A DNA stretch of 56,811 bases from Bacteroidales bacterium (GTDB lineage: Bacteria > Bacteroidota > Bacteroidia > Bacteroidales > P3). Of this stretch, positions 1 to 56,811 are shown piece by piece. Position numbers and translations under genes: made by a program. The notes beneath the pieces are model-generated. The model ran no database searches. It had not been told where the DNA came from and was given only the letters and a program-made list of their open reading frames with translations. Numbering within the stretch: the stretch's first letter is position 1; each line of letters begins with the position of its first letter. The stretch lies in contig JAGCVD010000027.1 of the NCBI GenBank assembly GCA_017962545.1, positions 1 to 56,811 of the forward strand, in the 5' to 3' direction.

Positions 1-1155
1 AGTGACAAAGACTTGCGCGATATCACATGTGATGTTCTTGCTGCCCATTGGTCGGAGTGTGTTAATGGAGAAGTATGTGTCAAAGGCCTTATGCCGGCCC
101 GCATCAGCAACGAGATGGTGCGGCCTTACCGCGAGGAACTGGCTTGTTTCAAAGGCATGACGGCCGAGGAAATCAGGCGGTGGGTGATGGACAGCATCAC
201 CATCGATGACAGCAGCAACTACTACAACTGTCCCATCTCGCCCGTGGGCGTCTACAAACTGCGCCGCGCCGACAGCCACAGCCGAGACATCTTCTTTGTG
301 GCCGCCTGTCGCGCCGCAGAGGTGCCGGCTTACCTGGACAATGCCACGAATACCATCTATTGCCTCACCCCCGCCCCCTCTCCTAAAAAGAGAGGGGAGT
401 GGAAAGCCATTTCATTCGACACCCCTCGCCTAACAGGAGAGGGGCAGGGGGTGAGGCCGACCCTCACCCTCACCTATCGCGGCAAGAATCCAGCCAAGCC
501 TGTTTATTGGCCTCACTTCACCCTCGCCAAGTTGGAGAACGGCGACCTGCGCACCTTCGACTTTGAGGATGATGCCCGCATGGCCAAGTTCCCCGCCACC
601 ATTGAGCTGGAACCTGGCATTTACTGTCTCAGCACAGGCAACCGCTACCCCGACGGGGCTGTGCGCTCGCGCATGGAGTTCTTCGAGATAGAACCAGACG
701 AAAAGGTTACCAAGGAAATCATCATCCTGCCTCTGGTAGACAACAAGACAACGAGTCTACAAGTCAACAAGAATATTGAGCTGTTCGACGGCATCGAGCT
801 CTGGGACTACGCCGGCGAGAGCGGCATGCTCTACATCAACCTTGGCAACTACAGCGAGCCCTCGAAGCATCTCATTGTGGAGTTGCGTCAGCAGCAGAAA
901 GAGATGAAAGCTTGGGGCGGCATGACCTTCATGGTCGGCCCCGCAAATATCGGCATGCCATCGTGGGGCTTGGTCAACACCGATTTCGCCTATCAGAAAG
1001 GCCTCTTGGAGCAGCGCATCTGCGAGGCCGCCAAACTCAATAAGGTGGAATACCCGTTGGTAGCCCTTATCGACAAGGACGGCCATATCCTCTACCACAG
1101 CACCGGCTACAAAATAGGCGTGATAGAGCAAATATTAAAGGCTGCACGTCAGTAA
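1..1155 (+). CDS. Transglutaminase-like domain protein, 3' part (5' end outside window)
   Basis: The reading frame is open from base 1, so the start lies to the left. The visible 384 residues begin inside a transglutaminase-like domain: the segment with SPVGVYKLRRADSHSRDIFF, then an FVAACRAAEVPAYLD stretch, matches the His-containing half of Bacteroidota transglutaminase-like proteins (family knowledge); the catalytic Cys should lie upstream. A beta-rich middle (WPHFTLAKLENGDLRTFDFE) follows. The last ~110 residues look thioredoxin-fold-like (YPLVALIDKDGHILYHSTGY) but have no CxxC. Bases 363-456 are a palindromic repeat pair that stays in frame. The stop codon sits in the loop of a 13-bp hairpin. 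The protein is probably exported, but its signal sequence cannot be seen. The substrate is unknown. Confidence 0.75.
   Translation, partial: SDKDLRDITCDVLAAHWSECVNGEVCVKGLMPARISNEMVRPYREELACFKGMTAEEIRRWVMDSITIDDSSNYYNCPISPVGVYKLRRADSHSRDIFFVAACRAAEVPAYLDNATNTIYCLTPAPSPKKRGEWKAISFDTPRLTGEGQGVRPTLTLTYRGKNPAKPVYWPHFTLAKLENGDLRTFDFEDDARMAKFPATIELEPGIYCLSTGNRYPDGAVRSRMEFFEIEPDEKVTKEIIILPLVDNKTTSLQVNKNIELFDGIELWDYAGESGMLYINLGNYSEPSKHLIVELRQQQKEMKAWGGMTFMVGPANIGMPSWGLVNTDFAYQKGLLEQRICEAAKLNKVEYPLVALIDKDGHILYHSTGYKIGVIEQILKAARQ
363..456. repeat. Inverted pair of hairpin-forming 35-bp repeats inside a coding frame
   Basis: Bases 363-397 (starting CCTCACCCCCGCCCCCTCTC) and 422-456 (ending GGGGCAGGGGGTGAGG) are inverted copies of each other over 35 bp with few mismatches. 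They are separated by 24 bp. Each arm can itself fold: CCCCTCTC with GAGAGGGG on the left, CCCCTC with GAGGGG on the right. The reading frame passes through the whole element and gives a Pro/Arg/Gly-rich insert around a WKAISFD segment. It resembles the small dispersed palindromic repeats seen in Bacteroidota genomes; no second copy is visible in this window. Confidence 0.75.
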
Positions 1156-1167
1156 CGTGCAGCCTTT
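1137..1167 (+). terminator. Hairpin after the transglutaminase-like gene
   Basis: AAAGGCTGCACGT (1137-1149) pairs perfectly over 13 bp with ACGTGCAGCCTTT (1155-1167) around a 5-base loop that contains most of the stop codon. The following T-tract is weak on either strand, but the position between convergent genes fits a two-way terminator that also serves glmS. Confidence 0.65.
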
Positions 1168-1177
1168 GTGGTATTGT

Positions 1178-1213
1178 CTTAACTACTTAACTACTGTCTA
1201 CTTAACTACTTAT
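1178..1213. repeat. Short tandem repeat, unit about CTTAACTA
   Basis: Imperfect repeats of an 8-bp unit (CTTAACTA) fill the space between the hairpin and the glmS stop codon. This is one of several unrelated short-period repeats in the window. Confidence 0.6.
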
Positions 1214-3069
1214 TCAACCGTGACTGATTTCGCCAGATTTCGCGGCTGGTCGACGTTGCGCCCCTTGGCGGTGGCGATGTAGTAGGCCAGCAGCTGCAGC
1301 GGGATGACCGAGAGCAGCGGCACATAGCAGTCGCGTGTGTCGGGGATGACGAAGGTATAGTCGCTCATGTTGCTCACCGTGGTGTCGCCCTCGGTGACCA
1401 CAGAGATAATCTTGCCCTTACGGCTCTTGATTTCCTGGATGTTGCTGACAATCTTGTCATACATACCGCGCTTGGGTGCGATGAAGACGCAGGGCATCTC
1501 CTCGTCGACCAGCGCGATGGGGCCGTGCTTCATCTCGGCGGCAGGATAGCCTTCGGCATGCAGGTAGCTGATCTCCTTCAGCTTCAAGGCGCCCTCCAGA
1601 GCCACGGGGTAGTTGTATCCACGGCCGAGGAAGAGGAAGTTGCGGCAGTAGGTGAACATCTGCGCGAAGCGGTCGATGTCTTTGTTGTTCTCCAGCGTCC
1701 ACTGTATCTTGTCGGGAATCTGGTAGAGCTCGTCGACCAGCATGTGGAACATCTCGTCGCTGAGCGTCTTCTTCTCCTTGGCGATGGCCAGACCCAGCAG
1801 GCACAGCGTGATGACCTGGCCCGTGAAAGCCTTGGTCGAAGCCACGCCGATTTCGGGACCTACATGCAGGTAGGTGCCGCTGTGGGTGGCGCGGGCGATG
1901 CTCGAGCCGATGACGTTGCAGATGCCGTAGAGGAAAGCGCCCTTCTGCTCGGCCAGCTGGATGGCGGCCAAGGTGTCGGCCGTCTCACCGCTCTGACTCA
2001 CGGCGATGACCACATCGTCGGGATAGATGACGGGATTTCTATAGCGGAACTCCGAGGCGTACTCCACCTCCACGGGTATCTGGGCCGCCTCCTCGATGAA
2101 GTACTTGCCGATGAGAGCCGAGTGCCACGAGGTGCCGCAGGCGCAGATGATGATGCGGCGCGCATTGATGAACTTCTCCTTATGGTCGGTGATGCCGCTG
2201 AGGGTGATGTCCTTGCGGATGTGGTGCAGACGGCCCTTGATGCAGGTGCGCAGGGCGTTGGGCTGCTCCCAGATTTCTTTGAGCATGAAATGGGGGAAGC
2301 CGCCCTTCTCCAGCTCGTCGAGCGAGAGACTCAGGGTGTGCATCTCCGGCGTCTGGTGCACATTGGCCAGGTTGGCGATGTCGAGATTGCCGCCGCGGTC
2401 CATATAGGCAATCTCCTCGTCCTTGAGGTAGACCACCTGCTTGGTGTATTCCACGATGGGGGTGGCGTCGCTGCCGAGGTAGAACTCCTTCTTGCCACGC
2501 GCGTCGGTGCCCACGCCGATGACCAGCGGCGAGCCCTTGCGGGCGCAGACAAGCTGGTCGGGATGGTCTTTCTGCAGGATAGCGATGGCGTAGGCGCCGA
2601 TGACATTCTTCAGGGCGCGCTGCACGGCGGTGAAGAGGTCGCATTTATGCTGCTTCTGCGTGTATTCGATAAGTTGCACCAGCACCTCGGTGTCGGTCTC
2701 GGAGCAGAAAGTGTAGCCTTGTTTCTCCAGCATGGCGCGGAGTGTCTTGTAGTTCTCGATGATGCCGTTGTGCACCAGCGAGAGGTTGCCGCTCTGCGAC
2801 AGGTGGGGGTGGGCGTTCACCGTATTGGGCTCGCCGTGGGTGGCCCAGCGGGTGTGGGCGATGCCGATGCTGCCGGTGGTGTCCTCGTTGGCACACTTGT
2901 CCTCCAGTGCCGCCACCTTGCCGGTGGCCTTATAGATGTTCAAGTCGCCTTTAGCGTTAATCATTGAGACGCCGGCCGAGTCGTAGCCGCGATATTCCAG
3001 TCGATGAAGACCCTTTATCAGGATGGGGTAAGCCTCTTGCTCACCGATGTATCCAACTATTCCACACAT
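1210..3069 (-). CDS. glmS: Glutamine-fructose-6-phosphate aminotransferase (isomerizing)
   Basis: GlmS makes glucosamine-6-phosphate from fructose-6-phosphate and glutamine, the first step toward UDP-GlcNAc for peptidoglycan and lipopolysaccharide. The 619 residues are full length. The start is fixed by the N-terminal nucleophile Cys2 (MCGIVGYIG), which must be exposed after Met removal. The glutaminase domain contains the TRWATHG motif. Two SIS sugar-isomerase domains follow (CGTSWHSA, SQSGETADT, LKEISYLHAEGYPAAEMKHG), and the protein ends in the conserved LAKSVTVE tail with the catalytic Lys. It stands alone behind a clear Bacteroidota promoter at 3096-3127. No glmS ribozyme was seen in the short leader. 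Confidence 0.97.
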   Translation of the reverse strand: MCGIVGYIGEQEAYPILIKGLHRLEYRGYDSAGVSMINAKGDLNIYKATGKVAALEDKCANEDTTGSIGIAHTRWATHGEPNTVNAHPHLSQSGNLSLVHNGIIENYKTLRAMLEKQGYTFCSETDTEVLVQLIEYTQKQHKCDLFTAVQRALKNVIGAYAIAILQKDHPDQLVCARKGSPLVIGVGTDARGKKEFYLGSDATPIVEYTKQVVYLKDEEIAYMDRGGNLDIANLANVHQTPEMHTLSLSLDELEKGGFPHFMLKEIWEQPNALRTCIKGRLHHIRKDITLSGITDHKEKFINARRIIICACGTSWHSALIGKYFIEEAAQIPVEVEYASEFRYRNPVIYPDDVVIAVSQSGETADTLAAIQLAEQKGAFLYGICNVIGSSIARATHSGTYLHVGPEIGVASTKAFTGQVITLCLLGLAIAKEKKTLSDEMFHMLVDELYQIPDKIQWTLENNKDIDRFAQMFTYCRNFLFLGRGYNYPVALEGALKLKEISYLHAEGYPAAEMKHGPIALVDEEMPCVFIAPKRGMYDKIVSNIQEIKSRKGKIISVVTEGDTTVSNMSDYTFVIPDTRDCYVPLLSVIPLQLLAYYIATAKGRNVDQPRNLAKSVTVE

Positions 3070-3095
3070 AATTATTATGTTTTTAAAATAATTTG

Positions 3096-3127
3096 CAAAA
3101 GTACGAAGAATTATTGGATTGACAAAA
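3096..3127 (-). promoter_or_regulatory. Bacteroidota-type promoter of glmS
   Basis: On the minus strand TTTTG (3127-3123) is followed after about 19 bases by TACTTTTG (3103-3096). This matches the sigma-ABfr -33/-7 consensus TTTG...TAnnTTTG. The start codon lies 27 bases downstream. Confidence 0.75.
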
Positions 3128-3134
3128 TTTTAAC

Positions 3135-3159
3135 AAAAAAAGCCTCCTTTTGAGAAGCC
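3135..3159 (-). terminator. Possible terminator of the two-lipoprotein operon
   Basis: Read on the minus strand, GGCTTC(TCAAAAG)GAGGC followed by seven T gives a short stem with one G-U pair and a T-tract. It sits just after the 3211-4343 gene pair and directly before the glmS promoter. Confidence 0.5.
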
Positions 3160-3210
3160 ATTAACCAATCTTTGTGACAGGTGCCCGTACCCTGTTCTAG
3201 CTAGATGTTT

Positions 3211-3951
3211 TCACTCGCATTTGCCGTCGGGGGTGCAGACCTTGGGGGCATAGGAGAGGGTGTCGACACGGGTGTAGTCGAGGGCGGTCACTGGGACTGT
3301 GATGTAGCGTATGTCGGTGGGTTCCAACATTGCGGTGCTGTCGTTATAAATGGTGTAGGTGCATTTCATGCGGCCTTGCGGGTCGAGCATCACCGTGGTG
3401 GGGGTGCCGTTGGGACCGGTGATGGGCTGCTGCGGGGCGATGGCATTGACGACATTGTCCAGCCTGTTGTCGGCCTCTACCAATCCCAAATCCTCGAAGC
3501 TCGCACCGTAATGCCAGATAAGGTTCCACACTACCGTCCACATGTTCTTCACCATCAGTGGGCGGTACTGCGGCAGGGTGTCGTTGATCCAGTAGCGGGG
3601 CGAGGTGATACCATGGCGGCGGAACACTTCGTCCATATACTGTGCCGAACTGTAATCTGTCTCCACGAAGTACCAGCACACCTGGCTGCTGTCGCACTCG
3701 GCCATCTTTCTTGGGTATACGTCGCGCATGGCCAGTTCGCAGGGGCCGCAGCACGAACTGGTCAGTACCACAACCTTGTAATGCGTAGTATCGGCGGCTA
3801 TCAACTGCCGCAATTGCTCCACCGTGACGGGTGTAAGGTTCTCCATGGCAAGCACCCTCTGGTAGTTCTTCACCGTAGGCTTCTGCATTTTCACTGTCAT
3901 GCAGCCTGAAAACAGCACGGCGGCAAACAGCAATAATAAGTAACGTTTCAT
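3211..3951 (-). CDS. Lipoprotein with thioredoxin-like CGPC site
   Basis: This 246-residue protein begins with a lipoprotein signal (MKRYLLLLFAAVLFSGC, lipid-accepting Cys17). A hydrophobic strand then leads into SSCCGPCELAM, where C68-G-P-C71 is the thioredoxin-type active site. The spacing of strand, CxxC and helix, and the later LDPQGRMK segment, resemble TlpA/ResA-like envelope thioredoxins. This suggests a periplasm-side thiol oxidoreductase, but overall similarity is weak and the partner is unknown. It overlaps the upstream lipoprotein gene by 4 bases (ATGA), so the two are co-transcribed. Confidence 0.7.
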   Translation of the reverse strand: MKRYLLLLFAAVLFSGCMTVKMQKPTVKNYQRVLAMENLTPVTVEQLRQLIAADTTHYKVVVLTSSCCGPCELAMRDVYPRKMAECDSSQVCWYFVETDYSSAQYMDEVFRRHGITSPRYWINDTLPQYRPLMVKNMWTVVWNLIWHYGASFEDLGLVEADNRLDNVVNAIAPQQPITGPNGTPTTVMLDPQGRMKCTYTIYNDSTAMLEPTDIRYITVPVTALDYTRVDTLSYAPKVCTPDGKCE

Positions 3952-4343
3952 CTCAAACGTTCCATGGTGTACATGAAGTCCATGTCGATATTGGGGTCGG
4001 GCGAGGTCAGCACTAGCTTGTCGGCGGTGAGTTTATCTACCACGTAGTCGCCATGGATGCCGTTTTCGACATGCAGTATCTGCTTGCCGTTCTCTGTGGT
4101 GAGGATGTAGTGTTCCCACTTGGGTATGCAGTTGCACCGCATGTCGGCTATCATTACCGAGTCGGCGGTGAACTCCATGCTGATAGTCCCCGCCGGGATA
4201 TTCGCCTGCCCCGCGACGGTTATCTCATACGACTGCGCCGTGTTGGCCCAGTTGCCGATAATGAGGGTAGAATTGTCCTTGCCGCAGGCGGCGAAGAGTA
4301 TTGCTGCTCCCAGCAGGGCAATGATACTATCAATGTGTTTCAT
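3948..4343 (-). CDS. Small lipoprotein, lipocalin-like
   Basis: The 131 residues start with a signal peptide ending in LLGAAILFAAC (lipid Cys20) followed by GKDN. The mature part is beta-strand-rich (LIIGNWANTAQSYEITV, TISMEFTADSVMIAD) and recalls small lipocalin-like Bacteroidota lipoproteins. The LFAACGKD signal-peptide end is shared with the lipoproteins at 41526 and 42055. It is first in a two-gene operon with the thioredoxin-like lipoprotein. Function unknown. Confidence 0.7.
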   Translation of the reverse strand: MKHIDSIIALLGAAILFAACGKDNSTLIIGNWANTAQSYEITVAGQANIPAGTISMEFTADSVMIADMRCNCIPKWEHYILTTENGKQILHVENGIHGDYVVDKLTADKLVLTSPDPNIDMDFMYTMERLR

Positions 4344-4437
4344 AATATAATTATAACGTTTCGTTACAGGGTTTATTATTTACTTCTACTAATGTAGTCG
4401 TTTGAGAGGCCCAAAATCTTACACTCCTTGGCGTTTT

Positions 4438-6234
4438 TTATCGAATTACAGCCACTTTGCGGGCGAGGCGGTCGCCGACTTTGACCATATAGACACCGGT
4501 GGGCAGTGCCTCATTGTGAATTGTGCGGCCCATCATGTCGAAGATATGCACCGTCTCGCCGTCGGCACCTTCGACCACGATGCGGCCGTTGCTGACATAT
4601 ACCGCAGGCGAGGGCGCCTGCGTACCATCGTCGATGCCGTTGCAGTCTTCGTGGTATTTGTTAACGAACAGCCCCCAGTAGCTGTCGGCCAGCCATGCGT
4701 TGAGGCTGCCGCAGGGGATGAGGATAGTGCCAAGGCTGCCGATGTCATAGAGCGGGCCTTCGCCCACGATGGCGGGCGGAACCGCGTCGGAGAAGACAAG
4801 GCATCCGAGGTTGGCATGGTAGAATATTCCTTCGCCCAAAGTGTCGACAGGCCCGTTGAAACGCACATTCCGCAGGTTGTTGTTGCACGCGCCGAAGGCG
4901 GCTTCGCCAACCTTGCGCAGCGTGGCAGGGAAATCGAGAACTGTGATATGTGTGCTGCTCATTTGCGACAGCGCCCAGAAAGCATAGTCGCCAATTTCCT
5001 CGACATCATTACCCCAAGTGATGGAACAGAGTCGGATGCAGGAGTTGAAAGCCTCCTTGGGGATGACACGCAGCGAGTCGGGGATATCAATAGAAGTCAG
5101 CGCATAGCAATGTTCAAACGCGCCTTGTCCCATCGAAAGCAGTGTCTGCGGCATAGTGACGTTGGTCAGCCGGTCGTTCTCGGAAAAGGCTTTCCGTCCT
5201 ATCGACTGCAAGTGGGTTGGCAGCGTGATATTGGTGATTTGGCAGCCGTTGAAGCAGTTGTCGCTGATGTCGGTGACGCCCTCGGGAATATTGATATTGC
5301 GTAACCATGTATTGTTCTCGAAGCCGCCAAGCACTTTCACGTTGGGGTTCAGCGTCACGGTGGCACCCGACTTGTGACAGGAGACAAGCGTGTCGTAGCC
5401 CGCGCTGTAGAGCAGAAGGCCGTCCATCACATAATGGGTATTGCCGCTGGCGATGGTGAGGTTGGTCAACTGCGGGCAATAGGAGAATGGACAGATGCCG
5501 ATGCTAGTCACGGTCGCAGGGATGACAATGTTATTGACAGCCGAGCAACAATTGAAGGCAAAGGCGCCAATGCTCTCCAAACCCTCGGGCAGCGACACTG
5601 CAGTGGTGTGGCTGTTGAAAGCGAAGGCCATCTTGCCGATATGCCTCACATATGATGGCACGTTGATGGTTCCCGTCACCCCATCGGGTACGATGCAGAG
5701 TGTGAGGCTGTCCTTGCTGTAGAGCCAGCCGTCGATGGAATGGTAGTTATGGTTGTCCTCGTCCACGGTGATAGAGGCCAGATTCCGCGCCCAGAAAGCG
5801 CACTCGCCATACTCCTCGAAGCAAGCCGGCAGGTGCAGTGACGAGACGCAGGAATAGAGGAAGGCGTGGTCGCTGATGACCCGCAGTGAATCTGGAAGTT
5901 GCAGGGAGGTGAAATTGCAGTTGTAGAAGCAATACGAGCCGATGCTGCGGATGGTGGCCGGCAGCGTCATGCTGGTGACGTCGGTGCAACTCTCGAAAGC
6001 CGACTCACCCAAGGCCGTCACGGTATAGGTGGTGCCGTCGTGCTCCACCGTCTGCGGGATGGTGATAGCACCGCTGTAAGGGGTGTCCTGTAGGTAGTAG
6101 TTCGACAGAACTTCGACAGTCTGCTCAGAAGTGATACCATAGGCGATTCCACACGACTCAAAGTATTGCGCCGAAGCGGCGAAGGGAAGGCAAAGCACTG
6201 CGAGGAGTGCAAAGAGGGTTTTGGTGTGTTTCAT
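4438..6234 (-). CDS. BspA-like leucine-rich-repeat surface protein with T9SS type A sorting domain
   Basis: The protein has 598 residues. Residues 1-22 are a cleavable signal peptide (LCLPFAASAQ). From about 30 to 500 come repeats of the BspA/LRR_5 type (for example VTALGESAFESCTDVTSMTL, IPDSLRVIPKEAFNSCIRL), each with the I..Y.F..C..L pattern. The last ~70 residues are a por-type sorting domain (VHIFDMMGRTIHNEALPTGV, then a basic VRK-like end) that would send it through the type IX system to the surface. BspA-like proteins are generally adhesins; the ligand here is not predictable. The gene is monocistronic and no clear promoter was found upstream. Confidence 0.9.
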   Translation of the reverse strand: MKHTKTLFALLAVLCLPFAASAQYFESCGIAYGITSEQTVEVLSNYYLQDTPYSGAITIPQTVEHDGTTYTVTALGESAFESCTDVTSMTLPATIRSIGSYCFYNCNFTSLQLPDSLRVISDHAFLYSCVSSLHLPACFEEYGECAFWARNLASITVDEDNHNYHSIDGWLYSKDSLTLCIVPDGVTGTINVPSYVRHIGKMAFAFNSHTTAVSLPEGLESIGAFAFNCCSAVNNIVIPATVTSIGICPFSYCPQLTNLTIASGNTHYVMDGLLLYSAGYDTLVSCHKSGATVTLNPNVKVLGGFENNTWLRNINIPEGVTDISDNCFNGCQITNITLPTHLQSIGRKAFSENDRLTNVTMPQTLLSMGQGAFEHCYALTSIDIPDSLRVIPKEAFNSCIRLCSITWGNDVEEIGDYAFWALSQMSSTHITVLDFPATLRKVGEAAFGACNNNLRNVRFNGPVDTLGEGIFYHANLGCLVFSDAVPPAIVGEGPLYDIGSLGTILIPCGSLNAWLADSYWGLFVNKYHEDCNGIDDGTQAPSPAVYVSNGRIVVEGADGETVHIFDMMGRTIHNEALPTGVYMVKVGDRLARKVAVIR

Positions 6235-6649
6235 GGGTTTATCTTTTCATCGGATTAAACAAAATATGCTTCTACTACTAATAATAAATACCCATTTTTC
6301 GGGTGAAATCTGACATGGGGTGTGAATTTTTTTTTGAAAGTTTTTTGTAAAGAGTTGAGGGTCAGTGGGATGAAAAATGCCCCAAAAGTCCTCCGCAGGT
6401 GGGAGTGAGAAGAGGATATAGGGAGAAAGGGAGGGGATGATGGAAGAGTACAGAAAGGGTAATTTACGTCAAAACGCTCCATTTTCGGCTCTACCGAACT
6501 TCCACCAACCCAGCACTTTCGCTCAATCCCCTCTTACTCATCACCTACTCCTGTCATTATCCTCGATTTATGAAAATTTACTCGAGTAGGCAATAAGTAG
6601 TCGAATGTTACGTTATCGTCTGTAGTTATTAACTTTAATCTATAGGGCG
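6235..6649. other. Intergenic region of 415 bases without supported gene
   Basis: AT-rich leader DNA separates the divergent BspA-like and DUF6266 genes. A 75-codon minus-strand frame (6255-6482) has no signal, motif or start context that would support it. No convincing TAnnTTTG box was found; TAACTTTA near 6630 is the nearest candidate for the plus-strand gene. Confidence 0.5.
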
Positions 6650-7411
6650 ATGGCAAAGCAGACAGGAGGACACTTGGGCGGCTTCAGCGGCAAGCTGGGG
6701 ACCGTCGTGGGTTACATGTGGCGCGGACGGTGGTGCGTGAGGGCGCACAACCCCTATCCCGCCAATCCGCGCACCCCCAGGCAGGTGGAGCACCGCGAGA
6801 TGTTCCGGCAGGAGGTGCAGCTGGCGGCGACGATGCGTGCGGCCGTCAACAAGGGCTTCAAGGAGGTGTCGTACGAGCTGGGCATGACGCCGTACAACCT
6901 CTTCGTGCACCTGAACCAGCACGCCTTCTCTTTGAATGAGGGTATCTTCACGGTGGACTACAGCGCGTTGCGTCTGAGCACGGGGCCGCTGCAGGAGGCT
7001 GTGTACGGGGCGCCGGAGTGGACGGCGGACAATGTGCTGACGGTGCGTTTCGAGGGCGGCAGCGGGAGGTGGAACGACTATGTGCGGCTGTATGTCTACT
7101 GTCCCGAGTGGAGTACGGGCATACTGACGGCGCCCGTCTACCGCAAGGACAAGAAAGTCAGCGTCATGCTGTCGGATATGTTCGTGGGGCGCGAGGTGCA
7201 TGTCTACGGCCTGGTGAGCAACGACGAGGGGCTGTGGGCTGAGACGACCTATGTGGGCTCTCTCGTCTGCGACGAGACGGCCGAAGACAACGAGCCGCAG
7301 ACAGAGGAGAGTGCGCAGCCGCCGGTTCGCCCGTCGGCAGAAAGTAGGCCGACGGCCATAAATGATAAGGCTATACCTGCGTCGGCTTCCACAGGGCCGC
7401 CGGCGACGTAA
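6650..7411 (+). CDS. DUF6266 family protein
   Basis: The first ~200 residues show the pattern I recognise as DUF6266, found in Bacteroidota: a Gly-rich start (GGHLGGFSGKLGTVVGYMWR), an arginine/proline segment (NPRTPRQVEHREMF), then alpha and beta regions with NLFVHLNQHAF. There is no signal peptide. The last ~45 residues are acidic, then Pro/Ser/Ala-rich and probably disordered. The family has no established function that I know of. It stands alone between unrelated genes and is followed by repeats and a strong terminator. Confidence 0.7.
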   Translation: MAKQTGGHLGGFSGKLGTVVGYMWRGRWCVRAHNPYPANPRTPRQVEHREMFRQEVQLAATMRAAVNKGFKEVSYELGMTPYNLFVHLNQHAFSLNEGIFTVDYSALRLSTGPLQEAVYGAPEWTADNVLTVRFEGGSGRWNDYVRLYVYCPEWSTGILTAPVYRKDKKVSVMLSDMFVGREVHVYGLVSNDEGLWAETTYVGSLVCDETAEDNEPQTEESAQPPVRPSAESRPTAINDKAIPASASTGPPAT

Positions 7412-7431
7412 TGGGTGACATCGCGTAGGAC

Positions 7432-7516
7432 GAGTTGTTGAGTCTGTGAGACCTTGAGTCTTTGAGTCCTTGCGTCGTTGAGTCTATGAGACTTAGTGAC
7501 TCATTGACTTAGAGAC
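7432..7516. repeat. Degenerate tandem repeat around TTGAGTCT
   Basis: About ten imperfect copies of an 8-bp unit (TTGAGTCT, TTGAGTCC, ATGAGACT) fill the gap between the DUF6266 stop codon and the terminator. Confidence 0.6.
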
Positions 7517-7519
7517 AAG

Positions 7520-7549
7520 AAAAAAGGCTCTCCAATGAGAGCCTTTTTT
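7520..7549. terminator. Bidirectional intrinsic terminator
   Basis: GGCTCTC (7526-7532) pairs with GAGAGCC (7537-7543) around CAAT. Six A precede the stem and six T follow it, so it works on both strands. It closes the DUF6266 gene and the converging oxidoreductase operon. Confidence 0.9.
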
Positions 7550-7567
7550 ATGTAAGTCGGTAGATGC

Positions 7568-8119
7568 TTACAGCGTCTGGACGGCTTCGATGAGGCCTTT
7601 GCCGATTTCGATAGCTTCCTCGTTCTGGGGAATGAGGTTCCAGTGGCGCTGGGGCAGGGAGTGCTCCAGACCTTCGTGGATGTACTGCTTGTCGACAATG
7701 GGTTTCAGCTTGAGGAAGCCACCGAGGACCACCATGTTGAAGACCTTGCTGATGCCGAGCTCCTGGGCTTTGGCGGTAGCGGCGATCTTGTAGATGTTGA
7801 TGTCCTTGCGGGTGGGCTCGTGGGTGATGCCGTTGGGGTCGTAGATGAGGAGACCGCCAGGCTTCACGCTGCTCTCAAACTTGTCCAGCGACTGCTGGTT
7901 GAGGATGATGGCCGTGTCGAACTGGTTGATGATGGGCGAGCTGATGCGCTCATCGCTGATGATGACGGAGACGTTGGCGGTGCCGCCGCGCATCTCGGGG
8001 CCGTAGCTGGGCATCCAGCTGACCTCTTTGTCCTGCATAACTCCGGAGTAGGCAAGGATTTTACCCATCGAGAGGACACCCTGTCCACCGAAACCGGCTA
8101 TGATGATTTCTTCAGTCAT
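7568..8119 (-). CDS. 2-oxoacid:ferredoxin oxidoreductase, gamma subunit
   Basis: This is the 183-residue gamma domain of a TPP-dependent 2-oxoacid:ferredoxin oxidoreductase, which makes acyl-CoA and CO2 and passes electrons to ferredoxin. The signature GFGGQGV is at residues 9-15, followed by SYGPEMRGGTANVSV, both typical of KorC/VorC. It is last in the operon, 69 bases after the beta gene, and that gap is filled by a CCTTAAGG-type repeat. The 2-oxoacid used (2-oxoglutarate or branched-chain 2-oxoacids) cannot be fixed from the sequence. Confidence 0.93.
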   Translation of the reverse strand: MTEEIIIAGFGGQGVLSMGKILAYSGVMQDKEVSWMPSYGPEMRGGTANVSVIISDERISSPIINQFDTAIILNQQSLDKFESSVKPGGLLIYDPNGITHEPTRKDINIYKIAATAKAQELGISKVFNMVVLGGFLKLKPIVDKQYIHEGLEHSLPQRHWNLIPQNEEAIEIGKGLIEAVQTL

Positions 8120-8145
8120 TGTTTTTCTATTTTTAATTGTTTAAT

Positions 8146-8188
8146 AAGGTCCTTAAGGTCTTTAGGGTCCTTAAGGTCCTTAAGGACT
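8146..8188. repeat. Tandem repeat of CCTTAAGGT units in an operon spacer
   Basis: Four or five imperfect copies of a ~12-bp unit containing the palindrome CCTTAAGG (GGTCCTTAA...) occupy most of the gap between the beta and gamma subunit genes. Confidence 0.7.
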
Positions 8189-9037
8189 TTATTGCATAAC
8201 GGTTAACGGGTGATCCAGAACCAGACGGTTGGCGTCGATGCCTTCAACGATCTTGCCGTCGACTTTGATGTCGCCGATGGGGTAGTTGGGCATCATGTTG
8301 TCTTCCATCCACTTGTTGGCGGCCACAGGGGTCATCTTCCATCCGCTGTTGCAGTTGGAGAGAATCTCGACGAAGCTGAGGCCTTTCTTCAGTTTCTGGT
8401 TCTCGAAGGCTTTGCGGATAGCGGCTTTGGCCTTACGCACGGCGGCGGGGTTCTGCACGCTCTGACGGGTCACGTAGTAGGTGCCGGGCAGGGTGGAGAG
8501 GAGCTCCGTCATACGGAGGGGATAACCGTTGAGGTCGACGCGACGGCCGTAGGGCGTCGTGGCGCTGCGCATGCCGACCAGCGTGGTGGGGGCCATCTGG
8601 CCACCGGTCATACCGTAGATACCGTTGTTGACGAAGATCATGGTCATGTTCTCGCCACGGTTGGCGGCATGGATGGTCTCGGCGGTACCGATGGCGGCGA
8701 GGTCACCGTCGCCCTGATAGGTGAACACATAGGTGTCGGGGTTGAGGCGCTTGATGGCGGTGGCGACGGCGGGAGCACGGCCGTGGGCAGCCTCCTGGAA
8801 GTCGACATCGAAATAGTTGTAGGCCAAAACGGAGCATCCGACGGGGCTGACGCCGACGACGTTGTCCTGAATGCCCATCTCGTCGATAACCTCGGCGATG
8901 AGGCGGTGGGTGGTGCCGTGACCGCAACCGGGGCAGTAGTGCATGACGGCGTCGGTGAGCACCTTGGTACGGGTGTAAACCTCCTCGTAACCCTCTTTCA
9001 GCAGCTCTTGCTTGCGAGCTTCAATATCTTGATTCAT
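8189..9037 (-). CDS. 2-oxoacid:ferredoxin oxidoreductase, beta subunit (TPP-binding)
   Basis: The 282-residue beta subunit binds thiamine pyrophosphate and a cluster. CPGCGHG (Cys35, Cys38) is the conserved start of the TPP half. GDGD, then an IGTAETIHAANRG segment ending IFVNN, is the Mg/TPP-binding motif. GMTGGQMAPTT and the C-terminal LSNCNSGWKMTP segment are as in KorB/VorA-type subunits. The alpha gene lies 14 bases upstream in the same operon. It works in the cytoplasm with the other three subunits. Confidence 0.94.
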   Translation of the reverse strand: MNQDIEARKQELLKEGYEEVYTRTKVLTDAVMHYCPGCGHGTTHRLIAEVIDEMGIQDNVVGVSPVGCSVLAYNYFDVDFQEAAHGRAPAVATAIKRLNPDTYVFTYQGDGDLAAIGTAETIHAANRGENMTMIFVNNGIYGMTGGQMAPTTLVGMRSATTPYGRRVDLNGYPLRMTELLSTLPGTYYVTRQSVQNPAAVRKAKAAIRKAFENQKLKKGLSFVEILSNCNSGWKMTPVAANKWMEDNMMPNYPIGDIKVDGKIVEGIDANRLVLDHPLTVMQ

Positions 9038-9051
9038 TGTTGTTCCTTTCT

Positions 9052-10134
9052 TTATTTGATAATCTTGTTTTCAAGAGCCTCCAGGACCTCGCCGGGAGTG
9101 GGGATGATACCGCCGAAGCGGCCGAAGTGCTCGGTCTTCACGCCGCACTTGGTGGCCAGCTTCACGTCCTCGATCATCTGACCGGCGCTCATCTCGACGC
9201 AAAGGATACCCTTCACGTGGGCGGCAACCTCGGCCAGCTGTTTGGTCGGGAAGGGGAAGAGGGTGATCAGGCGGAACAGACCCACCTTGATGCCTTTCTC
9301 GCGGGCCATCTGCATGGCCTTCATGGCGATACGGCTGCTGGAACCGTAGGCGACGATGATGTACTCGGCGTCGTCGCAGTTGAGCATCTCGTAGCGGACC
9401 TCTTTCTCTTTCATCTCGGCGTATTTAGCCTGCAGCTTCAGGTTGAAGACTTCCTGGCGGGCACTGTCGAGCTCAAGGCTGGTGATGATGTTGTGGTTAC
9501 GGGTGGCCGGCTTGCCCCAAGTGCCCCAAGGGGCATTGGCGCGGCGCTCCTCCTCGGTCCAACGAGGCACATAGTCGCGAGTGTAGAGTTTCTCCATGCA
9601 CTGGCCGATGGCACCGTCGGAGAGGATCAGGACGGGGTTGCGATACTTGAAGGCGATGTCCCAAGCGTCGAACACGAAGTCGTACATCTCCTGCACGCTG
9701 GCGGGAGCGAGGGTGTAGAGCTGGTAGTCACCGTGACCGCCGCCCTTGGTGCTCTGGAAATAGTCGCTCTGCGAGGGCTGGATGGTACCCAGACCGGGGC
9801 CGCCGCGCATGACGTTGACCACCAAGCAGGGGATTTCGGCGCCGGCGAGGTAGGTCAGACCTTCCTGCATCAGCGAGATTCCGGGGCTGGAGCTCGAGGT
9901 GGCGACTTTCTTGCCGGTGGCGGCACCGCCGTAGACCATGTTGATGGAGGCAACCTCCGACTCGGCCTGCAGTACAGTCATACCGGTGGTCTCCCAAGGT
10001 TTCTCAGCCATCAGGGTTTCCATAACTTCGCTCTGCGGGGTGATGGGGTAACCGAAGTAACCGTCACAACCGCTGGCAATCATTGCGCGGGCAATAGCTT
10101 CATTGCCCTTCATCAGTTGAAGTTCTCTTGCCAT
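9052..10134 (-). CDS. vorB: 2-oxoacid:ferredoxin oxidoreductase, alpha subunit (VorB/KorA type)
   Basis: At 360 residues the length is normal for the alpha subunit. The N-terminal pyrimidine-binding domain contains GYPITPQSEVME and the conserved QAESEVASINMVYGGAATG segment. RGGPGLGTIQPSQSDYFQ is the family signature. Bacteroidota homologues are usually named VorB (2-oxoisovalerate), yet the KorA (2-oxoglutarate) assignment is equally possible, so treat the symbol as provisional. It is second in a four-gene operon (ferredoxin, alpha, beta, gamma). Confidence 0.93.
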   Translation of the reverse strand: MARELQLMKGNEAIARAMIASGCDGYFGYPITPQSEVMETLMAEKPWETTGMTVLQAESEVASINMVYGGAATGKKVATSSSSPGISLMQEGLTYLAGAEIPCLVVNVMRGGPGLGTIQPSQSDYFQSTKGGGHGDYQLYTLAPASVQEMYDFVFDAWDIAFKYRNPVLILSDGAIGQCMEKLYTRDYVPRWTEEERRANAPWGTWGKPATRNHNIITSLELDSARQEVFNLKLQAKYAEMKEKEVRYEMLNCDDAEYIIVAYGSSSRIAMKAMQMAREKGIKVGLFRLITLFPFPTKQLAEVAAHVKGILCVEMSAGQMIEDVKLATKCGVKTEHFGRFGGIIPTPGEVLEALENKIIK

Positions 10135-10158
10135 AGTATTCCTTTCTTTTCTTTTCGT

Positions 10159-10377
10159 TTAGATTTTTTTCTTGTAAACGGAGATCACGCCGTCGGGGCA
10201 CACCATGGCGCAACTGGCGCAGCCAATGCAACTGTCATTCACGGTCTCGGTGTAGTTGTAACCCTTGCCGTTTACATTTTTCGACAACGCGATGCACTTC
10301 ATCGGGCACACGGGTACACAGACTCCGCAGCCTTTGCAGCGCTCGGTATCGATGATGATTTGTCCTTTAAATGCCAT
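10159..10377 (-). CDS. 2[4Fe-4S] ferredoxin-like delta subunit
   Basis: This 72-residue protein has two Cys motifs, CKGCGVCVPVCP and CIGCASCAMVCP, each binding a 4Fe-4S cluster and donating its fourth Cys to the other. It is the electron-transfer subunit of the 2-oxoacid:ferredoxin oxidoreductase and first gene of the operon, 24 bases before the alpha gene. A TATCTTTG promoter element lies at 10434-10441. Confidence 0.95.
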   Translation of the reverse strand: MAFKGQIIIDTERCKGCGVCVPVCPMKCIALSKNVNGKGYNYTETVNDSCIGCASCAMVCPDGVISVYKKKI

Positions 10378-10433
10378 AATTTTAATGTTATAAGATTAAT
10401 ATTTTGGTTTTCGTAGTAATAAATACGTGCCTG

Positions 10434-10460
10434 CAAAGATATAAAAAAAAATCCATACAA
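10434..10460 (-). promoter_or_regulatory. Promoter of the 2-oxoacid oxidoreductase operon
   Basis: The minus strand reads TATCTTTG at 10441-10434. A TTG about 16 bases upstream could be the -33 element, slightly closer than usual. Confidence 0.6.
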
Positions 10461-10589
10461 TCACCATAATTGGTGAGAAATATTTTTTGTGACGATACAC
10501 TTGCCTATGTCTCAATGCATTCCATACGGTGTGCAATATGCAATAAAAGAGGCTCTTTGGCGTTATGTGTTTAAAAACAGAATTGTGAC

Positions 10590-11864
10590 ATGAAACTGAG
10601 CATACGCAACTTTGGGGATAGTCTCAAATATTACTTTAACCTGTTGAGTGACAAAGAAGATGAGCGGCAGGTGGTGGAGCAGGTGAGCGCCGGCGTGGTG
10701 TTCCGGGGCACCAACCTGTGGATTCTGATGTTTGCCATCCTGATAGCGTCGCTGGGGTTGAATGTGAACTCGACGGCGGTCATCATCGGCGCCATGCTTA
10801 TCTCGCCGCTGATGGGCCCCATTATCGGCATGGGCCTGGGTGTGGGCATCAACGACTTCGACCTGTTGAAACGGGCTTTGAAGAACTATGGTGTGGCGAC
10901 GTTGATTTCGGTGGTCACGGCGACGCTCTATTTCCTTATCTCGCCATTGAGTGAGGCGCGCAGCGAGCTGTTGGCGCGCACGTCGCCGACGCTCTATGAC
11001 GTGCTGATAGCCTTCTGCGGCGGTGCTGCGGGTGTGCTGGCGCTGACCACCAAGAGCAAGGGGCAGGTCATCCCGGGCGTGGCCATCGCCACAGCTCTCA
11101 TGCCGCCGCTGTGCACAGCGGGCTACGGGTTGGCTACGGCGCAATGGAGCTACTTCTTCGGGGCCTTCTACCTCTTCTTCATCAACACCGTTTTTATTGC
11201 CCTGAGTACTTTCTTGGGGGTCAAGCTGCTGCGGTTCCACACCAATCCGTCGCTGTCGCCCGAGCGGGTGCAGTACGGCCGTCGTGTCATCACGGTGATA
11301 CTGATTGTCACCTTGGTGCCGGCCGCCGTGATGACGGTCAACATAGTGCGGCAGAACATTTTTGAACGTAATGTGGCGCAGTTTGTCGACTATGAGCTGC
11401 AGCAGAGCGGTACACAGATACTCTCCAAGAAGGTGGAGCACGACACTTTGCGTGTCGTGGCCGTGGGACGTACCATCACTGACGCTGAGATTGCCGAGTC
11501 CAGCAGCCGGATGGGGCGTTACAGCCTAGGGGGCTATGCGTTGGATATTATTCAAGGAGGCGACAACAGCCAGTATCTGTCGCTCATCAACCAGCAGTCG
11601 AATCTGAATGTGCAGCTTGCCGCTCTCAGCGCGCAGTTGTCGTCCTATACACAGTATGACACGTTGTCGGTACGCATCGCTGAGGAGGCGGTGCCTCTCT
11701 TCCCCGACGTGGAGTCGGTGGCGGTGGGACGTGTTGGCGGCGAGACCGTCGCGTTGGTGAAACTAAAATCCGGTGACGAAGAGCCTGCGCTTGAGATGGA
11801 ACAGCTGCAGACCTGGCTCCGGGTACGCACGCGGCAGCCGGAGCTGGATGTGATAGTGCGTTAA
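10590..11864 (+). CDS. DUF389 family integral membrane protein
   Basis: The 424-residue protein has about six membrane segments between residues 45 and 260. They include the family's conserved VNSTAVIIGAMLISPLMGPI and an IATALMPPLCTAGYG segment. A soluble C-terminal part of ~150 residues follows, with beta/alpha character. DUF389 proteins are widespread; their transport or signalling role is not established as far as I know. The gene is divergent from the oxidoreductase operon and converges on aroE, with which it overlaps by 4 bases at the stop codons. Confidence 0.85.
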   Translation: MKLSIRNFGDSLKYYFNLLSDKEDERQVVEQVSAGVVFRGTNLWILMFAILIASLGLNVNSTAVIIGAMLISPLMGPIIGMGLGVGINDFDLLKRALKNYGVATLISVVTATLYFLISPLSEARSELLARTSPTLYDVLIAFCGGAAGVLALTTKSKGQVIPGVAIATALMPPLCTAGYGLATAQWSYFFGAFYLFFINTVFIALSTFLGVKLLRFHTNPSLSPERVQYGRRVITVILIVTLVPAAVMTVNIVRQNIFERNVAQFVDYELQQSGTQILSKKVEHDTLRVVAVGRTITDAEIAESSSRMGRYSLGGYALDIIQGGDNSQYLSLINQQSNLNVQLAALSAQLSSYTQYDTLSVRIAEEAVPLFPDVESVAVGRVGGETVALVKLKSGDEEPALEMEQLQTWLRVRTRQPELDVIVR

Positions 11865-12589
11865 CGGTCGGAGGCCAACCCCCATATTTCCCAGCTCAAC
11901 TCGGCTTGGCGGTGCAGCATCGCCAAACCGTCTTGTATTGCGGCGTCTGCCGCAGAGGCCTGTTGCAACAGCAGGCTGGGGGAGGGGTTATAGACCAGGT
12001 CGTAGACGAGACCGATGGTTGGTGGCCAGTGGTCGCTGGCCAGAGGACTACGGTTGATGTCGGGGTAGGTGCCGACGGGGGTGGCGTTGACAATTAAAGT
12101 TGAAAGTTGAAAGTTGAAAGTTGATAGTTTTTCGTAGCCGATGGCGTCGGGGTGCTTTTCAGGGGTGCGGCTGACAAAGAGGTAAGGGATGCCGAGTTGG
12201 TCGAGGGCGTAGGCTACGGCGCGGGCGGCACCGCCGGTGCCGAGGATGAGGGCTTGCCTGAAATTCTTTGTCCTCACCAGCGTGTCGCGGAAAGCGGGGG
12301 CGTCGGTGTTGTGGCCTATGAGGCGGCCTTCTTCAACGCGTACACAATTCACTGCGCCGATGGCGCAGGCTTCAGGGCTAAGGTCGTCGAGCAGCGGCAG
12401 GAGGGTTTGCTTGTGGGGCGACGTGACGTTGAAGCCGTCGATGTGCTCTCGCGCCACCCACTCGCGCAGGTTCTCGAGTGAGGGCATGGGGCACAGCCGA
12501 TAGTCGGCGTCAGCGAAGTGCTGGCGGTCGAACAACTCCTTTGAAAGAGAGTGCGTTAAAGGATATCCTATCAGGGCGTAATGTCTCAT
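11861..12589 (-). CDS. aroE: Shikimate dehydrogenase
   Basis: AroE reduces 3-dehydroshikimate with NADPH in aromatic amino acid synthesis. The 242 residues include IGYPLTHSLSK (substrate loop), NVTSPHK with catalytic Lys60, NTDAPAF, the nucleotide-binding GTGGAARAV, NATPVGTYPD, and a C-terminal QDGLAMLHRQAE segment. It is a little shorter than most AroE proteins. Just before NATPVG a run of four 7-bp repeats (12096-12123) encodes a FNFQLST stretch, a likely late insertion that the fold tolerates. The promoter at 12600-12630 contains a palindrome. Confidence 0.94.
   Translation of the reverse strand: MRHYALIGYPLTHSLSKELFDRQHFADADYRLCPMPSLENLREWVAREHIDGFNVTSPHKQTLLPLLDDLSPEACAIGAVNCVRVEEGRLIGHNTDAPAFRDTLVRTKNFRQALILGTGGAARAVAYALDQLGIPYLFVSRTPEKHPDAIGYEKLSTFNFQLSTLIVNATPVGTYPDINRSPLASDHWPPTIGLVYDLVYNPSPSLLLQQASAADAAIQDGLAMLHRQAELSWEIWGLASDR
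12096..12123. repeat. Four 7-bp tandem repeats (AAAGTTG) inside aroE
   Basis: AAAGTTG is repeated four times exactly. Seven is not a multiple of three, so gain or loss of one unit would shift the aroE frame. Confidence 0.85.
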
Positions 12590-12599
12590 CTTCGGAGTG

Positions 12600-12630
12600 C
12601 AAAAGTACGATAAATTTTATTATCGTACAA
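12600..12630 (-). promoter_or_regulatory. aroE promoter with overlapping palindrome
   Basis: The minus strand has TACTTTTG (12607-12600) with a TTG 20 bases upstream (12630-12628). Between and partly over them lies a perfect 9-bp inverted repeat, GTACGATAA ... TTATCGTAC (12605-12628, 6-base centre), which could be an operator. Confidence 0.6.
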
Positions 12631-12685
12631 TAAAATGTTTGCATGCACGTTACGAGTTAGGTATAATATATAAAAAGCAGACCAC

Positions 12686-14194
12686 ATGGGCGTCATAGCG
12701 CGGCAGAGCATCAAAGGGGCGTTGGCCAACTACCTGGGGGTGGCGATAGGATTCGTCATCACCTTCTTCGTGCTGACGCGCTACCTTACCGAAGAGGAGG
12801 TGGGACTGACGCGCGTGATGGTCGACGCGGCGATGCTCTTCAGCTGTCTGGCGCAGCTGGGCACCAACGCCTCCACGGTGCGTTTCTTCCCCCATTACGG
12901 CAACCGAGTCTTCGGTCTCTCGTTGCTGCTGCCGCTGGCGGGTTTTCTGTTGGTGGGCGTGCTGCTGTTGGTTTTCCATGGCCCACTGGTGGAGCTCTAT
13001 AGCGAGAAGTCGCCCCTGATAGCCGACTATTTCTACCTGCTGCCGATGCTGACGTTCTTTGCGCTGTACATGACGGTGTTCGAGACCAACGCGTCGGTGC
13101 TGATGCGCATCACGGTGCCCAAGATGGTGCGTGAGGTAGGCATCAGGGTCTTCAATTTGGGCGCTTACCTGCTCTACGGCTACCGCCTTATCTCGCTCGA
13201 CCTCTTTGTGTGGCTTTTCTGTGGCAGCTATGCGGTGGCCATGCTGCTCAACCTCTTCTATCTGCTGCGTATCGTCAAGTTTGACATCAGTGTTTTCCGT
13301 CTTGACTGGCGCTTCTTCACGCGGGAGCGGGTACGTGAGACGGGCCGTTACACGCTCTTTATGACCGCCACGGTGTTGGCCGGCAATATACCGCTCATCA
13401 ACTCGCTCTTCCTCGGCGCCAAGGCGGGTGCCGCTCTAACGGGCGTATACGCCATCGCCAGCTATATCGCCAATGTTGTCGAGGTGCCCTACCGTTCGCT
13501 GGGAGCCATCTCGCGTCCTGTGGTGGCGACGGCGGTGAAGGAAGGCAACTGGGGCGAGGTGAACCGTCTCACGCGGCAGGTGAGCCTGCACCAGCTGTTG
13601 GTGAGCCTCACCATCTTTTACATCATCTGGATCAACCTCGACACACTCTATGCCTTCATCCCCAACGGTGCCAGTTATGCCGGCGGCGTGGGAGTGGTTC
13701 TCATCATGAGTCTCGCCAAAGTGGTTAACTCGTCATTCTCCATAGGCACCGACGTGCTCAACTATTCGCGCTACTATTCGCGTGCCTTGATATTCATCGC
13801 CCTGCTGACGCTGAGTGCCATCGCGCTCAACACGTGGCTCATCGGCCTCTGGGGCATCGACGGCTCGGCTGCGGCCACGCTGCTCAGTTACCTGCTCTAC
13901 TTCACCGCCCTGCTGACCTACCTGTGGTGGCGGCTGCATGTGTGCCTCTTCTCGGCGGCGCAGATCAAGGTGGTGGCGTTGATGGCGGCCGCTTTCATTC
14001 TCAATGCTGTGTGGACCTCCCTGCTGACGCCGCTCATCACTCATCACCCCTCACTCATCACTCTTTTGGTCGACGCGGTGCTGAAGACCCTCGTGCTGGC
14101 CTCCGCCCTCCTGACGGCGGTCTATGCCTGGCGTGTCAGCCCGACCCTGAACACCATGATAGAACAACGTATCCCATTAAAGGGAAAAAGATAA
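12686..14194 (+). CDS. Polysaccharide flippase-like membrane protein (MATE/MOP superfamily)
   Basis: The 502 residues form about 12-14 hydrophobic segments with the RQSIKGALANYLGVAIGF start typical of Wzx-like oligosaccharide flippases in the MOP exporter superfamily. It would flip a lipid-linked glycan across the inner membrane. No glycosyltransferase genes are nearby, so the substrate is open. A TCATCAC-type repeat (14033-14063) encodes part of the loop before the last membrane segment. prfA starts 49 bases downstream. Confidence 0.85.
   Translation: MGVIARQSIKGALANYLGVAIGFVITFFVLTRYLTEEEVGLTRVMVDAAMLFSCLAQLGTNASTVRFFPHYGNRVFGLSLLLPLAGFLLVGVLLLVFHGPLVELYSEKSPLIADYFYLLPMLTFFALYMTVFETNASVLMRITVPKMVREVGIRVFNLGAYLLYGYRLISLDLFVWLFCGSYAVAMLLNLFYLLRIVKFDISVFRLDWRFFTRERVRETGRYTLFMTATVLAGNIPLINSLFLGAKAGAALTGVYAIASYIANVVEVPYRSLGAISRPVVATAVKEGNWGEVNRLTRQVSLHQLLVSLTIFYIIWINLDTLYAFIPNGASYAGGVGVVLIMSLAKVVNSSFSIGTDVLNYSRYYSRALIFIALLTLSAIALNTWLIGLWGIDGSAAATLLSYLLYFTALLTYLWWRLHVCLFSAAQIKVVALMAAAFILNAVWTSLLTPLITHHPSLITLLVDAVLKTLVLASALLTAVYAWRVSPTLNTMIEQRIPLKGKR
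14033..14063. repeat. TCATCAC tandem repeat inside the flippase gene
   Basis: CTCATCAC/TCATCACC/CCTCACTCATCAC units of 7-8 bp run through the frame and encode LITHHPSLIT near the C-terminus. Confidence 0.65.
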
Positions 14195-14243
14195 ATGAAC
14201 AACGGGAAAGGGCACCCCCTTTCCGATAACCTCTCAAACCGAT

Positions 14244-15314
14244 ATGCTAGACAAACTTAAAGCCATCTACAGCCGCTATCAAGAGATAGAACAACAGATG
14301 AACGACCCGCAGGTGACTGCGGACATGAAACGGTATGTGAAATTGTCGAAGGACTACAAAGACCTGCAGCCTGTGGTGAAAGCCTACAAGGACTACAAGG
14401 CGCTGCTCGACACCATCGCCGAATGCAAGGAACTGTTGGAAAACGAGAAAGACCCCGAGTTGCGTGAGATGGCCAAAGAGGAGCTCACCTCCAGCCAGGA
14501 ACGTCGTGAGAAGATGGAGGAGGAGATCCGCATACTGCTCATCCCTGCTGACCCGCAGGACTCGAAGAACGCCGTGGTGGAGATTCGTGGTGGCACGGGT
14601 GGCGACGAAGCCTGTATCTTTGCCGGCGACCTCTTCCGCATGTATACCCGCTACTGCGAGAAGAAACACTGGAAAGTCGAAGTCACCGATTTCAACGAAG
14701 GCACCTCGGGAGGCTACAAGGACATTACCTTTACCGTCACCGGCGAGGGCGTCTATGGCCTGCTGAAATATGAGTCGGGTGTGCACCGTGTGCAGCGCGT
14801 GCCCGCCACCGAGACGCAGGGGCGCATCCACACCAGTGCCGCCGGCGTCGTTGTGCTGCCCGAAGCCGAGGAGTTCGACGTCGAGCTCAATATGAGCGAT
14901 GTGCGCATCGACACTTTCTGTGCCTCAGGTCCTGGAGGCCAGTGCGTCAACACCACCTATTCGGCCGTCCGACTGACCCATATCCCCACTGGCATCGTTG
15001 TCTCTATGCAGGACCAGAAGTCGCAAATCAAGAACAAAGAAAAGGCCATCGCCATTCTGCGTACCCGCCTCTATGAGCGTGAGTACAACAAATACATGGA
15101 GGAACTCTCCTCCAAACGCAAGACCATGGTGGCCACGGGCGACCGCAGCGAGAAGGTGCGTACCTACAACTATCCCCAGAGCCGCGTCACCGACCACCGT
15201 ATCGGCTGGAGCATGCATAACCTCCCCGCCTTCATGGACGGCGATATCGAGGAGTGTATCGAAGCACTCCAACTCGCCGAGAACGCCGAAAAACTCAAAG
15301 CCTCAGTAGGATGA
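14244..15314 (+). CDS. prfA: Peptide chain release factor 1
   Basis: RF1 reads UAA and UAG and releases the finished peptide. The 356-residue protein has the helical N-terminal domain, the codon-recognition tripeptide P187-A-T189 (RVPATETQGRIHTSAA), and the catalytic GGQ at 231-233 (SGPGGQCVNTTYSAVR). The PxT tripeptide separates it from RF2 (SPF). Its last bases overlap the start of the next gene (ATGA). Confidence 0.97.
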   Translation: MLDKLKAIYSRYQEIEQQMNDPQVTADMKRYVKLSKDYKDLQPVVKAYKDYKALLDTIAECKELLENEKDPELREMAKEELTSSQERREKMEEEIRILLIPADPQDSKNAVVEIRGGTGGDEACIFAGDLFRMYTRYCEKKHWKVEVTDFNEGTSGGYKDITFTVTGEGVYGLLKYESGVHRVQRVPATETQGRIHTSAAGVVVLPEAEEFDVELNMSDVRIDTFCASGPGGQCVNTTYSAVRLTHIPTGIVVSMQDQKSQIKNKEKAIAILRTRLYEREYNKYMEELSSKRKTMVATGDRSEKVRTYNYPQSRVTDHRIGWSMHNLPAFMDGDIEECIEALQLAENAEKLKASVG

Positions 15315-18300
15315 AGAAACTGCTATTAATATTGCTGACAGCGGCATGTTCGCTTCCGCTGATGGCGCAGAGCCCCAAAGTAACGGCCGACTTTGCCGCC
15401 GAGACCTTGCCCGCCGACCTGCAGGAGTATCTCAACAAGAGCACCACAGACAAGAGTGTGCAAAAGGACAATGCCAAGTTGGTGGAAGCCTTCGGCGCAG
15501 CCTATGCTGCTATGGATGCAGGGCTGCAGCAGCGAGTCACCAACCTTTACAGCTATGCGGTGGGTGTGAAGATCAAAGCAATCCCGGAGCTGGTGAACTT
15601 CACACGTGTGCTGACGGCCTACGCTGGAACGCAGAACCTTGAGGGGTGGGTGGCCTCCATGGAGACCTACCGCAAGAAGAATTCCAAGGCGAAGTACATC
15701 AATGACTTTGTCTCTTGGAGTGAGCTGCTGCTGAGCGACCGTGTGCTCTACCGCTCAGCTACCAGCGAGTGGAGTTTCGGCCCCCAGACGCCTTTCCGCT
15801 TGGTGGTGGAGAATGGTGCCATAGTGGTGCGCATCGACGCCCCTGCCGACCTGAACTACGCCTCCAGCAAGGACTGGAATACATTGCACGGCACCCGTGG
15901 TTGGTTTGACTATCGTGAAGGTTTGTGGCACGGTCAGGGTGGCCGTCTTGACTGGGCCCGCACGGGGCTCGGCGCCGAAGCCTGCTACGCCGACCTGCGC
16001 ACCTACAAGGCCGAGGTCAAGTTGCCCAAATTTACTGCCGACAGTGTCAGTTTTGTCAACACACACTACTTCAGCCAGCCCATCATCGGTCGTGTCGAAG
16101 AGGCTCTGCAGGGCACTATGGAGCCGGAGAAGTATACCTATCCCCGCTTCCGTTCCTACCAGCGCGACTTCGTTATACGCAACATCATGCCCGAGGTGGA
16201 CTACAGCGGCAGTTTTATGATGAACGGCTCGAAGTTTATCACCGCCTCGAGCAAGCATCCCGCCAACCTGGTATTCCATCAGGACGGACATCCGCAGATG
16301 AGCGTCACGTCGCTCAAGTTCACCATAACCCCCGACCGTCTGTTGGCCGAGAATGCGCAGGTGGCCTTCTATCTGGGTGAAGAGGACAGTATCAGCAATG
16401 CCGGTATCACGGTGCGTTACTTCCCTGCCGAGAAGAAAGTTACACTTGTCAACGACCAGCAACGCAAGTTCTATAGCCCTTATATCGACACCTACCACCA
16501 ACTCGACATCTACAGCGAGAGCATCGTGTGGCTTAAGGACCAGCAGCGACTGGAGTTCTCCAATCTTGCTTCCAGTGGAGGCATCAGCACAGCCCAGTTT
16601 GAGAGTTCTAACTGTTATACTTACCGCAAATACCGCGACATACAAGGTATTGACGAGATTAGTCCCGTACGGCGTGTTTACGACTATGCCGAGAGTAACT
16701 CGTGGTCGTTCGGCGTCAAGGGCTTCTCCAACCACATCGGCCTGGATATGAGCCAGACACTGCTGATGATCCACACGCTGTGCCGTTACGGACTGGTGAC
16801 CTACAACGAAATCACCAACCGTGTGCTGGTCAAGGAGAAACTGGAAGACTATGTGAAAGCCAACTCACGTGCCAAAGGGTTCGACTACGACGCGCTGTCG
16901 TTGGAGAGCACCACACGTGGCGTCAATGCCCGCATGAGTCTGAATGATAACGACCTCGTCGTCCGTGGTGTGGAACAGTTCGTTGTAAGCGATAGTCATC
17001 AGGTGGTGGTGCACCCCGACTCAGCCAGCGGATACACGGTGCGTGTGGGACGCAACCGATCCATGCACTTCAGCGGCAAAGTGGAATGCAACAAGTTTAT
17101 CCTGCAGGTGACCGACTGTGACTTCGACTACGAGAAATACACTCTCGAGATGCCGCGTATCAACAGGCTGGAGTTCTATGTGCCCGATTTTACTAATCCC
17201 GACTTCGAACAGTTGGTGCGCACGCCTCTGTCCGACCTCGTGGGAACGTTGCACATCGACCGTCCCGACAACCACAGCGGTCTCACCAAGAACAAAGAGT
17301 ATCCCATCCTAGACAGCCGTGAGAACTGCTACGTGTACTACAACCGCAAAGCCATCCAGGATGGGCAGTACAAACGTGAGAGTTTCTACTACACCATTGA
17401 GCCCTTCTCGCTGCAGAGCCTGGCCGACTTCAAGGTTGACAGTCTGGAGTTCGGCGGCGTGCTCACGTCGGCGGGCATCTTCCCCGACATTCGCGAGCCA
17501 TTGAAAGTGCAGCGCGACTACTTCCTGGGCTTTGTCACCCAGACGCCTGTCGGCGGTCTGCCTGCCTATGGCGGCAAAGGTGTCTATCATAATGTGCTGC
17601 GTCTCGACTCCGGCGGTCTGCACGGCCCCGGCCATGTCGACTACCTTACCTCGCACAGCACTTCGACCAACTTCCTTTTCTTGCCCGACTCGACGGTGGC
17701 TTTGACCGACACCGTCGTGGTGCGCGAGGAACAGGGCTACCCCGCCGTACACGGTGACCGCACCTCGTACCATTGGCTCCCTTACCGCGACTCGCTTGAC
17801 ATTGCCACGCTGCCCAAAGGCAATCCCCTCGTGATGTACCGTGACGAAGCCACCCTGCGAGGCCATCTGGCCTTGATGCCCCACGGCGCTGTGGCATCGG
17901 GTACCGCCACAGTACGCGAGGCTACGCTCGCCAGCCGTCGTTTTGAACTGCTTTCACGTGAGATGAATGCCCGCGTGAGTTCCTTCACCCTCCGCAGCAA
18001 CACCTTCGCTACCACAGCCTTCGAGGCTGACAACATACAGTCGCGTGTAGACTATGACGGTCGCCGTGCCGAACTCACCATGCCGAACGGTCCCTCACGG
18101 ACTGACCTGGCCATGATGCAGTACGAGGCTTGGGCTGACCGCTTCTATTGGGACATGGACGGACACATCCTCGACATTGCCAATTCACAGCGCTCCACCA
18201 CCGAAGGGCTGGATGCCATGGACATCCATCTCCGTCTGCCCAAGGCCGACGACCTGCCGGGTGCCCGATTCGTCAGCACCGACCCCAAGCGTGAGGGCCT

Positions 18301-19834
18301 CACGTACCATTCGCTCATCAGCACCTACCGTTACGAGCAGGCCGACCTCAGTTCGCGTGGCGTATATCTCATCACCGTGGCCGATGCGGCCATAGCCCCT
18401 GCCGGCGACTCGGTGCATATCACCAAAGGGGGCGACATGCGAGTGCTTAATAACGCCAGCCTCGTATGCGACCGTGCCAACGCCTGGCACACCGTCACTG
18501 AAGCCTATCTCCTCATCAACGGAGCACGCAGTTACACCGGTAAGGGTTATATCCTCTACCCCGAGGACGAGCCGAACGAAGAGAAACGCCAGCGCATCTA
18601 CCTCAACGACATCAGCGTGAATACCTCAGGCACCACTATGGGGACGGGTAGCATCAATGAGAATACACAGTTCACCTTGAGCTCCGCATTCGGCTTTGCC
18701 GGCAAGGTACGTATGGAAGGCAACCGCAAACTGCTCTGGTTCGACGGCGGCGTGCGTCTGTTGCACTACTGTGTGCCACAGGAGCAGATGGGCTTGCTGG
18801 CCTATGCTGGCTATACCGACCCCGACTCGATACATGTCGAGGTGCCCGAGATACCTACCGACTGGAAAGGCAAGCGCATCAGTGCTGCCATACTTATCGA
18901 CAAGACCACCCTTGAGCCGCGTCCAGCGTTCCTCACCAACGAGCGTTCCACCGACAATGAGTTGCTCTCGGCTCACGGCGTGCTGACGCATTACAGCGGC
19001 AGCCAGAAGTATTTGATTGGCTCTGCCGAGAAGGTCGCTAATCCCGATGCTGTCGTGGCGCCGTATCTTAGTCTGAGCACCACCGATTGCCGAGTGGAAG
19101 GCGAAGGCCTTATGGATTTCACCCTCAAGCGTACACAAGCCCGCTTCTATGCCTACGGTACAGCCTCCGTTGGCATCAAGGATAATAACGAAGACCACCT
19201 CGCTACGGTATTCGGTATCGACTTCCCGTTGGCTGACGAGGTGGTGGCCGCCGTTGCCGCCGCCATCAAAGACGACCTACGACTGATGCCTACTGCACCC
19301 GCTTCCAACGGCGAGATGCGTCACGCCTTGATGTACCATCTGGGCGACGAGCGTGGCGCCAAGGCTTATGCCGACTACAGCAGCGAAGGACGTCTCACCG
19401 CCATCCCCGAACCAATGCGCACCATGTTGCTCTTCGACCGTGTAAGATGGCAGTATATGCCCGGCGTGGGCTACTATTGCGATGGGAAGGTGGGCCTGGC
19501 GGCCATTGCAGGCAAGCCCGTCGGGCTTGACGTGCGTCTGAAAGCCCAAATCAACAAACGCGGCAATGCGCAGTACATGACCTTCTACCTCGAGGCGGCA
19601 CGCGACCACTGGTACTTCTTCCGCTACGACCTCATGTCGCAGGAGCTGGTAATCTATTCCTCCATGGGCACTGTCGAGGATGCCGTCAAGGCGCTGCCTG
19701 CCGACAAACGTCGTGTTGAGAAAGACGGCTTGGGAGCTTTCCGCTACCATATTGGCAATAACCGAAGCGAAGTGACCACATGGCTCACCACCTTCTCCAA
19801 GACAGTCTATTCCTCGGACGACGAGGACTTCTAA
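15311..19834 (+). CDS. Very large exported protein of unknown function (1507 residues)
   Basis: I do not recognise this family. The start is placed at 15311: it gives a clean signal peptide (MKKLLLILLTAACSLPLMAQ) and an ATGA overlap with prfA, whereas the frame could formally extend to 15254. The mature protein is about 1490 residues, rich in beta-strand-like and Asp/Tyr/Arg segments, with no membrane segments after the signal, no Cys-rich region and no sorting domain I can see. Segments such as TIDxP/YDGRRAELTMPNGPS suggest long beta-structures. It lies between prfA and a two-component system, with 10 bases to the kinase gene, so it may be co-expressed with or sensed by that system. It is probably periplasmic or on the outer membrane. 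Confidence 0.75.
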   Translation: MKKLLLILLTAACSLPLMAQSPKVTADFAAETLPADLQEYLNKSTTDKSVQKDNAKLVEAFGAAYAAMDAGLQQRVTNLYSYAVGVKIKAIPELVNFTRVLTAYAGTQNLEGWVASMETYRKKNSKAKYINDFVSWSELLLSDRVLYRSATSEWSFGPQTPFRLVVENGAIVVRIDAPADLNYASSKDWNTLHGTRGWFDYREGLWHGQGGRLDWARTGLGAEACYADLRTYKAEVKLPKFTADSVSFVNTHYFSQPIIGRVEEALQGTMEPEKYTYPRFRSYQRDFVIRNIMPEVDYSGSFMMNGSKFITASSKHPANLVFHQDGHPQMSVTSLKFTITPDRLLAENAQVAFYLGEEDSISNAGITVRYFPAEKKVTLVNDQQRKFYSPYIDTYHQLDIYSESIVWLKDQQRLEFSNLASSGGISTAQFESSNCYTYRKYRDIQGIDEISPVRRVYDYAESNSWSFGVKGFSNHIGLDMSQTLLMIHTLCRYGLVTYNEITNRVLVKEKLEDYVKANSRAKGFDYDALSLESTTRGVNARMSLNDNDLVVRGVEQFVVSDSHQVVVHPDSASGYTVRVGRNRSMHFSGKVECNKFILQVTDCDFDYEKYTLEMPRINRLEFYVPDFTNPDFEQLVRTPLSDLVGTLHIDRPDNHSGLTKNKEYPILDSRENCYVYYNRKAIQDGQYKRESFYYTIEPFSLQSLADFKVDSLEFGGVLTSAGIFPDIREPLKVQRDYFLGFVTQTPVGGLPAYGGKGVYHNVLRLDSGGLHGPGHVDYLTSHSTSTNFLFLPDSTVALTDTVVVREEQGYPAVHGDRTSYHWLPYRDSLDIATLPKGNPLVMYRDEATLRGHLALMPHGAVASGTATVREATLASRRFELLSREMNARVSSFTLRSNTFATTAFEADNIQSRVDYDGRRAELTMPNGPSRTDLAMMQYEAWADRFYWDMDGHILDIANSQRSTTEGLDAMDIHLRLPKADDLPGARFVSTDPKREGLTYHSLISTYRYEQADLSSRGVYLITVADAAIAPAGDSVHITKGGDMRVLNNASLVCDRANAWHTVTEAYLLINGARSYTGKGYILYPEDEPNEEKRQRIYLNDISVNTSGTTMGTGSINENTQFTLSSAFGFAGKVRMEGNRKLLWFDGGVRLLHYCVPQEQMGLLAYAGYTDPDSIHVEVPEIPTDWKGKRISAAILIDKTTLEPRPAFLTNERSTDNELLSAHGVLTHYSGSQKYLIGSAEKVANPDAVVAPYLSLSTTDCRVEGEGLMDFTLKRTQARFYAYGTASVGIKDNNEDHLATVFGIDFPLADEVVAAVAAAIKDDLRLMPTAPASNGEMRHALMYHLGDERGAKAYADYSSEGRLTAIPEPMRTMLLFDRVRWQYMPGVGYYCDGKVGLAAIAGKPVGLDVRLKAQINKRGNAQYMTFYLEAARDHWYFFRYDLMSQELVIYSSMGTVEDAVKALPADKRRVEKDGLGAFRYHIGNNRSEVTTWLTTFSKTVYSSDDEDF

Positions 19835-19844
19835 CCGTGCGGGT

Positions 19845-21797
19845 ATGAAAAAGATTGGTCTATACCTGGTTCTGGCGGCGACTTTTTTGACAGGATGTCA
19901 TGAAGGGCGTTCCATCGACCCGCTGAAGCGCTCCCGTGTCGACGGAATGAACAAAGAAGCTTTCGTCAACCGTTACCGCGACCCCGATAGTTGTATCGCT
20001 TTATCACAGCGGGTGTTACAATACATCGGGGACTCGTTGCCGGAATATGTTGATGGATCGTTGCGGGCACGCAACAATATGGCTTTTGCCTACTACCAGA
20101 AGAGCGACCGACAGAACGCCAACTTGATGCTCGACATTGTCGACAAGACGGTACACCTCAGGGAGGAAAGTATGCGCAATGGCGATATTGAGTGGGTTAT
20201 CTCCCAACTGTTGCGCTCACGCTTGTTGCAACGCGATTGCCAGATTGCCGACTCATATCAGCTCCTTTATGATATCGGACGCAGTCATGTGCTAGACCGT
20301 AGTCGCGACAACTTGCTCTACAACTATGCACAGACAGAGTATTACATCACCATGTTGGTGCTCAACTTCCACTATCGTGACGGACGTGAGGACGATGTGC
20401 GCACACTGTTGCAGGAGGTGGAGAGCCGTCGTCCCATGCTGCAGGTGGACTACGCCCAGGACATGGCTCTCAACTACGCCCTTGCCTACGGGTGGCAGAG
20501 TGCCGGCGAGAGCGACATCGCGTTGGACTATTGTGAGAGTAACTTCGATATTCTTGACCTCAACCCATCGGCGTTTTGCCCGTTCAACTATGCCAATACA
20601 CTGCAGATGACGGCATGGTCGTTGAAAAGCCAGCCAGGCAGTGTGTCTCCCGACAGCGTTTTGGCACTCTATGACGAGGCGCGCCGAGTCTTCTTCGATT
20701 ATGGAGATCCTTATCAGATGCTGGGTGGCACCATCTCGACGGCACGTTACGCTTTGTTGATTGGCGATACGGCCAAGGCTCACGATGTGCTGGAGGAATG
20801 GCGTTCCTTGCGTGGCACATGGAAGCCTTTTGCTGCTCCCAAGATGGAGATAGGCTACTTCGACGTGCTGTTGCGCAGCCGCATGGCTTCATCGCCCGAC
20901 CAGGCACGCCAGTGGTATGAGCATTATGTCGACCTGCAAGAATATATCAAGCAGAACGAGAAGGACGACTTCGTGCTACAGCAAACGCTTACAGCTGCTA
21001 CACGTCGCAGCCGCTGGATGACACATACCGCCCAAGTGGTCAGCGTGCTGCTGGTAGTGCTTCTTGCACTGACGGTGCTGTTGTGGGTCAATGCTCGCCG
21101 CCTGCACCGTGAGAAACGGGAACTGGAAGCCTCTAAACGACGAGATGTGGAGCGTATCGCCAATGTGGAGACCTGCCTCAGCGTCATGCGTCATGATGTC
21201 AGCCCCTTCATAGGTTACCTCCGCAACCCCAACCTCTCTTCCGAAGTGCGTTCCGAAGTGCTCGAACAACTGCTCCGCACCTTTGATAATATCAAGAACT
21301 GGACTCGCCTGTCAATACCCAGCGGTCTCGTCTTCAATGCCTCGGTATTTCCCTTGCAGGAGGTCTTCGATGAGGTGCGCACCCAGGTTGTCACTCCTCA
21401 TGCTGGCGTCGACCTCCTCTTCGAAGCCACGCCGCTTACCATCTGGGGCGACCGTCTGCTGACGGTTATCCTCTTACGCAACCTCGTCACCAACGCCCTG
21501 CAGCATACCGAGCAGGGAACTGTGGAGGTCGGAAGTCGGAGGTCGGAAGAGGGAGGTCCGTTTGTGGAGATTACTGTCAGCGATACCGGTAGCGGCATGA
21601 CGCCTGAGCAGCAGGAGAACCTCTTCCGTGCCGACAGGGAGGTGCAGGGGGAGCACGGCTTCGGACTTATTCTTTGCCGCTACATCATCAAGAAGCACGA
21701 CGACCTCACCCGCCGCGGTTGTAAACTCTGGGTTGAGAGCACCGTGAGCAAGGGCACCGTTATGCATATCTTACTGGCTGAAAAACAACAATCATGA
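19845..21797 (+). CDS. Sensor histidine kinase with TPR-like sensor region
   Basis: 650 residues. A lipoprotein-like signal (LAATFLTGC, Cys18) leads into ~370 helical residues that read like TPR units, the presumed sensor. A membrane segment (about 395-416) and a short coiled coil follow. The phosphorylation site is H450 in MRHDVSPF, and the ATPase domain has LLRNLVTNALQHT, DTGSGM and GFGLILC. Similar Bacteroidota kinases carry DUF5112/DUF5113 domains (from memory). Its stop overlaps the response-regulator start (ATGA), so the two are partners. A GGTCGGAA-type repeat (21524-21550) encodes GSRRSEEGG within the ATPase domain. Confidence 0.87.
   Translation: MKKIGLYLVLAATFLTGCHEGRSIDPLKRSRVDGMNKEAFVNRYRDPDSCIALSQRVLQYIGDSLPEYVDGSLRARNNMAFAYYQKSDRQNANLMLDIVDKTVHLREESMRNGDIEWVISQLLRSRLLQRDCQIADSYQLLYDIGRSHVLDRSRDNLLYNYAQTEYYITMLVLNFHYRDGREDDVRTLLQEVESRRPMLQVDYAQDMALNYALAYGWQSAGESDIALDYCESNFDILDLNPSAFCPFNYANTLQMTAWSLKSQPGSVSPDSVLALYDEARRVFFDYGDPYQMLGGTISTARYALLIGDTAKAHDVLEEWRSLRGTWKPFAAPKMEIGYFDVLLRSRMASSPDQARQWYEHYVDLQEYIKQNEKDDFVLQQTLTAATRRSRWMTHTAQVVSVLLVVLLALTVLLWVNARRLHREKRELEASKRRDVERIANVETCLSVMRHDVSPFIGYLRNPNLSSEVRSEVLEQLLRTFDNIKNWTRLSIPSGLVFNASVFPLQEVFDEVRTQVVTPHAGVDLLFEATPLTIWGDRLLTVILLRNLVTNALQHTEQGTVEVGSRRSEEGGPFVEITVSDTGSGMTPEQQENLFRADREVQGEHGFGLILCRYIIKKHDDLTRRGCKLWVESTVSKGTVMHILLAEKQQS
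21524..21550. repeat. GGTCGGAA-type tandem repeat inside the histidine kinase gene
   Basis: GGAGGTCGGAAGTCGGAGGTCGGAAG-like units of 7-8 bp lie in a loop of the ATPase domain coding sequence and keep the frame. Confidence 0.6.
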
Positions 21798-22594
21798 GTA
21801 ATATTAGAGTTATGATGGTCGACGACGAGCCTTTGATACGCAAAGTCGTCAAGATGGAGATGAATGAGCGTTCTTCCGCTCAGGTTGAAAGTGGCGATGT
21901 TGACGGCAGCGTCATGCGCCGCGTCGAGATGGTCGACACCTTTGCCGATGGTCCAGCGCTTCTCGCAGCTCTTGAAAACGCGCTCCCTCCAGACTATCTG
22001 TTGGTCGATATGGAGTTCCAAGGAGAACCTACAGGAGGGCTGATGATTACCCGTCGCGTCCATGACCGCTACCCTGACGTGAAGATTATCATCTTCTCGG
22101 GCCGTTTCGACAATCCCACGCCCATGGAGGAGGGCCGTATGCAGCGTGTACACGACATAGGCCGTGTGGTGATGGAGGCCCTCAGCCTCGGCGCCAGCGC
22201 CTTTGTCAGCAAGAACGCCGCCGGAGGTTTCTCCATCGAGAATATTCTTCGAGCCATCGCTTGTCTTGAACGCGGTGAGAAGTGCTATTTCAACTACCCC
22301 GTGATGCTCACCCTCAAAGAGGCTGCCGAGCATTATTTCCGTATGGTGGAGAGTCACGACCTCGATTTCGACCTTAGCCCTACCGAGCACCGTCTGTTGC
22401 TGCTCGAGGCCGCCGGATGCACAGCCAATGAGATATCACACCAGCTTGACGAGAACGACAAGGCTATCCAGGAGCGGCAGAAAGACCTCTCACGCCGTCT
22501 TGGCATCGTCAACAAGAGTGCTGCCCGCGTTGCCAAGGCCATCTCTCTTGGCCTTATTGCCCCCCGCGACGTACAGTTCCTACCGCGCCAATAA
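21794..22594 (+). CDS. Response regulator with receiver and LuxR-like output domain
   Basis: 266 residues. The receiver domain has the acidic pair D10-D11 and the phosphoacceptor D72 in YLLVDMEF, with Lys in FVSKNAA. It carries two unusual insertions: residues ~25-45, and about 20 residues after FSGRFDN. The C-terminal ~70 residues (LSPTEHRLLLLEAAGCTANE, then RLGIVNKSAARVAKAISLG) resemble a LuxR/GerE helix-turn-helix. It is paired with the upstream kinase. Targets are unknown; the giant exported protein upstream is one candidate. Confidence 0.87.
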   Translation: MSNIRVMMVDDEPLIRKVVKMEMNERSSAQVESGDVDGSVMRRVEMVDTFADGPALLAALENALPPDYLLVDMEFQGEPTGGLMITRRVHDRYPDVKIIIFSGRFDNPTPMEEGRMQRVHDIGRVVMEALSLGASAFVSKNAAGGFSIENILRAIACLERGEKCYFNYPVMLTLKEAAEHYFRMVESHDLDFDLSPTEHRLLLLEAAGCTANEISHQLDENDKAIQERQKDLSRRLGIVNKSAARVAKAISLGLIAPRDVQFLPRQ

Positions 22595-22603
22595 GCGAAT
22601 GGT

Positions 22604-25063
22604 CTATCGCAGCAACGTCACTGTACCCACCCGCGTGTGCCACTGCTCAGGGAACCAAGTGGTATGGTAGTGAAGGCGCCATACGTAAGTGCCTTGAGGG
22701 AGAGGAATGCCGTTGCGAGTGCCGTCCCAACCGAGCCGGTAGTCGTCGGCATGGACTATCAGTCGCCCTTGGCGGTCGTATATCTCTAGTTCGCCCTCAG
22801 CCACTCCTGTGGTGATTATTTCGAATTCTTGGTTGCTCTCGATAGTGGGTGTGAAAACGTTGGGAGCCCAGAGGTTGATGTGCAGGATGGGCACTCCGAT
22901 GGTGATGGTGTCGTAGCAGGTGCCGTTGAAGACAATGAGTGTCACCGCCACGCTATCATTTCTGACGTCTATTTCACTCACCGAGAGGCAACTTTCGCCA
23001 TCGCCCATGGGGATTCCGTTGATAAGCCATGTCCGGTTTGTCGAGCCTTCTGTAATGTCGCAGACCATCAGCTCTTGATTGTCGAGTGTAAGGTATTCTG
23101 GAAGGGTCCGCACTCGCGCATGTGGTAGGGATATTGGCTGCAAGATGGCACTCTCACTGAAAGGACATTGGTAGTCGATGTTAACCGTGTAGCAGGTGGT
23201 TATATCTGGATAGGGATATATGGTGCTATCGTTTTCATGACCCGCCAAGGAGATGTCGGGGGGCACTGAGTTCCAGACGAAAGTGCTGGGTGCACCGCTG
23301 AGTGTAAGCGAATAGCTTAGGTGAGCGCAGTCGATATCCACCGTCAACGCCACGTCGGGCTTTTCTATCTGATGGAGTGTCAGCGTGACAACCGAGTCGC
23401 ACCCCCAAACCGTGACTAGCGAGTCCACATAGGTGCCGCCTTCCTCGAGGGTGCGGCCGTGCCAGTGGTAGGTGGCATTGAAACAGACGCTGTCCTCCTC
23501 GGACGTGGCGGCGGTGGGGTACACGCTGATGGTGACCTGTAACGTGTCGTGCAGCGACGTATCGAAGTCGTCGTGCAGCACTGCTTCCACCAAGAAACTT
23601 CCCACCGAGTCGAACCTATAGTCCATCTCGGGGGAGGTGGTCATCAGTGGTACCGAATCCATCATCCATTGTGCCGACATGACTCCTGTCACAAGGAAAT
23701 GTACCGTGGTACCCTGACAGATGGCATAGTGCGACCGTTCCTCGCCGTCTGTCAGCAGTTGTACCCGGTCAAGATGGCGGAAAGCTATGTCACAGATAGC
23801 GGCCTCGCTAGCGCGCCATCCGAGCCAATAGAAGTGGCTCGTCAAAGTTCCTACGGGGTTGACAATGTGGTGCACCGCATTGCTGATCGGCACCCGGGCA
23901 TAGGAGAAGAGGCTGTCGACAGGATGGAAGAAGGTGTCGATCGGAGTCCCGTCGAAGGTGATGTGGGACACGTCGGCCGTACGAGCGGCAATATTGACAT
24001 AGCTGTCGGCAGCCGGAAGTGAGGCGATGGGCTCGCGGAAAGTCACTTTACTGACACCTTGCTCCACCGGCACCACCATCACCACCGAGGGGTCGCCACC
24101 CTCGCCACCGTAATCGGTACTGCTGAGGTAGAGCATCGCCATGACTGGCTGCGAAGCATCGAGACGATGGGCCGTGTCACGCGGTAGGTAGAGCTCATAC
24201 GTCTCACGACAGTCGATGACAGCCACCTGCTGTCCGTCGACCCGTAGCACACAGCCGTCGGCCGACGAGGTGACCCGTACCCGGTCGCCATCGGACTCAC
24301 GCACCGTGGGCACCAAGACGAAATGCCGACCCCAGTAATCGATGGGCAGCGCCTGCTCGAAGATGCAATCGCCGGGCATTCCGCTAGCAGGAACCATGGC
24401 AAGCATATTACCCTGCATCAGGAAGAAAGGATGGTTGCCTTCCACCAAGGAGCCACAGAACGAACCGCCGTTATTATCCTCCGTCAAAAAATACGCTTGA
24501 CCCGCGTCAAGCGTGACGGTGTGGGGGTTGCTGGCCAGACCAGGTACGTTCTCGCCTGGCGGAAAGGTGAAGGTCAGCACCGTGCTGTCCTCGACCGCCG
24601 CCACCGCCAGGCCCGGGGTGTTGCGAAATCCGGGATAGTCCTGCATGATGTACTGCCGACCCAAACTCTGTGTCGGGAGTATCATCGTCATGTCATTGCT
24701 GCCAGTCATACGCTGAACATACCAGAGGCTGATGTCGCCCGTCGTGGTAACATGTAGCGCACGGGAAACAATCTGGTTGTGCTGGGTGCATAGCACCTGC
24801 ACATACGGCACCTCCACACTGGCGCTGCCGCCAGCCGCCAACGTAACGGAGGTTTCCCAGCCGGTCAGGGGATTGGCAATCGAGACCGAGGAGGCCTCGT
24901 AGGCCACGATAACCAACGACGGCACATGGTCGTGGTAGACATCACCGCTATGAGAGCCGTAGCAGGTCACCCAGAAGTCGCGCCCCACGGCCGTCTGGCC
25001 GCAGGCCGAGGTTGCCACTACCAGCAACAACAAGAGTACGATATTATTCTTTGCTTTTTTCAT
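22604..25063 (-). CDS. Large surface protein with IgGFc-binding-like N-terminus and T9SS type B sorting domain
   Basis: The start is taken at 25063 because it opens a signal peptide (MKKAKNNIVLLLLLVVATSA); the frame extends to 25135, but those residues would precede the signal. The mature N-terminal ~350 residues begin GRDFWVTCYGSHSGD and resemble the IgGFc-binding-like domain found in exported Bacteroidota proteins. A middle with PKD-like beta segments and short CDSVVTLTLHQ motifs follows. The last ~90 residues (LWAPNVFTPTIESNQEF, EIYDRQGRLIVHADD, GWDGTRNGIPLPQGTYVWRL) are a gliding-motility/CHU_C type B sorting domain. It should be secreted by T9SS and anchored at the surface. Its ligand is not predictable. 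Confidence 0.87.
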   Translation of the reverse strand: MKKAKNNIVLLLLLVVATSACGQTAVGRDFWVTCYGSHSGDVYHDHVPSLVIVAYEASSVSIANPLTGWETSVTLAAGGSASVEVPYVQVLCTQHNQIVSRALHVTTTGDISLWYVQRMTGSNDMTMILPTQSLGRQYIMQDYPGFRNTPGLAVAAVEDSTVLTFTFPPGENVPGLASNPHTVTLDAGQAYFLTEDNNGGSFCGSLVEGNHPFFLMQGNMLAMVPASGMPGDCIFEQALPIDYWGRHFVLVPTVRESDGDRVRVTSSADGCVLRVDGQQVAVIDCRETYELYLPRDTAHRLDASQPVMAMLYLSSTDYGGEGGDPSVVMVVPVEQGVSKVTFREPIASLPAADSYVNIAARTADVSHITFDGTPIDTFFHPVDSLFSYARVPISNAVHHIVNPVGTLTSHFYWLGWRASEAAICDIAFRHLDRVQLLTDGEERSHYAICQGTTVHFLVTGVMSAQWMMDSVPLMTTSPEMDYRFDSVGSFLVEAVLHDDFDTSLHDTLQVTISVYPTAATSEEDSVCFNATYHWHGRTLEEGGTYVDSLVTVWGCDSVVTLTLHQIEKPDVALTVDIDCAHLSYSLTLSGAPSTFVWNSVPPDISLAGHENDSTIYPYPDITTCYTVNIDYQCPFSESAILQPISLPHARVRTLPEYLTLDNQELMVCDITEGSTNRTWLINGIPMGDGESCLSVSEIDVRNDSVAVTLIVFNGTCYDTITIGVPILHINLWAPNVFTPTIESNQEFEIITTGVAEGELEIYDRQGRLIVHADDYRLGWDGTRNGIPLPQGTYVWRLHYHTTWFPEQWHTRVGTVTLLR

Positions 25064-25081
25064 CAATACACATATAAGACG

Positions 25082-25107
25082 CAAAACTACCCGTGTTTGG
25101 TTCACAA
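25082..25107 (-). promoter_or_regulatory. Possible promoter of the T9SS type B protein gene
   Basis: The minus strand has TAGTTTTG at 25089-25082, and TTG about 15 bases upstream. The box lies 19 bases before the chosen start codon and supports 25063 over 25135. Confidence 0.5.
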
Positions 25108-25219
25108 GAGGTGATGTTTTATGTTTTTTTAACATTAAGAAATCGTCACGAGGCGAATTATTATGTGCCCGATATTGTTTTTTTTCGATGGCCAGTGTGT
25201 ATAATTGGAGAATTATATG

Positions 25220-25227
25220 TAAATTTG
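25220..25227 (+). promoter_or_regulatory. -7 element of the 25241 operon
   Basis: TAAATTTG matches TAnnTTTG and lies 13 bases before the ATG, which implies a very short leader. No clear -33 element at standard spacing. Confidence 0.45.
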
Positions 25228-25240
25228 CATCGGAATAAAG

Positions 25241-26326
25241 ATGAAGGTAATACGCGCTATATTATTTGTTATCAACGTACTATTGGCGTTTGGGTTGCTG
25301 CTGACGACGTTGGCCGGCACAGTGGCGCCGTCGCGTGCCATATTGCCTAGTGTGTTGGCGTATGGCTATCTGCCCTTGCTGGCGGCCAACGTGGTGATGA
25401 TTCTACTGTGGCTGCTGCTGCGGCGCTGGACGTGGCTGCTCAGCGCTGCAGTCATCGCTTTGCGGTGGGGCACGCTGGGATTCTTCTTCCAAGTGGGTGG
25501 CACGACCAAGGTGCCCGACGCGAGCGAGCACCCCTATGCGGTGTCGCTGATGACATACAATGTACATCAATTTCAAGGGCCTGACAACCGTCCTGAGCAG
25601 TCGGACAGCAATGCGTCGATATTCTTGTCGCTGGTGCGCCGCCATCAGCCCGATGTACTCTGCATGCAGGAGTATGCTGCCCCGAAAAGGCTGGCGTTGA
25701 CCGACAGTTTGGTGCTGTTGGGCTACAACCACTATTACGGAGCCCACACGGCGAGGAACGGCACGCCCTATGGCACGGTGGTTTTCAGTCGTCTGCCTAT
25801 CACGTATGTAACGCGTATCGACAGCGAGAAGTTGCTGGTGGAGCTATTGAAAGAGTCTTCGTCGGGAGGTCCTGCACAACGGTTCCGCGTGTGCTGCATA
25901 CACATGGACAGTTACCGTTTCAACGATGCCGACCGCGAAGAGATTGAGCGCATGCGGCGGGGCGAGGTGCAGGAGTCGTCGCGCCGTACGCTGGGCAAGG
26001 TCAAGGAAACTATCCTCTGTCACGAGAACGAGTGGACACAGCGTATCAAGCCTGTCGTCACCGACAGTTCAGTGCCTATGGTGCTGGCCGGCGATTTGAA
26101 CGACATCCCCGGCTCGTGGCTTTACCGACAGATTGGTAAGGAATTGCGCGATACCTTCCGGGATAAAGGCTTTGGATACAGCCACACTTACAATGGGGGC
26201 TTCCCTCAATTCCGTATCGACATGCTGTTCCATAACGAGGGCCTCGACTGTTTGAGTTATCGCCGCATCAAGTCCGATATGTCGGACCACTACCCAGTGT
26301 TGACCTATCTGGAGTTTGCTATATGA
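25241..26326 (+). CDS. Membrane-anchored endonuclease/exonuclease/phosphatase family protein
   Basis: 361 residues. Three hydrophobic segments in residues 1-90 anchor the protein. Then comes an EEP-fold domain: SLMTYNVHQF, a metal-binding Glu in VLCMQEYAA, CCIHMDSYRFND, the LAGDLNDIPGSW motif, and SDHYPVLTYLEF with the catalytic His. Bacteroidota carry many such proteins; the substrate (DNA, phosphoinositide or phosphodiester) is unknown. It is first of five co-oriented genes, with ATGA overlap to nth. Confidence 0.88.
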   Translation: MKVIRAILFVINVLLAFGLLLTTLAGTVAPSRAILPSVLAYGYLPLLAANVVMILLWLLLRRWTWLLSAAVIALRWGTLGFFFQVGGTTKVPDASEHPYAVSLMTYNVHQFQGPDNRPEQSDSNASIFLSLVRRHQPDVLCMQEYAAPKRLALTDSLVLLGYNHYYGAHTARNGTPYGTVVFSRLPITYVTRIDSEKLLVELLKESSSGGPAQRFRVCCIHMDSYRFNDADREEIERMRRGEVQESSRRTLGKVKETILCHENEWTQRIKPVVTDSSVPMVLAGDLNDIPGSWLYRQIGKELRDTFRDKGFGYSHTYNGGFPQFRIDMLFHNEGLDCLSYRRIKSDMSDHYPVLTYLEFAI

Positions 26327-27006
26327 GGAAGAACGAGTTGTACAGACGTGTGATTGAATATTTCGAGCAGGCTATGCCTGTGGCGGAAACGGAGTTGCAC
26401 TATGAAACGCCGTTTCAACTGCTGGTGGCCGTGGTGCTGTCGGCACAGTGTACCGACAAGCGTGTCAACATGGTCACTCCGGCGCTCTTCGCTGCCTACC
26501 CGACGCCCGAGGCGATGGCCCAGGCCACGAAGGAACAGATATTCGACTATATACACTCGGTGTCGTATCCCAACAGCAAGAGCCATCATCTGGCGGGGCT
26601 ATCGCGGATGCTGGTGGAGGAGTTTGGTGGCGAGGTGCCCGACGACAGGGAGCAGCTGCAGCGTTTGCCAGGTGTGGGACGCAAGACGGCCAATGTGGTG
26701 GAAGCGGTCTATTTCGACCGCCCCGCCATGCCGGTGGACACCCATGTGTTCCGTGTGGCAAATCGTATTGGTTTGACGGTCAATAGCAAGACGCCTCTGC
26801 AGACGGAGCGTGAACTGGTGAAGTATATCCCCGAAGCACTCATCCCCAAGGCACACCATTGGCTCATCCTGCATGGTCGCTATGTCTGTCAGGCGCGCAA
26901 GCCGAAGTGTGGGGAATGTGGTTTGACGGAAGTATGTAAATATTATAGTGGACAGGAGCCGGGAGATAAGGAGATAAGGAGAAAGGAGGGCGAGCGTGCT
27001 GTTTAG
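26323..27006 (+). CDS. nth: Endonuclease III (DNA glycosylase/AP lyase)
   Basis: Nth removes oxidised pyrimidines in base-excision repair. The 227-residue protein has the helix-hairpin-helix LPGVGRKTANVV with catalytic Lys121, catalytic Asp139 in PVDTHVFRV, and the 4Fe-4S loop Cys189, 196, 199, 205 (C-x6-C-x2-C-x5-C). The C-terminal ~20 residues (SGQEPGDKEIRRKEGERAV) are partly encoded by a GATAAGGA repeat. They also supply the Shine-Dalgarno-like AGGAGG of the next gene. Confidence 0.96.
   Translation: MRKNELYRRVIEYFEQAMPVAETELHYETPFQLLVAVVLSAQCTDKRVNMVTPALFAAYPTPEAMAQATKEQIFDYIHSVSYPNSKSHHLAGLSRMLVEEFGGEVPDDREQLQRLPGVGRKTANVVEAVYFDRPAMPVDTHVFRVANRIGLTVNSKTPLQTERELVKYIPEALIPKAHHWLILHGRYVCQARKPKCGECGLTEVCKYYSGQEPGDKEIRRKEGERAV
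26962..26990. repeat. GATAAGGA tandem repeat at the 3' end of nth
   Basis: GGAGATAAGGAGATAAGGAG-like 8-bp units encode the divergent nth tail. The last unit merges into the AGGAGG that precedes the GTG start of the BatA-like gene. Confidence 0.65.
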
Positions 27007-29023
27007 TCAACCTGCTTTTCTATGGGGGCTGCTGGCACTGGCTATCCCTGTCATCGTGCACCTATTCAATTTCCGGCGTTACCGTAAGGTGTACTTCAGC
27101 AATGTGGAGCGGCTAAGTGAACTGCACTCCGAGCAGCGTCGCCGTCACACGCTGAAGCAGTGGCTGGTGCTGGCTATGCGGGTTCTTGCAGTGGCGTTCC
27201 TAGTGCTGGCCTTCGCACAGCCAGTCTCAGTCCCCGCGACGGGGAACAAGACGATACGCCAAGGAAGCTCGGCGGTGAGCATCTATATTGATAATTCGTT
27301 CAGCATGGAGAACGCTGGCGCGGAGGGCAGTCTGCTCGATGCTGCACGCCGCAAAGCTCGCGAGGTGGCCGAGGCATATTCTGTCGGCGACCGTTACCAG
27401 TTAATCACCAACGATATGGCTGGCAGTGAGATGCGCTGGCTCAGTCGCGACGAGTTATATACGGCGCTCGACGAGGTGGAGCCGTCGCCAGCGGCACCGC
27501 TGATGAGCGCTGTGGCGGCACGGCAACTTGATTTTATGCGCCAGTCGGCACTTCTTAACCGGCATGCCTATATCATCAGCGATTTCCAGCAGTCGACGGC
27601 CGACTTGGACCGCCTCCTCGCGGTGAGGGAAGAGGAGGCCGACAGCAATGTCTTGTTCACCTTGGTGCCGTTGGGCGCCGTCGAGGCCGACAATCTGTTT
27701 ATCGACAGTGTGACACTTGACGCGCCGGCCTATTTTGTCGGCGGCACGGTAAGGGTCGAGGTCGTTCTGCGCAACAGCGGCAGCCGTGATGCCGAGAAGA
27801 TGCCCGTCAAACTGCTGGTCGATGGTCGTGAGCGAGCTGTGACCACCGTCGATATAGCTTCCGATGCCACCGCCCAAACGACGTTGGCTTTTCCGCTCGA
27901 CCATGCGGGCTGGATTGACGGTCGTGTCGTCATTGAAGACTATCCTGTCACTTTCGACGACAGTTACCACTTTACCTTCCGTGTGGGCGACCGCATCCGT
28001 GTGTTGCAGATTGACGGCGACAAGCCTAACGAAAGCCTGAAACGGCTTTTTTCTGCCGATACCTCTATTGAATATCAGCAGGTCAGGCATCTGCAGCACG
28101 ACCTGACGCAGTACGATTTCGTGGTTCTCAATGAACCCCGCACTTTGACCAGCGGCGAGGTGCAACAGTTGTCGCAATGGGTGACGGAAGGGGGGACGTT
28201 GCTGGTAGTTCCGTCGGCTGAAGGTGTGAGGGATTTGAATGTGTTGCTGGCAAGCCTCCATGCACCCCAGCTCGACCGCTGGGTGCGACGCACCGTGAGG
28301 TCCACGGCCGTCGACTATGGAGCGTCGCTCTATCGAGGTGTCTTTGTGGGACGCAACGAGGAGATGGAGATGCCGACAACGCAAGGCCATTACACCCATG
28401 CCCGAAGTCAGTGTATCAAGCAGAGCGTCATCTCCTTGGCCGATGGGGGCGATATGCTCAGCATCACCCCGTCTGGTGAGGGACGCCTCTATCTTTTCAC
28501 CACGCCGCTGACAGGCGAGTATACCGACTTGGTAAACCAAGCGCTTTTCGTGCCTACCCTCTACAATATGGCTCTCTACAGCCGCTCGTTACCTCCTGTC
28601 GCCCATACCCTCGGCGGTGACAGTCCTATAGTTCTGCAGGGAGAGTATAATCTCAATGTTCGTCCGCCGGAACTCACCGACGGCGAGCAAGTCAGCCTGT
28701 TGCCCGACTTGCGGCGTGTCGGTAACAATCAGCAGCTGGTGTTGCACGGCGAATTGAAGCATGACGGCCTTTACACCCTCGGCGAGGAACACTTGGCTTT
28801 CAACTATCCACGGCGTGAGTCGCTGATGACCTTTCTTGAGCGCGACGTGATAGCTAAAGCCATTGACGGCCAGGAGAAATATACGATAGTGCGCAATAGC
28901 GCCAAGCCCCTCACCGACGAGTTGCGTGCCCGTGACGGGGGCCAGCCGCTGTGGAGACTCTGTATACTGCTGGCACTGCTGGCATTGGCATTTGAAGTGG
29001 TACTGTTAAAATGGAAACGATGA
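26996..29023 (+). CDS. BatA-domain / von Willebrand A-like membrane protein
   Basis: 675 residues starting at GTG, behind a good AGGAGG (26984-26989). The N-terminus (FSQPAFLWGLLALAIPVIVH then LFNFRRYRKVYFSNVE) is the BatA / aerotolerance-regulator N-terminal domain, with a second membrane segment at about 58-76. A vWA-like domain follows, with the metal-site start IDNSFSMENAG (DxSxS). A CARDB-like beta region (YFVGGTVRVEVVLRNSGSRD) and a GATase-like region (LVVPSAEGVRDLN) come next, then a C-terminal membrane helix. Such proteins sit in the inner membrane; the function is poorly defined. It overlaps nth by 11 bases and is followed by an ABC transporter. Confidence 0.85.
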   Translation: MLFSQPAFLWGLLALAIPVIVHLFNFRRYRKVYFSNVERLSELHSEQRRRHTLKQWLVLAMRVLAVAFLVLAFAQPVSVPATGNKTIRQGSSAVSIYIDNSFSMENAGAEGSLLDAARRKAREVAEAYSVGDRYQLITNDMAGSEMRWLSRDELYTALDEVEPSPAAPLMSAVAARQLDFMRQSALLNRHAYIISDFQQSTADLDRLLAVREEEADSNVLFTLVPLGAVEADNLFIDSVTLDAPAYFVGGTVRVEVVLRNSGSRDAEKMPVKLLVDGRERAVTTVDIASDATAQTTLAFPLDHAGWIDGRVVIEDYPVTFDDSYHFTFRVGDRIRVLQIDGDKPNESLKRLFSADTSIEYQQVRHLQHDLTQYDFVVLNEPRTLTSGEVQQLSQWVTEGGTLLVVPSAEGVRDLNVLLASLHAPQLDRWVRRTVRSTAVDYGASLYRGVFVGRNEEMEMPTTQGHYTHARSQCIKQSVISLADGGDMLSITPSGEGRLYLFTTPLTGEYTDLVNQALFVPTLYNMALYSRSLPPVAHTLGGDSPIVLQGEYNLNVRPPELTDGEQVSLLPDLRRVGNNQQLVLHGELKHDGLYTLGEEHLAFNYPRRESLMTFLERDVIAKAIDGQEKYTIVRNSAKPLTDELRARDGGQPLWRLCILLALLALAFEVVLLKWKR

Positions 29024-29631
29024 TACTGCAGGTGGAACATATCAACAAGGCCTTCGGTGTCAACCGTGTGCTCGACGACGTGACTTTCGGTGTCGGCAGT
29101 GGCGAAGTGGTGGGTTTGCTGGGTGCCAATGGCGCCGGCAAGACGACCTTGTTGCGTATTATCACGCGTCTGCTCACTCTCGACAGCGGACAGCTTTTGT
29201 TCGAGGGGCATCCGTTGGCACAGGATGATTTGCGGCATGTCGGCTATCTGCCCGAGGAACGTGGCCTCTACCGCCGTATGCGTGTCGGTGAGCAGGCACT
29301 CTATTTCGCTCAGTTGAAGGGCATGAGCCGCAGTGAGGCAGAAGAGTCGTTGCGCGGATGGTTCGTCAGACTGGGTATGATGGAATGGTGGCAACAGCCT
29401 GCAGGCAAGCTCAGCAAAGGCATGCAGCAGAGGCTTCAGTTTGTTGTCACCGTGGCTCACAACCCGAAACTCGTTATTCTCGACGAGCCGTTCACGGGAC
29501 TCGACGTTTCTGGCGCTGCCATGCTTAAAGACGAAATAAAACGTCTCAAAGAGCAAGGGGCAGCAATCCTGCTCTCCACCCACAACTTGCAGGCCGCCGG
29601 CGAATTGTGCGATAAAACCATACAACTATGA
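29011..29631 (+). CDS. ABC transporter ATP-binding protein (short form)
   Basis: 206 residues with all ATPase motifs: Walker A GANGAGKT (38-45), signature LSKGMQQR, Walker B LVILDEP, and switch His in LLSTHN. It ends right after the ATPase core and lacks the ~90-residue C-terminal part common in ABC-2-type drug/Na+ exporters (NatA-like). It overlaps the BatA-like gene by 13 bases and the permease gene by 4 (ATGA), so the pair forms a transporter. Confidence 0.93.
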   Translation: METMILQVEHINKAFGVNRVLDDVTFGVGSGEVVGLLGANGAGKTTLLRIITRLLTLDSGQLLFEGHPLAQDDLRHVGYLPEERGLYRRMRVGEQALYFAQLKGMSRSEAEESLRGWFVRLGMMEWWQQPAGKLSKGMQQRLQFVVTVAHNPKLVILDEPFTGLDVSGAAMLKDEIKRLKEQGAAILLSTHNLQAAGELCDKTIQL

Positions 29632-30890
29632 AGAAACTATTGACCATCCTTGGACGCGAATACCGTACACGTATCGGGAAACCCTCTTTCTGGGTGCTGA
29701 CAGTGTTGATACCCATAGTGCTGGCGGTTTTATATGCACTGCCTGTCTTGGCGGCGCACCGTGGTGCCGAGCGACAGACCGTGTTGGTGGTCGACCAGAC
29801 AGGGCTCTTCGAAGGAGGGCTGCAGTCTACTCTAGAGGTGGCCTTCAAGCCCATGCCGGGCTTGGAGTATGCCAAGCAACATGCCGGCAAGAATGATGTG
29901 GTGCTCTTCATACCCCTGCGTGAGACCACTATCCCGCGTGACGCTTTCCTCTACTATCGTGGCAACAGTCCTTCCTTGGCGTTGCAGGGGATGATTGACA
30001 ATCAGTTGCAGACGCTGTTGCATAACGCTATACTGGAGGACGTCTATCAGGTGGAACCTGAGGTCTATCACTCTGTCGAGAGTACCACGCTGCGGTTGCA
30101 TGTCCATGATGCTGCCACAGGCCGTGAGAGTTTCTCGCGGGTCAAGTCTGTGGTGGCTGTCGTGCTGTCTGTTTTAATGGTGCTGGCGCTGCTCATATTT
30201 GGTGTGGAGGTGATGCGTGGCGTGCAAGAGGAGAGACAGAATCGCGTGGCCGAGGTGCTCGGCACCTCGGTGCGTCCTGTGCAACTGCTTACAGGCAAGG
30301 TGATGGCAGTGGCATTGATTGCGGTGACGCAGCTGGTGTTATGGATACTCCTGACAGCCCTCTGCATCAAAGGAATACAGGCAACGGCACCACAACTCTT
30401 TGCCGAGGCGCGAGCCCAGCAGGAGGTGCGTAGTCTGGCCAGCAAGGGGGCGGATGCCACAGTGCAGTATGATACGCCTGTACAACTAGTTGACGAGACC
30501 GTGCAAGGCCTCACAGCCATAAGGCTGCCGCTGGTGGCGGGGATGTTCTTGCTGTTCTTCTTGTTGGGGTATCTTCTCTATGGTGCTTTGTTGGCGGCCT
30601 TGGCTTCTCGTCTTGACAGCGACGCCGACACCCTACAATGGAGTCTGCTGACAGGTTCACCATTGTTGATAGTGTTGATACTAAGTCCTGTACTGCTGCG
30701 CGCTCCCGCTGCATCGTGGGGAATATGGCTCACGGTGATACCTTTCACGGCCCCGGCTGCCGCCATGTTACGTCTGCCTTTCGGCTTGCCGGTATGGCAG
30801 GTGGCTGTCAGTGTGGCTTTGCTGCTGATATGTTCCGCCCTTGCCGCATTCTTGGCTGCTCGCAGCTACCGTCGTCACCTAGTCCGCTAA
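29628..30890 (+). CDS. ABC-2 type transporter permease
   Basis: 420 residues with a first membrane helix at ~20-42 (FWVLTVLIPIVLAVLYALP), a ~140-residue extracytoplasmic domain, then five or six helices. This is the NatB/YhaP-like layout of ABC-2 permeases. It partners the ATPase encoded directly upstream. The substrate is unknown. Its 3' end overlaps the convergent ddl gene by 12 bases. Confidence 0.88.
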   Translation: MKKLLTILGREYRTRIGKPSFWVLTVLIPIVLAVLYALPVLAAHRGAERQTVLVVDQTGLFEGGLQSTLEVAFKPMPGLEYAKQHAGKNDVVLFIPLRETTIPRDAFLYYRGNSPSLALQGMIDNQLQTLLHNAILEDVYQVEPEVYHSVESTTLRLHVHDAATGRESFSRVKSVVAVVLSVLMVLALLIFGVEVMRGVQEERQNRVAEVLGTSVRPVQLLTGKVMAVALIAVTQLVLWILLTALCIKGIQATAPQLFAEARAQQEVRSLASKGADATVQYDTPVQLVDETVQGLTAIRLPLVAGMFLLFFLLGYLLYGALLAALASRLDSDADTLQWSLLTGSPLLIVLILSPVLLRAPAASWGIWLTVIPFTAPAAAMLRLPFGLPVWQVAVSVALLLICSALAAFLAARSYRRHLVR

Positions 30891-31859
30891 GGCTGCCTGA
30901 ATGGACATCTCATAAAGCTCTGCCGGGCTGATGCCCATAGCACGGGCTTGCTTTGGAACGATACTCTCGGCACTCTGGCCCGGGATGGTGTTGACTTCGA
31001 GGAAATAGAGCTCGTCGGCAGCCATGTCGTGGATGTAGTCGAAGCGTACGATGCCCTTGCAGCCTAGCAGGTCGTAGAGTTGAGAGGAGACCTCTTGGAT
31101 GTGTCTTGAGATACGCTCGTCGACCTCGGCGGGCGTTACCTCGTTGCTGAAACCTTGGTACTTGGCCTCATAGTCGAAGAACTCGTGGCCGCCCTTGGGG
31201 ATAATCTCGGTGATGGGGAAGACCAGTTTCTCTCCGTCGGCCTTGCGGAAGACGCCGCAGTCGAATTCACGCCCCACGATGCATTCCTCCACCAGCACGG
31301 CGTGGTCTTCGGTGAAGGCCTCGCGGATGGCGGGCATCAGTTGCTCGGGGCTCTTCACCTTAGTGGTGGCTACGCTGCTGCCGCCGGCGGCGGGCTTCAC
31401 GAATACGGGCAACGTCAGGTTGAAGAACGTAGTGTCTTTGGGCTCTTCGTTGAGCAGTATCGAGTTGGCTACCTTGACAAGACCGAAACTCTTCACCACG
31501 GGATTGCAGAAGCCTTTGTGGAATGTGAGACTGGAAGTGTAGAATCCGCAGGTGGTGTACTTCACACCCAGCATGTCGAAGTAGCCCTGCAGGACACCGT
31601 TCTCGCCGGGGTTTCCGTGAATGATGATGAAGGCCAGGTCAAAATGAACTTTCTGCCCTTTATCCATCACCGTAAAGTCGTTGCGGTCGACAGGAAGATG
31701 CTCACCGTCGCGCTCCCAGTACCAACTGTCACGCTCGACGACAATCTTGTAGACGTTGTATTTGGTGTGGTCCAGTTGACTGTACACCTGGTTACCGCTG
31801 GCAATGCTGATGTCATGCTCGCCGCTGTAGCCGCCCATGACCAGTGCTATATTCTTCAT
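30879..31859 (-). CDS. ddl: D-alanine--D-alanine ligase
   Basis: Ddl joins two D-Ala with ATP for the peptidoglycan stem peptide. The 326-residue ATP-grasp enzyme has MGGYSGEHDISIASG at the N-terminus, IIHGNPGENGVLQGYFDM, the ATP loop PAAGGSSVATTKV, EECIVGREFDCGVF, and the Mg-binding end YFLEVNTIPGQS. It is last in a dnaE-GSCFA-ddl run, with ATGA overlap to the GSCFA gene. Confidence 0.96.
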   Translation of the reverse strand: MKNIALVMGGYSGEHDISIASGNQVYSQLDHTKYNVYKIVVERDSWYWERDGEHLPVDRNDFTVMDKGQKVHFDLAFIIIHGNPGENGVLQGYFDMLGVKYTTCGFYTSSLTFHKGFCNPVVKSFGLVKVANSILLNEEPKDTTFFNLTLPVFVKPAAGGSSVATTKVKSPEQLMPAIREAFTEDHAVLVEECIVGREFDCGVFRKADGEKLVFPITEIIPKGGHEFFDYEAKYQGFSNEVTPAEVDERISRHIQEVSSQLYDLLGCKGIVRFDYIHDMAADELYFLEVNTIPGQSAESIVPKQARAMGISPAELYEMSIQAALAD

Positions 31860-32728
31860 TGGTGTAAAGGTATATGTTTCTCTTGTTTATGTTGTTTCAT
31901 GTTGAAATGGGCCTGCTGACGGATGCCGGGGGGCATGGTGGCGTGTTGGAAGCGCTCCCATACGATGTCGACGGCCAGCGGGGTGGGGTGGGTCATCTTC
32001 TCGTCGAAATAACGGTAGTCGCGCAATTCGTCGAGAACAATCTCGTAAGAGGGGAAATAGAAAATGTTTCGTGATGTGTGATGCGTGATGAGCTCGTCGA
32101 TGGCGAGCATCAGGGTGCTCTTGCTGAGTTGATTGCCGTGGGCGCCGTCGGCCAGGTGGCGTATGGGCGACACGGAGAATATGATGTTGAGGGCAGGGTA
32201 GTAGGTCTCCAGTTCCTGCAACAACGGTTGCCACAGGGCTACAATCTCTTCGACTGCCATGCGGCGGCGCACAAAATTATCTGGCGGCAATTTATGACAA
32301 TTCGCCACAACGCACTGGCCACCTAACTCAAACACCCAGGCGGTGCCGAATGTGAGCATCAGTACATTGGCCTCTTTGAGGGCTTGATGGGCACGGTGGA
32401 TGCGGCTGTTGCAGGCTGTGAGGGTGGCGCCGGGGGTTGGATGCGAGAAACTGCCGTGGTGGTGCCACGAGTGCCAGAGCCCTTCGTGCTTCACCAGGTC
32501 GTTTTGGTCGATGGGACGGTCCTCAATGAGGCGGCGCAGTGCAGAGGCCATGGAGGCGGGATTGTAGAGGGCGCCGAAGGGATTGCACTCGACGTGGAAG
32601 TCGCTCTCCTGCAGGCGGCGGCCTATCTCGTCGGCAAAGCACGACCCCATGCTGACGATGCCGCTGGCAAAGTCAATCTGGAAAGGCATCTGCGATGTCA
32701 GAACGGGGGTGGTGAGGTTAGGCATCAT
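31856..32728 (-). CDS. GSCFA domain-containing protein
   Basis: 290 residues with the name-giving motif SMGSCFADEIGRRL near residue 27, then NPFGALYNPASM and LTFGTAWVFEL. The family resembles GDSL/SGNH-type hydrolases and occurs widely in Bacteroidota; its substrate is not known to me. The start codons ATG ATG (32728, 32725) overlap the dnaE stop. A GTGATG repeat (32070-32090) encodes ITHHTSR in the second half. Confidence 0.9.
   Translation of the reverse strand: MMPNLTTPVLTSQMPFQIDFASGIVSMGSCFADEIGRRLQESDFHVECNPFGALYNPASMASALRRLIEDRPIDQNDLVKHEGLWHSWHHHGSFSHPTPGATLTACNSRIHRAHQALKEANVLMLTFGTAWVFELGGQCVVANCHKLPPDNFVRRRMAVEEIVALWQPLLQELETYYPALNIIFSVSPIRHLADGAHGNQLSKSTLMLAIDELITHHTSRNIFYFPSYEIVLDELRDYRYFDEKMTHPTPLAVDIVWERFQHATMPPGIRQQAHFNMKQHKQEKHIPLHQ
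32070..32090. repeat. GTGATGC-type tandem repeat inside the GSCFA gene
   Basis: Three imperfect 7-bp units (GTGATGT, GTGATGC, GTGATGA) in frame. Confidence 0.5.
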
Positions 32729-35700
32729 GACTTGACCTGAGGTTTGATTTCGCTGATGCCATGGAGTTTCTCCAGCTCGGGAATGAGACTTCGTGGGTCG
32801 ACGCGCAGATTGTCGCCGCCGAGGGTCAGCGAAAGGTTGTGTGTGATGTCCAGCACCGTGGCCTGCAGCGGCACTTTGCCTTTGTGTTTTTTTGCCAGCT
32901 TCTCGATACTCTTGCAGAAAGCCTCGTCGATATCGGTGAGGTTGACTTTGAAGTTGAGACGCGAGGTGTAACGCTCCATGACACTGCTGAGGTTCATCAT
33001 GGCGCCGATGCGTATCTTGGTGAAGACCTTGTTGATGCCGGCCTTGTCGACATAGGGACGGACGATGACGGTGCCTTTGATGAAGACAAAGGTCTCATTT
33101 TTGAAGAAACCGCTGAAGTCGCTGTATTCGTCGCCTTTGAGTCTCAACTCATAGCTGCCCCAGTAGTCGTTGATGACCATGCTGCCGTAAGGCTCTCCCT
33201 GACGGTTGGTGCCTTCGCGGGCGTCGGACACCATGCCGGCGAAACGCACCTCACGGCCGTTGAGGGTCTCAAGGTGGGCCAAGTCACTGGTCTTGGTGTT
33301 GGCGTAATAGCGCATCTCGTACTTGTAGTCGTCCAGCGGGTGGCCGCTGAGGTAGGTGCTGATGACCTCTTTCTCGTAGCGGCACTGTTCGATGCTATTC
33401 CACGGCTCGGCGTCGGGGATGGGCGGATGGTCCTCCTCGGACAGTTCGCTGCTCATGTCGAAGATGCTCATCTGGGCCGTATTGGCGTTGTCTTGTCGAC
33501 GTATAGCCCACCGCACCAGTTGGTCGAGGTAGGTCGGTGTGGTCTCCAAGTTGTTCTCTTTGAAGAAATATTGGGCGCGGTGCATGGAACCTATGCCGTC
33601 GAAGGCGCCGGCCTTGATCAGCACCTCGATGTTCTTCCGGTTGACGGAGTGCATGTCCACGCGCTTGACGAAGTCGAAAATGTCCTTGTAGGGACCGTTC
33701 TGCTCGCGTTCGTTGATGATGACGGTCGAGGCCGCCTCACCCATGCCACTGATGGCCTGCAGTCCGAAACGGATGCGCCCCTGGCTGTCGACGGAGAAGT
33801 CCATGTCCGAGTCGTTGACACTCGGCGCCGCCACCTCGACGCCCTGTTTGCGGCAGTCGTCCATCAACTCTTTGACACGCCCTATGTCGGTCTGTGCGCT
33901 GGTCATCACCGCAGCCATGTATTCGGCCGGATAGTGGGCCTTAAGGTAGGCCGTCTGGTAAGCCACCCACGAGTAGCAGGCGGCGTGGCTCTTGTTGAAG
34001 GCGTAGGAGGCGAACTTCTTCCACTCCTCCCAGATCTTCTGCAGGGTCTCCTTGGGGTGTCCATTCTTCTCGCCACCCTCATAGAAAAGCACCTCCAACT
34101 CGTTCATCTTGTCGATTTGCTTCTTACCCATGGCCTTGCGCAACGTGTCGCTCTGGCCACGGGTGAAGCCAGCGAGCAGACGCGAGAGAAGCATGACCTG
34201 CTCCTGATAGACGGTGATACCATAGGTGTCCTTGAGGTACTTCTCCATCACCGGGATGTCGTACTTGATGGGCTTTCTGCCCTGCTTGCGGTCGATAAAC
34301 TCGGGTATGTTGTCCATGGGGCCCGGACGGTAGAGGGCATTCATAGCGATGAGGTCGTCGATGACGTGCGGCTGCAGTTCGCGCAGGTATTTCTGCATAC
34401 CGGCCGACTCAAACTGGAACACGCCGACCGTGTTGCCCTCGCAAAAGAGCTTGTAAGTGAGCTCGTCGTCGAGCGGAAGATGGTCTACATCGACATCGAT
34501 ACCCAGCCGCTTCTTCACCATTGCCACGCAGTTCTTGATGATGGTGAGGTTCTTGAGCCCCAGGAAGTCCATCTTGATCAAACCGACGTTCTCCACCACA
34601 TGGCCGTCATACTGGGTCACCAGCACATCCTCGCCGCTCTCCTTGTCGTTGATGACGCAGACAGGTGCCACGTTGGTGATGTCCTGCGAGCCAATGATGA
34701 CGCCGCAGGCATGGATGCCTATCTGTCGGTTGGTGTCTTCCAGTTCCTCGGCATAGGTCAGCATCTGCTTCATCTTGCCCTCTTCACCCTCCATGATGCG
34801 CCGCAATTCGGGGATGTACTTGTAGCAGTTCTTGAGGTTCACTTTTGGCGGGTTGCCCTTCTCGTCTTTCACATTGTCGGGGAAGCCGCGGTCGGGGATG
34901 AGTTTCTTGAGGCCGTTGACTGTCTCGAGGGGTATCTTCTCCACGCGTCCCACGTCGGCAATGGAGCTCTTGGTGGCCATGGTGCCATAGGTGATGATAT
35001 GTGCCACGCGTTCCTTGCCGTACTTCTGTGTCACCCAGTCGAGCACACGGCCGCGGCCGGCATCGTCGAAATCCACGTCGATATCGGGCAGCGAGATGCG
35101 GTCGGGATTCAGGAAGCGCTCGAACAGCAGGTCGTAGCGCAACGGGTCCAAGTCGGTAATCCACAGGCAGTAGGCCACCACCGAGCCTGCCGCCGAGCCG
35201 CGGCCGGGGCCCACGCTGACGTCCAGTTCTTCACGGGCGGCACGGATGTAGTCGCTCACGATGAGGAAGTAACCCGGGAAGCCCATGGTCTTGATGGTAT
35301 GCAACTCGAAAGTGATGCGCTCGCGTAGCTCTTCACTCAATTCGTCGCCGTAGCGTTTTCTTGCCCCCTCCCACACCAAGTGCTCCAGATAGTCGGCTTC
35401 GAACTTGATGCGGCGCAGTTTGTCGTAGCCGCCCAGCTTCTTGATTTTCTTCTCGGCGGCCTCCTGACTCATCACCACCTCGCCTTTCTCGTTGCGAGTG
35501 AACTCGTTGAAGAGCTGCTCGTCGGTGAACTTGGCACGCCACTCTTCCTCGGTGCCGAAGCTCTCGGGGATGGGGAAGACAGGCATCAGGGGGTCGGAAT
35601 CGATGCTGTAGGTCTCCACCTTGGCGGCCACCTCCATGGTGTTCTCCAGCGCCTCGGGCAGGTCGGCGAAGATGGCAGCCATCTCGTCGGGACTCTTCAA

Positions 35701-36522
35701 CCACTCCTGCTTGGTGTAATGCATGCGGTTGGGGTCGTCGTAGTCTTTCTGGGTGGCCAGACAGATGAGGTGGTCGTGGGCCTCGCCGTGTTCTTCCAGC
35801 ACGAAGTGGGCGTCGTTGGTGGCTATAATCTTGATATTGTGCTTGTGAGCCAGTTCTATCAGCACGGGGTTCACCTTCTGCTGCAGCTCGTAGGTCTGGT
35901 AGTTGGCATTGGGCTTGTCGGTTTTGTGGCGCATCAGCTCGATGTAGTAGTCGTCGCCGAACACCTCCTTGAACCACAGCACCGCCCGCTCGGCTTCGTC
36001 CATCTTGCCAGCCATAATCAGCTGCGGTATCTCGCCGCCGAGGCAGGCCGAACAGACAATCAGGCCTTCGTGGTACTGCTTCAGTACGTCGTGGTCGATA
36101 CGCGGGCGGTTGTAGAAGCCGTCGGTGTAGGCAATGGAGGCCAGTTTGCACAGCGAGTGATAACCCTGCAGATTTTTGGCCAGCAGGATGAGGTGGTAGC
36201 CCGAACTGTCGGTGATGCGCTCACGACCTGTCTCGGGGTTGATTTCCTTCAGGTTCTTGTCCTTGTCATACAGTGTGCGACGGGCACAGTAAGCCTCGGT
36301 GCCAACGATGGGCTTGAACTCCGGCTCACCCTCCGCGCGGTTCTTGTTCTCCTTGGCCACAGTGTCCAGGAAGTCCTTGATGCCGAACATGTTGCCATGG
36401 TCTGTCAGCGCCATGGCATACATACCGTCGCGTTTGGCCTTCTTGACCAAATCGGGAATCTTCGACATACCGTCGAGCATCGAATAGTGCGAATGCACAT
36501 GGAGGTGAGTGAATTGAGGCAT
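32725..36522 (-). CDS. dnaE: DNA polymerase III alpha subunit
   Basis: DnaE is the replicative DNA polymerase. The start is placed at 36522 (MPQFTHLHVHSHYSMLDG), giving 1265 residues. The frame continues to 36549, but the TATCTTTG promoter box lies at 36547-36554, over that start. In order: PHP domain (HLHVHSHYS, TDHGNMFG), polymerase core with the catalytic acidic motif PDIDVDFDDAGRGRV and GPGRGSAAGSVVAYC, finger/HhH region (KSHAACYSWVAYQTAYLKAH), and an OB-fold (VRFAGMVSDAREG). It leads the run to the GSCFA gene and ddl. Confidence 0.96.
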   Translation of the reverse strand: MPQFTHLHVHSHYSMLDGMSKIPDLVKKAKRDGMYAMALTDHGNMFGIKDFLDTVAKENKNRAEGEPEFKPIVGTEAYCARRTLYDKDKNLKEINPETGRERITDSSGYHLILLAKNLQGYHSLCKLASIAYTDGFYNRPRIDHDVLKQYHEGLIVCSACLGGEIPQLIMAGKMDEAERAVLWFKEVFGDDYYIELMRHKTDKPNANYQTYELQQKVNPVLIELAHKHNIKIIATNDAHFVLEEHGEAHDHLICLATQKDYDDPNRMHYTKQEWLKSPDEMAAIFADLPEALENTMEVAAKVETYSIDSDPLMPVFPIPESFGTEEEWRAKFTDEQLFNEFTRNEKGEVVMSQEAAEKKIKKLGGYDKLRRIKFEADYLEHLVWEGARKRYGDELSEELRERITFELHTIKTMGFPGYFLIVSDYIRAAREELDVSVGPGRGSAAGSVVAYCLWITDLDPLRYDLLFERFLNPDRISLPDIDVDFDDAGRGRVLDWVTQKYGKERVAHIITYGTMATKSSIADVGRVEKIPLETVNGLKKLIPDRGFPDNVKDEKGNPPKVNLKNCYKYIPELRRIMEGEEGKMKQMLTYAEELEDTNRQIGIHACGVIIGSQDITNVAPVCVINDKESGEDVLVTQYDGHVVENVGLIKMDFLGLKNLTIIKNCVAMVKKRLGIDVDVDHLPLDDELTYKLFCEGNTVGVFQFESAGMQKYLRELQPHVIDDLIAMNALYRPGPMDNIPEFIDRKQGRKPIKYDIPVMEKYLKDTYGITVYQEQVMLLSRLLAGFTRGQSDTLRKAMGKKQIDKMNELEVLFYEGGEKNGHPKETLQKIWEEWKKFASYAFNKSHAACYSWVAYQTAYLKAHYPAEYMAAVMTSAQTDIGRVKELMDDCRKQGVEVAAPSVNDSDMDFSVDSQGRIRFGLQAISGMGEAASTVIINEREQNGPYKDIFDFVKRVDMHSVNRKNIEVLIKAGAFDGIGSMHRAQYFFKENNLETTPTYLDQLVRWAIRRQDNANTAQMSIFDMSSELSEEDHPPIPDAEPWNSIEQCRYEKEVISTYLSGHPLDDYKYEMRYYANTKTSDLAHLETLNGREVRFAGMVSDAREGTNRQGEPYGSMVINDYWGSYELRLKGDEYSDFSGFFKNETFVFIKGTVIVRPYVDKAGINKVFTKIRIGAMMNLSSVMERYTSRLNFKVNLTDIDEAFCKSIEKLAKKHKGKVPLQATVLDITHNLSLTLGGDNLRVDPRSLIPELEKLHGISEIKPQVKS

Positions 36523-36546
36523 AGTGGCAAGGATTATTTCGTGCTG

Positions 36547-36554
36547 CAAAGATA
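36547..36554 (-). promoter_or_regulatory. -7 element of the dnaE promoter
   Basis: TATCTTTG on the minus strand, 25 bases before the chosen dnaE start. The -33 element is not obvious. The box rules out the upstream start at 36549. Confidence 0.6.
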
Positions 36555-36860
36555 CATCTTTTCTCCCGTATATTGGGTCTTTGTTGATAACTATTTTCTT
36601 CCTAATCTCCTTGCTTGTTATTCAGTGCTTTATAAGTTGTTCTTTGGTTGTTCTTTGGAAAAAAGCAAAGAAATACCAAAGAAATACCAAAGAAATACCA
36701 AAGAAATGCCATCGAAAAGGGAGCCCAAAAAACAATTTTTACAGAAGGGGAGAGGTCGTTTGGCGTAAGAAAGGAAATAGTGGTGGCTGATTTTTCCTGT
36801 TTTGCAATACGCTGAGAATCACTCTAAACCTTAAGCCGTAAAGTTTAAACTGAAAAAAAG
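36555..36860. other. Intergenic DNA between dnaE and tRNA-Cys
   Basis: AT-rich and without a supported gene. It holds the 11-bp tandem repeat at 36666-36709. The rest shows no clear signal apart from the promoter elements at its two ends. Confidence 0.5.
36666..36709. repeat. Four 11-bp tandem repeats (CAAAGAAATAC)
   Basis: Three exact copies of CAAAGAAATAC and a fourth with one change (CAAAGAAATGC), in non-coding DNA. They have no spacers, so this is not a CRISPR array. Confidence 0.85.
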
Positions 36861-36892
36861 TTTGGCCAGTTGGGAAAATGTTTGTACTTTTG
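36861..36892 (+). promoter_or_regulatory. Promoter of tRNA-Cys
   Basis: TTTG (36861-36864), 20-base spacer, TACTTTTG (36885-36892): a near-perfect Bacteroidota promoter. The mature tRNA begins 11 bases later. Confidence 0.8.
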
Positions 36893-36902
36893 CACCCGAT
36901 TT

Positions 36903-36976
36903 GGTCGTTTGGCCGAGGGGCTAGGCACAGGTCTGCAAAACCTGCTACTCCGGTTCAAATCCGGAAGCGACCTCCA
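36903..36976 (+). tRNA. tRNA-Cys (anticodon GCA)
   Basis: The sequence folds as a cloverleaf. The acceptor stem is GGTCGTT with AGCGACC (one G-U pair). The anticodon stem CAGGT/ACCTG holds the loop CTGCAAA with anticodon GCA. The T-arm CCGG-TTCAAAT-CCGG follows, discriminator base T, and an encoded CCA end (36974-36976). T at position 73 is the expected identity element for Cys. Confidence 0.95.
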
Positions 36977-36984
36977 AACAGCAG

Positions 36985-37014
36985 GAGACACCTTACGAGG
37001 TGTCTCTTTTTTTT
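36985..37014 (+). terminator. Intrinsic terminator of tRNA-Cys
   Basis: GAGACACCT (36985-36993) pairs perfectly with AGGTGTCTC (36998-37006) around TACG, a UNCG-class tetraloop, followed by eight T. Confidence 0.92.
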
Positions 37015-37033
37015 GCTCCCCGTGAAACTTTTT

Positions 37034-37064
37034 TTTGCCATGTCAAAAAAAAGTAGTACTTTTA
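37034..37064 (+). promoter_or_regulatory. Promoter of recJ-ettA
   Basis: TTTG (37034-37037), 19-base spacer, TACTTTTA (37057-37064). With the usual start distance the transcript would begin only about 7 bases before the recJ ATG, so the leader is very short. Confidence 0.6.
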
Positions 37065-37077
37065 CGCCCAGAAAAAT

Positions 37078-38928
37078 ATGAAAGAAAAACGTTGGATTTT
37101 AAGACAAGACTATGATTTAGAGACTGTTGAAAATCTTGCTGCATCGCTTGGCGTTGACCGAATCATTGCTGCCCTGCTGGTAGAGCGGGGTGTTACAACC
37201 TTTGAAGAGGCACGGCGTTTTTTCCGGCCTGGGTTGGATCAGATTCACGACCCTTTCATCATGAAGGGTATGAGACAGGCGATAGACCGCATCAATCAGG
37301 CGATAGCTGCAAGGCAGCGCATCATGGTCTATGGCGACTACGACGTCGATGGCACGTCGGCAGTCGCATTGGTCTACTCCTATCTCAAGGAGTTGGACGA
37401 CAATATCGATTTTTACATCCCCGACCGCGAGCGTGAAGGCTATGGTATCTCCTACCAAGGTATCGACTATGCCCGCGAGACTGGGGTGAAACTCATCATC
37501 GCGCTCGACTGTGGCATCAAGGCCCTGGAGCAGGTGGCTTATGCCTCGGAGCATGGCATCGACTTCATCATCGGCGACCATCACTTGCCGGGCGACGAGG
37601 TGCCCCGTGCGGTGGCCGTGCTCGACCCCAAGCAGGCCGACTGCCCCTATCCCTACAAGGAGCTCAGCGGCTGCGGTATAGGCTTCAAGATTGTGGAGGC
37701 CCATCTGGAGCAGCGCTTTGGCGTGCGCTTGTGCGACCTGCCTGAGCAGCTCGACGCCAACCGTCAGCGCCGTCAGGAGGAGCTGAAACTCCGTCTGTTG
37801 AAGTACCTCGACCTAGTGGCGGTGTCAATTGCCAGCGACATCGTGCCCATCATGGGCGAGAACCGTGTGCTGGCCTTCTTCGGCCTGAGGGTGCTCAACA
37901 CCAAGCCGCGTCCCGGTATCGAGGCTATCCTCAAGTACGGCCATGTGGATCGTCGGAAAGCCGATGTGTCCGACCAGGCCGACACCTCCGAGATGTCGGA
38001 CAAGAGCAAGGCGGGGTATTTCGAGAAGGAGCTCACAATCAGCGACCTGGTGTTCCTTGTCGGCCCCCGCATCAATGCTGCCGGCCGCATCCGCAGCGCT
38101 TTTGACAGCGTGCGGCTGATGCTCACCGAGGACCCCGCCGTAGCCCGTCAGCTGGCCGACGACATCAACACCTACAACATGGAGCGCAAGGACCTCGACA
38201 CTGCCGCCACCGAGGAGGCCAAGCGCCGAATCGACACCGACGCCTACTATCGCGACCGCCAGTCGCTGGTGCTCTACGACCCGTCGTGGCACCGCGGCGT
38301 GGTGGGCATCGTGGCCAGCCGCATCGTCGAGGCCTACAACAAGCCCACCATCGTCTTCACCGAGGGCAGCGACGGACTCATCACCGGCTCGGCACGCTCA
38401 CTCAAGGAGTTCGACGTCCACGAGGCTCTGGAGAAATGCGCCGACCTGTTGGAGCACTTCGGCGGCCACAAGAGTGCTGCAGGCGTAAGCCTGCGCAAGG
38501 AGAATATGCGCGCTTTCCTCGACCGCTTCGAGAGCCTTGTGCGCGAAGGACTGGGCTCCGAGGAAGTGGTGCCCGAGGTGGAGGTCGACGCCGAGATAGG
38601 CTTCTCGCAGATTACCCCCAAGTTCCTCCGCATCCTCAAACAATTCGCTCCCTTCGGTCCCGACAACAACGTGCCCGTCTTCGTCAGTCGCGAACTGGTC
38701 GACACGGGCAGCGCCCGTATCGTGGGTACCAACCACCTTAAGTTCAACGCCATCCCTATCGCTGAGCGTACAGCCCCCTATCCCGCCATCGCCTTCCAGC
38801 AGGGCGAGGCACTGGCGGGCATGCGTCGAGGCGAACGCTTCGACCTCTGCTACCAACTCGAGGAGAACTACTGGCGCGGAAAGACCGAGATACAGCTCAA
38901 CGTCAAGGACATCAAGTTTGTAGAATAG
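37078..38928 (+). CDS. recJ: Single-stranded-DNA-specific 5'-3' exonuclease RecJ
   Basis: RecJ degrades single-stranded DNA in recombination and repair. The 616 residues carry the DHH-phosphoesterase motifs GDYDVDGTS (86-94), ALDCGIK, and GDHHLPG with D167-H168-H169. A helical insertion, the DHHA1 motif region (LVFLVGPRINAAGRIRS, FGGHKSAAGVSL), and a C-terminal OB-like domain follow. It is 3 bases upstream of ettA. Confidence 0.96.
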   Translation: MKEKRWILRQDYDLETVENLAASLGVDRIIAALLVERGVTTFEEARRFFRPGLDQIHDPFIMKGMRQAIDRINQAIAARQRIMVYGDYDVDGTSAVALVYSYLKELDDNIDFYIPDREREGYGISYQGIDYARETGVKLIIALDCGIKALEQVAYASEHGIDFIIGDHHLPGDEVPRAVAVLDPKQADCPYPYKELSGCGIGFKIVEAHLEQRFGVRLCDLPEQLDANRQRRQEELKLRLLKYLDLVAVSIASDIVPIMGENRVLAFFGLRVLNTKPRPGIEAILKYGHVDRRKADVSDQADTSEMSDKSKAGYFEKELTISDLVFLVGPRINAAGRIRSAFDSVRLMLTEDPAVARQLADDINTYNMERKDLDTAATEEAKRRIDTDAYYRDRQSLVLYDPSWHRGVVGIVASRIVEAYNKPTIVFTEGSDGLITGSARSLKEFDVHEALEKCADLLEHFGGHKSAAGVSLRKENMRAFLDRFESLVREGLGSEEVVPEVEVDAEIGFSQITPKFLRILKQFAPFGPDNNVPVFVSRELVDTGSARIVGTNHLKFNAIPIAERTAPYPAIAFQQGEALAGMRRGERFDLCYQLEENYWRGKTEIQLNVKDIKFVE

Positions 38929-38931
38929 TAT

Positions 38932-40599
<1,668 letters not shown>

Positions 40600-40654
40600 C
40601 GGAGAGGGGAATACTATCAGGAAGGCAATCCTTCCGCCATGTAAAGTATAGCAT

Positions 40655-41488
40655 ATGCCATTGTTGAGTTTATACCGCGCCCCGAAGCCCAAAGTGGATG
40701 GAAAACAGCCCTTTATAAAGCAGGTGCTGATGATTATCCTGAGTACCACTATCTCGCTGATACTCACGCTGACCGCTATCTCACTCGTAGAACAGCACCA
40801 CCGGAAGAAGGACCGCCGCATGTCGGCCATGATGGTGATGAGCAACATCGAGAGCTTTGCCCGCACACTCGAAAATCGGTCGAATGCGCTGGCCCGCGCC
40901 GACTCGGTGGGCACATGGCTGCTGGCACAACCTCTTGGACGCTTCGACACAATGCCAGAGGAGGTCTTGAACGAGATGATAGAAGAGTCGCTCAAACTGC
41001 AGTTCGTCAGTCACGACCATACTGCCGAAAACATCTTCTCCAACAACATCGAGACCTGGAAAAACATGGGTAACTTCGAGTTTATCGACAAGGTTGGGCA
41101 GTGCTTCTCGTCGATAAACACTGTGGAGGAATATTGGAACGGTTGGGTCAACGATGTGGAGTCCGTGAAGAAGGAGATTACCAGCCACCCCAGCGATTAT
41201 GTCGGTGCCCACAAGGGCAGCAAATTCATGCATAATGACGAACTACGCAACCGTATAGGACGCGTGCACAACTGGCGGGGATGGATGAAATACGTGGCCG
41301 CCACGCTGCGCTACCACAACAGGGAGAACTTGCGTGCCATCGGCATTACGGAAGAGGCACTGATGGATTTCACCGACGAGCGGACCAGAGAGGTGAAGAA
41401 CCCAGAACCGGTGCCGGATGCCAACGATTATTACATGCCCCAACTGAGTCTCGACAGCCTTGTTACCCTGCCGCCATCATTGAAATAA
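40655..41488 (+). CDS. Hypothetical single-pass membrane protein
   Basis: I do not recognise this 277-residue protein. One membrane helix is seen at about residues 23-46 (QVLMIILSTTISLILTLTAI), with a short cytoplasmic N-terminus and a ~230-residue, mostly helical C-terminal part outside (or in the periplasm). There is no catalytic motif. It follows ettA after 55 bases that hold only a short hairpin (GGAAGG/CCTTCC at 40620-40635) without a T-tract, so it may share the recJ-ettA transcript. Confidence 0.65.
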   Translation: MPLLSLYRAPKPKVDGKQPFIKQVLMIILSTTISLILTLTAISLVEQHHRKKDRRMSAMMVMSNIESFARTLENRSNALARADSVGTWLLAQPLGRFDTMPEEVLNEMIEESLKLQFVSHDHTAENIFSNNIETWKNMGNFEFIDKVGQCFSSINTVEEYWNGWVNDVESVKKEITSHPSDYVGAHKGSKFMHNDELRNRIGRVHNWRGWMKYVAATLRYHNRENLRAIGITEEALMDFTDERTREVKNPEPVPDANDYYMPQLSLDSLVTLPPSLK

Positions 41489-41525
41489 TAAAGTATAACA
41501 AATTAACCTTTTAAACATTAGTAAT

Positions 41526-42038
41526 ATGAAAGCAACAAAAATTATGATGTTCGTGGCTGCCGCCGCGATGCTCTTTGCCTCCTGTGGCAAGGACGAGTTA
41601 GACCTCGAGAACAACCAGCTCCGTTACGACGGCACGGTCTATAACATGACTAGCAGTGCATCTACCGACGCCCAGAGTTCCTATGTGTCGTTCGGCGCTG
41701 TGGGCAGGGAAGTTCTCTTCTCCCTGAACGGGCAGTTCGAGGATGCCGCCTTTAACCGCACCTTCAACCTCGCCGTCGCTGCCGAGGATGTGCACTATTA
41801 CATTGACTTCTTCAGTGAGGCGCTGACGCTCAACTTCTCCTATGACAACAATCGTGGTACGTTCCACGGTGGTATGGAAGGTGTGCAGGAAGGCGAATCC
41901 ATCTTCACCGAAGGCTCCTGCTCCATTACCTATGACAACAACGGACTCGAAGTTACCCTTGACGGGACCCTCAAGAACGGCAAGGAACTGGCCTTCAAGG
42001 TCTTTGTCCCCAAGGATGAGATTCGGAGTATGAATTAA
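41526..42038 (+). CDS. Small lipoprotein, paralogue A
   Basis: 170 residues. The signal is MKATKIMMFVAAAAMLFASC with the lipid Cys at position 20. The mature part is beta-rich (LRYDGTVYNMTS, SYVSFGAVGREVLFSLNG) and ends in VTLDGTLKNGKELAFKVF. Its signal-peptide DNA is almost the same as in the next gene, while the mature middle has diverged; the NxLxYDGTxY start and the NGKEL end of the mature part are shared. Function unknown; the pair is a tandem duplication. Confidence 0.7.
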   Translation: MKATKIMMFVAAAAMLFASCGKDELDLENNQLRYDGTVYNMTSSASTDAQSSYVSFGAVGREVLFSLNGQFEDAAFNRTFNLAVAAEDVHYYIDFFSEALTLNFSYDNNRGTFHGGMEGVQEGESIFTEGSCSITYDNNGLEVTLDGTLKNGKELAFKVFVPKDEIRSMN

Positions 42039-42054
42039 AAAGGAGGGAACTGCT

Positions 42055-42597
42055 ATGAAGACAATCAGAATCATGATGTTCGTGGCTGCTGCCGCGATGC
42101 TCTTTGCCGCTTGCGGTAAAGACAATGTCGAAGATTTGGCCGACAATACGTTAATCTACGATGGTACAACCTACCGTTTGGATCAGTCGCAAATGGAGAT
42201 CAACTACTTCCATCCCGGCCTCACCCTGGTTACGGCAATGTCGGTGGAACAGCAGGATGGAAACGCTGCCATCACCGTTGATCACTTCCATATTAGGGGC
42301 GATGAGTGGAACAAAACCCGTGACCTTGCTAATCTGAACGATGGTGAGAGTTACGAGTTGAACTTCATTGGCGCTGTGCTCACCTGTTCTGCTTTTGTCC
42401 AAAAGGAAGGTGGCAGAACTGACTGCGGCGGACAACTGAATGGTACCGATTACGAAGGCACACCGATTGTCACGGAGGGAACCCTTCGTGTGGAGGGCAA
42501 TAACGACGGTACACCCATCACAGTGCTGCTCGACTGCAAGTTAATCAATGGCAAAGAGTTGAAGATGAAACTTGTAACCCTGCAGTATCCTCTTTGA
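42055..42597 (+). CDS. Small lipoprotein, paralogue B
   Basis: 180 residues. Signal MKTIRIMMFVAAAAMLFAAC, then GKDN. Shares LIYDGTTYRL near the start and VLLDCKLINGKELKMKL near the end with paralogue A 16 bases upstream, but the centre differs (including two Cys in the mature part). Both genes are probably one transcript closed by the hairpin at 42619-42655. Function unknown. Confidence 0.7.
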   Translation: MKTIRIMMFVAAAAMLFAACGKDNVEDLADNTLIYDGTTYRLDQSQMEINYFHPGLTLVTAMSVEQQDGNAAITVDHFHIRGDEWNKTRDLANLNDGESYELNFIGAVLTCSAFVQKEGGRTDCGGQLNGTDYEGTPIVTEGTLRVEGNNDGTPITVLLDCKLINGKELKMKLVTLQYPL

Positions 42598-42618
42598 GGT
42601 TACGTTGGTGAAAATGAC

Positions 42619-42655
42619 AGGAGCTCTTCCTCGTCGGGAGGAGCTCCTCTTTTTA
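42619..42655 (+). terminator. Intrinsic terminator after the lipoprotein pair
   Basis: AGGAGCTC (42619-42626) pairs with GAGCTCCT (42641-42648); inner TTCCT/GGGAG pairs lengthen the stem. CTTTTTATT follows. Confidence 0.85.
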
Positions 42656-42669
42656 TTGTGTATTAGACG

Positions 42670-43203
42670 TTATTTGTTTCGGAAAAACTCCCAGGTGTCG
42701 CTGTGGCCGTCGCGGTAGGTGAAGCTCCACTGCATCTTGTCGGTCGTCAGCGTGTCGAGGTGGAACTTGTATTGGTAGTCGATGCTGCCGCTGACCACTT
42801 TGATAATCTCCTGCGACAAATCAGGAAGGGAAGATGTCTCCAACCCTCTGTCATCAACCAGTTTTTCCATGCGGAAGCGCTCCTTGATGCCTGCGAAAAA
42901 CAAAGTGTCGCCCTCGAGGCTCCAGCGGCTGGGGCTGACGTAATTGAACACATACAGGTCCGTATCACCATTTTGGCGCGTCACAAAATACACCTGCTGT
43001 GCCGAGTCGAGGGCGCTGCCGTCAGCGTAGAAGTCCATCGTGCCGGTCTCACTCACGTCGAAGTGGTTGCCATTGAAGTCATAGTTGAACGCATGCTCAT
43101 AGATGTAGTGACCCTCCACCTGCGGCTCCGCCTGTTTCGTGCTGCAGGAGGCCAGCAATGCTGTCGCCGCAACGCATAGTAAATATCTTGTAATGTTTTT
43201 CAT
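42670..43203 (-). CDS. Hypothetical lipoprotein, lipocalin-like
   Basis: 177 residues with a lipoprotein signal (LLCVAATALLASC, lipid Cys20). The mature part has the strand pattern of a small beta-barrel (GHYIYEHAFNYDFNGNHFDV, GTMDFYADGSALD, RWSLEGDTLFFAG, MQWSFTYRDG). This resembles lipocalin-like lipoproteins. It sits 23 bases downstream of the C10 peptidase gene. In C10 peptidase loci of Bacteroides, small adjacent lipoproteins can act as peptidase inhibitors (known for Spi-like partners). That role is possible here but only by position. Confidence 0.65.
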   Translation of the reverse strand: MKNITRYLLCVAATALLASCSTKQAEPQVEGHYIYEHAFNYDFNGNHFDVSETGTMDFYADGSALDSAQQVYFVTRQNGDTDLYVFNYVSPSRWSLEGDTLFFAGIKERFRMEKLVDDRGLETSSLPDLSQEIIKVVSGSIDYQYKFHLDTLTTDKMQWSFTYRDGHSDTWEFFRNK

Positions 43204-43226
43204 AATGTACTGTATTTATATTATTA

Positions 43227-45314
43227 TTATTTGAATACAACAATCTTCTTTGCCGGCTGTTCGCCAATTTTGACCAGATAGATGCCGGGTGCAGGAAGGT
43301 GGATAGTGAAGGTCGACTGGCGCGAGGTGGCCAGCTGGCGTCCCATGATGTCGTAGAGCCTCACCGTTTCGCCATCGTGATTGTACACTGTGATGTCGAG
43401 GCCGGATATTTCAATTTTCAATTTTGAATTTTCAATTTCCTCGATGCCGACAGGTACGGTGGCGGAAGTGATGCAGCGGATAAGCCAAGCTATATCGGGT
43501 CTGCAAAATGAGTAGGGTGGCTCGTATTCGTTCAGGTGCCCCCACGTGGTGCCATTGTCGTCGGAGAACCAGTTGGCGTCGGGAACATTGACCCCTTTGG
43601 CTCCAAAGATGAGGTCATCGTCCAGCGGCTGTATGACGACCCACAGGTTGCTGTCGGGAGGGAGCGCTATGGCCGAGTCGAGGACAATGCGATGCCAGTC
43701 AAATGTCATTTCGGTGCCTTGATATTGCTGTGTGTGGACGAGGACTCCGGGAGCGTCGTTGCCGCCGAGGTGAATATTGACGGCAACGGGATGGTTGTGC
43801 ATATAGTTGTCGACGGCAGTGAGATAGTTGTGCTCCTGCAGATATTCGGCGGGAATCTTGATGCCTATGCGGTTGGTGGCAGGCATGGAATAGAGCCCTT
43901 TGTTTTGCACATCAGCGCCGGTGTACGAAAGGGTGTCGTTCTCCTCACGGAGCGCACCTAGGAAGATGGCCTCCAAACTTACGTCGTGGGCCAGCATCTG
44001 ATAGGGATTAACTATGGCGCCGTTGCTCCAGCACAGGAAACGGTTGCCTTCGGCGGGTGTGGCGATGAGGGTGACGGTATCGCGGTAGGGATAGACGCCG
44101 CCTCCGGTGACGCTGCCCCTGCTCGTGTCGGAACTGGCCACAGTCACCGTACAGGCGACGCCGCTGCCATAGAGCGTGTCGGGTTCGATGCCCCAAATGG
44201 CAGTCTGATGTAAGTTGAAGGAATAGTTGACATCTATGGACACATTGCCAAGGCTGAAGAAACCGTTGTCTTCCCCGTCATAGCCCCAGTTGAAGCTGAA
44301 GAAACCGTTGGTGTCGTAGCCGTCGCATACGAACTCATGTCCGCCTGCGGGGCCGGAACCGCCATAGATGATCGGTCGACGATGGTCTATCTCATCCTTC
44401 AAAAGGGAGGCCCATTCCGTCTGGGTGAAGTTCTCTCTTACCGCGCCAGTCAGTGCAGGACTGTATTTGAAGAAGGTGCGCAGGGCGTTTTCGGCACAGG
44501 GGGTATGGAGGTCATAGTCTTCATACATGATGTCGTAGGCACCGCTACCATTCTGGCTCAGCGTACCATACATCATGTCCACCGCCACTCCGCAATGGTA
44601 GAGCAGGGTGGCTACGGCCATTGTTGCGGTGCTGTCGCTTACGGCGGTAAGGCTGGTGGGCATGTGGCTCCAGTCGTAGGTGGTGGCACCGAAGTCGGCA
44701 CTCTGTACACCATAGTTTGGGCAGGTATAGCTGTGGGAGCCCACGCCCATGTCGGGCCACTGCCAGTAGTGCATCACCTGCCCCATGGCGGTGGCCACGC
44801 AGCCGGTAAGGGTCTTTTCGCCGTTGGCATTCTCAGGGCACAGCTCGTTGTAGTAGGGGCACTGCCCCCAAGTTGCATCTATTAGTGGTCCCACGGCGGT
44901 CTCGTACACCGCTTTGGGAGCCGTGCCTGCCAGCAGCAGCGACCATTGCGGATGCTCGCGCGCCGACTCGTCGGCCTCGACCGCCTGAATCTGTGCATCG
45001 TAGCTCTCGAGCCAATATACAAACGCAGCGTTCAATTCCCCGTCCGGTCGTAGTGAATTCTCGTTCAGCGAATACCCCAGCACGGGTTGCACGCGGCTGT
45101 CGGCACTGGTCAGCACAAAGCCACCGTTGTTGATGGCGAAGAGGAACATGGTTTCCCATTGCAGCGGCATCGCGTGGAGCGTGCTTTCGTCGATGTGGAG
45201 GAACGTGGCGGCAGCTTGTCGTGCTGTCTGAGGAGTGACGGGCTTGGCCTCTGCCATCGTGGAGAAGGCCATCACCATTGCAAAGATAGCAAAGAGTGTA
45301 AGGGGTCGTTTCAT
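43227..45314 (-). CDS. C10 family cysteine peptidase (streptopain-like) with T9SS type A sorting domain
   Basis: 695 residues. Signal peptide 1-23. The prodomain (~24-135) holds the FAINNGGFVLTSADSRVQPV motif of SpeB-like propeptides. The peptidase domain has catalytic Cys172 in LTGCVATAMGQVMHYWQWP, catalytic His326 in GGHEFVCDGYD, and FFSFNWGYDGEDNGFFSL. An InlB-like repeat (GSVTGGGVYPYRDTVTLIAT) and a beta domain follow. The por-type C-terminal domain (VRLYDIMGRQLATSRQS, then a KKIVVFK end) directs T9SS export. It is thus a secreted, self-activating protease. The DNA for ENSKLKIE (43410-43438) is a repeat insertion. Confidence 0.93.
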   Translation of the reverse strand: MKRPLTLFAIFAMVMAFSTMAEAKPVTPQTARQAAATFLHIDESTLHAMPLQWETMFLFAINNGGFVLTSADSRVQPVLGYSLNENSLRPDGELNAAFVYWLESYDAQIQAVEADESAREHPQWSLLLAGTAPKAVYETAVGPLIDATWGQCPYYNELCPENANGEKTLTGCVATAMGQVMHYWQWPDMGVGSHSYTCPNYGVQSADFGATTYDWSHMPTSLTAVSDSTATMAVATLLYHCGVAVDMMYGTLSQNGSGAYDIMYEDYDLHTPCAENALRTFFKYSPALTGAVRENFTQTEWASLLKDEIDHRRPIIYGGSGPAGGHEFVCDGYDTNGFFSFNWGYDGEDNGFFSLGNVSIDVNYSFNLHQTAIWGIEPDTLYGSGVACTVTVASSDTSRGSVTGGGVYPYRDTVTLIATPAEGNRFLCWSNGAIVNPYQMLAHDVSLEAIFLGALREENDTLSYTGADVQNKGLYSMPATNRIGIKIPAEYLQEHNYLTAVDNYMHNHPVAVNIHLGGNDAPGVLVHTQQYQGTEMTFDWHRIVLDSAIALPPDSNLWVVIQPLDDDLIFGAKGVNVPDANWFSDDNGTTWGHLNEYEPPYSFCRPDIAWLIRCITSATVPVGIEEIENSKLKIEISGLDITVYNHDGETVRLYDIMGRQLATSRQSTFTIHLPAPGIYLVKIGEQPAKKIVVFK
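43410..43438. repeat. TTCAATTT tandem/inverted repeat inside the C10 peptidase gene
   Basis: TTCAATTTTCAATTTTGAA-type units of 7-8 bp in the linker before the sorting domain. The frame is kept. Confidence 0.6.
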
Positions 45315-45364
45315 CGTTATGATGCTTTCTGTTTTTTCTATACAAACGAACGAAATGTAATATT

Positions 45365-45385
45365 ATTGTGGGCACACGAATACAA
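45365..45385. promoter_or_regulatory. Motif shared with the sigma-factor upstream region
   Basis: The 21 bases here, beginning ATTGTGGGCACACGA, match 18 of 21 positions at 56218-56238. Here they lie between the divergent C10 peptidase and 45433 genes; there they lie in front of the ECF sigma gene. They could be a regulator site. Confidence 0.35.
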
Positions 45386-45432
45386 TAAGATACTAAATAT
45401 CTCGTTATCTTACAAATAATAACCCTCGTGAT

Positions 45433-46857
45433 ATGAAAAAAAGCATTGTTCTTTTCGTTTTGGGCCTTGTTTTCACGGTTCTCCGCGCCCAAGTCCCGAT
45501 GGACATACCCAATGGCAGCTTCGAGCAGTGGAGCGACCATCCCGGCTATAGTATTACAGTCTATTCTGTGCCCATAATGTCGGTGTACGAAGACTATTCC
45601 ACCCCAAGTATGTGGAATTACCCATCATATCCAGTAAACCAGCCTGTCTCTATGATGGGATTTAATGTCACCATCAACACGGATGTACCCCTCATCAAGG
45701 CCTCGCAGGAGACTGGCGTGGTGCCCGATGGCGACAAGGCGGTGAGACTGCAGACTTTCATGCTGGAAGATATTATCACTCCCACTGTGCTCTCCCTCGC
45801 CAGCGACTATTTCGACACCTCGCTCTCCCAACAGGTCATCCCTTCCGTCCTCTCTACTGGCACTGTCGACGTCGACGCATTCATTCCTCTCGTCACCAAC
45901 CTGATGTCGGGGTCGGGTGATATATTCTCCATGCTGCCCACGCTCCTCGCCATGGATGTCAACGACTACATCACGGGCGGTCTCGCTCTTGGAGACTTCC
46001 GTCCCGGGCGCCTCACGGGCAGCTATAAATACCACTCGGCTGTGGGTGGCGACAATGGCGGCGTGCTGTTGCTGGGTACACGCTACAACAGCTCCACCCA
46101 TCAGCGCAACATCGTGGGTGGCGGCGTGAACCTTGCTCTTGGCGACACCAGCCAGTATACTCCTTTCGAGACGGAATATATGTCTCTTGGTGGAGTTGAG
46201 CCCGACTCGCTCATCATCCTTCTCTTTTCCTCGGCCGGCAGCAACCGCCAGCAAGGGTCCTACCTCTGCATTGACAACTTGATGTTGTGGCCGGCGCCCG
46301 ACACCTGTGCCGACGTTACGGGAATTTCGGCGATGCCCGCTATCCACGAAGCGGTGCTCGGCTGGATTGTCTCCGACTCGGTCGACGGATTTGAGTATGA
46401 GTATGGAGCCGCCGGCTTTACTCTCGGCAACGGCACCGCCGCCGCTACCACCACCGCCACCGTCACCCTCAGTGCCCTCGATGCCAGCACCACATACGAC
46501 CTCTATGTCCGCACCCTCTGTTCGGACACCATCTACGGCGATTGGAGCAGCGTGCAGTTCACTACTCTCGACGACACCACCGTTATCGACACCACCAACG
46601 TCGCCATTCAAACAATCAAGCCTTTGAACCATCCGGCAATTACCGTCAGCCCCAACCCCGCCAGCGGCCAATGCTATGTGACCGTTTCTGGGAGCACGCC
46701 CACCCTGCTGAAGCTTTATACCCTTGATGGACGTTTGGTGCAATCCGTCACCGCCGACGCGTTCCCCATCGTGCTGAACCTACCTCAGCGAGGGGTCTTC
46801 CTCCTCCACGCAACCACCCCAACCGGCTCTGCAACCTACAAGATAGTCAGTCAGTAG
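45433..46857 (+). CDS. Exported protein with fibronectin-III-like domain and T9SS type A sorting domain
   Basis: 474 residues. Signal peptide 1-19 (VLGLVFTVLRAQ). The next ~270 residues (IPNGSFEQWSDHPGYS, then GDKAVRLQT, IDNLMLW at the end) form a jelly-roll carbohydrate-binding-like domain of the type seen in PCMD proteins. A Fn3-like domain follows (STTYDLYVRTLC, GDWSSVQFTT). The C-terminal ~75 residues (VSPNPASGQCYVTVSG, LKLYTLDGRLVQSVTA, QRGVFLLHAT) are a type A sorting domain. It is divergent from the C10 peptidase gene and probably lies on the cell surface. Confidence 0.82.
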   Translation: MKKSIVLFVLGLVFTVLRAQVPMDIPNGSFEQWSDHPGYSITVYSVPIMSVYEDYSTPSMWNYPSYPVNQPVSMMGFNVTINTDVPLIKASQETGVVPDGDKAVRLQTFMLEDIITPTVLSLASDYFDTSLSQQVIPSVLSTGTVDVDAFIPLVTNLMSGSGDIFSMLPTLLAMDVNDYITGGLALGDFRPGRLTGSYKYHSAVGGDNGGVLLLGTRYNSSTHQRNIVGGGVNLALGDTSQYTPFETEYMSLGGVEPDSLIILLFSSAGSNRQQGSYLCIDNLMLWPAPDTCADVTGISAMPAIHEAVLGWIVSDSVDGFEYEYGAAGFTLGNGTAAATTTATVTLSALDASTTYDLYVRTLCSDTIYGDWSSVQFTTLDDTTVIDTTNVAIQTIKPLNHPAITVSPNPASGQCYVTVSGSTPTLLKLYTLDGRLVQSVTADAFPIVLNLPQRGVFLLHATTPTGSATYKIVSQ

Positions 46858-46980
46858 GTGTGACATTTCCTGTTCTCCGTGTGCTCGGGTTTCGGCTCAC
46901 CTCCCGCTTTCGGTGAGAATTTGTGGATTGTAACCAGTTGTATTCCAGTGTTGTAAAAATATTTTATCGGGGAAGGGCTG

Positions 46981-47007
46981 TTTGTATGGAAAAAAGGTGT
47001 ATATTTG
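46981..47007 (+). promoter_or_regulatory. Promoter of the precursor peptide gene
   Basis: TATATTTG (47000-47007) matches the -7 consensus; TTTG at 46981-46984 lies 15 bases upstream, closer than usual. The predicted leader is about 65 bases. The intergenic 46858-46980 shows only a weak CTCACC/GGTGAG hairpin (46896-46917). Confidence 0.6.
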
Positions 47008-47080
47008 CAGTCGAAAAGCAAAACAAGGCGTAACCCGAAAAGCCTGCAATAGAGTAGGGACCATATAAACCTTATAAGCA

Positions 47081-47200
47081 ATGAACTCGCTTGATTTCAA
47101 GGTTGTTGCACAGGCTAAGGCCGAGAATGCAGTAAATGATTTCTGCAATTTCAGCCAGAATGGTCCTTGCGACATGTGCTGGGGCGACCTCAGCCTTTAA
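47081..47200 (+). CDS. Candidate RiPP precursor peptide, 39 residues, three Cys
   Basis: ATG at 47081 to TAA at 47198 encodes a 39-residue peptide. Residues 1-20 (beginning MNSLDFKVVAQ, Ala/Lys/Glu-rich, amphipathic) would be the leader. The C-terminal half contains C22, C30 and C33 in CNFSQNGPCDMCWGD, with D31, W34 and D36. It has its own promoter-like element and is followed at once by a strong terminator hairpin, then by a radical SAM peptide maturase. That is the usual layout of RiPP precursor genes (leader, Cys-rich core, high transcript level). There is no GG cleavage motif. A long alternative frame starting at 47136 for the maturase would hide this gene. The assignment is inferred from context; no homologue could be checked. 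Confidence 0.75.
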   Translation: MNSLDFKVVAQAKAENAVNDFCNFSQNGPCDMCWGDLSL

Positions 47201-47210
47201 TGGATTTGGG

Positions 47211-47240
47211 GAGCCGAGTCTTCTCGGCTCTCTTTTTTAT
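47211..47240 (+). terminator. Terminator/attenuator between precursor and maturase genes
   Basis: GAGCCGAG (47211-47218) pairs perfectly with CTCGGCTC (47223-47230) around TCTT; TCTTTTTTAT follows. Partial read-through would give much precursor mRNA and little enzyme mRNA. Confidence 0.9.
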
Positions 47241-47252
47241 CTTCTTTCCCGG

Positions 47253-48554
47253 ATGTACTGGTCGAAATACAATATCATATCCAAGTCGGAGAAATACGGC
47301 TATCTCCTCTATAACACCATGTCGCAGGTCTTTATCCAGATAGACAAGGACAGTATCGACCTGTGGCGGCGGCTGAAGGACGACCCCGACAGCTACGCCT
47401 CGTTCCAGCAGGCGGACTTCCTGCTGAAGAGCAGGATCATCGTCGCCAACGAGCATGACGATTTGAACCTCTACCTGGCCGATGTGCTGAAGAACCGCTA
47501 CAATTCTTCCGACCTCGCTTTGACCATTCTCCCCACGCGTGGATGCAATTTCGGATGTATCTATTGCTATGAGACCGACCGCCAGCCCATCGCGATGAAC
47601 GAGGAGACGGAGAAGGCCATTGTCCGCTTTGTTACCTCCAACCCCAACCTGAAACGTCTGAGCGTTGTGTGGTATGGTGGCGAGCCACTGTTGAATTTCT
47701 CTTCTGTCGAACGCTTGACGGCCGATTTCCTGAAGCTGGACGTCGACTATTCGGCCAAGATGGTCACCAACGGCTTCCTTCTCAGCAGGGACAAGGCCGT
47801 CAAACTGGCGGATTTGAGGATAAGGAATATCCAAGTGACATTGGATGGGCCGGAACGGATTCACGACCAGCGGCGTATGCTCCTCGACGGTAAGCCCACC
47901 TATAGGCGCATAATGGACAACCTCAAGACCCTGCTGGAGGTCAACGATACCATCACGGTGGACATACGCAGCAACATTGACCGAAGGAACATGGAAGAAT
48001 ACGCGGAGTTTGTCGACTCTTTCAAGAGGGAGATCGACAACCCCAGGGTAAACCTCTACCCGGGATTTGTCTCCGATTTGCTTTCTTCCGAGTGCGTCTC
48101 TCCCGAGCACAATATCTCCGAGGGTGGCTACAAGGCCCAGTTCGCGCTGGACCTTTTCGACCGCTATGGAATAGAAATCAAGTCGTTCCTGCCGAAGTTC
48201 AGGCGTCACAGCTGTGTGGCGAGCAAGTATTTCGCCTTCGTCATTGGTCCCGAAGGCGAGCTGTACAAGTGCTGGCGCATGGTGGGCAACCCCAAGCACA
48301 CCCTGGGCAATGTCCGCGACGGAGTGACCCGGATGCCGGCCTTCGTCGACTATATCGTCGGCTCCGACTATACCCGCGACCCCAAGTGCCTGGCGTGCGA
48401 GTTTATCGCGCTTTGCGGCGGCGGCTGTCCGCTGGTGAGACTCAGGAACAGGGACGAGCATCTCGACCTCAACCACTGCTGTCCCGAGAAGACGCACATG
48501 GAGAAGTTGATGGAGATGCGTTACGAGATGTACCTGAAAGCAGGGCAGGCATGA
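47253..48554 (+). CDS. Radical SAM/SPASM peptide maturase 1
   Basis: The start is set at 47253 (MYWSKYNIISKSEKYGYLLY), just after the terminator. The frame extends to 47136, but that would run through the hairpin and the precursor gene. 433 residues. Residues 1-90 look like the N-terminal peptide-recognition part of such maturases. The SAM cluster is C98-x3-C102-x2-C105 (TRGCNFGCIYCYE), with GGEP at 142-145. The SPASM domain holds C321, C340 (GELYKC), C379, C382, C388, C392, C409 and C410, enough for two auxiliary 4Fe-4S clusters. These enzymes typically form thioether or C-C links in a peptide. ATGA overlap to the next gene. Confidence 0.92.
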   Translation: MYWSKYNIISKSEKYGYLLYNTMSQVFIQIDKDSIDLWRRLKDDPDSYASFQQADFLLKSRIIVANEHDDLNLYLADVLKNRYNSSDLALTILPTRGCNFGCIYCYETDRQPIAMNEETEKAIVRFVTSNPNLKRLSVVWYGGEPLLNFSSVERLTADFLKLDVDYSAKMVTNGFLLSRDKAVKLADLRIRNIQVTLDGPERIHDQRRMLLDGKPTYRRIMDNLKTLLEVNDTITVDIRSNIDRRNMEEYAEFVDSFKREIDNPRVNLYPGFVSDLLSSECVSPEHNISEGGYKAQFALDLFDRYGIEIKSFLPKFRRHSCVASKYFAFVIGPEGELYKCWRMVGNPKHTLGNVRDGVTRMPAFVDYIVGSDYTRDPKCLACEFIALCGGGCPLVRLRNRDEHLDLNHCCPEKTHMEKLMEMRYEMYLKAGQA

Positions 48555-49624
48555 AGGTCTACATCGAGACATACGGCTGCAGGATGAACGTCTGCGACAG
48601 CGAGTTGCTGCTGTCTCTCGTCGCCTCGTGCGGCTATGAATACACAACCTCCATCCAGGATGCCGACCTGATTGTCCTCAATTGCTGTTCGGTGCGCGAG
48701 ATAGGCCATCAGAAGGCCTATGCCCGTCTAGACGACATCCGCAAGGAGGGGCTCGATGCCAAGCGTATTGCCGTGTGCGGCTGCTTCGCCACGCAGGTCG
48801 ACGAACGGTTCTTCGTACAATATCCTTGGGTCGACCTTGTTTTAGGGCCCGATAACTACCGTCAGCTGCCTCGTTTGCTGCAGTCGGAGGCACGCCACCG
48901 GATAGTCAACGGTTATCAGGCCGACGAGCTGTACGACGATATACTCCCGTTGCGCCTTCTGGAAGACGGGAAGTCGGCGGCCATCACGGTCATGAAGGGC
49001 TGCAATCAAGGCTGCTCCTACTGCATCGAGCCGCTGACGCGTGGCGTGGAGAAGAGCCGCGCGATGGCCTCGGTGCTGGGAGAATGCCGACGGGCGGTAG
49101 AGCAAGGATACAAGGAGATAACCTTCGTCGGCCATATCGTCGACCGCTATGGAGGAGGGCTTGACAAGCTGCTCGACCGCGCCGCCGCCGACTTCCCGGA
49201 GACGAGTTTCAGGTTCCTCTCGTCCCATCCCCTCACCTTCGGTGACGAGATAGTGAACAGCATAGGGCAGCACAGCAACATTCAGAGGTTGGTGCATCTG
49301 CCGGTGCAGTCGGGCTCGGACAAGATACTGAAAGCCATGCATCGCGGCTATACGCGACAGCAGTATGTCGACCGCCTGTGCCACATAAGAAAGGCGCTGC
49401 CCGACATCAAGGTGGTTACCGACATCATGGTGGGTTTCTGCGGCGAGACGGAAGAGGACTTTGCGCAGACGCTCGACCTTGTCAGGGAACTTCGGTTCGA
49501 CGACATCAATCTGTTTATGTTCTCCATGAGGCAGAACACCCCAGCCTCACGCCTCCTATGCGACGATGTCCCCGAGGAGGTGAAACAACAAAGATACAGC
49601 CGGGTAAAGGAATTGCTGCGATGA
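48551..49624 (+). CDS. MiaB-like radical SAM methylthiotransferase lacking TRAM domain
   Basis: The start at 48551 (MKVYIETYGCRMNVCDSE) overlaps the maturase stop (ATGA) and aligns with the MiaB N-terminus. 357 residues. The UPF0004 domain has the three auxiliary-cluster Cys, C10, C46 (NCCSVRE) and C78 (CGCFATQ). The SAM cluster is C151-x3-C155-x2-C158 (KGCNQGCSYCIEP). LPVQSGSDKILKAMHRGYTR and MVGFCGETEEDF are family motifs. MiaB proteins have about 440 residues and end in an RNA-binding TRAM domain; this one stops after VPEEVKQQRYSRVKELLR, right at the end of the SAM domain. Without TRAM a tRNA substrate is unlikely, so the peptide encoded upstream is the favoured substrate (inference). Confidence 0.9.
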   Translation: MKVYIETYGCRMNVCDSELLLSLVASCGYEYTTSIQDADLIVLNCCSVREIGHQKAYARLDDIRKEGLDAKRIAVCGCFATQVDERFFVQYPWVDLVLGPDNYRQLPRLLQSEARHRIVNGYQADELYDDILPLRLLEDGKSAAITVMKGCNQGCSYCIEPLTRGVEKSRAMASVLGECRRAVEQGYKEITFVGHIVDRYGGGLDKLLDRAAADFPETSFRFLSSHPLTFGDEIVNSIGQHSNIQRLVHLPVQSGSDKILKAMHRGYTRQQYVDRLCHIRKALPDIKVVTDIMVGFCGETEEDFAQTLDLVRELRFDDINLFMFSMRQNTPASRLLCDDVPEEVKQQRYSRVKELLR

Positions 49625-50904
49625 GGATTAATCTGCTGAATATTGGCTGTTTCAAGAACCTGGTGGACAGCGAGCATCTGATGAGGGCGCTCGCCACCGC
49701 CGGATGCGACGTCCATTTCGGCGAATTGACCGATTATTCCGATGTCGCCATCATCAATACCTGTGGCTTCATAGGTGATGCCGACGACGCTTCTCTCGCC
49801 ACTGTCAAGCGATATGCCGACCTGAAACGCAAAGGGCTCTGCGGCGCTCTCTGGATTATGGGTTGCTATTCCCAGAAGCTGGGAGAGCGGCTGAAGACGC
49901 TGGTTCCGGAGGTGGACAGCATCTACGGGAACTTCAACTGGGAGAGGATACCCATGGATTTAGGACTCCACAGCGCCGTCGACAAGACCCGGACAATCAC
50001 CACCCCGAGCCACTATGCCTACGTGAAGATTTCGGAAGGCTGCAACCAGCCCTGCTCCTACTGCATCAAACCTGTGCTCAACGGCCCCCTGAAGAGTCTC
50101 CGGCAGGAGGACATCGTCGATGAATGCCGATGGCTCGTGGAGCAAGGGGTATGTGAGATACAGCTTGTGGCGCAGAACCTCACCAGCTATGGTATGGACC
50201 TGAACGGGAAGAAGCAGATAGCAGAGCTGGTGGAGCGCATCGCCGACATTGCCGGCATCCAATGGATTCGTCTGCATTATGCTTACCCTCTGGGCTTCCC
50301 CATGGAGCTGCTGCGGGTAATCAAGGAGCGCCCCAATGTGTGCAACTACCTCGATATGGCCATCCAGCATTGCAATACGCGAATGCTCAAGTTGATGCGT
50401 CGCGGTATGACGAGGGAGCAGCTGGAAGAGCTGATAGCGGCCATAAGAGAGGCTGTTCCGGGAATCTACCTCAGGACCACCGTGATGACTGGCCACCCCG
50501 GCGAGACGGAAGAGGACTATCAGGAACTGTACCGCTTTGTCGAGGAGCAGCGCTTCGAGCGGCTGGGCGTCTTCGCCTACTCGCACCAGTCGCCCTCGTA
50601 TGCCTATTCCCATTACCAGGACGACATCCCGGAGCGTGTGAAACGGAACCGCGCCATAGGCCTGATGAATCTGCAGAAAGAGATATACAAGGATCTCCAT
50701 CGCGGACTTATAGGGACGACGCAACGGGTGGTGATCGACAGCGTGGATGGCGACAAGGCCTACGCTCGCAGCGAATACAGCACGCCGATGGCAGATCCGA
50801 AAATCGTCGTCAAGTTGCAGGGAAGCGTTCCGGAGGCAGGTCGCTTCTACACTGTCCGGCTCACGGAGGATATGGGCAAAGATATGGGTGGCGTTTTGGT
50901 TTGA
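49621..50904 (+). CDS. RimO-like radical SAM methylthiotransferase (diverged paralogue)
   Basis: The start at 49621 gives an ATGA overlap and the RimO-type N-terminus (NIGCFKNLVDSE). 427 residues. Auxiliary Cys: C10, C48 (NTCGFIGDA), C82 (MGCYSQ). SAM cluster: C141-x3-C145-x2-C148. WIRLHYAYP and the C-terminal TRAM-like domain (~365-427, RVVIDSVDGDKAYARSEYST) are as in Bacteroidota RimO. RimO adds a methylthio group to the beta-carbon of an Asp in ribosomal protein S12, so the family already acts on protein. Several usually conserved places differ here (CSYCIKPVLNGPLKSL, AIQHCNTRML, YSHQSPSYAY). In this operon I infer a second, peptide-directed RimO. It could still be the only RimO of the cell. 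Confidence 0.9.
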   Translation: MRINLLNIGCFKNLVDSEHLMRALATAGCDVHFGELTDYSDVAIINTCGFIGDADDASLATVKRYADLKRKGLCGALWIMGCYSQKLGERLKTLVPEVDSIYGNFNWERIPMDLGLHSAVDKTRTITTPSHYAYVKISEGCNQPCSYCIKPVLNGPLKSLRQEDIVDECRWLVEQGVCEIQLVAQNLTSYGMDLNGKKQIAELVERIADIAGIQWIRLHYAYPLGFPMELLRVIKERPNVCNYLDMAIQHCNTRMLKLMRRGMTREQLEELIAAIREAVPGIYLRTTVMTGHPGETEEDYQELYRFVEEQRFERLGVFAYSHQSPSYAYSHYQDDIPERVKRNRAIGLMNLQKEIYKDLHRGLIGTTQRVVIDSVDGDKAYARSEYSTPMADPKIVVKLQGSVPEAGRFYTVRLTEDMGKDMGGVLV

Positions 50905-50920
50905 AAATGAGAATTGAGAT

Positions 50921-52159
50921 ATGATAAGTCGCGACAAATACTTCATACTGCAGGATGCCGACGGGCAGCACTACCTCTACGCTTCTTTGTCCGACTATTT
51001 CGTCAAGACGGATTGCGATTCGGTCGACAAGCTGCCGGCAGAGGTGATGGAGGCCATCCCACAGCAGGAGCGCGAGGTTTTGTGGACAAACCACATGCCG
51101 GATGCGCTGACCAATCTGATGGTCCTGCCCAACCACAAATGCAATTTCCACTGCTCCTATTGCTTCTCGGCGAAAGGCCGTAGCAACGAGGAACTGGCTC
51201 CGGAGACGCTGCATACGGTCGTCAGCTACTTCTTCTCGCCCAAACGGCTGGGCGACAGGAAGGCGACGCTCTCCATCCTCGGAGGCGGCGAACCGCTCAT
51301 CTCCTGGCCGCTGGTCAAACAGGCGGTGCTGTGGGCCGAGGCGACCTATGCGGGACCTCGTCCGCTCAGGATATCCATCGTCACCAACTGCTCGCTGATT
51401 GACGACGAGTTCATCGCATTCTGCAAGGAACATCAGATATATGTCACCGCCTCGTTCGACATCCTGGAGGACTTGCAGAACAAGCAGCGGGCGCAATACC
51501 AGCGGGTGCTCGAGAACATCATAGCGCTGACCCGTGAGGGCATCCCTGTCGACATCACGGCGGTCATCACCAAGGACTCCATCCATCGCCAGCGGGAGAT
51601 GGTCGAGCATGTCGCCGCCACAGTTCCCCGCGTGAGCCGCCTCTCGTTCCGCTACCTCTTGTCCGATTCATATTTCCGTGACTCCGACGACCGTGACAGC
51701 TATTACAAAGCTTTCATCGACAACTACTTCTCGGCGCGTGCGAGGGCGCAGCAACTGGGCATCACGCTGACTTGCCCCTACGAGAATCTGATGGCTTTCC
51801 CCGTCGACCGCCATTGTCCCGGCAAGTTCGTCTTGACGCCGTCGGGCGCCATATCCACCTGCTTCTGCGTCTCGTCGCCCAAGGAGGCGCAGTTCGACAA
51901 ATTCACCTTCGGAAAGGTCGAGAACGGGACGCGCCTCACACTCGATGAGCAGAAGCTTGACGCCATCCTTTCCTGCGACAACAGCAGTCGCGACGAATGC
52001 CGCTCTTGTCCCGCCCGTTGGCATTGCGCCGGCGGATGCTACAGCGACAACCACTTCATGACGCCCGACGAGAGGGCTTCCTATTGCCGCTCGATGGTTT
52101 ACTTCCTGACCCAATACCTGATTAAGACACACAAGGAATGCATTGGAAATACTATATAA
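50921..52159 (+). CDS. Radical SAM/SPASM peptide maturase 2
   Basis: 412 residues. A ~65-residue N-terminal part is followed by the SAM cluster C74-x3-C78-x2-C81 (HKCNFHCSYCFSAKG), and ILGGGEPLISW. The C-terminal SPASM region has HCPGKFVLTPSGAISTCFC, CRSCPARWHCAGGCYSDN and a final SYCRSM. The gene lies 16 bases after the RimO-like gene and overlaps the next by 22 bases. It differs clearly from maturase 1, so the two probably make different modifications. The chemistry cannot be read from the sequence. Confidence 0.9.
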   Translation: MISRDKYFILQDADGQHYLYASLSDYFVKTDCDSVDKLPAEVMEAIPQQEREVLWTNHMPDALTNLMVLPNHKCNFHCSYCFSAKGRSNEELAPETLHTVVSYFFSPKRLGDRKATLSILGGGEPLISWPLVKQAVLWAEATYAGPRPLRISIVTNCSLIDDEFIAFCKEHQIYVTASFDILEDLQNKQRAQYQRVLENIIALTREGIPVDITAVITKDSIHRQREMVEHVAATVPRVSRLSFRYLLSDSYFRDSDDRDSYYKAFIDNYFSARARAQQLGITLTCPYENLMAFPVDRHCPGKFVLTPSGAISTCFCVSSPKEAQFDKFTFGKVENGTRLTLDEQKLDAILSCDNSSRDECRSCPARWHCAGGCYSDNHFMTPDERASYCRSMVYFLTQYLIKTHKECIGNTI

Positions 52160-53385
52160 CGTCCAACGGCTGCGCCGTCTTGCTGCACGAGACAGAGCGC
52201 ATCTCCAAATACTTCTGGCTCAACGGCTGGGACGAGGTCTCCTCGCCTTCCGAGGCCGATTTTGTCGTGGTGACCTGCTGCGGTTTCACGCAGAACGAGG
52301 AAGATGTGGCCATCAATATGATTCGTTCGGCCTACGGCTCCACCGCCGCCGGCGCCCGCTTTGTCGTCAGCGGATGCCTCCCGGGCTTCGCCCGCGAAAG
52401 AATCTTGGCGACGGCACCCCACGCAACGCTCTTGTCCTATCAGGATCTCGGCCGTCTCGACGAGTTGATTGATGCCGTTATCCCCTTCGCCGACGTCTAC
52501 TTCAATGTGAAACCGCCGGCGCAGCAGCCCGCTGACGCAACCACGCCTGCCGACCCCGATGAGCTCGTCTCGCGGAAAATCGACGATTGGTGTGGCGGCA
52601 ACACCTGCTGGGAGCAGTACCGCTTCTGCACCATGCACCGCTATCTGTGGCAGGAGGACGATGTGTTCCAGATCAAGGTCTCTTACGGCTGTCCGGGCAA
52701 CTGCACCTATTGCGCCACGAAGCTGGGCATAGGCAACTTCCGTAGTGTCGGCAAAGCCGAGGTGCTGTGCCAATACAAGGAGGGCGTGGGGCTGGGTTAC
52801 CGTCATTTCCTGCTTATCGGCGACGAGATAGGCTCCTACGGCTCGGATTTCGGCGACAATATCGTCCATCTGCTGGAAGAGATGTACGCCCTGTGTCCGT
52901 CGGCGAAGGTCTCCATACGCTATATCCACCCCGACATCCTGGTGCGCTACTATGAAGGGCTGCGCTTCTACTTTTCGGTCGGCTTCGTGGATTATTTCTG
53001 CTGCGCCATCCAGTCGGCGAGTCCCAGGATTCTGAAGCTGATGGGACGCAACGCCGATGTCGAGCCCTTTGTGAGATGCATGGAAGACCTCCGGCGCAAT
53101 GCCTACCCCGTGAACATCCACACCCAAATCATCGTGGGCTTCCCCACCGAGACGGCCGACGACTTCCTCCTGACCTTGCAGGCTCTGATTCGCTGCGACT
53201 TCGACCATATCAACATCAATATGTACAGCCCCCGCAAAGGAACCCGCGCCTATAGCCTGACCGACGATATCAGCCCCGAGGAGAAGCAGCGCAGAAGGGC
53301 CATCGTCAAAGCCTACCTCGACAACAACAAGCGGGCCAAGCTCTACGACGCCGTCAAACAATCCGTCTTGAATTCCGCGAAGTGA
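52138..53385 (+). CDS. Diverged methylthiotransferase-like radical SAM protein
   Basis: 415 residues from an ATG at 52138 with AAGGA just upstream. It keeps the methylthiotransferase layout: auxiliary Cys C12 (SNGCAVLLHETE), C48 (VTCCGFTQNEED) and C80 (VSGCLPGF), and SAM cluster C185-x3-C189-x2-C192 (YGCPGNCTYCATK). MRNA-style motifs IIVGFPTETADDFLL and YSPRKGTRAY are present. The linker between the two domains is longer than usual and has four extra Cys/Trp-rich positions (WCGGNTCWEQYRFC). It has no TRAM domain. It is too diverged to place as MiaB, RimO or MtaB. It overlaps the upstream and downstream genes and is part of the RiPP-like operon. Confidence 0.85.
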   Translation: MHWKYYITSNGCAVLLHETERISKYFWLNGWDEVSSPSEADFVVVTCCGFTQNEEDVAINMIRSAYGSTAAGARFVVSGCLPGFARERILATAPHATLLSYQDLGRLDELIDAVIPFADVYFNVKPPAQQPADATTPADPDELVSRKIDDWCGGNTCWEQYRFCTMHRYLWQEDDVFQIKVSYGCPGNCTYCATKLGIGNFRSVGKAEVLCQYKEGVGLGYRHFLLIGDEIGSYGSDFGDNIVHLLEEMYALCPSAKVSIRYIHPDILVRYYEGLRFYFSVGFVDYFCCAIQSASPRILKLMGRNADVEPFVRCMEDLRRNAYPVNIHTQIIVGFPTETADDFLLTLQALIRCDFDHININMYSPRKGTRAYSLTDDISPEEKQRRRAIVKAYLDNNKRAKLYDAVKQSVLNSAK

Positions 53386-54665
53386 AACGCCTGTTCCGCA
53401 TAGCCCCCTTTACGCCACCGGCTTCCAGGCCGGTCTTTGGCAACAATTACGAGCCCTCGCTGTCGCGCGATATGCTGCACCCCCGCGACGGTGAATGGGT
53501 GGCCTGCGGCAAGCCCGTGTCGCTGGACAGCGTCCTGCCCCGTGCGACGCATTACTTTCCTGAGTATGTGCTGGCCAACGGGAAAGTGATTGACCCTCCG
53601 GGCAAGATTGTGCAATGGCGCGAGATGCAGCAGGATGGCATCTGCCATTGTGCCTGTCAGATTCATGGGCCTGAGGGCGACCAACTCTGGCTCTACAAGT
53701 CGTCCGCCACCGTCGACGAGCAGGAATGTCTCGCCACCTTTACGCATCGGAGAATCACGTTCGACTTTGTCGACGGCAGGCTTCGCTGGAGTTTGGAGCC
53801 CGCCATGCCGGCAGCCTCTCCGGTGGCCTCGCTGAGTGCTCCACGTGAGTTTACGGCCGACTACGACTACGACGTGGTGCCGTGTGGCGACCTTAAAACC
53901 CTCGTACTCTCGCCGAAGACGAAGAGCGCGCCCCTGCCGGCCGTCACCGTCTGCCTGGGAGGCCCTTTCATCGGTGTCCCCGAGGTGTGGCAGAAGGATA
54001 CCGTCTATCAGCTGTTCTTGAATGCGGGCTATGCCGTCGTCATCCCCTTGCGGAGGGGCGTCCAGGGCGTCAAGGTCGGCTGGGAGGAGGCTTTGGAAGG
54101 GAACTACGGCGTTGCCGACGTCGAGGATATAGTTGCCGGCACACGTGCCGCGATAGAGGCATTCCCTTTCATCGACAAGACGAGAGTCGGTATTTATGGC
54201 GCTTCATATGGCGGCTATACAGCGCTGCTGGCGGCGGAGGCGACGGCTGGCGACGCCCTGTTCAATGCCGTCTGTCTGGTCAGCTCCATGACCGACCCCC
54301 GCCGTTACCCCCAGGAGTCGCAGGGCGACGAGGAAGAGATCCGCAGCACCTACCGTCATGCGCCGTCGCCGCTCGACAGGATAGGGCTGCTGGAAGCGCC
54401 GCTCCAGATAATCCACATGGTCGACGACGAGACGGTGTGGTTCGGCCAATCTGTCAGGCTTTACAACAAAATTGTCGGCAGCGGAAAGGGCGACGGCGTC
54501 CGGATGACGCTCTTCGGCGGCCCTCACACCATGGACATCCCCCACCGTCCGGCGCTCGAAGCCGCCATCCTGACCTTCTTCACCGCACCCACCGCCTGCG
54601 CTCCATCCTTATTCTGTCTGCGTTTCAGCGAAAAATCGGGTCGAGGGTCGGTCGAGGGTCGGTAG
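53382..54665 (+). CDS. S9-type serine peptidase (prolyl-oligopeptidase fold), probable leader peptidase
   Basis: 427 residues from a GTG overlapping the previous stop (GTGA). There is no signal peptide, so it is cytosolic. Residues 1-180 form an unusual beta-rich N-terminal region (VFGNNYEPSLSRDMLHPRDG) instead of a full propeller. The alpha/beta-hydrolase domain has the nucleophile Ser275 in YGASYGGYT, the acid around D348/D349 (MVDDETVWFG), and His382 in GGPHTMD. In this operon it could cut the leader from the modified peptide or degrade it (inference). The last residues (SEKSGRGSVEGR) are encoded by a GGTCGAGGGTCGG repeat, so the natural C-terminus may have been replaced. Confidence 0.85.
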   Translation: MKRLFRIAPFTPPASRPVFGNNYEPSLSRDMLHPRDGEWVACGKPVSLDSVLPRATHYFPEYVLANGKVIDPPGKIVQWREMQQDGICHCACQIHGPEGDQLWLYKSSATVDEQECLATFTHRRITFDFVDGRLRWSLEPAMPAASPVASLSAPREFTADYDYDVVPCGDLKTLVLSPKTKSAPLPAVTVCLGGPFIGVPEVWQKDTVYQLFLNAGYAVVIPLRRGVQGVKVGWEEALEGNYGVADVEDIVAGTRAAIEAFPFIDKTRVGIYGASYGGYTALLAAEATAGDALFNAVCLVSSMTDPRRYPQESQGDEEEIRSTYRHAPSPLDRIGLLEAPLQIIHMVDDETVWFGQSVRLYNKIVGSGKGDGVRMTLFGGPHTMDIPHRPALEAAILTFFTAPTACAPSLFCLRFSEKSGRGSVEGR

Positions 54666-54673
54666 GGAGTCGG
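54638..54673. repeat. GGTCGAGG-type tandem repeat over the peptidase stop codon
   Basis: GGGTCGAGGGTCGGTCGAGGGTCGG-like units (about 12-13 bp period) run across the end of the S9 gene and its TAG stop. Confidence 0.6.
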
Positions 54674-55125
54674 TTGAATGTGTTGTTTCTCAGTCGTTTC
54701 AAAGAGCGCTTTTTTTTGTGAATCACGCTGCAAAGATACGGCTTTATTTCGTGGTATGTTGACGATTGCGGGCGATTGGTAGCGATTGTTCCCAATTTCG
54801 GACGTGAATTAACCGAGAATTTTCAGAAATGTCGTATTTTATTGTCTTTCTGTTCTTTAGATGAGGGTGGCCAGCAATCATTTTGTTTACATTCTGGTTT
54901 TGGCTTATGCTTCTTTCGGCTATCTGATAAAAACACATAGTATGCCGCTGATACCTTATTGAGGAAGAATTATTTTGTTACTGCAACACTTTCTTCGTTT
55001 AAATCTCACTTGACCAAAAGCCATTTCTTTTCCTCGTTCACCATTATTGCATTGTGAATTCTAAGGTGAGATTCTTTACATACGTTAATTTCAACCTCAC
55101 GTTGATAGTTCGTTTTTTCGGTTGA
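54666..55125. other. AT-rich intergenic region without supported gene
   Basis: The 460 bases contain a small AAAGAGCGCTTTTTTTT structure (about 54700-54717) that may end the RiPP-like operon, and a minus-strand TATCTTTG box (54738-54731) with no gene in front of it. The rest is AT-rich, unlike the GC-rich operon to the left. The 64-codon minus-strand frame at 54744-54938 has no support. Confidence 0.5.
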
Positions 55126-56085
55126 CTAATCAATGTTTACTTCCCAGTGTCCGCCTTTGTCACCACCAATGCGCTGAATCAGTCCTTCGGCTTTCAGTTG
55201 TCGAATGACTTTCTTCACGCCACTTTCGGAAAGCCCAGTCACTTCCTGTAGTTCATGAATGGTAATAGAGGGATTATGGCGTATGTATGTGAGAATTTTC
55301 TGGTTACTTTTCTGGTTACTTTTCTGGTTACTTTCTTCCATTTCCATTAGAGCCTGCTTTAAGCATTGCAGCATAAAGGTAATGAAAACGGTACTGTTGG
55401 CCTCCGAGTCACTCTTGGCGATGGCAGCATAATACTCCTGTTGGTGTTCCTTGACGATTGTCTCCACAGGAATCCATGCAAAGATTGGCTTCCATTGCAT
55501 TAGCAAGAGTGTTTGCCACATACGTCCCATACGTCCGTTACCATCGGCGAAAGGGTGAATGAACTCAAACTCATAGTGGAAAACACATGAACTAACAAGA
55601 GGATGTACCTTTGTCTGCTTCACCCATCCCAGCAAATCTGCCATCAGAAGCGGAACGCGCTGGGCTGGTGGGGCCATGTGGATGCACTTCTGTCCATCGA
55701 ATACTCCCACTCCTCCTTGGCGATAGCGGCCATTTTCGTTCACCAAGTCCGTCATCATCAGCTTATGCGCTTTTAGCAAGTCTTTCTCCTTATAAGGATT
55801 TAGCTCCATCAGTAGTTCGTATGCGTCAATGGCATTTTTCACCTCCTGTATCTCATTTGGAGGTCCCAATACACGTTTACCTTCCACAATAGCTGTCACC
55901 TGATCTAAAGAGAGAGAGTTGTTTTCAATAGCCAACGACGACTGGATGGTCTTGATGCGGTTCTCTTTACGCAGATGAGGGGCTGGCAGATGGTCTGCCG
56001 TAGCTGTAAGATGACCGACCTGCTCAGCAATATCTGCTATCAATGACGTAATATCGTCCGTTATTGTAAAAGGTGGTATATACAT
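55126..56085 (-). CDS. Fic family protein (AMPylase-type) with winged-helix C-terminus
   Basis: Fic enzymes usually transfer AMP to a target protein hydroxyl. The 319-residue protein has the active-site motif HPFADGNGRMGR (H177-R188). A class II-type inhibitory motif lies near the N-terminus (S50-LAI-E54-N55), expected to block ATP binding. The C-terminal 55 residues are a winged helix-turn-helix (ILTYIRHNPSITIHELQEVT). Between them is (SNQK)x3 at 252-263, encoded by 12-bp repeats. No antitoxin gene is adjacent. The gene is AT-richer than the rest of the window, consistent with transfer. A TATCTTTG box is at 56180-56187. Confidence 0.92.
   Translation of the reverse strand: MYIPPFTITDDITSLIADIAEQVGHLTATADHLPAPHLRKENRIKTIQSSLAIENNSLSLDQVTAIVEGKRVLGPPNEIQEVKNAIDAYELLMELNPYKEKDLLKAHKLMMTDLVNENGRYRQGGVGVFDGQKCIHMAPPAQRVPLLMADLLGWVKQTKVHPLVSSCVFHYEFEFIHPFADGNGRMGRMWQTLLLMQWKPIFAWIPVETIVKEHQQEYYAAIAKSDSEANSTVFITFMLQCLKQALMEMEESNQKSNQKSNQKILTYIRHNPSITIHELQEVTGLSESGVKKVIRQLKAEGLIQRIGGDKGGHWEVNID
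55296..55331. repeat. Three exact 12-bp tandem repeats inside the Fic gene
   Basis: TTTTCTGGTTAC three times; on the coding strand this is (SNQK)3 in the linker between the Fic and DNA-binding domains. The unit is a multiple of three, so copy changes alter linker length without frameshift. Confidence 0.9.
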
Positions 56086-56179
56086 ATTCTCTACAGGGTT
56101 TCGTTAATCAGCGACTTGATGACTTTATCCATTAATTTTCGATGAACTTCCTTATTTGTTTTACGTTTTTTTCAATTTG

Positions 56180-56187
56180 CAAAGATA
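56180..56187 (-). promoter_or_regulatory. -7 element of the fic promoter
   Basis: TATCTTTG on the minus strand, about 95 bases before the fic start; no clear -33 element. Confidence 0.5.
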
Positions 56188-56217
56188 CACATTTTTTTAC
56201 GAATTGAATGAAAAAAT

Positions 56218-56238
56218 ATTGTGGGTACACGACCACAA
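56218..56238. promoter_or_regulatory. Second copy of the 45365 motif, here a partial palindrome
   Basis: TTGTGGGTACACGACCACAA: TGTGG and CCACA are inverted around GTACACGA. It differs from 45365-45385 at three positions and lies upstream of the sigma-factor gene. Confidence 0.35.
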
Positions 56239-56330
56239 AAAAAAACGACATTGTATGTTTAAAAAAAACATGTATGATGTGACATTTTCCTTTTTTGTTC
56301 GTTTAATAAGGGTATGAAACATGAAACGAA

Positions 56331-56801
56331 ATGGACGAGCACCCTTTCATAGAACTGATTGAGAAACACGATGCGGCCATCAACCGTGTGTGTCGCTCCT
56401 TTTGCCGAGATACTGAGGACAGGAAGGATTTGCGGCAAGAGATCCTGATGCACCTTTGGATAGGATGGAAGGATTATCGTCCCGACCATAAAGCTATTAC
56501 CTGGGTTTACCGTGTGGCGCTGAACACAGCCATCAGTTGGCGACGGCAGAAGAAGAGGCAAATTGAGACGTTATCAATTGATGGTTTTGACTTGCCTGAG
56601 GATTCCGTTCTGCGGGAGCAGTCAGTTCATCTGAAAGCATTGATTGCCCAGCTTCCAGTTGGGGATCAGAGGCTCATCAATCTTTACCTCGATGGCTTTT
56701 CGACAGAAGAGATAAGCCGCCTGATGGGAACCAGCCAAACCAATGTTACTACACGCATCGGGCGCATCAAAGAAAAACTACGCAAAATAAAAGATATATG
56801 A
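56331..56801 (+). CDS. ECF-type RNA polymerase sigma factor
   Basis: 156 residues. Sigma region 2 (residues ~8-75) contains RKDLRQEILMHLW and ITWVYRVALNTAISWRR. Region 4 (~100-150) contains LPVGDQRLINLYLDGFSTEE and a GTSQTNVTTRIGRIKEKL recognition helix. The length and two-region layout are those of ECF sigma factors. Its stop overlaps an ATG (ATGA) at 56798 that opens a further gene, often the anti-sigma factor or a membrane protein in such pairs. The DNA is somewhat AT-richer than the centre of the window. Confidence 0.93.
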   Translation: MDEHPFIELIEKHDAAINRVCRSFCRDTEDRKDLRQEILMHLWIGWKDYRPDHKAITWVYRVALNTAISWRRQKKRQIETLSIDGFDLPEDSVLREQSVHLKALIAQLPVGDQRLINLYLDGFSTEEISRLMGTSQTNVTTRIGRIKEKLRKIKDI

Positions 56802-56811
56802 ATACCGACGA
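56798..56811 (+). CDS. Start of a further gene, cut by the window edge
   Basis: ATG AAT ACC GAC overlaps the sigma-factor stop by 4 bases (ATGA), as between other operon genes here. Only four codons are visible. An anti-sigma factor would be the usual partner, but nothing in these bases shows it. Confidence 0.4.

What the first reader, a model, noticed from the sequence alone, without database searches (positions are those of the whole stretch)
47081..54665. RiPP-like operon with five radical SAM enzymes, three of them methylthiotransferase-related
A 39-residue Cys-rich peptide gene is followed by six enzyme genes that overlap or nearly touch: rSAM/SPASM, MiaB-like, RimO-like, rSAM/SPASM, diverged MTTase-like, S9 peptidase. 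All five radical SAM proteins keep CX3CX2C, and all three MTTase-like proteins keep the three auxiliary Cys. Two maturases plus three methylthiotransferase relatives on one short peptide is a combination I do not recognise as a described class. The inferred product is a peptide with crosslinks and methylthio or other sulfur modifications at Cys/Asp/Trp positions.
Basis: partly seen in the sequence, partly recalled or inferred. Interest (0 to 1): 0.93.

Follow-up and report, generated by a model that had tools for sequence, protein, structure and literature searches.

The report
RiPP operon with three methylthiotransferase relatives
A small gut-bacterial gene set makes a short peptide whose last twelve amino acids never change among the five copies found and probably decorates it with five radical enzymes, three of them relatives of enzymes that normally add sulfur groups to the protein-making machinery, so it likely makes an undescribed sulfur-rich peptide molecule.

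Summary
In detail: a 39-aa ORF, two SPASM-type radical SAM genes, three MiaB/RimO-type genes and an S9 peptidase form one tight operon. Four relatives were found: two in the same genus, plus Bacteroides congonensis and Mediterranea massiliensis. All five have peptide, rSAM1, MTT1, MTT2, rSAM2, MTT3 in that order. The peptide's last 12 residues, GPCDMCWGDLSL, are identical in 5 of 5, with 44 synonymous and 0 non-synonymous codon differences over 10 pairs. Each genome keeps three further MTTases; MTT1 and MTT2 are extra paralogs of MiaB and RimO, MTT3 a deep clade. Best reading: a RiPP pathway in which MTTase relatives modify a peptide natural product. The chemistry is inferred, not shown. One strongly covarying pair supports a pseudoknot in it. 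A sister cluster has a 29-aa peptide followed by five rSAM2-type genes.

The parts
47000..47007 (+). TATATTTG, Bacteroidota -7-like box (weak; no -33 box at the expected spacing)
   Evidence: the consensus is recalled; not seen in the 130 nt upstream of the element in the four relatives
47025..47060 (+). DUF805b cis-regulatory RNA (RF02914) in the 5' UTR; hairpin plus a probable pseudoknot
   Evidence: 48.0 bits, gathering 35.6; same place in the four relatives; covarying pair
47081..47200 (+). RiPP precursor peptide, 39 aa; leader 1-27, invariant core 28-39 GPCDMCWGDLSL
47208..47233 (+). hairpin followed by a T run between precursor and enzyme genes (terminator-like, possibly attenuating)
   Evidence: a hairpin of different sequence is predicted there in 5 of 5 operons
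47253..48554 (+). rSAM1, radical SAM/SPASM peptide maturase type (433 aa), nearest Clo7bot/TIGR04463 families
   Evidence: 68-72% identical in relatives
48551..49624 (+). MTT1, MiaB-related methylthiotransferase-like protein (357 aa), without the C-terminal region that the relatives have
49621..50904 (+). MTT2, RimO-related methylthiotransferase-like protein with TRAM_2 (427 aa)
50921..52159 (+). rSAM2, second radical SAM/SPASM maturase type (412 aa)
52138..53385 (+). MTT3, deeply diverged MiaB/RimO-fold protein without TRAM (415 aa), 12 Cys invariant in 5 operons
53382..54665 (+). S9-type peptidase, no signal peptide seen by eye, probable leader or core processing

Best explanation
This is a RiPP biosynthetic operon. 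The 39-residue precursor is made from an mRNA whose 5' UTR carries the DUF805b RNA; a hairpin behind the precursor gene probably raises precursor over enzymes. The SPASM enzymes rSAM1 and rSAM2 act on the invariant core GPCDMCWGDLSL and most likely make Cys-to-carbon thioether (Cys30/Cys33 to Asp31/Asp36 type) or other C-H crosslinks. MTT1, MTT2 and MTT3 are paralogs of the tRNA and ribosomal-protein methylthiotransferases that have been recruited to the same peptide, most likely putting methylthio groups on unactivated carbons: MTT2 (RimO-like) on an Asp beta carbon, MTT1 (MiaB-like) perhaps on the Trp ring, MTT3 unknown. Peptidases (S9 here; aminopeptidases in relatives) then remove the leader. 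With the core fixed across genera and no exporter recognised among the operon genes, the product is more likely a conserved cofactor-, metallophore- or signal-like small peptide than a variable bacteriocin. Shown: gene content, conservation, homology, RNA element. Inferred: that the peptide is the substrate, every chemical step, the product's role.
For: Same order of peptide, rSAM1, MTT1, MTT2, rSAM2, MTT3 in 5 of 5 operons from two bacterial families. Core identical in 5 of 5, 44 synonymous to 0 non-synonymous codon differences; leader 30 to 166. The five operon genomes hold 6 UPF0004 proteins each, 3 outside the operon; G422, without this operon, holds 3. Own genome's separate MiaB and RimO score 443.5 and 504.7 bits. 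Each MTT set is its own clade. Cluster Cys kept. TRAM found in 1 of 5 MTT1 and 0 of 3 MTT3 tested. rSAM2 relatives at E 1e-30 in the genus (8 matches in 4 of 120 genomes, own included) all lie behind DUF805b plus a short Cys-containing peptide. PapB links Cys-Xn-Asp with n 0-6 (PMC9413430, abstract and passages); the core holds C-D and C-W-G-D.
Against: No chemistry shown. Homology to MTTases does not prove methylthio transfer to a peptide. The precursor matches no known family. rSAM1's model is poor, so leader binding by an RRE-like N-terminus could not be tested. S9 is not found in the 21-kb locus of the B. congonensis operon, so the processing peptidase is not fixed. Window MTT1 lacks about 80 C-terminal residues that the relatives have. 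Only five operons are known and two are near relatives (peptides 92% identical). Exporter and immunity genes were not searched for beyond reading the operon genes, and the extra gene of G439 and G491 is unidentified.
Confidence: 0.68

Rival explanations
1. RiPP pathway, but the MTTase relatives do other radical chemistry on the core (sulfur insertion without methyl transfer, C-S or C-C crosslinking, or bare thiolation giving a metal-binding peptide) rather than methylthiolation.
For: MTT3 is a deep separate clade with extra invariant Cys (157, 288, 289, 314, 353 and one of 47/48) beyond the six cluster ligands; no TRAM found in MTT3 or in window MTT1.
Against: All six cluster Cys are kept in all three proteins; MTT2 still passes the RimO equivalog cut-off; MTT3's predicted fold is MiaB/MtaB/RimO-like, TM about 0.7.
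Confidence: 0.18
2. The short ORF is a regulatory leader (attenuator or ribosome-arrest) peptide that controls the operon, not a substrate: its C-terminus up to the stop codon is invariant and a terminator-like hairpin follows.
For: Invariant C-terminus ending at the stop; hairpin after the ORF in 5 of 5; RNA element upstream.
Against: The SPASM enzymes are of RiPP-maturase type; other DUF805b-led short ORFs followed by pairs of radical SAM genes share a CxxCWGG stretch but differ elsewhere (L113, L115, L150), and five rSAM2-type genes follow another Cys-rich 29-mer.
Confidence: 0.07
3. The three MTTase relatives act on tRNA or ribosomal protein S12 (gene duplication), and their place beside a peptide and two SPASM genes is incidental.
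For: MTT2 scores just over the RimO equivalog cut-off and groups next to the RimO of B. congonensis and M. massiliensis (97/96).
Against: Host MiaB and RimO are present and score more than 100 bits above the operon copies; linkage kept in 5 of 5 operons; no TRAM in window MTT1 or in MTT3.
Confidence: 0.04
4. As the best explanation for the pathway, but the product is an antimicrobial peptide used in competition (a rival on role only; it overlaps with the best explanation).
For: Patchy spread: 3 of 120 same-genus genomes hold the operon's rSAM2, 1 of 399 in the family of B. congonensis holds the exact core; precursor-first layout.
Against: No exporter or immunity gene recognised among the operon genes, though none was searched for separately; core fully invariant across genera.
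Confidence: 0.25

Closest known systems
Ranthipeptides / sactipeptides (SPASM radical SAM maturase plus Cys precursor; PapB, CteB, Clo7bot and TIGR04463 families)
   Same: Radical SAM/SPASM proteins with RiPP-maturase homology, short leader-core precursor with Cys and Asp in the core, precursor-first operon
   Different: Under the specific cut-offs shown (best 218.7 of 600 bits); three MTTase relatives in addition; no such combination seen in the papers listed by my searches
RimO (S12 Asp beta-methylthiotransferase)
   Same: MTT2 has UPF0004, radical SAM and TRAM_2, all six Cys, and passes TIGR01125 (358.9 of 356.95 bits)
   Different: A separate RimO (504.7 bits) is in the same genome; MTT2 forms its own clade tied to the peptide operon
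MiaB (tRNA A37 methylthiotransferase)
   Same: MTT1 has both catalytic domains and all six Cys, sister clade to host MiaB
   Different: Under the MiaB cut-off (331 of 355 bits); TRAM recognised in 1 of 5, the whole C-terminal region missing in the window copy
PQQ / mycofactocin pathways (recalled)
   Same: Fixed core peptide, radical SAM maturation, peptidase processing toward a small product
   Different: Their accessory genes were not recognised in the operon; the analogy is functional only
DUF805b RNA (RF02914)
   Same: Full-length match over the gathering score in all five operons
   Different: The consensus line shown here has only the hairpin; one covarying pair beside CC/GG points to a pseudoknot as well

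Membership tests
RiPP biosynthetic gene cluster (general) | Short precursor ORF conserved at the amino-acid level beside modifying enzymes | tested here: met
   (5 of 5 operons)
RiPP biosynthetic gene cluster (general) | Mature product derived from the precursor's core | not testable with these tools
   needs mass spectrometry
RiPP biosynthetic gene cluster (general) | Leader-binding RRE domain (found in many, not all, RiPP clusters) | tested here: inconclusive
   rSAM1 model mean pLDDT 51; N-terminal strands then helices at low confidence only
Clo7bot (TIGR04334) / TIGR04463 maturase | Score over curated cut-off | tested here: not met
   rSAM1 218.7 of 600 and 216.3 of 525 bits
Ranthipeptide maturase PapB (NF047865) | Score over curated cut-off | tested here: not met
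   126.2 (rSAM1) and 86.5 (rSAM2) of 340 bits
Ranthipeptide / sactipeptide | Cys thioether to a carbon of another residue | not testable with these tools
   none
MiaB/RimO family (TIGR00089) | Score over 251 bits | tested here: inconclusive
   MTT1 347.5 and MTT2 334 meet it; MTT3 207.2 does not, though its fold matches
MiaB/RimO family (TIGR00089) | Three auxiliary plus three radical SAM Cys | tested here: met
   all three proteins, 5 of 5 operons
RimO equivalog (TIGR01125) | Score over cut-off | tested here: met
   MTT2 358.9 of 356.95; 377.1 in B. congonensis; the other three MTT2 not scored
RimO equivalog (TIGR01125) | Acts on ribosomal protein S12 | not testable with these tools
   a separate RimO exists, so unlikely
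MiaB equivalog (TIGR01574) | Score over cut-off | tested here: not met
   MTT1 331.1 of 355.3; 337.1 in B. congonensis
DUF805b RNA (RF02914) | Gathering score 35.6 bits | tested here: met
   48.0, 47.6, 53.9, 48.1, 47.9 bits in the five operons

The most novel reading that the evidence does not exclude
A RiPP class in which three paralogs of MiaB/RimO, each its own clade, put sulfur groups on one invariant 12-residue core alongside two SPASM enzymes, giving a multiply methylthiolated, crosslinked, cofactor-like peptide, with production governed by the DUF805b RNA.
Probability: 0.45. Interest if true: 0.9.

Novelty: new variant of a known kind. Interest (0 to 1): 0.82.

Why it matters
Methylthiotransferases are textbook modifiers of tRNA and ribosomal protein S12 (recalled). 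Recruitment of three of them to a peptide natural product would be a new RiPP enzymology: sulfur placed on unactivated carbons of a short peptide at fixed sites, beside SPASM crosslinking. The core is only 12 residues, is present in named cultured strains (B. congonensis, M. massiliensis; human gut origin recalled), and predicts exact mass shifts, so it is directly testable. MTT2 passes the RimO equivalog cut-off, so automatic annotation could call it RimO and hide the pathway. The DUF805b association offers a functional context for an RNA family whose role I did not find described.

Tried and rejected
Order-wide search with MTT3 (393 genomes): apart from the own genome only 25-32% hits in 5 genomes; the stretches fetched around them (L025-L029, ORFs of 90 aa or more) show no layout like this one, so I do not count them as members. 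Viral contigs: no relative of MTT3; the core pattern hit one contig, L156, but it lies out of frame with the ORF that covers it (my reading), so it was rejected as chance. Plasmids: rSAM1 in 8 records, at 25-32% identity only. No full Bacteroidota promoter pattern in the 130 nt before the element in any of the five operons. rSAM1 structure too poor for a fold search. The second possible pseudoknot pair of DUF805b does not covary. Papers: listings of searches (65, 68 and 92 show only 25 of 101, 15 of 168 and 8 of 9 papers); passages only of PMC10352776 (0 mentions of methylthio, MiaB, RimO), PMC8326336 (MiaB, RimO and methylthiotransferase only in its reference list) and PMC9413430. The library holds open-licence papers only, so print elsewhere is not excluded. 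DUF805: 8 papers listed, none about the RNA by title or abstract start; none of the 15 listed of 76 holds the word DUF805. Considered and set aside: a frameshift in window MTT1 (its stop overlaps the MTT2 start in an ATGA, so a natural shortening is more likely).
Full report
WHAT IS THERE. rSAM1 and rSAM2 match 73 and 66 NCBIfam models, of which the best 25 each are shown; among those the only cut-off reached is that of the general SPASM domain for rSAM1 (53.9 of 27 bits). MTT1 and MTT2 pass the general MiaB/RimO model, MTT2 also passes the RimO equivalog by two bits, MTT3 passes none. The peptide matches nothing in NCBIfam or Pfam and has one copy in its genome. The own genome (81% complete) has six UPF0004 proteins, three outside the operon; two of these are MiaB (443.5 bits) and RimO (504.7 bits) by NCBIfam; the third was not scored and is MtaB by exclusion, grouping with the third non-operon protein of the other genomes.

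RELATIVES. In 190 genomes of the family, rSAM1 has matches at E 1e-30 in five: the own genome, G439 and G491 at 69 and 68% identity, and G524 and G564 at 27-28% (G439 has a second copy at 30%). G439 and G491 carry the whole operon with an extra 287-288 aa gene before S9; the G439 one matches no family. In 393 genomes of the order MTT3 finds no close relative besides the own genome. A scan of the species-genome contigs with the MTT3 alignment, which used two short peptide patterns and so can miss members, gives four loci: Bacteroides congonensis, Mediterranea massiliensis, and two contigs that by length and coordinates are those of G491 and G439. Both new loci hold peptide, rSAM1, MTT1, MTT2, rSAM2 and MTT3 in the same order. 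They belong to another family: the window's family has 190 genomes in all, that of B. congonensis more than 399; that M. massiliensis shares the latter's family is recalled. Relatives carry aminopeptidases: one of M42 type (name recalled; under all cut-offs) in B. congonensis, M. massiliensis and G439, and an M18 aminopeptidase (407 of 356 bits) in M. massiliensis; S9 is in 4 of 5 (window, G439, G491, M. massiliensis). The exact core pattern occurs in 1 of 399 sampled genomes of B. congonensis' family, itself. The operon is rare and patchy; horizontal transfer is likely but was not tested, and its G+C (57.7%) is near the rest of the window (55.4%).

THE PEPTIDE. Five precursors align with a single one-residue gap near the N-terminus. 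The last 12 residues are identical. In these 12 codons the ten pairwise comparisons show 44 synonymous and 0 non-synonymous codon differences, against 30 and 166 in the leader (pairs are not independent, and G439/G491 are 92% alike). The ORF is thus translated and its C-terminus is under strong purifying selection.

THE MTT PROTEINS. In a 33-row tree the MTT1 set (100/99) is sister to the MiaB set (join 97/94), the MTT2 set (100/100) sits beside the RimO of B. congonensis and M. massiliensis (97/96), and the MTT3 set (100/100) is a deep clade on a long branch; the program warns that long branches meet there, so MTT3's place is unsure. MTT1 and MTT3 share one topology: window, (B. congonensis, M. 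massiliensis), (G439, G491); MTT2 differs by a weakly supported fork (89/63). The four relatives have six UPF0004 proteins each and G422, without this operon, has three. The MTT3 model (pLDDT 72, five-row alignment) is closest to MiaB, MtaB and RimO structures (TM about 0.7) and ends in a helix. TRAM is recognised in 1 of 5 MTT1, 0 of 3 MTT3 and 2 of 2 MTT2 tested; the four relatives' MTT1 do have a C-terminal region there, the window's has none.

THE RNA. A DUF805b RNA (RF02914) lies at 47025-47060, and at the same place in all four relatives. It is the only copy found in the window's genome, in B. congonensis and in M. massiliensis; G439 has two and G491 four. Elsewhere it is common: 134 of 189 family genomes and 118 of 395 phylum genomes at E 0.001, 101 and 76 over the cut-off. 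It is thus not specific to this pathway. At 65 sites examined, 63 have an ATG ORF a median 23 nt downstream, 42 of these 63 first ORFs being at most 110 aa; 24 look like lipoproteins by a simple pattern and 10 are short signal-less peptides, two of these ten being this operon in G439 and G491. In 98 distinct elements the base before CCGAAAA and the base after GAGTAGG form a Watson-Crick pair in 91, with all four pair types, against a shuffle mean of 41.6 and maximum 55; the next pair outward does not covary (31 of 98, shuffle mean 27.0, maximum 35). One covarying pair next to near-invariant CC and GG makes an H-type pseudoknot over the known hairpin likely; the shuffle does not keep relatedness.

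SISTER CLUSTERS. In G422 the element precedes a 29-aa peptide (MITEVFKVKDTKVDEYSCCDHCGGCRCNN) and five tandem genes of the rSAM2 family, running to the contig end. rSAM2 relatives at E 1e-30 in 120 same-genus genomes: eight matches in four genomes, three in this operon and five in that array; in 295 class genomes only the own one at E 1e-40. In G451, G515 and G503 the element precedes 51-56-aa peptides with a C..CWGG stretch and two other radical SAM genes, of maturase type where scanned (L115). DUF805b thus repeatedly leads RiPP-like genes, among many others, and CxxCWG recurs.

MECHANISM AND LIMITS. PapB crosslinks Cys to Asp at spacings 0-6 (PMC9413430, abstract and passages read); the core has C30-D31 and C33-W-G-D36. 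RimO methylthiolates an Asp beta carbon, in S12 an Asp followed by Leu (recalled), as Asp36-Leu37 here. MiaB acts on an aromatic C-H (recalled), so Trp34 is a candidate for MTT1. These are guesses at sites. That the peptide is the common substrate follows from strict linkage and from enzyme type, not from an experiment. The role is open; core invariance and the lack of a recognised exporter (read from the operon genes, not searched for) favour a conserved small product over a bacteriocin.

NOVELTY. Six searches of the held open-licence library (three with cut lists) list no paper that by title or abstract start describes an MTTase-containing RiPP; the Bacteroidales RiPP survey PMC10352776 has no mention of methylthio, MiaB or RimO in its main text. 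Subscription journals are not covered.

Noticed in passing
L123 (G422:C54) about 360-8018: DUF805b element, 29-aa Cys-rich peptide, then five tandem radical SAM genes of the rSAM2 family, running to the contig end: a second multi-rSAM RiPP-like cluster.
   Followed up: partly
L113, L115, L150: DUF805b element, 51-56-aa peptide with a C..CWGG stretch, two radical SAM genes, and in L115 and L150 a further gene that looks membrane-anchored (no Pfam match for the L115 one): a third RiPP-like cluster type in the same genus.
   Followed up: partly
RF02914 sites in many Bacteroidota genomes (L033-L151): DUF805b RNA has a strongly covarying pair outside its known hairpin (91 of 98), pointing to a pseudoknot, and sits a median 23 nt before small lipoprotein, outer-membrane, phage-like and peptide genes. 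What it senses is unknown.
   Followed up: partly
L096, L117, L120, L130: Further short Cys-containing or GG-leader peptides behind DUF805b, candidate RiPP or bacteriocin precursors.
   Followed up: no
L025, L026, L027, L029: MTT3-like UPF0004/radical SAM proteins outside any such peptide operon, near glycosyltransferase or unrelated genes: a separate uncharacterised MTTase-like group.
   Followed up: no
window 48551-49624: Window MTT1 lacks about 80 C-terminal residues present in all four relatives.
   Followed up: partly
window 55126-56085 (-) and 56331-56801 (+): A Fic-type protein and a sigma-70 family protein lie downstream of the operon; no sign that they belong to it.
   Followed up: no
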